41,799 nt of DNA from Desulfuromonas sp. GTDB lineage: Bacteria; Desulfobacterota; Desulfuromonadia; Desulfuromonadales; Desulfuromonadaceae. The notes under the pieces were generated by a model. The model did not search any database, was not told the origin of the DNA, and was given only the letters and a program-made list of their open reading frames with translations. Within the stretch, counting starts at the first letter, position 1, and every line of letters starts with the position of its first letter. This document shows positions 1 through 41,799 of this stretch, in pieces. Where the stretch lies: the NCBI GenBank assembly GCA_028685815.1, contig JAQUDG010000008.1:1-41799 (forward strand), in the 5' to 3' direction. A program made the translations under genes and the position numbers.

Positions 1-486
1 CAAATCACGATAACGGCGTGACAGGGCATTCGCCGGAACAATGCCCATCCCCAGTTCATTGGAGACGAAGATGACGGTGCGCTCGGTGCTGCGCGCGGCT
101 TCAATCACATCGAGGGTGGTGGCCTCCATCCAGGCTTCATTAAATTCCTCCGTTGCGTCCGCATACAGCAGATTGTTGATCCATAGCGTCACGCAGTCTA
201 CCAGCACCACAGAACTGCTGCGGGTTGCGTTCAGGGCTCCGCACAGATCCGTAGGCTCTTCGAGGGTGTGCCACCCCAGTCCGGCGCGCTGCTTTCGGTG
301 GATGGAGATGCGTGCCTCCATCTCGGCATCCAGAATCGGACAGGTGGCGATGTAGCTGCGTGGGCCGGGAAGCGCTAGCGCCCGCTGCTCGGCGTAACAG
401 CTTTTTCCGCTGCGCGCGCCACCGCTGATATACAGAAGGTGTTGTTGTAGATGGTGCTGTGGCGGTTTCGAGGGGTCAGACGTCAT
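1..486 (-). CDS. cobU: Adenosylcobinamide kinase / adenosylcobinamide-phosphate guanylyltransferase, 3' end cut by window edge
   Basis: Cytoplasmic enzyme of late cobalamin assembly: it phosphorylates adenosylcobinamide and then transfers GMP to give AdoCbi-GDP. The first 162 residues are visible. They show the P-loop GGARSGKS at residues 22-29, the IHRKQR segment holding the histidine that is guanylylated in this family, the following GLGWHTLEEP, and VLVDCVTLWINNLL, which is typical of CobU/CobP. The ATG at 486 overlaps by 11 bases the stop of the phosphatase remnant upstream, so the two are translationally coupled. Expression is presumably set by the cobalamin riboswitch upstream. The C-terminus lies outside the window. 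Family assignment is firm. Confidence 0.93.
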   Translation of the reverse strand, partial: MTSDPSKPPQHHLQQHLLYISGGARSGKSCYAEQRALALPGPRSYIATCPILDAEMEARISIHRKQRAGLGWHTLEEPTDLCGALNATRSSSVVLVDCVTLWINNLLYADATEEFNEAWMEATTLDVIEAARSTERTVIFVSNELGMGIVPANALSRRYRDL

Positions 487-673
487 GATTGTGCAGTCCG
501 GTCAAAACAGCATGATCATCTTCCAACTGCAACGTGGCGTAACCGCCCCGTTCGAGGGAGAATTTCAGGTAATCCTGCAAAGGGTACTTTAGTAGAGCAC
601 AGAGTAGGCTTTGGAGCACACCACCATGGCTGACAATGGCTGCGTGTCTAATCAGGGTAATTTTTTTTGGCAT
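476..673 (-). pseudogene. Alpha-ribazole phosphatase (CobC-like) remnant with in-frame internal deletion
   Basis: The 65-residue product joins the first strand of a histidine phosphatase (MPKKITLIRHA, residues 1-11, with the catalytic RH) directly to the C-terminal part beginning AIVSHGGVLQ, with the second catalytic histidine in SHGG. Full CobC/phosphoglycerate-mutase-like proteins are about 200 residues, so about 120-140 residues between the two motifs are missing while the frame is kept. Position between the cobalamin riboswitch and cobU fits alpha-ribazole-5'-phosphate phosphatase, the step before cobalamin synthase. The product is very unlikely to fold as an active phosphatase. Another in-frame ATG lies at 703, but the family N-terminus begins at 673. 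The fragment may persist because its end is coupled to the cobU start. Confidence 0.72.
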
Positions 674-700
674 AGGGGCAGCCTTAATAGTTGGAGCGCG

Positions 701-745
701 CAAAAATAAAAAATCCCCGCAACCACAGGAAGGGTTACGGGGATT
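701..745 (-). terminator. Intrinsic terminator between cobalamin riboswitch and cob genes
   Basis: Read on the minus strand, a 13-bp stem (AATCCCCGTAACC pairing with GGTTGCGGGGATT, one G-U) has an 8-base loop and is followed by a T-rich tract. It sits after the riboswitch and before the first cob reading frame, where a transcription-attenuation expression platform is expected. Confidence 0.8.
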
Positions 746-764
746 GCGTATTTAATCCTCGTTA

Positions 765-960
765 GTGTTCTGCCGCCTCGTTCCACGAAGACAGGAATGA
801 ACAAATGAATTGGGCATGTGTCTGACTAACGCCGCCGATAAGGCGACGAACACAGTGGCGGGTCCGCGACGGATTTTAACCGTCTTCCATGCTGCCAATT
901 ATTTAATAATAGTGCGTCGCAGACAGTAGCAAAAAAGTGCCAGGGTGTCACCTGAATAGC
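765..960 (-). ncRNA. Cobalamin riboswitch (leader of the cob genes)
   Basis: On the minus strand the leader contains the conserved cobalamin-aptamer core: GACGGTTAAAATCCGTC followed by GGACCCGCCACTGTG (about 851-886). Downstream is a B12-box-like stretch, AGTCAGACACATGCCC (about 813-828). These are the two most conserved blocks of this class, in the right order and spacing. The aptamer is followed by an intrinsic terminator and then the cob genes, so it should stop transcription when adenosylcobalamin is plentiful. The outer boundaries are approximate because P1 was not resolved by eye. Confidence 0.88.
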
Positions 961-969
961 TGCGGGCGC

Positions 970-1406
970 TGAGTGGTAGACCGACGAGTTCACTCAAGAT
1001 AGTCCCCGAGCAGGCTACAAATTGCACCTCAGATAATAAGTGGTGCAAGAAAGGCAATGAATTGATTTGGGTCATATCTAGAATGCGTTACAGGTATTAT
1101 GCTCTCCTCAACACTGCGCATGCGCGGGAGCGATGCGCCCCTTCTCCCTTTGGGAGAAGGGCGGGATGAGGGCGGGTTTTCCTTTGCAGCTAGTTTGGCT
1201 ATACTATCGAGAAAAAATAAATATTTGGACATTGTCGGCGTAATCTGTGGAATAATCAACGTTTCTATCTTTTTTATGCGCAAATGGCGCAGATTATCTG
1301 CTTATTAAAGGGCGAGAACAAAATAATAAAATGTACGCATTACTGCCATTGACGGAATTTGTTTCCGTCCGTTTCAGCAACAACTATTTCTTACAGGAGA
1401 CTGCAT
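970..1406. other. Intergenic region between cob leader and cupin gene
   Basis: No convincing gene. It should hold the promoter of the cob leader (minus) and of the cupin gene (plus), but no strong -35/-10 pair stands out. It contains the palindromic element at 1138-1165. A small inverted repeat (GACGGAA, 1351-1357; TTCCGTC, 1363-1369) lies in the cupin 5' leader. A 69-codon frame here partly translates the repeat and is not credible. Confidence 0.5.
1138..1165. repeat. Short palindromic intergenic repeat (CCCTTCTCCC hairpin)
   Basis: A perfect 10-bp stem, CCCTTCTCCC (1139-1148) and GGGAGAAGGG (1152-1161), with a TTT loop, is followed by CGGGATGAGGG. This resembles the REP-like elements of the 'CTCCCTTTGGGAG...GGGATGAGG' kind scattered between genes in many proteobacteria. 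Only one copy of this version is in the window, so calling it a dispersed repeat rests on general knowledge. Confidence 0.6.
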
Positions 1407-1760
1407 ATGAGTGAAGTTGAGAGCAAGTTAACCGTAGATGGTGCGCACGCTTACAATCTGGCCCAGATGACTGAATATCAGGAAGGGGCAGTGGTGAGTC
1501 GTACCCTGTTGAAGAATGCCAGCGGCACCCTGACCGTTTTCAGCTTTGACGCAGGGCAATCCCTGTCGGAGCACACGGTACCGTTCAATGCGTTTGTCCA
1601 GGTGTTGGATGGTGAAGGGGAGATTACGATCGATGGGAAGATGAGCGTGGTAAAGCCCGGCGAAATTATTCTTATGCCCGGCGGCTTGCCCCACAGTGTG
1701 CATGCAATGCAGCGCTTCAAGATGTTGCTGACCATGTTCCGTACCAAGGTTACGGAGTAG
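1407..1760 (+). CDS. Small single-domain cupin protein
   Basis: 117 residues, one RmlC-like cupin barrel. Cupin motif 1 is seen around SEHTVPFNAFVQVLDGEGEI, a degenerate form of G(X)5HXH(X)3-4E(X)6G. Motif 2 is seen around PGEIILMPGGLPHSV, with its histidine. The usual HxH of motif 1 is reduced to a single His, so metal binding may differ from the textbook set. Small cupins of this kind are probable metal-dependent binding or isomerase proteins; the substrate cannot be told. The ATG at 1407 has a good site (AGGAGA, 1395-1400). It is a lone gene converging on the ATP-grasp gene, and the two coding ends overlap by 11 bp. Confidence 0.85.
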   Translation: MSEVESKLTVDGAHAYNLAQMTEYQEGAVVSRTLLKNASGTLTVFSFDAGQSLSEHTVPFNAFVQVLDGEGEITIDGKMSVVKPGEIILMPGGLPHSVHAMQRFKMLLTMFRTKVTE

Positions 1761-2697
1761 TAAAGGTCTTGAGGATGTAGTTCACCCGCGCCTGTGCGCT
1801 CTCGTGTCTGCGTTTCAACCCTTCGATATTACGCAGACGCGGGAGCAGGCCGTGGCCGTTGGCGATCTGGATAGCAAGACCGGGGCGCGCGTTGAGCTCG
1901 AGTAACAGCGGGTTGTTGGTGCCATCCAGCACGATGTCAGCGCCTATGTATCCCAATCCGGTCATGTCATAGCAGCGCGCCGCCAGTAGGAGGATCTCGC
2001 CCCAGCGTGGGATGCTGATATGTTCTAGGGTGTTGCCGGTATCTGGGTGGATAGTCATCGGCATCGAGTACTGCACGGCTTTTAATGACGTCCCAGTGCA
2101 GATATTCAGCCCAACCCCAATGGCGCCTTGATGTAGGTTGGCCTTCCCATTGGAGATGCGGGTGGCCAAGCGCAGCATCGCCATAACCGGATAACCCCGA
2201 AAGACCACAATACGGATGTCGGGCACCCCCTGGTAGGAATAGCCGCGAAACAGGTCAGAAAACTCGATTAGTTCTTCAATTATCGCGACATCGGGTGTTC
2301 CTGCTAGAGAATACAGACCGGCCAGAATATTAGAGATATGCCGCTTGACATGGTCAATGCCGAGGGAGGTACCGGAGGTGGTAATAAACTTCCCCTCCTT
2401 CCGCGCAACGATAACCAGAATTCCTTTGCCACCGGAGCCTTTTGCGGGCTTGATGGCGAACCCGCTTAAATTGAGGAGGCGCTGTTCAATGGTGCGCAAG
2501 CGGTGCTGTTCTCTTACAACAAAGTGTAGCTTCGGTGCGGGGATGCCGTGACGCTCCGCGAGTTTTTTGGTTTTGAGCTTATCGTCAACCAAGGGGTAGA
2601 GCTTGCGGGGGTTATAGCGCGCTATGTAATTGATATTGCGGGCGTTCATACCCAGAATACCTAGTTCGCGCAATCTGCGTACGCTGGTACACCACAT
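1750..2697 (-). CDS. ATP-grasp alpha-L-glutamate ligase-like protein (RimK-related)
   Basis: 315 residues. ATP-grasp features are clear: a substrate/ATP-binding start with NPRKLYPLVDDKLKTK, the nucleotide-binding FAIKPAKGSGGKGILV, and the C-terminal metal site LLLELNARPGLAIQIAN. Members of this RimK-related subfamily are predicted to join an amino acid, often glutamate, to a peptide or protein acceptor. The acceptor here is unknown. The start overlaps the stop of the upstream membrane-protein gene (ATGA), so the two are translationally coupled. It is the last gene of the efflux/protease run. Family membership is sure; the reaction is inferred. Confidence 0.87.
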   Translation of the reverse strand: MWCTSVRRLRELGILGMNARNINYIARYNPRKLYPLVDDKLKTKKLAERHGIPAPKLHFVVREQHRLRTIEQRLLNLSGFAIKPAKGSGGKGILVIVARKEGKFITTSGTSLGIDHVKRHISNILAGLYSLAGTPDVAIIEELIEFSDLFRGYSYQGVPDIRIVVFRGYPVMAMLRLATRISNGKANLHQGAIGVGLNICTGTSLKAVQYSMPMTIHPDTGNTLEHISIPRWGEILLLAARCYDMTGLGYIGADIVLDGTNNPLLLELNARPGLAIQIANGHGLLPRLRNIEGLKRRHESAQARVNYILKTFTTP

Positions 2698-4211
2698 CAG
2701 AGCCCCAGCTTCAGACGCAGCGCCCGAAACCGGCGCAGCTCTGTGAGTTTATAGCCAGTGTAGCTCCCCATCCCCATGAGCAGTGCGAGGATGATGAGAT
2801 TTATTTCGGGGAAATTAAAGCTTAAGTGGGCTGCCAGCGGCCAACTCATCAGCATGAAGGCGCAGATGGCGACAAAGAGACTGCCGCCACCCTGAAGCAA
2901 TACCTCGCGCGGTCCCGCGTCTTCCCACAGAATCGACATCCGTTCAATGGTCCAGGCGATAATGATGACTGGAAAGAAGGTTACACTCATGCGGGTGTTG
3001 ACCCCGATCTGATAGCCAAACAGACTTGAAATTACGATAATCATAAGCACTAAAACCACTATGGTCGAGATGCGCGCCACCAGCAGAAGGTTGAAGTGTG
3101 ACAGATAACTGCGCAACAGCAGCCCGAAGGCTACTATGGCGACAAAACTGATTAATCCAGGCACCAGCGAGGTCTGCAGAAACGAAAGCGCAATCAGGAT
3201 TGGCATGAAGGTACCTGAGGTGCGGATTCCAATAATGACGCTCATAAACACCACCGCCAGAGCCCCCAGTGGGAGCAACAGCATGACTTTGAGCATATTC
3301 TGTTCTTCAACCGGCAGTTTGTGCATATCAAAAAAGACAAAGTGCTCCGGGGGCGTAGTGGTCAGCGCCAATTGCTTAGCGGAGATTGTTTGGGCACTGA
3401 TGCCAAAGCTGACGTTGGAATAGCGCCCGCCGCTCACGTCGAGGATCGACGTGCCCCCATGGTCCCAGAGAAAAAAATTATCCGGGCGTCCATGTTGTCC
3501 TGTGTCTGGGTCGAGCATGATCCAGCGCTCAGTCGTATATATCTCGAGCATCGGTTCGAGCTCTAGGTTATGCCGATTTTCTTCCAGATACAGGCCATTG
3601 ACGATACGGGTCGGGATGCCAGCGTAGTGGAGGAGTTTTTCCAGCAGCAGCACCGGCGGGGTTTGTGACAGTAGTAGAGCAATATTCTGTGACTTCTCTT
3701 TGGCATTGATCTGCTTGATTAGTTCGCGGCACATGCTCAGGCGTGAGTCCGACTGGGAGTGGGCCAGTGCCAGCACTTGACGCGCGGCTATCCCCTGTGA
3801 CTCTTCCCAGAATATTTCCACCACAGGGTCTGGAGGAGCTAGGTTCTCGTTATTGGAATCGACGGCTTCGCTTACCAGCAGTTTGTAGTACAGAGTCTGT
3901 GGCCCCATGGCGCTGCGTACCGACCAGACAGCGCGCCTGTTGCCATTTATGTCTAGCACAGAAAAGCCATACCCCGGAGAGGCGGTTTGCTCATTGAATG
4001 TTCGGTACCCCGGAACGGAGTAGGGAATATCCAGACTTACTTCAACCGGGTTGCCATTGGCGCTAAAGGTCACCCGAGCTTCAACCAGCCATACGGTCAC
4101 CTGTTTGCCTGGCAGTAGAGGGATTTCAGTCTGGATATGGCGCAGCCATATCAGGCCGGTGCCGATGGCGAACAGGAAAAATATCAGGGTATAGAACAGG
4201 ATACGGGGCAT
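2697..4211 (-). CDS. Inactive transglutaminase fused to seven TM helices (UUP1 family)
   Basis: 504 residues. One N-terminal TM anchor (about 5-23) is followed by a periplasmic region with a transglutaminase-like core (about 160-270). This contains LEKLLHYAGIPTRIVNGLYLE and TTERWIMLDPDTGQ, but the catalytic cysteine expected before the 'AGIPTR' segment is absent. A block of about seven TM helices (about 308-490) ends the protein. This architecture is regularly encoded beside an ATP-grasp glutamate-ligase-like protein and a retropepsin-like protease, exactly as here. A role as membrane scaffold or transporter for a peptide made or trimmed by the partners is plausible but unproven. The stop overlaps the ATP-grasp start; the frameshifted protease lies 28 bp upstream. 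Confidence 0.87.
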   Translation of the reverse strand: MPRILFYTLIFFLFAIGTGLIWLRHIQTEIPLLPGKQVTVWLVEARVTFSANGNPVEVSLDIPYSVPGYRTFNEQTASPGYGFSVLDINGNRRAVWSVRSAMGPQTLYYKLLVSEAVDSNNENLAPPDPVVEIFWEESQGIAARQVLALAHSQSDSRLSMCRELIKQINAKEKSQNIALLLSQTPPVLLLEKLLHYAGIPTRIVNGLYLEENRHNLELEPMLEIYTTERWIMLDPDTGQHGRPDNFFLWDHGGTSILDVSGGRYSNVSFGISAQTISAKQLALTTTPPEHFVFFDMHKLPVEEQNMLKVMLLLPLGALAVVFMSVIIGIRTSGTFMPILIALSFLQTSLVPGLISFVAIVAFGLLLRSYLSHFNLLLVARISTIVVLVLMIIVISSLFGYQIGVNTRMSVTFFPVIIIAWTIERMSILWEDAGPREVLLQGGGSLFVAICAFMLMSWPLAAHLSFNFPEINLIILALLMGMGSYTGYKLTELRRFRALRLKLGL

Positions 4212-4239
4212 TTAGAAAGCCTGGATAGTGGTGGATGCT

Positions 4240-5072
4240 TTAGGGTGCCGGCGGCATTGGGGTTGAAATATATTTTTTACTTATATCTACAGTCATAGAG
4301 TCCATGAGGACATTACGCCCGATCAGAACCGGAAATTCCATGTGAGATCGATCCGCTAGGGTGAATTCGGCAGTGCGCACGGTGTTGCCCAGGGTTACAA
4401 GTAGTTCCACCACATGACGACGGTTACTTTCTTCTTTTACCGCTTGAATAATGCGCACCTTGCGCACCACTTGGCACTCGAGTTCAGTTTTTCCCCGTTT
4501 TCCGGATTAAGGATAAAAAAGCGTACCCATGGATCACCATTTCGTTCAAACGTTACTATTTTACGCGCGTCGATGGATGAAGTGGCAGCGCCAGTATCAA
4601 TGCGCGCAGGCAGTATAATTCCCGGTGGGGAGATGAATACCTTTTCCACGGCGCCAACCACCTGCTTCCCCGCCTGCCGAGTTGGTGTCTCTTTGGCGGT
4701 AGCAGCCTTGGGTTCCGAAACCACCGCTCGACTGCGCGCATCGTTGAACTGCACCAAGGTGAACTCTCTGCTCTGACGTAACTCGTCAAGCGCATGTTGC
4801 AGTCCGCGTAACTCATTTTCCTGGATTTCTACCCGCTGCTGCAGATGTAGTATCTTGAAGTTCTGACCTTCAAGTAGGCCGCCGTGCATATCTTTGATCT
4901 GGCTTGTTAGCTGTTGCAACTGGTTTAACTGTTGCTCTTCACGCTCCATCAAGGCGTCGAAGCGTGCGCTATCAGCCTGTGTGGCTACCACAAAGTGCGA
5001 TCTGCATCCGGAAGTCAGCAATACCAGAACTATGCTCGCAGTGACAACCAGAATCTGCCCCAAACTCTTCAT
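4240..5072 (-). pseudogene. Retropepsin-like 'ATP-dependent zinc protease' lipoprotein, frameshifted
   Basis: The start at 5072 (AGGGAG upstream) gives a lipoprotein signal with lipobox LTSGC at residues 19-23, a coiled-coil stretch (about 40-110), and then a retropepsin-like domain with the aspartic-protease motif RIDTGAATSS (DTGA at 159-162). After ENGEK (about residue 195) this frame soon ends at 4437. The rest of the domain (TELECQVVRKV...FTLADRSHMEFPVLIGRNVLMDS...DISKKY) continues in the next frame to 4240. The break coincides with a run of five A on the coding strand (T at 4488-4492); one more A would restore a single protein. It could be a true inactivating mutation, a sequencing error in a homopolymer, or -1 slippage. 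The upstream efflux gene stop overlaps its start. Confidence 0.8.
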
Positions 5073-5073
5073 C

Positions 5074-6540
5074 CTATTCGACTCCCTGCCAACCGCCACC
5101 GAGGGCCTTGTAAACCCGGGTTAGGTTTGCCCCTACTTCCCCTTTGCTCTGATTCATCTCATCCTCGATCTGAAATAACGCCCGCTGGGCATCCAGCACA
5201 TTGTAGAAGTCCACTAGACCGGCATTGTAGCGGTCAAGCGCCAGCCATTCCGTGCGCTGTGCCGCAACAACCGCCTTGGCAAGATACTCTTGGCGTATCT
5301 GCTCCTTGGCGTAGGCGGTGAGGGCGTTTTCAATCTCTTGCTGCGCCTTTAACACACTCAAATTGTACTGTGTCAGCGCCTCGGTGTATCTCTCTTCCTG
5401 CATCTCAACACTCAAACGCAGGGCTTTACCCTGGAAGATGTTCCACGAGATGCCAGGACCGATCTGCCAGAACTGGCTAGAGGAAGAAAAAAAGTCGCCG
5501 CCGGAGTTAATTGCCTCGAGGCCGATGGTGCCGAGCAGACGCAATTTGGGGAACAGCTCGGCGGTGGCAACACCGATGCGGGCACTCTGCGCCGCGAGAG
5601 CGCGCTCTGCCCGTCGGATATCGGGGCGGCGGCGCATGGCTTCAGCGGGGATGCCGACGGCGATCTGGGGAGGTGCTACGGGGATCTCTCCAATGGAGGT
5701 GAATTCCTCGCGAAGTGAACCTGCGGTCTGTCCTAGCAGTACCGCAAGATTGTTCTCGGCCATGCGGATTGTTGCTTGCAGACGGGAAAGTTGCGCTCTG
5801 CTCTGCTCCAGATTGCGCAGGGATTGTTGCAGCGCCAGTTCGTCGATCAGACCTGCTTTGAAGCGTGAATTATTGAGGTCGTAGGTTTTTTCTTGCGTCA
5901 CTATATGGCTTTGCGCTACCTGCAACCGCTGCTGATCGGTTCGAAGTTCGATGTAGTTCAGCGCGACTTCGGCGGTGAGACTGGTAAGCACCGCATGCAT
6001 ATCCGCCGCGCTTGCCTCCAACTCGGCCTGCGCCGCTTGAACTGAGCGTCGGATTCCGCCAAATAGATCTAGTTCCCACGAAGCGTCGAGTCCGCCCATG
6101 TACCAATCGTATTCCTTGCCACCACTGGAATTACCAATATTTTCGCTGCCACGCTGGCGTTGCACATAGCCTTTGGCGCTCAACTCGGGAAAGTAATCCG
6201 AGCGGCTTAATCCGCGACTGATACGCGCCTGCTGGAGGCGCGAGAATGCAGTCTTCAACTCGAGGTTTTCCCGAATGGCGCGCTGTTGCAATGCGCTGAG
6301 CAGAGGGTCTTCGAAGACGTTCCACCAAGTGGCAAGCTGGCTTTCCTGCAGTGCGGTTGCTTCAAGCCCTTTTTCCATCTCGGCATACCAGCTTTCCTGT
6401 GCAGCTGGCTCCACATTGGAGTAGTTTGGCCCTACGGCGCAGCCACTCAACAGAAGTACGCCCATAAGGGCGAGGTTGCGCCAGCGTGACATCCCCTTAA
6501 AGAGGGGTGGTGTAAAAAATAAGCTCTTATTTATATGCAT
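5074..6540 (-). CDS. RND efflux outer-membrane factor (OprM/NodT family lipoprotein)
   Basis: 488 residues if started at 6540. A hydrophobic segment ends in lipobox LLSGC followed by AVGPNY, the usual start of mature OprM-type proteins. Two outer-membrane-efflux repeats follow, with RPDIRRAERALAAQSARIGVA in the second. It forms the trimeric outer-membrane duct for the pump encoded just upstream (15-bp gap). An alternative start at 6492 gives a more ordinary signal peptide (MSRWRNLALMG), but its AAGGGG lies directly against the ATG. The extra N-terminal peptide (FFTPPLFKG) comes from a palindromic stretch, CCCCTCTTTAAGGGG, which may be a repeat-derived insertion. Function is firm, start uncertain. 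Confidence 0.92.
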   Translation of the reverse strand: MHINKSLFFTPPLFKGMSRWRNLALMGVLLLSGCAVGPNYSNVEPAAQESWYAEMEKGLEATALQESQLATWWNVFEDPLLSALQQRAIRENLELKTAFSRLQQARISRGLSRSDYFPELSAKGYVQRQRGSENIGNSSGGKEYDWYMGGLDASWELDLFGGIRRSVQAAQAELEASAADMHAVLTSLTAEVALNYIELRTDQQRLQVAQSHIVTQEKTYDLNNSRFKAGLIDELALQQSLRNLEQSRAQLSRLQATIRMAENNLAVLLGQTAGSLREEFTSIGEIPVAPPQIAVGIPAEAMRRRPDIRRAERALAAQSARIGVATAELFPKLRLLGTIGLEAINSGGDFFSSSSQFWQIGPGISWNIFQGKALRLSVEMQEERYTEALTQYNLSVLKAQQEIENALTAYAKEQIRQEYLAKAVVAAQRTEWLALDRYNAGLVDFYNVLDAQRALFQIEDEMNQSKGEVGANLTRVYKALGGGWQGVE

Positions 6541-6555
6541 AGTAGTAAGTACCTT

Positions 6556-9500
6556 TTAGTCAGTAAGTTCTTCATTGTCCAGGCGTTCGCGGCGGCGCTG
6601 TTTCCAGGCCATAGATTTATCCCGCAGACTTTGGAACAGATAGAACAGTACCGGAATAATCAACAGAGCTATGGTTGACGCAGCAATCATACCAGAGAAA
6701 ACTACGATTCCAATATGGCGGCGGCTAGCGGCCCCAGCGCCTATAGCCCATACCAGCGGGGCGACTCCGAGGATAAAGGTGAAGGCGGTCATGAGAACCG
6801 CGCGGAACCGCACCCTGGCACCGTCGATGGCCGCCTCTCGGGTTTCAGCCCCCTCTACCTTGCGATCGCGGGAGAATTCTACAATCAGAATAGCATTCTT
6901 AGCGGCCAGTCCTACCAGCAGCACCATCCCTATCTGAGCATAGATGGACATGGGAATTCCAGTTATCCACAGCCCCACTAAAGCGCCCAAGGCGGCAATA
7001 GTGACCGAGAGGACTATCGTTAGAGGCAGGTTCCAGCTTTCATACTGCGCCACCAAGAATAAGTAAGCGAAGATGAGCGCCAAGGCGAAGAGGTATCCTA
7101 CCGTGCCGCTGGCTTTCTGCTCTTGCAGTGACATGGTAGACCACTCAAAGGAGTAGCCAGGCGGTAAGTGTTCAGCCGCCAACTCCTCCATGATTTCCAT
7201 GGCCTGGCCGGAAGAGTGCCCCGGTGCGGCTTGACCATTTATGGTGAGGCTGGTGAACTGATTGTAGCGGTTGATAACTCTAGCGCCGAGGATGGTAGAG
7301 ATGTTCAGCAGGTTCTCGACCGGGATCTCTTTGCCGGAGTTGCTGGTGACATACAGATCTCGGATGTCATCTGGGTTTTTGCGGAAATTCTCCTTGGCGC
7401 GCACTTTTACCTGATAGGTGCGTCCGTAGAGGTTGAAGTCGTTGACGTACTGCGAGCCCAAATGTTGATTGAGGGTGGCAAACAAGTTACCTGCGGAGAC
7501 CCCCAGTTCCTGCATGCGAATTCGCTCCAGATCCAGCCACAGCTGTGGCGTGGCGGCGCTGTAAGTGGTGTACACCATGCTCAGCGCCGGATGCTGGTTC
7601 GCCGCCATCACCAACCCGAGGCCAACCGCGGCAAGTTCACTGGGGGATTGGTCTTCCAGCGCCTGTAGGCGAAAGTCAAAGCCGCCGGTAACCCCAAGAC
7701 CCTGGATGGGTGGGGGGATAAAGGCGCGGATGCTGGCGGTGGAAATTCCGTTTAATTCCTGCGTCACCTTTTGTACCAAGGAGTCGATGCTCAGATCCGG
7801 ACTGGTGCGTTCATCCCAGGGAGTAAGGTCGGCGATGATAAATCCGACGTTTTCCGCATTTCCACTCAAGAGGCTGAAGCCGTCAATGGCAATAACCCTC
7901 TCTATCCCATCTATTTGGAGGATGCGTGTTGTTGCTTCAGCGTTAACCTCGCTGAGGCGCTCCAGGGTAGCTCCTTCGGGGAGTTGTACATCAATCAGAA
8001 ACGCCCCTTTATCCTCCTGTGGGAGGAAGCTGGTGGGGATTTGTCCGGATAAAATCCATGCTCCTGCGCTCATCAGCAGGAAGAGGACCACCCCCACTGC
8101 CGTCTTGCGGATGAGCCAGCCCACAATCCCCACATAGGTATTGCGGGAAAAATTCATAAATTTATTGAACCAAGCCAAGGGACCACGTTTGCGCGGTTTG
8201 GTTTTTTTGAGGATAACCGAGCACATGGCCGGACTCAAAGTAAGAGCACATAGCGAAGAGATCAGAACCGAGATGCACAAGGTAACGCCAAACTGTTTGT
8301 ACAGTAGACCGGTAATGCCGGGCATAAACGCAATAGGGACAAATATGGCCAACAACACCAAGGTAGTGGCAATAATAGGGCCGGTAACCTGTGACATCGC
8401 CTTGATGGTGGCTTCTTTGGGTTCTAGGTCTTCCTCTTCCATGATGCGGTAGACGTTTTCCACCACCACGATGGCGTCGTCAACCACCAGTCCAATGGCA
8501 AGAATCAGGGCGAACAGGGTTATGGTATTGATGTTGAAGCCTAGAATCAGCAGCGCCGCAAAGGTGCCAATAATTGAGACCGGAATTGCGGCGGCCGGCA
8601 CTAAGGTGGCGCGGATGTTCTGCAGAAACACGAAAATTACTAGTACCACCAGCAGAAAAGTCAGCCCCAGGGTAAAGCTGATCTCTTTGATGGCCTCTTT
8701 TACATAGTTGGTGGTGTCATACGGAATGACGTAGGCTACGTCGTTGGGCATGTTTTTTTCCTGCGCCTTGAGTACCTCGCCTACCCGTTCCATGGTTGCG
8801 ACGGCATTGGCGCTTGAAGAACGGTACAGCGCCATACTGATCGCTTCGCGGTTGTCGAGGTTGCCCCCAGTGCTGTAGCTTTTGCTGCCCAGTTCTATAT
8901 CCGCCACATCTTTTAACTGCACCAATCCGCCTCTATCATTGGTACGGATGATGATGTCCTGGAACTCTTCCACCGAGTCTAGGCGCCCTTTGGCGTTCAG
9001 GGTGTATTGCATCTGCTGACCGGCGACGCTGGGAGCTGTACCTACTGAACCTAGTGTGGCCTGAATGTTCTGTTGGCGGATGGCGCTTATAACCTCATCC
9101 GTACTCATGCCGAGTGCCGAAAGTTTATCTGGATCCATCCAGATCCGCATGCTGTACACGAATTCACCGAACACAAACACATCGCTGACCCCATCGATGC
9201 GCTGCAGGGTATCTTTTATGGTACGGCTGATGTAGTTGCTCAAAAATAGACGGTCGTGGGTTTTCCCCGGCGAATAGAAGCTGATCACTCCGAGCATATC
9301 GGAGGAACGACGGCGCACGGATATCCCCTGATTGACCACTTCCGGCGGCAGTTGTGATTCCGCCAGCTGGAGTCGGTTTTGCACGTTTACTTGGTCAATG
9401 TCTGGGTCGGAGTCGACATCGAAGGTGATCTCAAGGGAGTAGGTGCCGTTGTTGGTGCTTGACGAGTCCATGTACAACATGTCCTCGACTCCGTTCATCT

Positions 9501-9705
9501 CCTGTTCGATGGGGGCGGCGATAGTATCTTTGATAACTTGGGCGCTGGCACCGGGGTAGATGGCGCTGATCCTGACCACCGGTGGCGTGATGGATGGATA
9601 TTCTGCGACAGGCAGAGAGGTCAGGGATATTGCGCCAGCCAAGGTGATGACAATGGCGATAACCATTGCAAAGCGTGGGCGGTCAATAAATATCTTAGAA
9701 AACAT
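6556..9705 (-). CDS. RND multidrug efflux pump, HAE1 (AcrB/MexB) family
   Basis: 1049 residues, the normal length for AcrB-type pumps. The inner-membrane proton/drug antiporter has N-terminal FIDRPRFAMVIAIVI as TM1, the paired aspartates of TM4 in GLVVDDAIVVVEN (D409, D410), and the TM10 lysine in GLAAKNAILIVEF, which together form the proton relay. Two large periplasmic loops are present. No frameshift or missing catalytic residue was seen. It starts 3 bp after the adaptor gene, with AAGGAT upstream. The substrates cannot be inferred from sequence. Confidence 0.96.
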   Translation of the reverse strand: MFSKIFIDRPRFAMVIAIVITLAGAISLTSLPVAEYPSITPPVVRISAIYPGASAQVIKDTIAAPIEQEMNGVEDMLYMDSSSTNNGTYSLEITFDVDSDPDIDQVNVQNRLQLAESQLPPEVVNQGISVRRRSSDMLGVISFYSPGKTHDRLFLSNYISRTIKDTLQRIDGVSDVFVFGEFVYSMRIWMDPDKLSALGMSTDEVISAIRQQNIQATLGSVGTAPSVAGQQMQYTLNAKGRLDSVEEFQDIIIRTNDRGGLVQLKDVADIELGSKSYSTGGNLDNREAISMALYRSSSANAVATMERVGEVLKAQEKNMPNDVAYVIPYDTTNYVKEAIKEISFTLGLTFLLVVLVIFVFLQNIRATLVPAAAIPVSIIGTFAALLILGFNINTITLFALILAIGLVVDDAIVVVENVYRIMEEEDLEPKEATIKAMSQVTGPIIATTLVLLAIFVPIAFMPGITGLLYKQFGVTLCISVLISSLCALTLSPAMCSVILKKTKPRKRGPLAWFNKFMNFSRNTYVGIVGWLIRKTAVGVVLFLLMSAGAWILSGQIPTSFLPQEDKGAFLIDVQLPEGATLERLSEVNAEATTRILQIDGIERVIAIDGFSLLSGNAENVGFIIADLTPWDERTSPDLSIDSLVQKVTQELNGISTASIRAFIPPPIQGLGVTGGFDFRLQALEDQSPSELAAVGLGLVMAANQHPALSMVYTTYSAATPQLWLDLERIRMQELGVSAGNLFATLNQHLGSQYVNDFNLYGRTYQVKVRAKENFRKNPDDIRDLYVTSNSGKEIPVENLLNISTILGARVINRYNQFTSLTINGQAAPGHSSGQAMEIMEELAAEHLPPGYSFEWSTMSLQEQKASGTVGYLFALALIFAYLFLVAQYESWNLPLTIVLSVTIAALGALVGLWITGIPMSIYAQIGMVLLVGLAAKNAILIVEFSRDRKVEGAETREAAIDGARVRFRAVLMTAFTFILGVAPLVWAIGAGAASRRHIGIVVFSGMIAASTIALLIIPVLFYLFQSLRDKSMAWKQRRRERLDNEELTD

Positions 9706-9708
9706 ATG

Positions 9709-10857
9709 TTAGTTATCCTTATCTTCCTTGAGCTGCATATTTACTTCGGCACCAGGAACGACCTTCTGGGTTCCTTCGTAAACAACCAGTTCACCTTCAG
9801 TCAGGCCGGAAATAACAAATAGGTTGCGCCCGCTGGTTTTTCCAGCTTCAATCTTACGTTTCTCAATCTTCGAATTGTTATCTACCACCAGCACGTAGGC
9901 CCCCTCTCTGTCACGTTGCATCGCAGCCTGCGGAATGGAAATTTGCATCGAAGGGGCGGCAGGGGTGAGGGAAACATTAACGTACGCACCAGGAAGCAGA
10001 TGTCCCTGTGGGTTGGTAAAGATCGACCAGATAGCGATGGTGCCAGTGCTTGAATCCATTTTGTTATCGATAAATTCTACCCGACCGGTCTGAGGATATT
10101 CTTTCCCATCTGTAGTGCTGACTCGGATCTTGAGGCTTGGGTTGGCCGCGGGTTTAGCTGCATCGGTCGCGGCTTTGCGGATGGTCTCCGTCTGTCGTTC
10201 GTTGACGGAAAACAGCACCCGGATGGGATCGACGCTTACAACCTCAGCCATGGAACCCGACGTTGAGGAGATCAGATCGCCCTTTTTATAAAAACTTTTG
10301 CCAATGCGGCCATCCAGCGGCGCTTTAATGGTGGTATAGCCGAGATCTATCTCGGATAGTTGTAGATTAGCCTGTGATTCGAGCAGACGGGCCTGGGCTA
10401 GGTCGTAGGCTGCTTTGGCATCATCCATATCGGTTTGAGGGACGCTCCCGGCTCCGGCAGAGCGTAGGCGATTTAGTTTGGTCTGAGCCTTGAATAGATC
10501 GGCTTCAGCCTGAGCCACCCTAGCTCGGGCAGCGGCCACCCTGGCTTGGTAGGGAGCTTGCTCGATGACATACAGGGTTTGTCCTTTTTTGACCACGGAA
10601 CCCTCGGCAAAATTCACCTGCTCCAAATAGCCTGCCACTCTGGCTTTTAAGTCTATCGACTCCAGTGCCTCAACGTGGCCGATGTATTTTTTCGGGAGAT
10701 TGGCATCCTGCAGGGTTGCGGTTGCAACCCCTACTACTGGTCTTGGCCCCTGACCTTGCTGGGGTGCAGCGGCTGCAACCAGTGGAAGGAAAGCGAGGGT
10801 GGTGCAGAAAACTAAGAATGTAGATAGTGTTCTGGGTATTTTGGTTATGGCTCTCAT
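9709..10857 (-). CDS. RND efflux periplasmic adaptor (AcrA/MexA family)
   Basis: 382 residues. A Sec signal peptide ends about AAAA/PQQ without a lipobox cysteine, so the mature protein is probably soluble or held by the pump rather than lipidated. The lipoyl halves (ARVAGYLEQVNFAEGSVVKKGQTLYVIE and IKAPLDGRIGKS) flank an alpha-hairpin (about 95-165). Beta-barrel and membrane-proximal domains follow. It bridges the inner-membrane pump and outer-membrane duct. A strong site (AGGAGG) precedes the ATG. It is co-directional with tetR 137 bp upstream and the pump 3 bp downstream. Confidence 0.94.
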   Translation of the reverse strand: MRAITKIPRTLSTFLVFCTTLAFLPLVAAAAPQQGQGPRPVVGVATATLQDANLPKKYIGHVEALESIDLKARVAGYLEQVNFAEGSVVKKGQTLYVIEQAPYQARVAAARARVAQAEADLFKAQTKLNRLRSAGAGSVPQTDMDDAKAAYDLAQARLLESQANLQLSEIDLGYTTIKAPLDGRIGKSFYKKGDLISSTSGSMAEVVSVDPIRVLFSVNERQTETIRKAATDAAKPAANPSLKIRVSTTDGKEYPQTGRVEFIDNKMDSSTGTIAIWSIFTNPQGHLLPGAYVNVSLTPAAPSMQISIPQAAMQRDREGAYVLVVDNNSKIEKRKIEAGKTSGRNLFVISGLTEGELVVYEGTQKVVPGAEVNMQLKEDKDN

Positions 10858-10994
10858 TGTTGCGGTTCCTCCTTCTGCGCCTGAATGTGACAGGGCAGGT
10901 GTGGTATTGACGTAAAAAAGAAAAAAACGATAATGGATTCAAATTAAGCAGACAGGCGCTCACCGCATACGCTTTGTGCGCGCAACTGTTCGCG
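10858..10994. other. tetR to adaptor gap
   Basis: 137 bp. No clear terminator or second TetR-like palindrome was found, so read-through from tetR into the efflux genes is possible. A promoter of its own cannot be excluded. Confidence 0.35.
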
Positions 10995-11570
10995 TTAGCG
11001 CTTCAGCGCGTCCCAACATGCTTCTATAGTACTTTCAAAGGTTCGTTCATCGATCAGCGTTCCCCGATTGGCATGTTCCTTGGCCAACGCTACGATAGGG
11101 CCGAAAGCCGTAGCTTCCAAGCTCAGACAGGGGGCATCCTTGATTATGTGTTGCTCACGCGCGCGTAACATCAATGCACGCAGATAGCCTTTTTCGGTAT
11201 GTAGTTCCCGATTTAGGGTGTTGAACGAGGAAAAATGGAATTGTTCCATAAAGCGAAACTGGTCTGGATGCTTGAGAAAATAGCGCAGCAGATTGCGCAG
11301 CAGGCGGGTCATCTGCTCCTGAATCGTCATGCTGGGCTCCACCTCATGCAGCATCGCGATATCTATTTCCAGATAAACTTGATCAAAGAGGGCGTGGATC
11401 AATTCTTCCTTGCTATTAAAATGAAAAAACAACGTGCCGCTGGCCACTCCCGCACGCTTGGCAATTTGGGCGGTCGAAGCTCTGGTTAAACCATGTTCGG
11501 CAAATAGCTCCAGGGCAGCTTCCAACAGTGCTTGGCGTTTAGATTGTTTTTTGGTGCTGGGTAGAGCCAT
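10995..11570 (-). CDS. TetR/AcrR-family repressor of the efflux operon
   Basis: 191 residues. The N-terminal helix-turn-helix (about 10-55) reads LLEAALELFAEHGLTRASTAQIAKRAGVASGTLFFHF, the canonical TetR DNA-binding domain. The C-terminal ligand domain is variable, so the inducer is unknown. The start has GGAGAGAAC before the ATG. A perfect 7-4-7 inverted repeat of the kind bound by this family lies 70 bp upstream across its own promoter, implying autoregulation and, if read-through occurs, control of the whole efflux run. Confidence 0.93.
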   Translation of the reverse strand: MALPSTKKQSKRQALLEAALELFAEHGLTRASTAQIAKRAGVASGTLFFHFNSKEELIHALFDQVYLEIDIAMLHEVEPSMTIQEQMTRLLRNLLRYFLKHPDQFRFMEQFHFSSFNTLNRELHTEKGYLRALMLRAREQHIIKDAPCLSLEATAFGPIVALAKEHANRGTLIDERTFESTIEACWDALKR

Positions 11571-12027
11571 GTTCTCTCCAGTTTTGTTCTGTTTTAAGCA
11601 TAGGTGTTTCTCCGTGTTGTTTACGCATTATAACCTTGCTTGACTGAGTGGTCAGTCAGCGGTCAGCAATTTTAGTTGAGAGGGTAGTCCACGTCAAGGG
11701 AAAATCAGAGATAGCGCGCGGTTTTAGGTGGTGTTGAGGCTAGCTGAATAGGTTGTTGGGGGTAGTGTAACGCAGAGATGACCACTGACAGCGGCAGTGA
11801 ATGCGCTGTACAGGGTAGATGCAGCACGGAGGTGGCGTTTGCATGATAACACCTGTATTATGCGAGGGTTATTATTACGCTGTACGGATGGTAGAAGTTG
11901 GTGCGTCAGGGCTAGGGCGGGGGCACCAGAGCAGAAATTGTCTAGTAAGTGACCATGTTTAGATAAGCTTATCGCAAGAATAATTCAGGGGATGTTTTAT
12001 CGTCATTCACCTGTTGATGGAGCTACT
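11571..12027. other. Divergent intergenic region, tetR / K+ channel
   Basis: About 457 bp. It holds the tetR promoter and operator at 11627-11664 and a 12-bp perfect palindrome at 11962-11973. The stretch 11670-11955 has no recognisable gene, RNA or repeat. Confidence 0.5.
11627..11664 (-). promoter_or_regulatory. tetR promoter overlapping TetR-type operator
   Basis: On the minus strand a perfect TATAAT (11632-11627) lies 17 bp downstream of a CTGACC -35-like hexamer. The perfect inverted repeat TGACTGA-GTGG-TCAGTCA (11641-11658) fills the spacer and -35 region, so a bound TetR dimer would block RNA polymerase. The operator form is typical of AcrR/TetR regulators beside RND pumps. Confidence 0.78.
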
Positions 12028-13740
12028 ATGAAGGGTATTGCAAGTCAGCTTGCCTTTTTTGTGCGCGGACGCGCGCGCCAAAACCTAAAGGTGCTGTTGA
12101 TATATTTTGCGTTTCTGCTGGTCATGATGCTGACCTACGCCACTGTTTTTCGCTATCTCATGTGGCATACCGAAGGGCGTGAATTCTCTTTTATAGCCGG
12201 AATCTACTGGACCATAACGGTGATGAGTACCCTTGGCTTTGGTGATGTCACCTTTCACAACGATATAGGCTATGCTTTTTCTGGGATTGTCACGATCTCC
12301 GGAGTGGTCTTTCTGTTGATTATCCTCCCCTTCAGCGTGGTTACCCTGTTTCTGGCACCATGGATTGAGCAACGGTTGCGCTACACTCCCACCTTAGAGT
12401 TACCCGCGAATACGCATGGGCACATTGTGGTGTTCGGTCTTGACTCCATTACCCGCTTGTTCGTACGTAAACTGCAAGGCCGAAACATGAACTTTGTAAT
12501 AGTTACGCAAGATTATGACAGGGCTCTGAAGCTGGAAGAGCAGGAAGGGCTTAAGGTGGTCTATGGCTCGCCTACAGATGCAGGGGTGATGCGGCACCTA
12601 CGGGTGGAATCAGCTCAGTATGTGGTGGCAAATCTGTCCGACCCAGAAAATGCCAACATCTGCCTTACGCTGCGTTCCCTCTGTGATACACCGGTGGTGG
12701 CGTTGGTGGGCGATCCAGAGCATCAAGTTCTGTTGCAGCAGGCCGGTGCTAATCATGTGATTGCCATGCCGCATATTTTGGGGCGGTTTCTGGCCACGCG
12801 CGCGACTACCAAGGGGGCCATGGCTCATGTGCTAGATACCTTCGGAGCGTTGCAGATAGCTGAAATACCGGTAAATGGCACTCCTTTTGCCGGTATGACC
12901 TTGGCGCAATCGCAAATTCGACAGAAGACGGGACTGTCTGTGATTGGTCTGTGGAAGCGTGGCCAACTGACTATCCCCACGCGCGACACAATTCTGGATG
13001 ATGAGAGCCTGGCGCTGCTGACCGGAAGCAGTGATCAACTCAAGAGCCTGGAAAAGCTGATCGGAGACCCTGACGAGGATGATTTGATCTTTATCTTGGG
13101 GCACGGGCATATAGGCTGCGCCGCTGCAAGATTTCTGGAGCGCAAGCCGGTACCTTTTGTCCTCATTGATCGAAGTGAAAACAGCGTCTGCACCAGACAT
13201 CAGCCGATACTTGGCGACGCTACATCCCGTCAGATTCTCATGGATGCGGGCATCGAGCGCGCAACTGGGGTGATTGTGACCACCAATGATGATAGCACCA
13301 ACGTGTTCCTCACTTTGGCCAGTCGGCATATGCACCCCGATATCCGCATTGTGGCGCGCGCCAACTCAGATGAAAACGTGGATCAGCTCTACGCTGCCGG
13401 AGCCGATTTTGTGGTGGCCAACGCCTCCGTGGGGACCAGCATTTTAATGAATCTCATCGATCGTAAGGCTTCGGTATTTCTAAGCGAGGGGATGAATGTA
13501 TTCAAGCGCGGAGTTCCAGTTGCTCTGGTGGGCAAGGATATTGTCAGCTCGGAGCTACGCGACACCCTTGGGTGCTCCATTGTGGCACTAAAGTATCCCG
13601 ATGGACACATGGATACTTCGCCTGAACCCACCGCGGTGCTGGAGCCAGGCGTAAGTATGTTGCTAATCGGTAGCGCCGAGCAGGAAAAAGCCTTTGACAG
13701 CCGCTATCCACATTCGCCGAAGAAAAAATTTGCGGAGTAG
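12028..13740 (+). CDS. Potassium channel protein with two RCK (TrkA-N/C) modules
   Basis: 570 residues from ATG 12028. Two TM helices (about 20-48 and 85-112) flank a pore helix and filter IYWTITVMSTLGFGDV (TLGFGD in place of TVGYGD). Two cytoplasmic RCK modules follow. The first begins HIVVFGLDSITRLF, where the GxGxxG nucleotide motif is lost. The second begins LIFILGHGHIGCAAARFLE with an intact GxGxxG and LIDRSE as the acidic end of strand 2. The second module is therefore the likelier nucleotide binder. An in-frame ATG at 11992 has AGGGG directly abutting it, while 12028 has GGAG at good spacing. No neighbour indicates a specific role beyond K+ flux. Confidence 0.92.
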   Translation: MKGIASQLAFFVRGRARQNLKVLLIYFAFLLVMMLTYATVFRYLMWHTEGREFSFIAGIYWTITVMSTLGFGDVTFHNDIGYAFSGIVTISGVVFLLIILPFSVVTLFLAPWIEQRLRYTPTLELPANTHGHIVVFGLDSITRLFVRKLQGRNMNFVIVTQDYDRALKLEEQEGLKVVYGSPTDAGVMRHLRVESAQYVVANLSDPENANICLTLRSLCDTPVVALVGDPEHQVLLQQAGANHVIAMPHILGRFLATRATTKGAMAHVLDTFGALQIAEIPVNGTPFAGMTLAQSQIRQKTGLSVIGLWKRGQLTIPTRDTILDDESLALLTGSSDQLKSLEKLIGDPDEDDLIFILGHGHIGCAAARFLERKPVPFVLIDRSENSVCTRHQPILGDATSRQILMDAGIERATGVIVTTNDDSTNVFLTLASRHMHPDIRIVARANSDENVDQLYAAGADFVVANASVGTSILMNLIDRKASVFLSEGMNVFKRGVPVALVGKDIVSSELRDTLGCSIVALKYPDGHMDTSPEPTAVLEPGVSMLLIGSAEQEKAFDSRYPHSPKKKFAE

Positions 13741-13944
13741 GCTTGGGGGGCGGTGAACCATCGCTGTAGCGGTCCGCCAAGGCAACACCCGTGAAATCGG
13801 ATAGCCCAACCACCCCTAGCACCTCCTTTGTAAGGGGGGAATTGTGGCATCCAATTCCTCTTGGTGCCGCAACCTGTAGAGGCCATTCATGGATCGCCTC
13901 TATGGTCGCACCCCCCCCTTACGCCATTGGTGATACAGAAAGTG
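13741..13944. repeat. Intergenic stretch with two palindromic repeat-like elements
   Basis: Two elements are visible. The first is a C-rich/G-rich repeat around 13812-13842 (CACCTCCTTTGTAAGGGGGG), which on the reverse strand translates as PPYKGGARGG, the mark of a widespread intergenic repeat. The second is an inverted repeat at 13877-13902 (TAGAGGC...GCCTCTA enclosing CATTCATGGAT), similar to the 'GGCGATTCATGAATCGCC' palindromes found between bacterial genes. Their presence argues against extending the downstream deacetylase start to 13861. Confidence 0.55.
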
Positions 13945-14817
13945 ATGCAAAGGATGGAGCAAAGTTCGAAGCCAAACTGCAAGCTGATTGTCAACGCCGA
14001 CGATTTCGGCTTTGCTCCCGGACGGGATCGGGGCATTTTGCGCGCGCTCGATACTGGTATCGTTAGCAGTGTTTCGCTGCTAGCCAATGGCAACACCTGT
14101 GCCAATGCCGCAACTGCAGCAAAGATGCGCAGGGTTGGAGTTGGGGTGCATCTGAATCTATCGGAAGGCAAAGCCCTCAGCGGCAAGATCAGCGGTTTGA
14201 CCGATGCACAGGGTAATTTCTACGGCAAACACAGAGCGCGTTCGGTGTTTGCCGATGCCGCTTTTGATCAGGAGGCGGCCCTGCGCGAACTCAAGGCTCA
14301 GGTCGAGACCGTTCTTGGCCATGGGATTGTCCCCGATCATGTGGATTACCATCAGCATATGGGGCTTTTCCCCGCAACGCTGGCGCTGGTGCTGGAGGTG
14401 TGTCGCCAGTTTGGCATCAAGGCGGCGCGGTTGTGCGCACCGACTGAACCATCAGAATATGACCCCGAGGCGATTCTCGGCAAAGAGCTCGGCCTGTACC
14501 GCCGCCTTGCAGCGCAAATGCGCATGACCCTTCAGCAAGCAGGGATTCGGTGCCCTGACGGTATCTGGGGGATGCCCTTGCTCAATCGTCTGCATGAAAA
14601 AAGTCTATGTGTATTGCTGGAGCAGATCCCCCCAGGCCATTGGGAATTGATGGTCCATCCTGGCGATGAAGATCCCGGCCTGCCGTTCTGCACTGCGGAG
14701 CGCAGACGTGAGCAGGAGGCGCTTATTTCAGCTCCGGTGCGTGAGATTATTACCCGCCGGGGCATAACTCTAACCACCTTTGGAGATCTAAGTGCGCATT
14801 CTGATCTGCTCGCCTGA
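13945..14817 (+). CDS. hpnK: ChbG/HpnK (YdjC) family carbohydrate deacetylase
   Basis: About 290 residues. The polysaccharide-deacetylase-like fold is marked by VNADDFGFAPG (metal/catalytic Asp pair), GVHLNLSEGKAL (His-x-Asn) and DHVDYHQHMGLFP (metal-binding histidines), plus HPGDED near the end. HpnK-type members are called hopanoid-biosynthesis-associated; ChbG members deacetylate chitooligosaccharides. The nearest subgroup is HpnK-like from the 'VNADDFG...NGxxCxxAxxAA' pattern, but no squalene-hopene genes are in view, so the substrate is open. Start is uncertain: ATG at 13945 or 13954. The downstream glycosyltransferase overlaps by 26 bp, so the pair probably modify the same glycan or glycolipid. 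Confidence 0.83.
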   Translation: MQRMEQSSKPNCKLIVNADDFGFAPGRDRGILRALDTGIVSSVSLLANGNTCANAATAAKMRRVGVGVHLNLSEGKALSGKISGLTDAQGNFYGKHRARSVFADAAFDQEAALRELKAQVETVLGHGIVPDHVDYHQHMGLFPATLALVLEVCRQFGIKAARLCAPTEPSEYDPEAILGKELGLYRRLAAQMRMTLQQAGIRCPDGIWGMPLLNRLHEKSLCVLLEQIPPGHWELMVHPGDEDPGLPFCTAERRREQEALISAPVREIITRRGITLTTFGDLSAHSDLLA

Positions 14818-15835
14818 ATACAACCCGGCCACCGGCAACTGGATTAGCGCCACGCGCTACCGGCGCGGGTTACAGTCCTGCGGGCATGAAGTATATCTAT
14901 GCCACCTCGATTCAGCCGCGACTTCTCTCGAGCGGATCGCCGCAGAATACAAACCGGACATATTGTTGTTGATACACGCCTTTCGTACCGGACGCCAATG
15001 GCTCAATAGCCCGCTGATGTGTGCCGACGCGACGCGCATCCCGGTAATTGTGCTGCTCAGCGGTACCGATATCAATGAAGGTCTGTACGATCCCATGCAG
15101 GCACCGATAATCGAACGGGTGTTAACCCAGGCCGATGCGCTGCTCATTCAGAACCCTCTCGAAGCAGAATATCTGCGCCAGCACTATCCCCACTGGGCGG
15201 CACATCTGCACGAAATCCCCCCCGGTATCGAGCTGGGGATGGAACCCTATCCGCTGCGCCAGAGACATCCGCTGAATCCAGAGGCGCTGCTGTTTTTATG
15301 CCCCGCAAGTATTCGTCCCGTAAAAGGGGTGCTCGAACTGTTAGAGCTCTTTGATTCCGTAGCCGAAGAGTCGCCTGCGGTGGAGTTGCCTGCGTGGGAA
15401 TTGCTGTTCTGTGGCCCGGAACTTGACGGAAAATACAGCGACAGCTTTCTCGCCGCGATAGACATGCGTGCGTGGGCTCACTATCTGGGGGTGTTGCCAC
15501 CCACTTCCATGGGGGCGGTTCTACAACAGGTCGATGTGGTGGTGAATAACTCCGTATCCGAAGGGATCTCTAATGCTTTAATCGAGGCCGCCGTTATCGG
15601 ATGTCCGATTCTTGCTCACGATATTCCTGGGAACCGACCGGTGGTAGAGCAGGGTCTCAATGGCTTGTTATACCAGGGCAAAGAGACCTTTGTCGCTGCG
15701 GTCAAGCGTTTACTGCTTGAACCAGAGCTGCGCCGTGCGCTGTCACGCCCAAACCCCGTGCGCTACTCCGCCCAACGCGAAGCGCAGGCCCTGCACGAGC
15801 TGTGCTGCAGCCTGAGCCCTGCAGCATGTCATTGA
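14792..15835 (+). CDS. GT4-family glycosyltransferase
   Basis: 347 residues from GTG 14792, supported by GGAG at 14781-14784. GT-B fold: N-terminal LICSPEYNPATGNW and a donor-binding C-terminal domain with PASIRPVKGVLELLELF, LLFCGPELDG, and VVVNNSVSEGISNALIEAAVIGCPILAHDIPGNR. The EGISNALIEA stretch is the E(x)7E region of the GT4 family, retaining nucleotide-sugar transferases. The acceptor is unknown. Overlap with the deacetylase gene implies a shared pathway, with the transferred amino sugar plausibly being deacetylated afterwards. No TM segment is evident, so it is likely cytoplasmic or peripheral. Confidence 0.87.
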   Translation: MRILICSPEYNPATGNWISATRYRRGLQSCGHEVYLCHLDSAATSLERIAAEYKPDILLLIHAFRTGRQWLNSPLMCADATRIPVIVLLSGTDINEGLYDPMQAPIIERVLTQADALLIQNPLEAEYLRQHYPHWAAHLHEIPPGIELGMEPYPLRQRHPLNPEALLFLCPASIRPVKGVLELLELFDSVAEESPAVELPAWELLFCGPELDGKYSDSFLAAIDMRAWAHYLGVLPPTSMGAVLQQVDVVVNNSVSEGISNALIEAAVIGCPILAHDIPGNRPVVEQGLNGLLYQGKETFVAAVKRLLLEPELRRALSRPNPVRYSAQREAQALHELCCSLSPAACH

Positions 15836-16046
15836 AGGGGCGTTTTAACCATCGCGTCCTTGGTTTGTGCCCACAGATCAGCCCATCTTACGCTTAGTCG
15901 CTATAAATGGTACCTGTTAGGCTCAATGCAAAATATGTTTACGCACACGTTGTAAAACAGTAAGTTGTTCAGTGTTGGTCTGGGCATATGGATGTTTAAT
16001 AAACGTGGAAATACACACTAGGAAGATGCAGACGAAGGAGAAGAAC
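15836..16046. other. Leader region of the Tad locus
   Basis: 211 bp between the glycosyltransferase and the pilin gene. It should contain the Tad promoter, but no convincing sigma-70 or sigma-54 consensus was recognised. The pilin ribosome-binding site GAAGGAGAAG is at 16033-16043. Confidence 0.35.
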
Positions 16047-16325
16047 ATGAAATCAGCAAGAGGTTTGAAAAATCAGTCAGGTCAGGGGATGACCGAGTAC
16101 ATTATTATTGTGGCGCTTATTGCTATCGCCGCAATAGCCGTGTTTACCTATTTTGGCTCGACTGTGCAGGAGCAGACTGCCGCCATGACCAAAGAACTTG
16201 CGGGTGAGTCCGGGGCCGACCAGACCAAAGCTGCTGGTGAGGCTGCACAGAAAGCTGCGGATAATGCCGCCAAGGCTAAAGGTCTTAAAAACTATGTTGG
16301 CGGAGCAGACGCTGCGGGAGAATAG
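16047..16325 (+). CDS. flp: Flp-type pilin (Tad major pilin candidate)
   Basis: 92 residues from ATG 16047, with a strong site AAGGAG. A short basic leader ends in a Tad-type processing site G/QGMTEY (Gly at -1, Glu at +5, Tyr at +6). A hydrophobic helix (IIIVALIAIAAIAVFTYF) follows, as in Flp pilins. The C-terminal tail (about 40 residues) is alanine/lysine rich and likely helical. That makes it longer than the smallest Flp pilins, which end soon after the helix. First gene of the Tad locus. Cleavage needs a prepilin peptidase, which is not in the window. Confidence 0.85.
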   Translation: MKSARGLKNQSGQGMTEYIIIVALIAIAAIAVFTYFGSTVQEQTAAMTKELAGESGADQTKAAGEAAQKAADNAAKAKGLKNYVGGADAAGE

Positions 16326-16345
16326 GCACCAGATAGGTGCACGGC

Positions 16346-18151
16346 ATGTTTGAGCATTGTAGGCAAGCTGTACGCAGCAACCAGAAGGGACAGGCAGCAG
16401 TATTTGTTCTGGCTCTGCTTGGGGTAGTGCTCCTGTGTACAGTTTTTCTATACAAGTCGGGGCGCATAACCAGCGAAAAGATGCAGTTACAAAATGCTGC
16501 GGATGCTGCTGCCTACAGCGCCATAGTTCTGGAGGCACGCTCACTCAATTTCGCTGCTTATACCAACCGCGCCATGGTGGGAAACGAAGTTGGGGTGGGG
16601 CAGATGGTGGGCTTGCTCTCGTGGGCAGACCAATTGTCTCAGGCCCAGGAATACGCAAACATCTATGTTCCGGTAATTGAATCTATTGGCGCTGCGCTAG
16701 CGATAGCATTAATTCCGACCATAGGCGGCCCCTTAATTGTAGAAGCAGCTACTTCCGTTATCGTTGCCACGCTTGAAACAATAGCCGGGGTTCTTACCAC
16801 TGTGGGCGAAGCCATGGGGGCTTTCTTAGGTAAGGTTACCGGCCCGGTAATTACGGGATTGTCGCTGGTCAACAAGGTCTACAGCACCAGCCAGGTTGTA
16901 TACCACGGTGCAACCTATGGGGCGGTAGTTAAGAGCCTATATCAGAATCTTGAGGATAATACAGAAGGAACGCAGTTTAATCGCAACGATATCCTGGGGG
17001 GAAATCTGGGCGGCGCCCGCCCCTCAGATCTGGGTATTATTGCCCTTGTAGGGCATGTCCCCTCATTCTGGAAAGGATATACCCAAACATATTCCAGCCC
17101 GACCTCAGCCGCAAAGAACAAAAAGCAGAAGGAAAAGGATCAAGTGCAAAAAGACGGAATGGGGCGTTTTGCTGCCACCGTACGTGATGCGCGTGATCCG
17201 TTCAGTAGTGGAGATAGAGATAAAAGCACCAACCGTAACTGGAACTTGGGGCTTGGCTTGGAGCTCAGCGTCACCGTCCCGATCATCAATGTAGAAATCG
17301 GGGGGGAATATTTTCTGGGGGGGGAAAGTTACGGCGCATCTGAATTGCGTGAAACGGATGGGTATGTTTGGTCGGCAATAGATACCACGGTGTTGGGTTC
17401 AAAACTCAAGATATTTGGGAAATGGTTCCCATTTCCTGCCGTGTTTCCTTTTGGATCTGGGGCGTATCAGGCACCACCGTCAGGGAAGAGTGCCCTGTCG
17501 AGTGGGGATGTGCTCCCGTCGGTGCCGGAGAAGCTTACCTACGGGCATCGTAGTCAAGAGGCATACGGTGGAGCTGGGGACTCTTCGCATTTGGTGGCAT
17601 GGCCAAAAGCCATCACGCAGATGAAAAAGAACGTAGTTTCGGGTAATCCCTATTCTGGCTTGAAGCCGTATCGAGATATGGCGAGTATGGAGCTGCCGAA
17701 GCCCGGAGGCGGGTTGATTCCGTTTGAAGCTCCATTCTTTATGGTTGGGGTTACCCGCACTTTTAAGGATATCGATAGTAAAGGACCGCAGTTCGCCGCT
17801 GGGTTGGATTTAACTCAATACCCTGGTGATACCAAGGTTGACTGTATTGCGGCGATCGCCCGCGCTGAGCTTTACTTCATGCGCCCCGAGCATCCAGGTT
17901 ATTTTGCGCGCAAAGACGGGCGGCGTGAGAACCCCAATGTGTTTAGTCCATTTTGGCAGGCACGCCTAGTTGATAGCAGTGACCGCCAACGCTTCATGGC
18001 CCTGGCATTACAGCAAAATGTGCTGTGGCTTGCTGAGGACGAGAAGAAACTCATTGGTGGCGGAGTGTTGGATGATGTCCTGAAGCTTATGAATCAAGTA
18101 CTAGAAGGGCTGGCTGATGTAGTTGACCGAGTGTTACGTATGTTTTTATGA
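16346..18151 (+). CDS. TadG-like pilus-associated protein
   Basis: About 601 residues. An N-terminal hydrophobic segment, KGQAAVFVLALLGVVLLCTVFLYKSGR, is followed by QLQNAADAAAYSA, a hallmark of TadG-type N-terminal (Tad-like) domains. The Gly before QAA resembles a prepilin site, but the +5 position is Phe rather than Glu. It may therefore remain uncleaved and act as an anchor. Residues about 110-170 hold further hydrophobic stretches rich in I/V/G/A. The large remainder is extracytoplasmic and not recognised; there is no von Willebrand domain of the kind some TadG proteins carry. The ATG at 16346 is chosen over GTG 16337. It lies 20 bp after the pilin gene. Confidence 0.72.
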   Translation: MFEHCRQAVRSNQKGQAAVFVLALLGVVLLCTVFLYKSGRITSEKMQLQNAADAAAYSAIVLEARSLNFAAYTNRAMVGNEVGVGQMVGLLSWADQLSQAQEYANIYVPVIESIGAALAIALIPTIGGPLIVEAATSVIVATLETIAGVLTTVGEAMGAFLGKVTGPVITGLSLVNKVYSTSQVVYHGATYGAVVKSLYQNLEDNTEGTQFNRNDILGGNLGGARPSDLGIIALVGHVPSFWKGYTQTYSSPTSAAKNKKQKEKDQVQKDGMGRFAATVRDARDPFSSGDRDKSTNRNWNLGLGLELSVTVPIINVEIGGEYFLGGESYGASELRETDGYVWSAIDTTVLGSKLKIFGKWFPFPAVFPFGSGAYQAPPSGKSALSSGDVLPSVPEKLTYGHRSQEAYGGAGDSSHLVAWPKAITQMKKNVVSGNPYSGLKPYRDMASMELPKPGGGLIPFEAPFFMVGVTRTFKDIDSKGPQFAAGLDLTQYPGDTKVDCIAAIARAELYFMRPEHPGYFARKDGRRENPNVFSPFWQARLVDSSDRQRFMALALQQNVLWLAEDEKKLIGGGVLDDVLKLMNQVLEGLADVVDRVLRMFL

Positions 18152-18291
18152 AGATCTACGTGGGCTTAGTCACTTTGCCTTGGGTAGAAGTTGCCTGTCA
18201 GGATGTGATTTGAACTGCCGAACTAAGATATCTCGCTAGTTTAGATGTTTTTGTGCGTAGAGAGCCTGTTCAACCTATGTTGGAGCACTAA
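18152..18291. other. Gap inside Tad locus
   Basis: 140 bp without a gene. No terminator hairpin with a T-run was seen, so the downstream genes could still be co-transcribed. Confidence 0.35.
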
Positions 18292-19245
18292 ATGCGCCGG
18301 ACACTGAGACAATTAGGGCAGCAGAAGGGACAGGCAGCCACGGAGTTCGTAATCGCGGCGGCCTTTATTCTGGTGCCTCTGTTTCTGACGGTACCGCTGC
18401 TGGGCAAATATATCGATATTAAACACGCGGCGATTCAGCATGCACGGTTTACCGCGTGGGAATATACCGTCTGGTTTGGGCAAGATGAGTACATCATGAG
18501 CGGCGTAGAGTCTAATCAGCGCGCTGGAGTTAAAAAATACAAACAGGTCACCGAAGAGGGGTTTGAATATTTCTTTACAGACCGCACCTCCCCAGACTAC
18601 GGCACTTCCATGGCGACCATGGCGGTGGAACCTTTGTGGAAAGATCACCGCGCCAAGGCGTTATTTCACCTTGATGATATTAAAACTGAGCTCAAAGAAA
18701 AACAGACGCCGTTGCCGTTTGGAGCCATTGGCGATTTGTTGCAAAACCTGCTTGATGTTGTAGGCACTGCGGTCGCGTACTTGGGCAAGCTGATAAGTGC
18801 CCTTGGACCTGCTACAGAGTTTGATGTCCTGCGCAACTCTAAAGGTTATTTTACCTCTGAAGTTGAGGTTCCGGTGCGCTCTCTTGGGCAGATTCTACCC
18901 CGCTACAATTTAAAGGGTGAACACGCTGGTGCCTCAGCTCAACCCCTAATCTTTAGTGCCAAGGCGGCAGTGCAGTCAAACAACTGGAACGCTGGGAGCG
19001 GCAGCCAGGCCATACGCGAGAGCAAAGGGCTGGTGGTTACTTCGATATTGGCGCCCATATCTCATCCGGTAAATAAGATTGTGGGTGGATTAAATGATCT
19101 GGTGGGCAAAATCCCACTGATTAGAGTCAAATTGCCGGGGTTGCCTGAGTTTGGGCATGTCAAGGATGATCTAATGCCCTACGAGCACCTGGAGGAAAAC
19201 AAGAAAACGCTAGAGTCGAAAGCTGGGCTGCTTTCATATGAGTAG
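18292..19245 (+). CDS. TadE-like pseudopilin, long form
   Basis: 317 residues. The prepilin-like N-terminus KGQAATEFVIAAAFILVPLFLTVPLLGKY has G/QAATEF (Glu at +5) and one TM helix, the TadE/TadF pattern. The remaining ~270 residues are extracytoplasmic and longer than the typical TadE (150-200). They contain a hydrophobic stretch at about 145-175 and no domain I can name. GGAG precedes the ATG. The last bases overlap the next gene by 8 bp. As minor pseudopilins, TadE/F proteins are needed for Flp pilus assembly in known systems. Confidence 0.75.
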   Translation: MRRTLRQLGQQKGQAATEFVIAAAFILVPLFLTVPLLGKYIDIKHAAIQHARFTAWEYTVWFGQDEYIMSGVESNQRAGVKKYKQVTEEGFEYFFTDRTSPDYGTSMATMAVEPLWKDHRAKALFHLDDIKTELKEKQTPLPFGAIGDLLQNLLDVVGTAVAYLGKLISALGPATEFDVLRNSKGYFTSEVEVPVRSLGQILPRYNLKGEHAGASAQPLIFSAKAAVQSNNWNAGSGSQAIRESKGLVVTSILAPISHPVNKIVGGLNDLVGKIPLIRVKLPGLPEFGHVKDDLMPYEHLEENKKTLESKAGLLSYE

Positions 19246-19975
19246 AACTGACTGCGCATACGTACCTAGTGACCGCAGGTGTGCCTCGCGTGCGTTATTG
19301 CTCCAGAGTGCGGTTGCCGTATTTCTCTTTTGTGTATTTATGCCAGTCAGTGGCTATAGCGCTCCGACTATTCCCGCTCCACAATGGATCAAGCGCACTG
19401 CAGTGGCAGAGAAGATGCTTGTTAATGGCATCCCTTCAAAAGTGGAGTATTTTGAGGCAGATAGGGACGTAGAAGAAGTCCTGAAATTTTACCGCAAAAC
19501 CTGGCAGAGCCAATACGCTGGGCATGCGGGCTATCGTGAAGCCCATGTAGAGCCGTGGCATGTTATATCTCGATTGGAGCAGCGTCACTTGCTCACCGTG
19601 CAGGTCAGACAGAGCAATGCCCTTAGCGCCGATGGCTATCTTGCCGTCGCCAATTTGGATGAGATTGACACAAAAACTTCGGTAGCAGCGGATATCCCAA
19701 AACTTGCCGGCAGCAAAGTTCTTAATCAAAACACTAGTTTTGACCCTGGGAAAAAAGGGGAGGTTGTGATGCTGGCGAATAAGTTTTCAGTGGCTACTAA
19801 TGGGCAGTTTTATCGAGATCATTACAGCGACCGAGGCTGGGGGGTATTGCAAGACCAAGAACTTCCCGGCGCGAGGGCTATGGCGTTCCGGCGTTTCGGT
19901 GCAGAGGTGCGCCTAGTGGTAAACAAAACTGCTGTGGGCTCTGTGGTGGTAATCAATCGCGTAACCTCGGATTAA
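19238..19975 (+). CDS. Unrecognised secreted protein with two similar halves, Tad-associated
   Basis: 245 residues. An N-terminal signal-like segment (about 17-42, ending SGYSA/PT) points to export. The mature part appears to be two related units. One has FYRKTW and later LLTVQVRQS and GYLAVANL; the other has FYRDHYSDRGW and later VRLVVNKT and SVVVINRV. Each reads as a helix with an FYR...W signature followed by two beta strands. I do not recognise the family. Its location between two pilin-like genes and its overlap with the TadE-like gene suggest a periplasmic or outer-membrane pilus accessory, perhaps doing the job of RcpB, which is missing here. Confidence 0.6.
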   Translation: MSRTDCAYVPSDRRCASRALLLQSAVAVFLFCVFMPVSGYSAPTIPAPQWIKRTAVAEKMLVNGIPSKVEYFEADRDVEEVLKFYRKTWQSQYAGHAGYREAHVEPWHVISRLEQRHLLTVQVRQSNALSADGYLAVANLDEIDTKTSVAADIPKLAGSKVLNQNTSFDPGKKGEVVMLANKFSVATNGQFYRDHYSDRGWGVLQDQELPGARAMAFRRFGAEVRLVVNKTAVGSVVVINRVTSD

Positions 19976-19988
19976 AGGGAGAAATAGC

Positions 19989-20462
19989 ATGATATGCAGG
20001 CAGCGGCGCCACCCTTCACCTCATACCTCTTGCCAGGCCTCCCACCGAACTTCTCGGAATGTCTCATGCCGTGTTCCACCGCGTATCTCGCTATGTTTTA
20101 GGCAAAATATAAAAAGTATCCCGCGTATCTTTAACCAAACGGGGCAGTCCACCATCGAGTATTTGGTGGTGTGTATTATCTTGATTGCGGTGCTTGTTAA
20201 AGGGCCAGGCGTTTTTCAACGGATGAGCGGTACCATGCAGAATAAATACCACAGCTATGCTTTCTCCGTGGCGATCTCCGATCCGCCTAGTAAGGTTTTT
20301 GATGATGCTATTCAACGAGACTCGGCCAAAATTGAGCATGTCCTAGAAGCGCTCGAAGAGATAGAAAAAGATATAGAACACGCCCACCTTCCAGATCCGC
20401 GCAGCATGGAAATGCCGGGGGGGATAGAAAAAATTTGGCAAAAAATAACGCATCTGTTGTAG
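19989..20462 (+). CDS. Pilin-like protein with long basic leader
   Basis: 157 residues. Processing motif G/QSTIEY (Glu +5, Tyr +6) is followed by a hydrophobic helix LVVCIILIAVLV, as in Flp/TadE-type pilins. A mostly helical tail (about 75-157) includes a charged segment HVLEALEEIEKDIEH. The leader is unusual: about 52 residues, rich in Arg/His/Ser with four cysteines. The ATG at 19989 has a strong AAAGGGAG site and no later in-frame ATG precedes the motif, so the long leader seems real. It could be a minor pilin or adaptor. Start confidence is moderate; pilin-like nature is good. Confidence 0.65.
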   Translation: MICRQRRHPSPHTSCQASHRTSRNVSCRVPPRISLCFRQNIKSIPRIFNQTGQSTIEYLVVCIILIAVLVKGPGVFQRMSGTMQNKYHSYAFSVAISDPPSKVFDDAIQRDSAKIEHVLEALEEIEKDIEHAHLPDPRSMEMPGGIEKIWQKITHLL

Positions 20463-20502
20463 GAACATGTGCCCGCTTGCTAACCTTAAATAAGTGACTG
20501 CT

Positions 20503-22728
20503 ATGCCAAAAATTGACCAAGGTGGAGATAAACGGAAAACCTGGAGGCTGCTGGGCCTGGCAGTATTATTTGCAGTGTTGGCCGGCCTAGGGACGTTGAC
20601 CCATTTGAAACTGCTGGAGCGTCGCTTGGAACAGCGTCTGACACCACCGGAAAAACAGACGGTGCAGGTTGTGGTCGCAGCTCAAAATCTCGAGGTAGGC
20701 AGCCGCGTGAATGCAGCTACCATGGCGGTGCGTACCGTTCCAGCGGATTTTGTCAACAGTGAGGTGATCACCTCATCCATGTTTGACGCCGTAGATGGTG
20801 CGATCCTCAACAAGCCCTTAGGTCAGGGGAAGATGCTTAGCAATGATTATTTTGACCTGAATATTCCTAAAGATTTCTCTGGCACCATTCAACTCGGGAA
20901 CCGCGCCGTAACCATTCAAGTGGGGGAGATCAACTCGATTTCCGGCCTTATCCGTCCAGGCAACTTTGTGGATATCGCGGCTAGAATTCATGGCGCTAAC
21001 GTCGTTGGGGAGACCGACAGCGGCGAAGTTATTATGCCGGTGCTGGAAGATGTCCTCGTGCTGGCTACGGATCAAAAGAGCGCGCGCCCCAACGAAGATG
21101 AATTCAAGAACCTGCAAGTGTCCCAGCGCCGCCAGAGCTACGATACCCTCACCCTTGAAGTTACCCCTAAGGAAGCGGCGTTGCTCACCCTGGCTGAGGC
21201 ACGTGGTTCCATCGTCGCTACCTTGCGTAATCCAGACGATACCGCAGGCTTCCGTTACAATCGTATCGGCATGAGTGATCTGATTGGAAATGCGGATACG
21301 CTGTTTCGTCAGGCGCGGGCTAAATATGTTAACAGCGAGCTTGCAGGGGTGCATACAGACGCAGAGGGGAATCTGGTTACCCAGAGCGGAATCAGGATTA
21401 CCGATCCCAATGTGCGGATGAATGAGGACGGCTTGCTGGTAACGCAAGATGGCATTGTCCTTTCAGGGCGCAATCTGGTTGTAGGGCAGGATGGGAAAAT
21501 TTATACCCAGGACGGCCAGCTGGTTGATACGCAAAGTTTGGTTGCAAGTCAGGACGGCACTCTCGTGGATAAACACGGTAACGTGGTGGATGGCAACGGT
21601 TATAGAACCGTCAAGGGCGGATTTCTCGTAGATAACGCTGGAAATATCTATACCCATGACGGCAAAAAAATAACTGGGGTAGAAGTGGGCAGAGATGGGC
21701 AGGTGCGCACCAAGGATGGGCAGGTGCTCAATGCAGATGATTTGGTTGTTGATGCCGACGGAAGCGTGCGCGTCAAAATAGAACAATCCCAACCAATCCA
21801 TCTTGATGCACAGGGGAATTTGGTGACAGCGGATGGCAAGTCTGTAATGGCGCGGGATTTGGTGAGTGTAGACCATGAAGGGGTGGTCCGCACCAAAGAT
21901 GGCAGGGTGCTGCAAGGGGTGCGTGTTGGTGCAGACGGTAAGCTCTATGATGTAGATGGTAGCGAGGTGAGTGCCGTAGATGTACTCAAGGCCTCAAAAG
22001 GGATGCACCTGGATGTAGATGGAAACCTAGTAGATGCGAACGGTCAACCGGTACGTACCCGTGGTGCTGCTGAGACGGCGATCCACCTTGATGAGAATGG
22101 CAATCTAGTCACCTCTGATGGACAGGCGGTCCTGCCCCAAGATCTTGTCAGTATTGGCCATGACGGCGTGGTGCGTACCAAAGATGGCAGGGTGCTGCAA
22201 GGGGTGCATGTCGGCGAAGATGGTGCCTTATATTCAGCCGATGGTAAGAAGATGTCGGCCCAAGATATCGCCTTGGCAGCAAAAGGGCTGCACAAGGATG
22301 CGTCCGGCAATATTGTGGATGAAAACGGGAAACTTGTCGCGGCTAAAGACTTCGTCAGTGTCGGAGGTGATGGCAAGGTTCGTACCAAAGATGGGAATGT
22401 AATTGATGGTGCTTACGTGGATACGGAGGGCGTATTACGCAATGCCGATGGCTCAGAAATGAGTGCGGAGGATGTCGCGCTCCACGATATGGTGGCGCAA
22501 GCTAATCTGACCGCACCCTTGGCAGGTGTCAGCGGAGCGTATAATCCTGAATTCGTTCAGTCCCTCGGTTCAGGTACAACCGGCATAGGTTTCGGTGCCT
22601 TATCTCAAGATGTCGAAATCATCATCGGTGGCAGCAGCGACGGGGTGGCTAAGACCTTTATGCTTCATATCCGCCAGATGGACTCGGATGATAAAGAAAA
22701 AGCAACCATACAATCTTTGGATAACTAG
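20503..22728 (+). CDS. cpaB: CpaB/RcpC Flp pilus assembly protein with large DG-repeat insertion
   Basis: 741 residues from ATG 20503; typical CpaB is about 250-320. A TM anchor (about 17-40) is followed by a SAF domain (VQVVVAAQNLEVGSRV...LGQGKMLSNDYF) and the CpaB/RcpC domain (RAVTIQVGEINSISGLIRPGNFVDI...TLTLEVTPKEAALLTLAEARGSIVATLRN). The final strand of the family, DVEIIIGG, reappears only at about 703-710. Between lie about 380 residues (DNA 21349-22482) of repeats such as VRTKDGRVLQG, DGNLVDANG and DGKLYDVDG. CpaB is thought to work at the secretin in the periplasm. The repeats may extend it to the outer membrane or outside. It is followed at once by the secretin gene. Confidence 0.9.
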   Translation: MPKIDQGGDKRKTWRLLGLAVLFAVLAGLGTLTHLKLLERRLEQRLTPPEKQTVQVVVAAQNLEVGSRVNAATMAVRTVPADFVNSEVITSSMFDAVDGAILNKPLGQGKMLSNDYFDLNIPKDFSGTIQLGNRAVTIQVGEINSISGLIRPGNFVDIAARIHGANVVGETDSGEVIMPVLEDVLVLATDQKSARPNEDEFKNLQVSQRRQSYDTLTLEVTPKEAALLTLAEARGSIVATLRNPDDTAGFRYNRIGMSDLIGNADTLFRQARAKYVNSELAGVHTDAEGNLVTQSGIRITDPNVRMNEDGLLVTQDGIVLSGRNLVVGQDGKIYTQDGQLVDTQSLVASQDGTLVDKHGNVVDGNGYRTVKGGFLVDNAGNIYTHDGKKITGVEVGRDGQVRTKDGQVLNADDLVVDADGSVRVKIEQSQPIHLDAQGNLVTADGKSVMARDLVSVDHEGVVRTKDGRVLQGVRVGADGKLYDVDGSEVSAVDVLKASKGMHLDVDGNLVDANGQPVRTRGAAETAIHLDENGNLVTSDGQAVLPQDLVSIGHDGVVRTKDGRVLQGVHVGEDGALYSADGKKMSAQDIALAAKGLHKDASGNIVDENGKLVAAKDFVSVGGDGKVRTKDGNVIDGAYVDTEGVLRNADGSEMSAEDVALHDMVAQANLTAPLAGVSGAYNPEFVQSLGSGTTGIGFGALSQDVEIIIGGSSDGVAKTFMLHIRQMDSDDKEKATIQSLDN
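21349..22482 (+). repeat. Coding repeats inserted in CpaB
   Basis: Tandem degenerate units rich in DG/NG pairs. The clearest long unit is 95 codons: the segment beginning IHLD (about 21796) recurs 285 bp later (about 22081), and its second half appears a third time from about 22354. Within it, a 31-base stretch at 21892-21922 is identical to 22177-22207, indicating recent duplication. Acidic patterns such as DVDGN and DENGN resemble calcium-binding loops, but that is only a resemblance. Confidence 0.85.
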
Positions 22729-22729
22729 G

Positions 22730-24250
22730 ATGAGAATGAAGAATCAGGCAGACCAGATAAAGCGTTCGACTCGGCATCCATCGATGCTGCTGTTGATATT
22801 TGCCGTGCTGATCCTCGTACCTTCCGTTGCACTGGCAGCCAAACAGACCATTATCATGTATGTGGGTGAAGTTAAGGTTCTAGAGATCAACAATATTGAA
22901 CGCGTAGCCATTGGTAATCCCAGAGTGGCCAGTAATAGCATTTTGCCCCAAGGACAACTGGTAGTCCTAGCTGATGCAGAAGGGGTTACCAAAATGCATA
23001 TCTGGCGCAAAGATGGCAGTGAGCGTGACCTAGAGATCACCGTCCAGCAAAAGCGGGTGATGGATCATTATCAAGAACTAGTACTGCTACTGGCGGATAT
23101 CTCTGGGATAAAGGTATATAAAGTTGGAGATGTTACCGTGGTGAAGGGTGGCATAGCTCCTGTGGATAAAAGTCACTATGACCGTATTATGAAACGCTAT
23201 CCCAATGTGCTTGATCTTGTGAAAACCCGCAACATTACCGCCGATGTCAAATATCTACTCAAGGATGTTCCTGGCATCAATGTGAATGAAGTTGGTGGCG
23301 ATCCCGTGTTATCCGGCGAAGTTACTTCAGAATACGAACAGGTTCTCAAGGTGATTAAAGAAAAATATCCTTCAATCATGAATCTCACCCGGGTGCAGGA
23401 TGCCGTGGCGGATAAGATGGTGTACATGAAGGTGCGGATTATGGAGATGAATCGCTCTGTGACCGAAAACCTCGGTATCAATTGGAACATTATGAAGGGG
23501 ATAGACGGACCGTCGTTCGAATTTGGCCTCGAAGGAAAAACTTCAGGCAACGATGCTTCTATCCTCAACAACACCCAGCAGGAGAGTATTCCTGGTTCTC
23601 TGGCAGCAGCGGGGAGGAAAAGCCTCACTAGCCCCGTTGGATACTTCGGCATTGCGACCGGGGCGAGTTCCATGATCAATCTGTACGAAGGTACCGGTGA
23701 CGCCGTGGTGCTAGCCGAGCCTAGGTTGAGTGCACGTTCAGGTGGATCGGCAGATTTTTTGGCGGGTGGCGAATATCCGGTACCCACAAGCAATGCCATG
23801 GGTGCTACCAATGTAGAGTTTAAAAAATACGGCATCTCGCTCAATGTTCAGCCCGTGGTCGATGATATGAACAATATCCTGGCGCATATCGAAACTGAAA
23901 TCAGCACCATTGACGAGGGCACTTCGGTTAACGGCATTCCGGGGGTAAGTACAAGGCGCACCAATACCGATGTCAGTCTCAAGGCAGAACAAACCCTAGT
24001 AATTGCGGGTTTAGTTAAGAGTGAGGCTGGAAAAAACTTCAATAAGGTCAAGTGGCTTGGTGATTTACCCGTGCTAGGGAAATTGTTCAAATCGAAGAAA
24101 TTTCAGAATAAAGAGACTGAGCTAGTGATTTTCATTACCCCATATATTTATGACGCTACCTCTGAGCTTAACCGGCAGGAACTGGAGAAGAGTGAGCTCA
24201 TCGATAAGGAATTCGCCCGCATTATGCAGGGGGAAAATATTCTTGAATAG
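22730..24250 (+). CDS. rcpA: Flp pilus secretin RcpA/CpaC
   Basis: 506 residues. The signal peptide ends about SVALA/AK. The N-terminal secretin/Tad domain reads IIMYVGEVKVLEINNIERVAIGNPRVA, followed by two BON-like repeats (about 105-160 and 175-230). The C-terminal secretin domain has VYMKVRIMEMNRS, VVLAEPRLSARSGGSADFLAGGEYPVP, VEFKKYGISLNVQPVV and LGDLPVLGKLFKSKKFQNKETELVIFITPYI. These are all classical RcpA/CpaC features. It forms the outer-membrane pore of the Tad apparatus. ATG 22730 lies one base after the cpaB stop (22726-22728); ATG 22736 is possible. Confidence 0.95.
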   Translation: MRMKNQADQIKRSTRHPSMLLLIFAVLILVPSVALAAKQTIIMYVGEVKVLEINNIERVAIGNPRVASNSILPQGQLVVLADAEGVTKMHIWRKDGSERDLEITVQQKRVMDHYQELVLLLADISGIKVYKVGDVTVVKGGIAPVDKSHYDRIMKRYPNVLDLVKTRNITADVKYLLKDVPGINVNEVGGDPVLSGEVTSEYEQVLKVIKEKYPSIMNLTRVQDAVADKMVYMKVRIMEMNRSVTENLGINWNIMKGIDGPSFEFGLEGKTSGNDASILNNTQQESIPGSLAAAGRKSLTSPVGYFGIATGASSMINLYEGTGDAVVLAEPRLSARSGGSADFLAGGEYPVPTSNAMGATNVEFKKYGISLNVQPVVDDMNNILAHIETEISTIDEGTSVNGIPGVSTRRTNTDVSLKAEQTLVIAGLVKSEAGKNFNKVKWLGDLPVLGKLFKSKKFQNKETELVIFITPYIYDATSELNRQELEKSELIDKEFARIMQGENILE

Positions 24251-24309
24251 AGCATATCAACCTCGCACTGAGATCGAATGTGCTTTGGCGCAGAGGTGAC
24301 CGTATAGCT

Positions 24310-26094
24310 ATGATGCGTATTAAGGTCAAAGGGAGAAATGGGCAAGAGCTTGAGTGCGTAGAATGTGCAGATCACCTCTGCACCATTGGGCGTTCGAGCA
24401 AAAACTTTCTTCAACTAAAAGGTTGGCGGATAGCTGGGGTGCATGCGCAGCTTGAACGCCGTGGGGATGGCATCTATGTCCAGGATATGTCTGGCGCTAT
24501 TGGCACCACGGTAAACGGCAAAGCTGCGGATACCTACGGGCCGTTATCCAGTGCAGACGTTATCTCGATAGGCAGCTATCTCCTGAGCGTAGAGAGTGGT
24601 AAGCCCAATTCGGATCAGGCCGTTACAGCCCCCAAGGTGGTGGCGCCTTTGGCCGCCGATGAACCAAGCACTAGAACCACTCCTGCGTTTGAGAGTGACG
24701 TCTCTGCTTCACGTCCTCCACAAACTATGGCTGAAATATATAAAAAGGTACCAGTCCACACCCTTGGGGTGAAGCCCGGCGCTGCAGAAGTGGGGCAAGA
24801 GTCGGAGCCTATAGCGGAAGATCGTTTTGTGTGGCACAAACGCATCCATGCCAAGCTTATGGGCGATATGGATATCCGCCGCACCGATGTGGAGTCTCTA
24901 GATGATAAACAGCTGACGGCATTAGTAAAAGGGCTGATCCTGGGAATAATCGAGGAGATGGACACCGATCTTCCTGCCCACCTCGATCGAGAACGTCTGG
25001 CCAAGGAAGTGTTGAACGAGGCGGTCGGCTTGGGCCCCCTAGAAGACTTTCTCGCCGATGATTCCATAACCGAAATCATGGTGAATGGTTACGATAAGAT
25101 CTACTATGAAGCGGGCGGGAAGCTGCACAACTCGACTGTAACCTTCAGTAGTAATGATGCAGTGTTGGCGGTTATTGAGCGGATCATCTCTCCGCTGGGG
25201 CGGCGCATCGACGAGAGTTCACCTATGGTGGACGGGCGCCTCAAGGATGGCTCCAGAATCAACGCCATCATCCCCCCTCTGGCGATTAAAGGGCCGTGCC
25301 TGACGATCCGGAAATTTTCTCAGAAGAGCCTAACCGTGGAAGATCTGTATCGTTTCGGGGCGATCACCCCCGAGGTGGTACAGTTTTTAGAGATGGCGGT
25401 CCGAAACCGTAAAAACATTATTATTTCCGGCGGAACCGGCAGCGGTAAAACCACCTTTCTTAATCTGCTTGCTAGTTTTGTCCCTTCCGATGAACGCATT
25501 GTCACGGTAGAAGACTCCGCCGAATTACGTTTGGAACAGCCCCACGTAGTCTCTTTGGAGGCGCGCCCTGCCAATATGGAAGGCAAGGGGGCGGTCGCCA
25601 TTCGCGATTTGGTGAAAAACTGTCTGCGTATGCGCCCCGATCGTATCGTGGTGGGCGAGTGCCGTGGCAGTGAAGCACTGGATATGCTCCAAGCGATGAA
25701 TACCGGTCACAACGGCTCCCTGACCACTGTACATGCCAATACCCCCCGTGATGTTGTCTCGCGCCTGATGGTCATGGTTATGATGGCGGGGATGGAGTTG
25801 CCCGACAAGGCGATCCTGGAACAAATAGCCTCGGCAGTGGATATCATCGTGCAGCAGTCACGTTTTTCTGACGGCAGTCGGAAGATCACCCATGTTACCG
25901 AAATTACGGGGATGGAAAGTGGGGTTGTGCAGATGCAGGATTTGTTCTTGTTCAGACAGAGCGGTTTGGATGAAAAGGGGAAGGTTCTCGGCACGCTAAA
26001 GGCAACCGGGCGGGTGCCTGAATTTTACGAAGACCTGCGCCAGAGCGGGCTTCAGGTTGACATGAGTATCTTTGAGCAGGATTCCGATGTTTAA
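24310..26094 (+). CDS. tadA: TadA/CpaF pilus ATPase with N-terminal FHA domain
   Basis: 594 residues. Residues about 5-95 form an FHA domain: CTIGRSSKN, VHAQLERRGDGIYVQD, TTVNGKAA and DVISIGSYLL, although the usual S-x-x-H core reads IAGVHAQL (no Ser). A linker (about 100-165) leads to a TadA ATPase: EIMVNGYDKIYYE, Walker A GGTGSGKTT (about 373-381), the acidic VTVEDSAELRL, Walker B RPDRIVVGECRG, and GSLTTVHANT. It powers pilus assembly from the cytoplasm. FHA modules bind phosphothreonine, so phospho-dependent recruitment or control is possible. The stop overlaps the tadB start by 8 bp. Confidence 0.94.
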   Translation: MMRIKVKGRNGQELECVECADHLCTIGRSSKNFLQLKGWRIAGVHAQLERRGDGIYVQDMSGAIGTTVNGKAADTYGPLSSADVISIGSYLLSVESGKPNSDQAVTAPKVVAPLAADEPSTRTTPAFESDVSASRPPQTMAEIYKKVPVHTLGVKPGAAEVGQESEPIAEDRFVWHKRIHAKLMGDMDIRRTDVESLDDKQLTALVKGLILGIIEEMDTDLPAHLDRERLAKEVLNEAVGLGPLEDFLADDSITEIMVNGYDKIYYEAGGKLHNSTVTFSSNDAVLAVIERIISPLGRRIDESSPMVDGRLKDGSRINAIIPPLAIKGPCLTIRKFSQKSLTVEDLYRFGAITPEVVQFLEMAVRNRKNIIISGGTGSGKTTFLNLLASFVPSDERIVTVEDSAELRLEQPHVVSLEARPANMEGKGAVAIRDLVKNCLRMRPDRIVVGECRGSEALDMLQAMNTGHNGSLTTVHANTPRDVVSRLMVMVMMAGMELPDKAILEQIASAVDIIVQQSRFSDGSRKITHVTEITGMESGVVQMQDLFLFRQSGLDEKGKVLGTLKATGRVPEFYEDLRQSGLQVDMSIFEQDSDV

Positions 26095-26935
26095 TTCTAT
26101 TATAGCCAGCCTCTCAGCTTTATCTGCAGGGATATTGGCATGGCTGTTTTTTAAGTCCATGTACGATAAGCTCGCATATTACCGAGATGTAGTGGAAGAC
26201 ATCACCACGAACAAGTTTTCGGAATTGTTTTTATTCGTGAATGTAGGGCGCTATTTCTATTACTACATTGGGTTAATAACCATCACCCCTTTGGTGGTAT
26301 TGGAACTCTCCCGCGATCTGCTGCTGGCGTTTATTACCTTTGTAGTGCTGCTGCTATCGCCCTATATCATTCTAAAAATGATGATTAAAAAGCGGCTGCG
26401 GATGTTTGAACGCCAACTGCCAGACGCGTTGCTTATGCTCTCTGGTTCGCTGCGGGCTGGAGCCAGTATCGCCATCGCGCTGGATAACCTGATCAAGGAG
26501 AGCCCCGCGCCTTTAAGTCAGGAGTTCAGTTTGATGGTGCGCGAGCAAAAGCTCGGGGTAGATCTGGAGACCTCCGCACGGAATATGGAAGGGCGTATCC
26601 CCCTAGAAGCGTTATCCATGGCTCTTAGCGCTATTCTGATCTCGCGTGAGGTAGGTGGGAATCTAGCCCATACTATGGAATCTCTCGCGGATACGTTACG
26701 TCGCAAGCTCACCATGGAAGGGAAGATCGAAAGCCTCACCGCGCAGGGGAAGCTTCAAGGGATCGTGATGAGCGCACTGCCTCTGCTGCTGATGCTGGTA
26801 CTCCTGAAGTTGGAACCAGAAAGCATGGGGATGATGTTTACCACCCACCTTGGCTGGGCGGTCTTGTTTTTGATTATATGCATGCAGACCCTCGGATTCA
26901 TCGCCATTCGCAAGATTACCCGCATAGATGTATAG
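26087..26935 (+). CDS. tadB: TadB, Tad inner-membrane platform protein
   Basis: 282 residues from ATG 26087, with AGCAGGA upstream; the start overlaps the end of tadA. One N-terminal TM helix, a TM pair near residues 60-105, the cytoplasmic T2SSF domain (RQLPDALLMLSGSLRAGASIAIALDNL...AMALSAILISREVGGNLAHTMESLADTLRRK) and C-terminal TM helices are seen. With TadC it forms the platform that couples the ATPase to pilin extraction. Length and order (tadA-tadB-tadC) match standard Tad loci. Confidence 0.93.
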   Translation: MFNSIIASLSALSAGILAWLFFKSMYDKLAYYRDVVEDITTNKFSELFLFVNVGRYFYYYIGLITITPLVVLELSRDLLLAFITFVVLLLSPYIILKMMIKKRLRMFERQLPDALLMLSGSLRAGASIAIALDNLIKESPAPLSQEFSLMVREQKLGVDLETSARNMEGRIPLEALSMALSAILISREVGGNLAHTMESLADTLRRKLTMEGKIESLTAQGKLQGIVMSALPLLLMLVLLKLEPESMGMMFTTHLGWAVLFLIICMQTLGFIAIRKITRIDV

Positions 26936-26986
26936 CTTCGTTGTCTGATTACGGGATCAGTCTGGGAAAGGAGCACCGGCATTATT

Positions 26987-27874
26987 ATGTTTATACTTAG
27001 TAGCCTAGATCTGATAATCAGCCTGAGCGTAACCGCCTCTCTGCTGTGCCTGGTGTTTTCCCTAACCCTGATATCCAGGCAGATCCCTCCCGATGAACGA
27101 GAGTTCATGGATGCGCTTCCCTCCGCGCTTGAGTTTATCTGGCCGCTGGTGCGGATAGTGGCTTACTATGGGTGTGTCCGCCTGCCTTATACCTATGTAA
27201 AGAGTGTAGAAAAACGTCTGCGTCGCAATGGCATGGGTTATATGATGATGGCAGAGGAGTACTTGGCCCTGCGCTGTGTGGCGGCGTTTTTTATCCTTAC
27301 CTTCGGCTATATATTGCTAGAATTACTTGGCGAATGGAACGATGTCATGTTTCTGGTGTTGCCTCTGGTGGGTTTTTTCTATCCGGACATCTGGATGCGC
27401 GATGTGCGTAAAAAACAGGTGGACGCCATCTTGCGGACCCTGCCCACCTATCTGGATTTCATCTGTATGGCGGTGCATGCAGGATTGAACTTCTCTGGGG
27501 CTATCGAGCAGGCACGCAAAAAAGCTCCCGCTGGCCCCTTGGTAATCGAATTCGGCATTGTGTTGCGCGATTTGCGTGCCGGAGTCAAGCGCTCAAGGGC
27601 GCTGCAGCGTATGGCCGAACGTTTGGAGATCCAAGAAGTAACCAGCTTTGTCAACGCGGTGGTGCATGCAGAAAAAATGGGCTCAGCCTTGGCCGGGGTT
27701 CTGCAGATTCAGGCAGACCAGCGGCGCAGTGAGCGCTTCCAGCGCGCAGAAAAGAAAGCGATGGAGGCTCCGGTGAAACTGATCGGGCCACTGGTAATGT
27801 TTATTTTCCCCACCACCTTTATGGTGCTGGCCTTCCCCATCTTGATGAAGTTTTTGCAGCAAGGATTATTTTGA
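26987..27874 (+). CDS. tadC: TadC, Tad inner-membrane platform protein
   Basis: 295 residues from ATG 26987 with a GGAAAGGAG site. N-terminal TM helix (LIISLSVTASLLCLVFSLTLI), central TM pair (about 100-140), T2SSF domain (TLPTYLDFICMAVHAGLNFSGAIEQA...MAERLEIQEVTSFVNAVVHAEKMGSALAGVL) and a final TM region. It pairs with TadB. A 51-bp gap from tadB carries no terminator. Confidence 0.93.
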   Translation: MFILSSLDLIISLSVTASLLCLVFSLTLISRQIPPDEREFMDALPSALEFIWPLVRIVAYYGCVRLPYTYVKSVEKRLRRNGMGYMMMAEEYLALRCVAAFFILTFGYILLELLGEWNDVMFLVLPLVGFFYPDIWMRDVRKKQVDAILRTLPTYLDFICMAVHAGLNFSGAIEQARKKAPAGPLVIEFGIVLRDLRAGVKRSRALQRMAERLEIQEVTSFVNAVVHAEKMGSALAGVLQIQADQRRSERFQRAEKKAMEAPVKLIGPLVMFIFPTTFMVLAFPILMKFLQQGLF

Positions 27875-27885
27875 GACAAGGCTTG

Positions 27886-28236
27886 ATGCGCGCAATAGCA
27901 ACTGACTGCGCTGCGGAGGTAGTTATGCTACCTACCGTGCAGCAGACCACCACGCCGCTTGAACGAATGCGTGGCCTGCTTTGGCGCCCCCCGCTACAGC
28001 CCGGGCAGGGATTGCTCATAAAACCGTGCAACTCAGTACATACGCTGGGGATGCGTTATGCCATCGATGTAGTTTATTTGGATCGAAGCAACACCGTCAT
28101 CAGGCTGGTGCGCGCCATGCGCCCTTTTCGGCTGAGTATGGGGTTTGGCGCTACTGCGGTATTAGAGCTCGCCGCGCATGAAGCGCAGCGGTGCGGTATC
28201 AATGTCGGTATGCGTTTGATTTGGGAGGATGCATGA
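27886..28236 (+). CDS. DUF192 family small protein
   Basis: 116 residues from ATG 27886 with AAGG upstream; a TTG at 27871 is also possible. The DUF192 signature is visible: TPLERMRGLLWRPPLQPGQGLLIKPCNSVHTLGMRYAIDVVYLDRSNTV and a C-terminal AVLELAAHEAQRCGI. The MRGLL and HTxxMxxxIDxxFxD-like pattern define the family. No reaction is established for it. Unlike exported members it lacks a signal peptide here, so it is probably cytoplasmic. Its start lies 11 bp after the tadC stop and its stop overlaps the next start (ATGA). DUF192 genes are seen near pilus and secretion genes in other bacteria, so a Tad-linked role is plausible but unproven. Confidence 0.84.
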   Translation: MRAIATDCAAEVVMLPTVQQTTTPLERMRGLLWRPPLQPGQGLLIKPCNSVHTLGMRYAIDVVYLDRSNTVIRLVRAMRPFRLSMGFGATAVLELAAHEAQRCGINVGMRLIWEDA

Positions 28237-28676
28237 GTTGCAGGATTGGGTTGATTCTTCCGTTGCTGCTCCTGATTGTGGGGCTAGGCGGATGTGCTAG
28301 TCCGAATCTTGAGGAACAGCGCCGCACCGCGTACCGTCTGTACATGGAGCAGGAATATGCCGCGGCCGCGCGCGAATTAGAAATCCTAGTCGAACACATC
28401 CCCCGCGACCCCGAACTGTGGTTTCGTCTCGGTAACGCCTATACTCGAAGCAAGCAACCCAAGCAGGCTATCGCCGCATATGAAAATGCCATTCTGCGCG
28501 ATCCACGTATGACCCGGGCTTGGTACAATAAAGGGATAGTCCACTTGCAGGAGGGGCTGAAGACTTTTGTGGATATGCCTGAATATGTGGATGCGGCTGA
28601 CCCTGTGGCTAGACAGGGAGCGTACAAGCGCGCTCAATTGTTGGAAATACTGGCCCCGACCAGCACGGTTGACTGA
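28233..28676 (+). CDS. TPR-repeat lipoprotein (TadD-like)
   Basis: 147 residues from ATG 28233 with GGGAGGA upstream. The signal peptide ends in lipobox VGLGGC (Cys about residue 21). Two or three TPR units follow: RTAYRLYMEQEYAAAARELEILVEHIPRDPELWFRLGNAYTRSKQPKQAIAAYENAILRDPRMTRAWYNKGIVHLQ. TadD-type TPR lipoproteins assist assembly or localisation of the Flp secretin, much as PilF does for type IV pili. That fits its place between TadC/DUF192 and a TadE-like gene. Small compared with many TadD proteins. Confidence 0.84.
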   Translation: MSCRIGLILPLLLLIVGLGGCASPNLEEQRRTAYRLYMEQEYAAAARELEILVEHIPRDPELWFRLGNAYTRSKQPKQAIAAYENAILRDPRMTRAWYNKGIVHLQEGLKTFVDMPEYVDAADPVARQGAYKRAQLLEILAPTSTVD

Positions 28677-28677
28677 T

Positions 28678-29451
28678 ATGAATTTTCAGGCTAGGCGGGA
28701 CGATCAGTCTGGGCAGGCGATGGTAGAGATGCTCGTGATTCTGCCGGTGATGCTGCTCCTTATCCTCGCCACCATCCAGATAGCCCTTGTCTACCACGCC
28801 AAGATCACCCTTAACTATGCCGTCTTTGAAGCAGTCCGTGCCGGCACCCTCAACTGTGACAAGCTGTACAATTTCGATGACAACAGTGGCGCAGTGTCAG
28901 AAGTGGGTCAGTTTGCCGCAGTAAAGGAGGGACTGGCGCGTGGGTTGGCACCGCTGTACAGCTATTTTGAGCCGGATTCAGACAAACGCAGCACTATGCA
29001 CAAACCCGCGCTAAGTCAGGTGGAAGCATTTCAGGTAGGGCGCGCACACGTCTACGCTGAATTTGACTCCCCGCTAGAATTGATTCGTATCGAGCGTTTG
29101 AGCCCCAAAGAAAAAACCTTCGCCGATTTCGCCATCGACAATGTTATCCCCAATGATAACCTCATGTATCGCTCCAGTACCACCGGCGGGGAATCCAAAA
29201 CCTCAATCCAGGGGGCAAATCTGCTCCATATTCGCGTGACGTATTGGTATCCTCTGTATGTTCCTTTCGTAAACAAACTGATGTTTAACACCTTCATCTG
29301 TGGGCGCGGCCCAACGGGAACTGTTTTCTCGCGCTGGTCCTCCGATCCGGTATGCCAAGCGGGGGAACAACCCCGTATCCCTCTGACCGCTACCGCGATA
29401 ATGCGCATGCAGGTTCCGGGAGAAAAAAGTACCGGGTGGTATAAACCCTGA
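28678..29451 (+). CDS. TadE-like pseudopilin
   Basis: 257 residues from ATG 28678, one base after the TPR gene stop. The N-terminus SGQAMVEMLVILPVMLLLILATIQIALVYHAK has G/QAMVEM (Glu +5) and a single TM helix, as in TadE/TadF. FEAVRAG near residue 55 is the usual TadE continuation. The extracytoplasmic tail contains several cysteines (NCDKL, FICGRG, DPVCQAG) that could form disulfides. Probably a minor pseudopilin. Last gene that clearly belongs to the Tad locus. Confidence 0.82.
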   Translation: MNFQARRDDQSGQAMVEMLVILPVMLLLILATIQIALVYHAKITLNYAVFEAVRAGTLNCDKLYNFDDNSGAVSEVGQFAAVKEGLARGLAPLYSYFEPDSDKRSTMHKPALSQVEAFQVGRAHVYAEFDSPLELIRIERLSPKEKTFADFAIDNVIPNDNLMYRSSTTGGESKTSIQGANLLHIRVTYWYPLYVPFVNKLMFNTFICGRGPTGTVFSRWSSDPVCQAGEQPRIPLTATAIMRMQVPGEKSTGWYKP

Positions 29452-29520
29452 TCTGAGTTGGTCCCAATCCATGGCAAATAGCACATGCAACAACTCACGC
29501 TGGTTCTATTGAAAGGGTCA

Positions 29521-31056
29521 ATGATGGCGCATGTATTAGTTACTGGCGCAGATGGCTTTATCGGGAAGTCGTTGTGCCTACGCCTAGAGCAGGAACATGT
29601 TGTGCGCCGCAGCGTACGCAGACATGCTCCCGAAAATGACTGTTTGCCCGTTGAAAACGTTGCAGCCATTGGAGATATCGATGCTGTCACCGATTGGGGC
29701 GCAGCGTTAGCGGGGGTGGAGGTGGTTGTGCATACCGCCGCCCGCGTCCATATCATGAAAGAAGAACGTGCCGACCCCGCAGCGCAGTTTCAGCGGGTTA
29801 ATACCGCAGGCACCCTGAACCTAGCGCGTCAGGCTGCAGTAGCCGAAGTTAGGCGCTTTATCTTTCTCAGCACCATCAAGGTAAACGGAGAGCAGAGTGT
29901 TGCAGGCCAGCCTTTTAATGCAACAGACTGCCCTGCACCGGAAGACCCCTACGCCGTTTCCAAACACGCAGCGGAAAAGGGACTGCAACAGTTGGGGGCT
30001 GAAACTGGGATGGAGATAGTGATAATTCGCCCTCCCTTGGTCTATGGCGCGGGGGTCAAAGGGAACTTCGCTACCCTGATAAAGCTGATTGAAAAAAGGG
30101 TGCCGCTTCCTCTAGGCGCTATCCACAATAAACGCTCGTTGGTGGGCTTGGACAACCTCGTCGATCTTATCGCCACTTGCATCAAGCATCCCGCTGCAGC
30201 CAATCAGATATTTTTAGCTGGAGATGGGGAAGACCTCTCCACCTCGGAACTGCTGCGCCGCCTCGCTCAAGCACTAGGGAAAGCTCCGCTGCTGCTGCCG
30301 ATTCCGGCTACCTTCCTTGAGTTTGGGGCGAAGTTGCTGGGCAAACAGGCCGTAGCGCAGCGTGTTCTTGGGTCATTGCAGGTGGATATATGTAAGGCGC
30401 GAGACTTGCTGGGCTGGACTCCTCCAGTGAATGTGGATGAGGGGCTGAGGAGAGCGGTGGGGAGTTGCTCCCAATCGCCTTGCTCCTATTTAAGGGAACA
30501 AACCACCATGATCCGTTTTTTTGACATCCTGTTTGCAGCGTTTGGGCTGATATTCGGGCTCCCAGTTCTGCTCCTCATCAGCGTCATTGGCTATTTTGAT
30601 ACGGGATCTGCGTTATTTTTTCAGGAGCGGATGGGGCGCGCTAAAAGGCCATTTGTGCTGGTAAAATTTCGAACCATGCACCTTGGGACAGAATCGGTCG
30701 CCAGCCACCTGGCGAATTCAGCGTCCATCACGGCAGCGGGCAGATTTTTGCGTAAAACCAAACTGGATGAATTGCCGCAGCTGTGGAATGTACTTAAAGG
30801 GGAGATGAGTCTGGTGGGGCCGCGCCCGAATCTGCTGAATCAAGCGGAGCTGATTGCCCAGCGCGAGGCGTTAGGAGTGTACGGCGCGCGTCCGGGAATT
30901 ACCGGCTTAGCGCAGGTGGAGGGGATTGATATGTCAACCCCTGAGTTGCTGGCGCAGACCGATGCCAAGATGCTACAGGAATTAAACCTCAGCGCCTATT
31001 TTCGCTATATCTTTATGACCCTTTCAGGTCGCGGGGCTGGGGATCGGGTGCGCTAA
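29521..31056 (+). CDS. Fused NAD-dependent sugar epimerase/reductase and bacterial sugar transferase (phosphoglycosyl transferase)
   Basis: 511 residues from ATG 29521 (AAAGGG upstream). The first ~315 are an extended SDR: VTGADGFIGKSL at the NAD(P) site and DPYAVSKHAAE with catalytic Tyr and Lys. From residue 330 follows a complete PF02397 monotopic phosphoglycosyl transferase: RFFDILFAAFGLIFGLP re-entrant helix, FQERMGR, FVLVKFRTM, KLDELPQLWNVLKGEMSLVGPRP, YGARPGITGLAQVEG. The two are usually separate neighbouring genes; similar SDR/transferase pairs (WreQ/WreU) make undecaprenyl-linked N-acetylquinovosamine. An internal ATG at 30508 with AAGGGA upstream could give the transferase alone, so fusion by loss of a stop is possible. 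Confidence 0.85.
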   Translation: MMAHVLVTGADGFIGKSLCLRLEQEHVVRRSVRRHAPENDCLPVENVAAIGDIDAVTDWGAALAGVEVVVHTAARVHIMKEERADPAAQFQRVNTAGTLNLARQAAVAEVRRFIFLSTIKVNGEQSVAGQPFNATDCPAPEDPYAVSKHAAEKGLQQLGAETGMEIVIIRPPLVYGAGVKGNFATLIKLIEKRVPLPLGAIHNKRSLVGLDNLVDLIATCIKHPAAANQIFLAGDGEDLSTSELLRRLAQALGKAPLLLPIPATFLEFGAKLLGKQAVAQRVLGSLQVDICKARDLLGWTPPVNVDEGLRRAVGSCSQSPCSYLREQTTMIRFFDILFAAFGLIFGLPVLLLISVIGYFDTGSALFFQERMGRAKRPFVLVKFRTMHLGTESVASHLANSASITAAGRFLRKTKLDELPQLWNVLKGEMSLVGPRPNLLNQAELIAQREALGVYGARPGITGLAQVEGIDMSTPELLAQTDAKMLQELNLSAYFRYIFMTLSGRGAGDRVR

Positions 31057-31109
31057 AGTGGGATAAGGCAAGATGGGAGCACGATGGGCCGCACCCCTTC
31101 ATATCCCCG

Positions 31110-32492
31110 TTACCAGTCCAAACTTCCCTTGATGTGTCCTACCAAGTCGTATTCTGCGGCATCGGTAATTTCGACCGTCACCAGTTCGCCGACATTGGCG
31201 TCTCCGGCGTTGATGTAGGTGATACCGTCAATATCCGGAGCCTGGGTTATGCTGCGCCCTTGTAGCAACAGCTCTGTTTCTTCACTCAGCCCTTCGACCA
31301 ACACCTCAACCTCGCTACCGATTAGGCTCTGATTCTTCTCCCGCGCAATTTCACCCAGGGTGGTCATCAAGGCCTCGCGGCGCTGCTCCTTGATCTCGTC
31401 CGGTACCTGCGCGCCATAGGTTGCCGCTGCGGTCCCCTCTTCTTGTGAATAGGTGAATACGCCAACGCGGTCAAACAGCCCGCGCGCGGCAAATGCATGC
31501 AGCGTGGCAAAATCTTCCTTGGTTTCACCGGGGAAGCCGACAATAAAGGTAGTACGCAAGGTGATATTCGGGATGCGCTTGCGGATCTTTTCGATCAAGG
31601 CAACGGTGGCGTCGCTATCTAGGCGGCGGTTCATCCCTTTAAGAACCGGCGCGGAGATATGTTGCAGCGGCAGGTCTAGATAGGGGCAGATCTTCGGGTG
31701 TGTTGCGATGAGATCGAGCAATTCATCACTCACCCCTTCTGGGTAGGCGTAGAGCAGGCGTAGCCAATGCAGTTCATCTATTTGCACCAACTGGCGCAGC
31801 AGTTGCTCGAGGGAGGCGCCGTCGCTGCGATCGCGTCCATAGGCGGTGATATCTTGCGCGATCAGGTTGATCTCTACCACTCCAGCTGCCACCCGCTGGC
31901 GCACTTCGGCGACAACAGAGTCGATGCTGCGTGAGCGCAGCGGCCCGCGCAAAGTCGGGATGATGCAGTAGGAGCAGCGGTTATCGCACCCTTCGGCAAT
32001 CTTGACGTAGGCGGTATAAAAAGGCGATGCCTGCAGTCTGGGGGTGTCGTGTTCGTAGAGACCGGCGGGGGCGCTGATATGGCACAGCTGTTGCGGCGCA
32101 TCGGTGCGCCAGGTATCGATAATTTCGCCGATATGGATGGCATCACCGGTACCTAGGAACAGATCCACCTCGGGCAGGCCGGCGGCCAGCTCCTCGCGGT
32201 AGCGCTGGGGTAGACAGCCACACACGATCAGCATGGTGCAGGAGCCCTGCTCTTTGTATTGCGCCATAGCGAGGATGGTGTCGATGCACTCCTCTTTGGC
32301 GTCCCCAATAAAGGCGCAGGTGTTGATGATGATGATGGCGGCGCTGGCTACATCGCTGACAATGGTGTAGCGCTCTGGGGGTAGGTGCCCGAGAATCACC
32401 TCAGTATCGACGAGGTTCTTTGGACATCCCAGACTTATCATGGCCACGGTGGCAGGGTTCACATTTACGTCGCTCATATTTATGGAATTCAC
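31110..32492 (-). CDS. rimO: Ribosomal protein S12 methylthiotransferase RimO
   Basis: 460 residues. Radical-SAM methylthiotransferase that adds a methylthio group to an aspartate of ribosomal protein S12. The N-terminal UPF0004 domain has SLGCPKNLVDTE (Cys23), INTCAFIGDAKEE (Cys59) and CGCLPQRY (Cys93) for the auxiliary Fe-S cluster. The radical-SAM cluster is in EGCDNRCSYCIIP (Cys169, 173, 176). A C-terminal TRAM domain begins near SEVEVLVEG. SLGCPKNLVDTE distinguishes RimO from MiaB. The GTG start at 32492 has AAGGAA upstream. Last gene of the thiL-lolA-yajQ-rimO run. Confidence 0.96.
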   Translation of the reverse strand: MNSINMSDVNVNPATVAMISLGCPKNLVDTEVILGHLPPERYTIVSDVASAAIIIINTCAFIGDAKEECIDTILAMAQYKEQGSCTMLIVCGCLPQRYREELAAGLPEVDLFLGTGDAIHIGEIIDTWRTDAPQQLCHISAPAGLYEHDTPRLQASPFYTAYVKIAEGCDNRCSYCIIPTLRGPLRSRSIDSVVAEVRQRVAAGVVEINLIAQDITAYGRDRSDGASLEQLLRQLVQIDELHWLRLLYAYPEGVSDELLDLIATHPKICPYLDLPLQHISAPVLKGMNRRLDSDATVALIEKIRKRIPNITLRTTFIVGFPGETKEDFATLHAFAARGLFDRVGVFTYSQEEGTAAATYGAQVPDEIKEQRREALMTTLGEIAREKNQSLIGSEVEVLVEGLSEETELLLQGRSITQAPDIDGITYINAGDANVGELVTVEITDAAEYDLVGHIKGSLDW

Positions 32493-32589
32493 ATCTGTTC
32501 CTTATCAACGGCCTGCAGCACGCGGGGTTGATGCTCTTGTGTATCGGGTTATTGTACTTGAAGCAGCTTACTTGGCAACGAAACCTGGA

Positions 32590-33075
32590 TCAAGAGCGCA
32601 TGTTGACAAACTGCAGTTCGACACCCAGATCCGCGCCGCGCAGCTGCTGCATGATATCCTGCAAATCATCAATGTTTTTGCCACTGACCCGCACTTCATC
32701 TTCCGTGATCTGGGCCTGAACCTTGAGCTTGCTCCCCTTGATCATCTTGACAATTTCCTTGCCCTTTTCTTTGGATATCCCCTGGATCAGGACCACCTTC
32801 TGGCGGATAGCACCAGCGGAGGCCGGTTCTTCCTTCTGAAAATCGAGGCACTTGGTAGAAACGCCGCGTCGGGTAAGTTTCCCTTTTAGGATATCGACGA
32901 TGGCCTCAAGCTTGTAGGAATCAGAGGCCAAAATGGTGATCTGGCCGTCTTCTAGATCGATTTCGTTGTGGGTGCCCTTGAAGTCGTAGCGCTGATCGAC
33001 TTCCTTACAGGTCTGATTAACTGCGTTATCAACCTCTTGTAAATCAACCTTGGAAACAATGTCAAAACTTGGCAT
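32590..33075 (-). CDS. yajQ: YajQ family nucleotide-binding protein (DUF520)
   Basis: 161 residues, the standard length. The N-terminus [21 protein letters not shown] and [13 protein letters not shown], and the later [16 protein letters not shown], are diagnostic. Cytoplasmic; family members have been reported to bind cyclic di-GMP or nucleotides, and the exact role varies. A strong AGGAGG site precedes the ATG. It lies in the same direction as lolA 35 bp upstream and rimO 97 bp downstream, so a common transcript is likely. Confidence 0.95.
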
Positions 33076-33110
33076 GAATGTCCTCCTGTATGTTTTTTCT
33101 GTGTATGTAT

Positions 33111-33899
33111 TTAATCCATCTGTGTTTGGGATGCTGTTGGCTCGGGGCGGACGATTTCAACTCCGGGTGGAACCCTGAAGGTAAACTCCTCAGGGACTGA
33201 CGCTGTATTGGTCTTTGCCTGATTGAACCTTAAGACGGTGGTGTTCCCGTTCGGGTCAAGGATGGTGACCCCAGCGAGGGGGAATCGTTCCGGTTGGGTG
33301 CCATCGATCAACCCCGCTGGGATATGCAGGGTCAGATTACGCATATAGGTTGACTCCTGCTTTGGGGTCAAGGTCAGCAAATAGTCTCCGAGCTGATCTC
33401 CACTCTGGCTACGAGGAGGATCTGGGATGCTCAGTTTGAAATGGCGGTCCAAATTATCGAGACTGCGCAGAAACAGGAGCGGATCGTCACCATCGTTAAG
33501 GTGCTCGTCGATAGAGGAGATCATTACTCTATTACTCTCAGGCAGGTAAACCCACAGTTTTTTGCCATTGCTGATGATGTGCTGCACCTCTGGCTCGAGA
33601 TAATCCCAGCGGAATGCTGCCGGGGCATCGGCGTTAAAACGTACGGAGACCTTACCGTGGCCATCTTTGGAACGCTTCAAGCTGGCGATGTGCGCCTGTT
33701 GGTCGAAATCCGCCCTGAAGCTTGTAATGGCAAGCTGGGATGGTGCGTCGGACTTGAACGGGGCCTGAAGCTTCTGCTGCAGGGTGGCAACGCTGATCTC
33801 TGTAGCTGCGTGGGAAGGGGCAGGGGTCCAAAGCCCGGCGCTGAGTGCGCATGCACACAAGAGACACAAAAGTTTTCGGGGGACACGCGGAGTCAGCAT
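33111..33899 (-). CDS. lolA: Outer-membrane lipoprotein carrier LolA
   Basis: 262 residues. Sec signal peptide ends PSHA/ATE. The mature part shows LolA features: [67 protein letters not shown], with the LolA pattern 'G.....RP..FRW.Y..P..Q.IVSNG..LW.YDP'. It ferries lipoproteins across the periplasm, and many lipoproteins are encoded in this window. It is longer than E. coli LolA (203), with an extended C-terminus. GGAG precedes the ATG. Placed between thiL and yajQ. Confidence 0.9.
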
Positions 33900-33941
33900 G
33901 GGGTTTCTCCATATAATGGGTGAAAACAGGTACAGGGCGAA

Positions 33942-35000
33942 TTAAGCGCGAAAGTGGTTGAACCCACCGGGGTTAGATGCATCGGATTTGTTCTCACGCA
34001 TAGATGTATGGGTTATGCCGCAATGGTCGATGCTGCGCAGACCTTCCTGCGCTGGGAGAATCTTCCCCACTGCGGTCAGGGGTACGTTTAACTCGGCGCT
34101 CAGTTGCGCGATGCGCTGCTGCTGCTCCGCTGGTGCGGTAAATAACAGTTCGTAGTCTTCCCCGCCTTTGAGCACTTGGGTACGCCGCTGTGGTTGCTGG
34201 TGCAGGTGCTGCTGCACGGATGCAGACAGCGGGATGAGCCTAGTGTCCAACTCGGCACCACACCCAGAGCGCTCCAAGATATGCCCTAAGTCGGCAAAGA
34301 TACCATCGGAAAGATCGATCATGGCGCTGGCGAGCCGTTGGCTGGCCAAGGCACGCCCCAGTTGCAGGCGCGGTTGCGGGCGGTAATGTCGCAGCGCAAT
34401 GTGGGCTTCGGGTTTTTCACCCTCCAGCAATTGCAGCAGGGCGAGGGCGCTGTCGCCCAGAGTGCCGGAAACGTAAATTATATCGCCGGGGGTGGCACCA
34501 CTGCGTTGGCAGAGTTCGGCCTGTGGAATGCTGCCCTGCACGGTGACGCTGATGCACAGCCCCTGCACAGAGCGGCAGGTGTCCCCGCCGCATAGGGTTG
34601 TATTTTCTTGGTCACACAAGGATAAAAACCCATGCATGAATGCTTCTAGATCATCTAGTGCAGTCTCTGCCGGAATGCCAAGGCCGAGATGCACGTAGAG
34701 GGCGGTACCCCCCATGGCGGCAATATCGCTTAGGTTCACCGCCGCACTCTTCCACCCCAGGGAGTACATATCGATCCATGTCCGGCGAAAGTGGATATCC
34801 TCCAAGAGCAGATCCTTGGTGGTGAGCAGCACTTCGCCGGGAGGAAAGGTGCATACGCTGCAATCATCACCGATGCCGGTAAGGACCGCTGGGTTCGCGC
34901 GCACCCGCTGGCGGATACGTTCAATAAGACCAAATTCGCCCAGCGCGGCTAAGGTCGCGGCGGCGATTTCTTTTTTTTCTGGGCGGGTATTTTTATCCAT
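33942..35000 (-). CDS. thiL: Thiamine-monophosphate kinase
   Basis: 352 residues. Phosphorylates thiamine monophosphate to thiamine diphosphate, the active cofactor. The PurM-like N-terminus has LTGIGDDCSVC, LLLEDIHFRRTWIDMYSLGWKSAAVNLSDIAAMGG and LCGGDTCRS. The C-terminal half has AMIDLSDGIFADLGHI and LKGGEDYELLFTA. All are diagnostic ThiL motifs. The ATG at 35000 has no good Shine-Dalgarno, so the start is less certain than the family. The run thiL-lolA-yajQ-rimO begins here; the pckA terminator at 35121-35155 lies upstream. Confidence 0.95.
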   Translation of the reverse strand: MDKNTRPEKKEIAAATLAALGEFGLIERIRQRVRANPAVLTGIGDDCSVCTFPPGEVLLTTKDLLLEDIHFRRTWIDMYSLGWKSAAVNLSDIAAMGGTALYVHLGLGIPAETALDDLEAFMHGFLSLCDQENTTLCGGDTCRSVQGLCISVTVQGSIPQAELCQRSGATPGDIIYVSGTLGDSALALLQLLEGEKPEAHIALRHYRPQPRLQLGRALASQRLASAMIDLSDGIFADLGHILERSGCGAELDTRLIPLSASVQQHLHQQPQRRTQVLKGGEDYELLFTAPAEQQQRIAQLSAELNVPLTAVGKILPAQEGLRSIDHCGITHTSMRENKSDASNPGGFNHFRA

Positions 35001-35120
35001 GCGCGCACTTTATGTAAAACAAGGAGAAAAGTCTAGATGGGAGCGCAAACTGTGTGGCAATGGTGGAAAATGTTTGTGCCACCAGCGGATAGTGCAGTTT
35101 CGTAGACTTGGTGTCGGCAG

Positions 35121-35155
35121 AAAAGAAAAGGCCGTGACAACTGCCACGGCCTTTT
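35121..35155 (-). terminator. Intrinsic terminator after pckA
   Basis: A perfect 11-bp stem, AAAAGGCCGTG (35126-35136) and CACGGCCTTTT (35145-35155), has an 8-base loop. On the minus strand it ends in CCTTTTCTTTTC, a T-rich tail 30 bp past the pckA stop. Confidence 0.88.
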
Positions 35156-35185
35156 GCCAGGATCTAGGTCCGTTTACGCTTCAGC

Positions 35186-36787
35186 TCAGCGTTCCAGCGG
35201 CCCAGCCGCACGGATTTCGTCGGTGACCCCGTCGGCGAATTTCTCAAAGTTCTTATGGAAAGCCTTGGCCAGTTCCTTAGCCTTGGCGTCGTACGCACCC
35301 TTGTCGTTCCAGGTGTTGCGCGGGTTGAGCACCTCTGCCGGAACGTTGGGGCAGCTCTGGGGCACGTGCAGACCGAAGATCGGATCACGCTCGAACGCAA
35401 CCGTTTCGAGTTGGCCATGGAGTGCAGCGTCGAGCATTGCACGGGTGTATTGGATCTTCATGCGTGAGCCGACGCCATAAGGGCCACCGCTCCAGCCGGT
35501 ATTGACCAACCAGCATGAGACCTTGTGCTCGCGGATTTTCTCTTTGAGCAGGTTGCCGTACACCGACGGATGCATAGGCATGAACGGTGAACCAAAGCAG
35601 GCGGAGAAAGTGGCCTGCGGCTCGGTTACCCCTTTTTCGGTGCCGGCCAGCTTTGCGGTATAACCGGAGATGAAGTGGTACATGGCCTGCTCGGGGGTCA
35701 GCTTGGAAATCGGCGGCATAACTCCGAATGCATCCGCCGTAAGCATGATGATAGTACTCGGATGCCCCGCCTTGAGTGAAGGCTCAATGTTGGGGATATG
35801 GGTTATCGGGTATGCGGCGCGGGTGTTTTCGGTGATGCTGGCATCATCGAGATTTATGTAGCGGGTAATTGAATCCATGCCGACGTTTTCCAGAATGGTG
35901 CCGAATTTGCGCGTGCACTGGTAGATCTCAGGCTCGGCTTCTGGACTGAGGTTGATAACCTTGGCGTAACATCCCCCTTCGATATTGAACACCCCGTCCT
36001 TGGTCCAGCCATGCTCGTCGTCACCGATCAGACGACGCTTTGGATCTGCAGAGAGGGTGGTCTTGCCGGTGCCGGAGAGACCGAAGAAGATGGCTGAGTC
36101 GCCATCCTCCCCCACGTTGGCGCTGCAGTGCATGGAGAGGACATCTTGCTTGGGTAACAGGTAGTTCATTACCGAGAAGATGCCCTTTTTAATTTCACCG
36201 CTGTAGGCAGCTGCGGCTATCAAGACGATCTTGCGCTCGAAGTTGATGATGATGGCTGCTTCGCTGCGGGTACCGTCAATTTCCGGTGTAGCTTTGAAAT
36301 CTGGGGCGGCGATAACGGTAAAGCCGGGGGCGAAGTTGTCCAGTTCCTCTTGGGTTGGCAGGATGAACATGTTGCGCGCAAACAGACTCTGCCATGCCAA
36401 GGTGGTGATTACTCGAACCGGCAGACGGTAATTGACATCGCTGCCAGCAAAGCAATCCTGCACGTAGAGTTCACGGTTTTGCAGGTACGCCAGCATGCGA
36501 TTGTACAGCGCGTCAAACTTATCCGCCTCAAACGGACGGTTAACATCGCCCCACCAGATATCTTCCGCACTTGCTCCAGCTTTGACAATGAAGCGATCGT
36601 TGGGAGAACGTCCGGTGTAATCGGGATTGAATACGACAAGGGGGCCCTGATGAGACAGATGTCCTTCATCACGCATAATTGCGTCCTCGTACAGCTCAGG
36701 GGTGCTTAGGTTGCGCAGAACAGTGTGGACATTGATAATACCGTACTGATCGAGTGAGATTGGTTTGGGGACGATTTGGTGACCCAT
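35186..36787 (-). CDS. pckA: Phosphoenolpyruvate carboxykinase (ATP)
   Basis: 533 residues from ATG 36787 with AAGGAG at good spacing; an earlier in-frame ATG at 36859 has no support. Converts oxaloacetate and ATP to PEP, CO2 and ADP at the entry to gluconeogenesis. Motifs: [28 protein letters not shown] (PCK signature with the metal-binding Lys), [14 protein letters not shown]-loop (236-248), GDDEHGW and [19 protein letters not shown] marks the ATP rather than the GTP form. Ends at a strong intrinsic terminator; a separate transcription unit. Confidence 0.97.
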
Positions 36788-37125
36788 GTGTTTTTCTCCT
36801 TGGCGGGGATGGCTTGCCATGCAGGACGCTGGCGTTGAATATAACCGGGGCGAATACATATAAAAAAGGGTTAGGAAGCATACCTATGCTTACGTTTAAG
36901 TTACGGCGCAGACCGTGTAAAGTAGCAACGCCATGTTTAGCCACATGCTGCATTTAGGTGCAGATCAAAAATTTAGTAGCACTAAAATAACCGTTGCAGA
37001 TATTTGCTGGATAAATAAAATATAAGTATAAAGCCCAATTCAAAAAACAGACTCGAAATACTAGCCATAAATCTAAGTAGTACGTTCTTGGATATTCACA
37101 TATTAATCAGGGTGCTGCAACAATA
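36788..37125. other. pckA upstream region
   Basis: No gene. It holds a perfect inverted repeat, AAGCATA-CC-TATGCTT (36876-36891), about 90 bp upstream of the pckA start. On the minus strand a TATATT at about 36845-36840 might be a -10 box. The part 36955-37120 is AT-rich and featureless by eye. Confidence 0.45.
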
Positions 37126-37170
37126 AAGCCCCGCTATCTGCAAAGGCAACAGACAGCGGGGCTTATTTTT
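37126..37170. terminator. Intrinsic terminator after mrp (bidirectional form)
   Basis: Stem AAGCCCCGCTATCTG (37126-37140) and CAGACAGCGGGGCTT (37150-37164) with one mismatch (A-A) and a 9-base loop. The plus side is followed by ATTTTT; the minus side by TATTG. It lies 80 bp beyond the mrp stop and shields pckA control DNA from mrp read-through. Confidence 0.82.
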
Positions 37171-37244
37171 AAGCACAGTAAAGGGATGTGATCAAAGGCA
37201 GCGGGTAAATTCAGAAGTAAAGCCCGCAGATGCCATTGCGTGAG

Positions 37245-38144
37245 TTATCGGCAGCGCAGCGCCAGCTCCGCAGCAATCTCAGTCAAGGCCTTTGCCGTTG
37301 GAGAATCTGGATACGTGAGCACTACTGGGGTTCCCTCGTCTCCAGCATCTACCACGCGTGGATCCATGGGGATCTGCCCCAGAAAGGGCACGTTCATTTC
37401 GCCCGCCATTTCTCGGCCGCCCCCTTTCTTGAAGATATCCACCATTTCATTGCAGTGAGGGCACGCAAAGCCACTCATGTTTTCTACGATGCCGTAAATG
37501 GGTAACTTGAGCTGATGGCAGAAAGTTACGGACTTACGCACATCCACCAGCGCCACCTTTTGCGGGGTTGTCACCAAAACAGCGCCGGTGTTTTCTCCCA
37601 GCAACTGCACGATGCTCAGAGCTTCATCCCCGGTTCCCGGCGGGCAGTCAACCACTAGGTAATCTAGTTCACCCCAGTTTACATCGCGGAGAAACTGCTG
37701 AATGACTCCAGCTTTCATGGGGCCGCGCCAGATAAGGGCATCATCCTGCTCTTTGATGAGAAAACCGATGGACATCACTTTGAGTCCGTGCGCGCCAACG
37801 GGAAGCATGAGGTCGTCTTCCACCGCCGGACGCTGCAGCTCAAGGCCGAGCATGGTCGGCACACTTGGGCCATGCAGGTCGATGTCAAGCAGGCCAACCG
37901 TAGCCCCCTGTTGCGCTAGACTTAGGGCGAGGTTGACTGCCGTAGTGCTTTTACCCACTCCCCCCTTGCCCGACATCACCAGAATCTTGTGCTTGATTTT
38001 AGCCAGCGAAGACTGCATCTGCTCCTGACGCTGTTGCTGGTCGCAGCTTTTTTTCTCCGCGTCACTGCAGTTGCTGCTTTTATCGCATCCGTTGCAAGGG
38101 TTTTTCTGTGCATCTTTCTGGGTTTTTTCCGAATTATTGCTCAT
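37245..38144 (-). CDS. mrp: Mrp/NBP35-family iron-sulfur cluster carrier ATPase
   Basis: 299 residues. Deviant Walker A (SGKGGVGKST, about 58-67), LLDIDLHGPSVPTMLG, LDYLVVDCPPGTGDEALS and VENMSGFACPHC, whose CPHC pair binds the bridging Fe-S cluster in the dimer. The N-terminal extension has cysteines at 17, 20, 26 and 34; C-x2-C-x5-C matches the NBP35-type cluster site. It assembles or carries Fe-S clusters in the cytoplasm. AGGAGAA precedes the ATG. A single-gene unit with its own terminator. Confidence 0.94.
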   Translation of the reverse strand: MSNNSEKTQKDAQKNPCNGCDKSSNCSDAEKKSCDQQQRQEQMQSSLAKIKHKILVMSGKGGVGKSTTAVNLALSLAQQGATVGLLDIDLHGPSVPTMLGLELQRPAVEDDLMLPVGAHGLKVMSIGFLIKEQDDALIWRGPMKAGVIQQFLRDVNWGELDYLVVDCPPGTGDEALSIVQLLGENTGAVLVTTPQKVALVDVRKSVTFCHQLKLPIYGIVENMSGFACPHCNEMVDIFKKGGGREMAGEMNVPFLGQIPMDPRVVDAGDEGTPVVLTYPDSPTAKALTEIAAELALRCR

Positions 38145-38482
38145 CGAGGTTCTCCTTAGCTATGGAACAAAGAAAAAATAAAATTAGAAATATAAGCACT
38201 CAGGTACGTGAACAGGGCATGAGACTAATCCCGTTGCGCAATTTTTGTCAAACAGGTTATGGGGCAGGACGGGGGTGATGTCGCCAGCAGGGGAAATATT
38301 TTGCCCGCCGAGCCATTTGTTTCATCTCCTGAAAAACCGTCTTAAATATCTGGAATGGTGTTTTATTTTCTTGACCCTTTAAGGAGGGGCTGTTAATTCT
38401 TCCCCTTTATCTGATGCTGGACACCGCCATAGTAGAATAGCGTTCTGTATTTCTTAAGGCTGATCAAGGGAGGAAGAGGATT
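38145..38482. other. Divergent intergenic region, mrp / barrel protein
   Basis: 338 bp, no gene. A possible plus-strand promoter is TTGACC (about 38375) with TAATTC 17 bp on, a weak match. The barrel gene site GGGAGGAAGAGG is at 38468-38479. No repeat or RNA was recognised. Confidence 0.35.
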
Positions 38483-39886
38483 ATGTACCAAAAATTGATG
38501 ACCAAATTTATTGCAGGAGCAGTGATGCTGCTGCTCACGACCCCAGCCTGGAGTGCCATTGAGTTTTTTGGTACCGCGCGGGTGCTGCCGACTTATTATT
38601 CTAACTTCGATTTTGATGACAAAAAGAACGATATGTTTGTCGCCAACGAGGGGGGGATGACCAAAGGGGAGCATATCCGTGCTGAACTGCGCTTGGGCTG
38701 GATGGCCGCAGGGGAGAAGTGGTCGGTGAAAATGATTACCGAGGCGGATGTGATCATGCAAAAAGATACAGCGGATCGCTCTTTTTACGCCGGAGCTGAG
38801 AAAGATGGCAACCCCAATACCGGCGGTGAGTTTGGCATCGAGCGTGTCGAGTTGCTGTACAAGTTCAATCCGGCGCTGGAGCTGGAGACCGGTTGGGATG
38901 TGCGTTTCCTGGATGTTCGTACCGGCGGACTGCTGTTCGGTGACGATCATCCCTTTATCGGGTTTCGTGGGGATCTGAGTAAAACCACCAGCTACGAATT
39001 GCTGTATTTGCCGATTCAGAATATGAGCAGCATTAAAATCGAGCCCTTCGACAGTGACGCCGTGAACGACTGGCGCGTCTATACCCTCAAGCTCAATCAG
39101 AAGGTGGGCACCTTTGACTTAAGTCCGTTCTATGCCTACAGCGACAACGACCAGCGTGAAGCCAAGGTCCATTATTACGGTGCGGAGGTTCTCGGTAAAA
39201 TAGGGATGTTCAAGCCGTCGTTTGAGATTGTATTTGCCGATGGTAAGTTTGACGGAGGCAAAGATATCTCCTCCATGGCGGCGTTTGCTGGTCTGGAGTT
39301 GGAAGTAGCACAGGCTTTTAAGCCCTATGTAGCCCTGCGCTATACCCAAGGGGATGACGATGCCAACGATAATAAAGTTAAAGGCTGGGTCGGAATTACC
39401 GACATCGGGCGCTTCACCCCACTGATGGGGATGGATGGCGGGATCCTCAGCGAGGATCTGGGGCAGAGCTACGGCGCAACCCTGTATTCGTATTCGCCGG
39501 AACGCGCTCCTTTGAAGGACGGACTTCCTACGGATAACTACGGTGGGATCAGCAACGGCGGACGGGGCAATAACCCGGGCCAGAGACTTGCCGCCATTGG
39601 AGCCAAAGGAGATCTATCCCAATGGGTGGACAAGCTCAGCTACAAGACCCAAGTGTTCATGATCTGGTACGATAAAACGGATAACCTGAATAATATGAGG
39701 AAGCCGGGAAAGAAGGTGGATAAGTACGCTGGCACCACCTTTGATTTCCAGCTTCAGTATGCGCTTGATGAGCATTTCAGTGTGGGTTACATCTTCGGGA
39801 TTTTTGCCCCCGGCGCGGGTATCAAAGATCAGTTTGGCGACGATCCAGCCATGACGAACTGCCTTGCCCTTACCTGGAGCTACTGA
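38483..39886 (+). CDS. Outer-membrane beta-barrel protein (porin-like)
   Basis: 467 residues. The signal peptide ends PAWS/AIE. The mature part is a long run of alternating strands typical of barrels: IEFFGTARVLPTYYSNFDF at the start, strands such as KVHYYGAEVLGKI and YVALRYTQGDDD, and a C-terminal CLALTWSY ending in the aromatic expected for BAM recognition. Asp/Asn-rich turns suggest exposed loops. It resembles alginate-export-like or anaerobic-respiration-linked porins in size and style, but the substrate is unknown. The start has a strong GGGAGGAAGAGG site. It sits alone between mrp and copA. Confidence 0.8.
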   Translation: MYQKLMTKFIAGAVMLLLTTPAWSAIEFFGTARVLPTYYSNFDFDDKKNDMFVANEGGMTKGEHIRAELRLGWMAAGEKWSVKMITEADVIMQKDTADRSFYAGAEKDGNPNTGGEFGIERVELLYKFNPALELETGWDVRFLDVRTGGLLFGDDHPFIGFRGDLSKTTSYELLYLPIQNMSSIKIEPFDSDAVNDWRVYTLKLNQKVGTFDLSPFYAYSDNDQREAKVHYYGAEVLGKIGMFKPSFEIVFADGKFDGGKDISSMAAFAGLELEVAQAFKPYVALRYTQGDDDANDNKVKGWVGITDIGRFTPLMGMDGGILSEDLGQSYGATLYSYSPERAPLKDGLPTDNYGGISNGGRGNNPGQRLAAIGAKGDLSQWVDKLSYKTQVFMIWYDKTDNLNNMRKPGKKVDKYAGTTFDFQLQYALDEHFSVGYIFGIFAPGAGIKDQFGDDPAMTNCLALTWSY

Positions 39887-39929
39887 TAACGAGCACCAAA
39901 TGGTGATACAAAACACATAACTTTTAGTA

Positions 39930-39961
39930 TATGGGCATGGCTGCCGCTAGCCATGCCCATA
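39930..39961. terminator. Hairpin between barrel gene and copA
   Basis: A perfect 13-bp stem, TATGGGCATGGCT (39930-39942) and AGCCATGCCCATA (39949-39961), with a 6-base loop, 44 bp past the barrel gene stop. The plus side lacks a T-run (AAAACT follows), so it may end transcription poorly in that direction or act as an RNA-end stabiliser. Confidence 0.6.
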
Positions 39962-40061
39962 AAACTGGGTTAGACTTTCCAGCATGACTATTCAACGACG
40001 CAATACACACATCAGTGTGCCGAATGAGGATACCGCTGCATCTGCCACCCCCAAGGGTGTC

Positions 40062-41799
40062 ATGCAAATGGTGCGTTTTGACATTGCCGGAATGCACTGT
40101 GCCAACTGTGCGGGCACCATTGAAAAAGCTCTGGGGAAGTTGACTGGGGTGGATGAGGTGGCGGTAAATTTTGCCCGGAATACGGGGCAGGTTAGCTACG
40201 ACCCCGCGCTTCTTAGCCCGGAAGATATCTTTACTGCGGTGCGCGATGCCGGATACCGCGCCTGGTCGCAGGAGCAGCGCACCGAGGCGCTGCACATGGC
40301 ACAGGAACAGACCAAGCGTGAGCGTCTGCATCTGCTTATCGCCACCGCCGGGGCAGTGCCCATTATGCTGCTGATGTTCTTCCCCATCTTCGGCAGGGGC
40401 ACGCTCTGGGTGAGCGCCATTCTGGCTACTCTGGTGCAGTTCAGTGCTGGGTTGGATTTTTATACTGGGGCTTGGACTTCGCTACGTAATCGCGCGGCCA
40501 ATATGGATGTGCTGGTTGCCCTTGGGATCACCGCCGCCTATGGCTATTCGGTGCTGTCTCTGTTCGGTGTTCTGGGGCCAAATGCCACCGTATTTTTTGA
40601 AACCAGCGCTATGCTTATCATGTTTATCCGCTTTGGTAAATGGCTCGAAGTCGGGGCCAAGGGCAGGGCTGGTGCGGCATTAGAGCGCCTGCTGCATCTG
40701 CAGCCGGAACGGGCGGTGCGCTTCGAAGAAGGGGTGGAGCGCGAAGTAGATGTGGCCGAGGTCAAGCCAGGAGATCTGCTTTTGGTGCGCGCCGGAGAAA
40801 AAATACCGGTAGATGGCATCGTGGTAGAGGGAGAGGCTGCGGTCGACGAAGCCATGCTCAGTGGCGAGTCGGTGCCGGTGAATAAAGAACCGGGAGTACA
40901 GGTCAGCGGTGCAACCATCAACCGCTCCGGACGTTTGGTGGTGCGCGCAACCCACGTGGGGGATGAAACGGCTCTGGCCCAGATTGTGCGTTTGGTGGAA
41001 GAAGCCCAGGGCGACAAGGCCCCGATTCAACGGGTCGCCGACCGTGTTTCCAATTATTTTGTCCCGGCAGTACTCCTGATTTCATTGGCATCCTTTGTGG
41101 TCTGGCTGTTTGTGTTGGATAGCACCTTTCTGTTCGCGTTTCAGATGTCCATATCAGTTGTAGTTATCGCGTGCCCGTGCGCCCTTGGTCTCGCTACCCC
41201 CATGGCCATCATGGTGGGCAGCTCTGTTGGGTTGGAGCGCGGCATCCTGTTTAAAAAAGCGGCAGTGCTAGAGCAGATTTCCCACCTTAAAGTTCTGCTG
41301 CTGGATAAGACCGGCACCCTGACCAGCGGAGTGTTTCAGGTGGAGGAGGTTTATACCCCGACTGCCATGAACGCCGATGAAGTGCTGCGTCTGGCGGCGT
41401 CTCTCGAAGAGGGGAGCAACCATCCCTTAGCTCGCAGTGTTGTGGTGCAGGCGCGCGCACGAAATTTGAGTTGGGAAACCCTTGCTAGCGTAGAAGAAAT
41501 TGGCGGGCAAGGAGTTCAGGCCGAGATCGACGGCCTGCAGTATATCTGCGGACAACAGAGTTTGCTTGAGCGCCACGGGGTGAAAATGGAGGCGGTGCAG
41601 CAGCAGGCGCAGGACCTTGCAGCGGCGGGCAATTCCCTCGTGTTTCTGGCCCGCGAGCAAGAGGTTCTGGGCGTCATCGCCTTGGGTGATGAGCTGAAGC
41701 CGGATGCCGCCGAAGTTATCGCAGATCTGCAGGCGCTGGGGCTGGAGTGTATCCTTTTAAGTGGAGACCGGCGCGCTGCGACCGAGGCGATAGCCCGGC
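40062..41799 (+). CDS. copA: P1B-type copper-exporting ATPase, 3' end cut by window edge
   Basis: At least 579 residues visible. The N-terminal heavy-metal-associated domain has GMHCANC. TM helices follow, with the CPC metal-transport motif in VIACPCALGLATP, the phosphorylated Asp in LDKTGTLT, and SNHPLA with the nucleotide-binding HP. MLSGESVPV in the actuator domain and LSGDR at the right edge are also present. CPC with a single CxxC HMA points to Cu(I) export. The ATG at 40062 has AAGGG upstream. An in-frame ATG at 39984 adds 26 residues but lacks a ribosome-binding site. No copper chaperone or CueR-like regulator is in view. Confidence 0.93.
   Translation, partial: MQMVRFDIAGMHCANCAGTIEKALGKLTGVDEVAVNFARNTGQVSYDPALLSPEDIFTAVRDAGYRAWSQEQRTEALHMAQEQTKRERLHLLIATAGAVPIMLLMFFPIFGRGTLWVSAILATLVQFSAGLDFYTGAWTSLRNRAANMDVLVALGITAAYGYSVLSLFGVLGPNATVFFETSAMLIMFIRFGKWLEVGAKGRAGAALERLLHLQPERAVRFEEGVEREVDVAEVKPGDLLLVRAGEKIPVDGIVVEGEAAVDEAMLSGESVPVNKEPGVQVSGATINRSGRLVVRATHVGDETALAQIVRLVEEAQGDKAPIQRVADRVSNYFVPAVLLISLASFVVWLFVLDSTFLFAFQMSISVVVIACPCALGLATPMAIMVGSSVGLERGILFKKAAVLEQISHLKVLLLDKTGTLTSGVFQVEEVYTPTAMNADEVLRLAASLEEGSNHPLARSVVVQARARNLSWETLASVEEIGGQGVQAEIDGLQYICGQQSLLERHGVKMEAVQQQAQDLAAAGNSLVFLAREQEVLGVIALGDELKPDAAEVIADLQALGLECILLSGDRRAATEAIAR

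Follow-up and report, generated by a model that had tools for sequence, protein, structure and literature searches.

CpaB is a Tad-pilus protein that normally links the pilus machine of the inner membrane to the pore in the outer membrane. Its counterpart in Pseudomonas aeruginosa, RcpC, for which a structure was published in 2025 (PDB 9gzr), forms a periplasmic ring of twelve subunits that is anchored in the inner membrane, and a linker termed L3 leads from this ring to a C-terminal hairpin which, in a confident model, completes the beta-sheet of the N-domain of the secretin RcpA (PMC12307814). Loss of the hairpin abolishes Tad function, and L3 is required for ring formation; in addition, the modelled complex spans 21 nm compared to a measured periplasm of about 24 nm, a gap that the authors put down to linkers (PMC12307814). 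The hairpin of Caulobacter CpaB is predicted to meet CpaI, which serves as a bridge to the secretin (PMC13170226). Both proteins belong to Tad loci and share the succession of transmembrane helix, SAF domain (D1), RcpC domain (D2), L3 and C-terminal hairpin with the protein described here. However, RcpC has a short linker within a total of about 300 amino acids, whereas L3 of the present protein comprises 460 amino acids with about 17 hairpin repeats.

This protein is encoded within a stretch of 41,799 nucleotides from Desulfuromonas sp. (contig JAQUDG010000008.1), referred to as the window. The cpaB/rcpC gene occupies positions 20494-22728 of the forward strand, as do all domains given in this paragraph, and its frame is continuous and free of stops; it yields 744 amino acids from a GTG or 741 from an ATG three codons on, at 20503. 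The protein matched the CpaB equivalog TIGR03177 (pilus_cpaB) of NCBIfam with 133.2 bits (curated cut-off 71) and the Pfam family RcpC (PF16976) with 83.3 bits (cut-off 28.8; E=1.5e-23), and the solved RcpC structure (9gzr_A) gave a weak but correctly placed sequence match (E=0.016). An N-terminal transmembrane helix (20551-20613, residues ~20-40), recognized by reading and by alignment with the N-termini of relatives, precedes the SAF domain (20665-20844, residues 58-117; PF08666, E=5.4e-6) and the ring-forming RcpC domain (20875-21228, residues 128-245), the order of the latter two being established by profile. A helix is predicted by AlphaFold2 at low pLDDT in early L3 (21286-21324, residues ~265-277), followed by an insert of DG/NG beta-hairpin repeats (21352-22467, residues ~287-658; ~17 units of ~20 amino acids). 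The C-terminal beta-hairpin DVEIIIGGSSDGVAKTFMLHI (22606-22668, residues 705-725) matched, as DVEIIIGG...FMLHI, the VEVIRG... counterpart of relatives in sequence comparison, and was found in every relative of the class that was read except one ended by its contig. The original prediction had placed this closing strand directly behind the repeats; the order stood, but a short helix and about 45 amino acids of low predicted order (22468-22605, residues ~659-704; pLDDT <50 over most) lie in between. Judged from its sequence, the protein is thus a complete, true CpaB.

The insert falls into L3, measured from the LRN that closes the RcpC domain as far as the V[ET]VIxG of the hairpin, both of which are conserved. 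In the 41 CpaBs of the class in which both landmarks could be found, L3 has a length of 31-74 amino acids and is rich in proline, alanine and lysine; the linker in the window is therefore 6- to 15-fold longer, and most related CpaBs do not carry the same insert. A short L3 is a trait of the known CpaB/RcpC members that is absent here, although it is characteristic rather than defining. As the site corresponds to L3 of the P. aeruginosa structure, the insert can by analogy be placed in the span from the ring at the inner membrane to the secretin of the outer membrane, each of its ends being fixed to a part that lies in the periplasm (PMC12307814). This speaks against the earlier proposal that it reaches through or outside the outer membrane: in RcpC both flanks work in the periplasm, one as the D2 ring and the other as the hairpin modelled on the periplasmic N-domain of the secretin (PMC12307814). 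A periplasmic spacer is thus much likelier than a reach to the outer membrane, and we consider it probable, if by a modest measure, that L3 of this CpaB/RcpC has been lengthened to 460 residues as such a spacer, tethered at both ends. The ruler function considered in the original prediction and the position of the insert fit a spacer.

RcpC matches occurred in 83 of 277 genomes of the class, and neither in these genomes nor in 395 sampled genomes of the phylum was another match with such an insert seen. The class frames, counted from stop to stop so that some lengths are inflated, ranged from 255 to 440 amino acids, apart from the window protein (744), a frame of 111 cut by the end of its contig and one of 665, which is not a CpaB but an unrelated Ig-like protein with a sub-threshold RcpC match. 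The frames of 440 and 380 amino acids were ordinary CpaBs with 5' read-through, and the same applied to a frame of 413 from the phylum; the long phylum frames of 481, again 413 and 507 amino acids were left out of this reading. The usual CpaB length of 250-320 amino acids assumed at the outset therefore holds, and two members of the family had CpaBs of about 300 amino acids. In the single congener searched, no RcpC match was found. The next longest RcpC frame in the phylum sample has 507 amino acids and holds two RcpC matches. In another class of the phylum (genome G278, contig C284, 4673-6834), RcpC-family frames of 507 and 346 amino acids contained RcpC matches in tandem. A search with the repeat gave a single weak match in the 136 genomes of the order (E=2.2e-5, a frame of 149 amino acids); in the phylum its matches were weak and generic throughout, those that were read being NHL propellers and FlgE proteins. 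The literature searched contained no description of such a CpaB, in line with the original prediction. The long-L3 CpaB is so far unique among the genomes searched and occurs in one genome only; both the machine protein and its linker are known, and the enlargement of the latter is real and constrained.

By eye, the insert follows the pattern h-x-h-x-x-D-G-x-h-h-T-x-D-G-x-h-h in about 17 units of about 20 amino acids, 13 of which were recovered as distinct hairpin units by a strict regular expression. Self-similarity across residues 265-705 peaked at lags 95, 7 and 21 (scores 0.28, 0.11 and 0.00), the highest value of 200 shuffles over all lags being -0.33; the protein thus repeats beyond chance. 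Together with the profiles and the alignment, this bore out the long DG-repeat insert between RcpC domain and secretin-binding hairpin. Residues 436 and 531 each begin a block of 68 amino acids, the two being near-identical, and a third, weaker block starts at 600. Between the two closest blocks, dN was 0.28 and dS 0.99, demonstrating that the repeat is old and under purifying selection at the protein level. In addition, the codon usage of the insert is as near to that of the tad genes as is that of cpaC itself, and with dN below dS between copies this identifies the insert as a real, kept protein. An assembly or frame error or fusion with a foreign gene was ruled out by the continuous frame, the neighbour-like codon usage and the selection between copies. 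The proposed stabilization by calcium found no specific sign, as residues 283-682 contained no DxDxDG loop and only three DxDG motifs, and a calcium-binding repeat of the canonical type was thereby excluded.

These values also bear on a neutral or nearly neutral expansion, in which slippage of the repeat would have enlarged a tolerant, fast-changing L3 that took on no new task. L3 is of low complexity and two-fold variable in length among relatives, and the insert occurs in a single genome, as such an origin would lead one to expect. However, a dN/dS of about 0.28 between copies and the maintained hairpin pattern speak against neutrality, and the age of the copies (dS ~1) indicates that the domain has been held for a long time. 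We therefore regard a neutral expansion as rather unlikely.

The original prediction had suggested stacked hairpins or a rigid beta-solenoid. AlphaFold2 run without alignment returned a pLDDT of mostly 50-80 over the repeat, with strand-turn-strand-turn-strand (EEE-turn-EEE-turn-E) in nearly every unit; when the internal copies and fragments of DotG were supplied as alignment rows, the mean was 69.7 and the pTM 0.50, and most of the final 120 residues of the repeat reached 74-84. Regular hairpins at pLDDT 65-84 cover most of the repeat, and the modelling supports regular, stacked hairpins at middling confidence. The solenoid found no such support: pTM values of 0.27 and 0.50 in the two runs mark the overall shape as unreliable, and no PDB chain matched the model, which is of middling quality, at Z of 2 or more. 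Foldseek matches remained at TM <0.15 and included fibres, proteins with hairpin repeats and parts of the flagellar hook/rod, and a sequence search of solved structures with the repeat gave nothing significant.

The best of these weak fold matches include GtfD, CbpJ, C-LytA and DSR-M, whose hairpin repeats bind choline or glucan, and might point to a module that binds glycan or peptidoglycan, either keeping the alignment ring in place in the cell wall or bringing in wall enzymes. Choline- and glucan-binding repeats rely on conserved aromatic residues, whereas the repeat is poor in aromatics (Y+F ~3%); moreover, no Pfam family for peptidoglycan binding or for choline- or glucan-binding repeats matched, and the fold matches themselves stayed at TM <0.15 and below Z of 2. 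Such a role would nevertheless suit the proposal that RcpC may recruit wall-cleaving enzymes (PMC12307814) and the link of the Caulobacter machine to peptidoglycan (PMC13170226). On balance, we hold a wall-binding module to be improbable.

A search for similar repeats led to another kind of envelope-spanning machine. In 72,556 plasmids, the only matches to extend over about 80-90% of the repeat were in genes of the DotG/IcmE/VirB10 type in Dot/Icm-like loci of Teredinibacter, Salinimonas and Alteromonas. Two of the three genes inspected had a TrbI match, that of Salinimonas being below the curated cut-off; the Alteromonas gene had none but comes after a DotH/IcmK gene. A scan of 85,000 species genomes with six narrow peptide patterns gave one match, at a locus (L063) of a Pseudomonadota MAG, adjoining DotI/DotH-like and VirB11-like genes by reading. 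This Dot/Icm-like locus (7320-15163) encodes, side by side, two long DG-repeat proteins of 1211 and 1402 amino acids, apparently a split DotG, with a different type of unit (GNVIGxVxxDG). Like the window CpaB, DotG/IcmE proteins carry long DG/NG hairpin arrays in a protein of an envelope-spanning machine. However, their arrays are longer and placed ahead of a C-terminal TrbI/VirB10 part, this core is unrelated to SAF/RcpC, and identity is only 24-28%; as the window CpaB has no match to TrbI/VirB10 (PF03743), the likeness is confined to the repeat.

Similar units also occur elsewhere. The D1 domain of FlgE/F/G (PF22692) and DUF3659 repeats share a local xLDxxGNLVTxDGxxV hairpin sequence with the window CpaB, which lacks a flagellar rod/hook architecture. 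PF22692 matched the protein with 49 bits (cut-off 27) and also matched the Teredinibacter DotG, DUF3659 stayed below its cut-off, and Enterococcus DUF3659 proteins matched 39% of the repeat. Viral contigs and phages gave no relatives. The likeness to DotG may thus reflect just a common hairpin motif, as hook/rod D1, DUF3659 and NHL proteins are similar too; we read the DG/NG hairpin as a common, repeatedly used unit, and the likeness does not prove common descent with DotG. What is informative is the shared use in envelope-spanning proteins.

The surrounding genes form a tad locus, with Flp-like and TadG-like genes upstream of cpaB and the order cpaB, cpaC, FHA-cpaF, tadB, tadC, a TPR protein gene and a TadE-like gene. 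Two proteins of 317 and 245 amino acids (18292-19975), without notable Pfam or any NCBIfam match, are encoded immediately 5' of a prepilin-like gene (19989-20462), which lies between them and cpaB. The CpaF/TadA ATPase (24280-26094) has an N-terminal FHA domain (PF00498) ahead of its T2SSE domain. Right after the tad genes, a protein of 523 amino acids (29485-31056) combines epimerase and bacterial sugar transferase domains, and a cobalamin riboswitch (Rfam RF00174, 36.1 bits) is located at 795-914 of the reverse strand.

The secretin gene cpaC (22736-24250, forward strand; PF00263 and PF13629) starts 8 bases past the cpaB stop. Its product has an extra periplasmic N-module (23042-23227, forward strand) of 62 amino acids between the pil_N domain and the usual N-module, compared to 18-25 amino acids in the same interval of 48 class relatives. 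The additional piece is weakly similar to the next module (32% identity over 50 amino acids) and is apparently a diverged duplicate of it. A lengthened N-region as partner of the long CpaB is suggestive only, since the total of 192 amino acids just exceeds that of the longest relative (188). The best matches of this CpaC fall outside its own order, and the genome with the best match (G287) has a CpaB with a short L3 on the same contig.

A periplasmic spacer would accommodate these observations as follows. On the model of P. aeruginosa, CpaB would be held in the inner membrane by its N-terminal helix, 12 subunits would encircle the pilus as a ring formed by their SAF and RcpC domains, and the secretin of the outer membrane would receive the C-terminal hairpin at its N-domain. 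L3 would have grown mostly by internal duplication of hairpin units of about 20 residues, and since the repeat is located between ring and hairpin, each subunit would contribute one hairpin strut that keeps ring and secretin apart across the periplasm and ties the two together, as the DG-repeat region would do in VirB10 proteins of the DotG type. In favour of a spacer, we count the CpaB identity, the conserved flanks, purifying selection, codon usage, the regular hairpins, the DotG matches and the N-module of CpaC; against it count the occurrence in one genome, the lack of a reliable shape or fold match, the generic likeness of the repeat and an N-region of CpaC that is barely the longest. Choline-binding repeats advance by about 10 A per unit; at the same rise, about 17 units would extend over roughly 15 nm or more. 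It is conceivable, but doubtful at present, that twelve struts, each of this length provided that the units stack as in other hairpin repeats, determine how far the ring lies from the secretin and perhaps wall a longer periplasmic conduit, the Tad machine having independently gained a DotG-type DG-hairpin spacer and the secretin having lengthened alongside. Although surface proteins often contain DG-rich hairpin repeats and the VirB10 homologue CagY, a T4SS parallel, is reported as surface-associated, a repeat pushed through or beside the secretin to serve as an adhesin or recognition part is very improbable, as both flanks are periplasmic parts and no signal or transmembrane segment was seen within the repeat; surface exposure is thus unlikely and was set aside as the main reading.

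A natural CpaB whose long linker is built from repeats makes it possible to test how the length of a pilus machine is fitted to the width of the envelope. That DotG-type proteins contain repeats of this kind as well suggests that arrays of DG hairpins may recur as periplasmic spacers in machines that are unrelated to each other.
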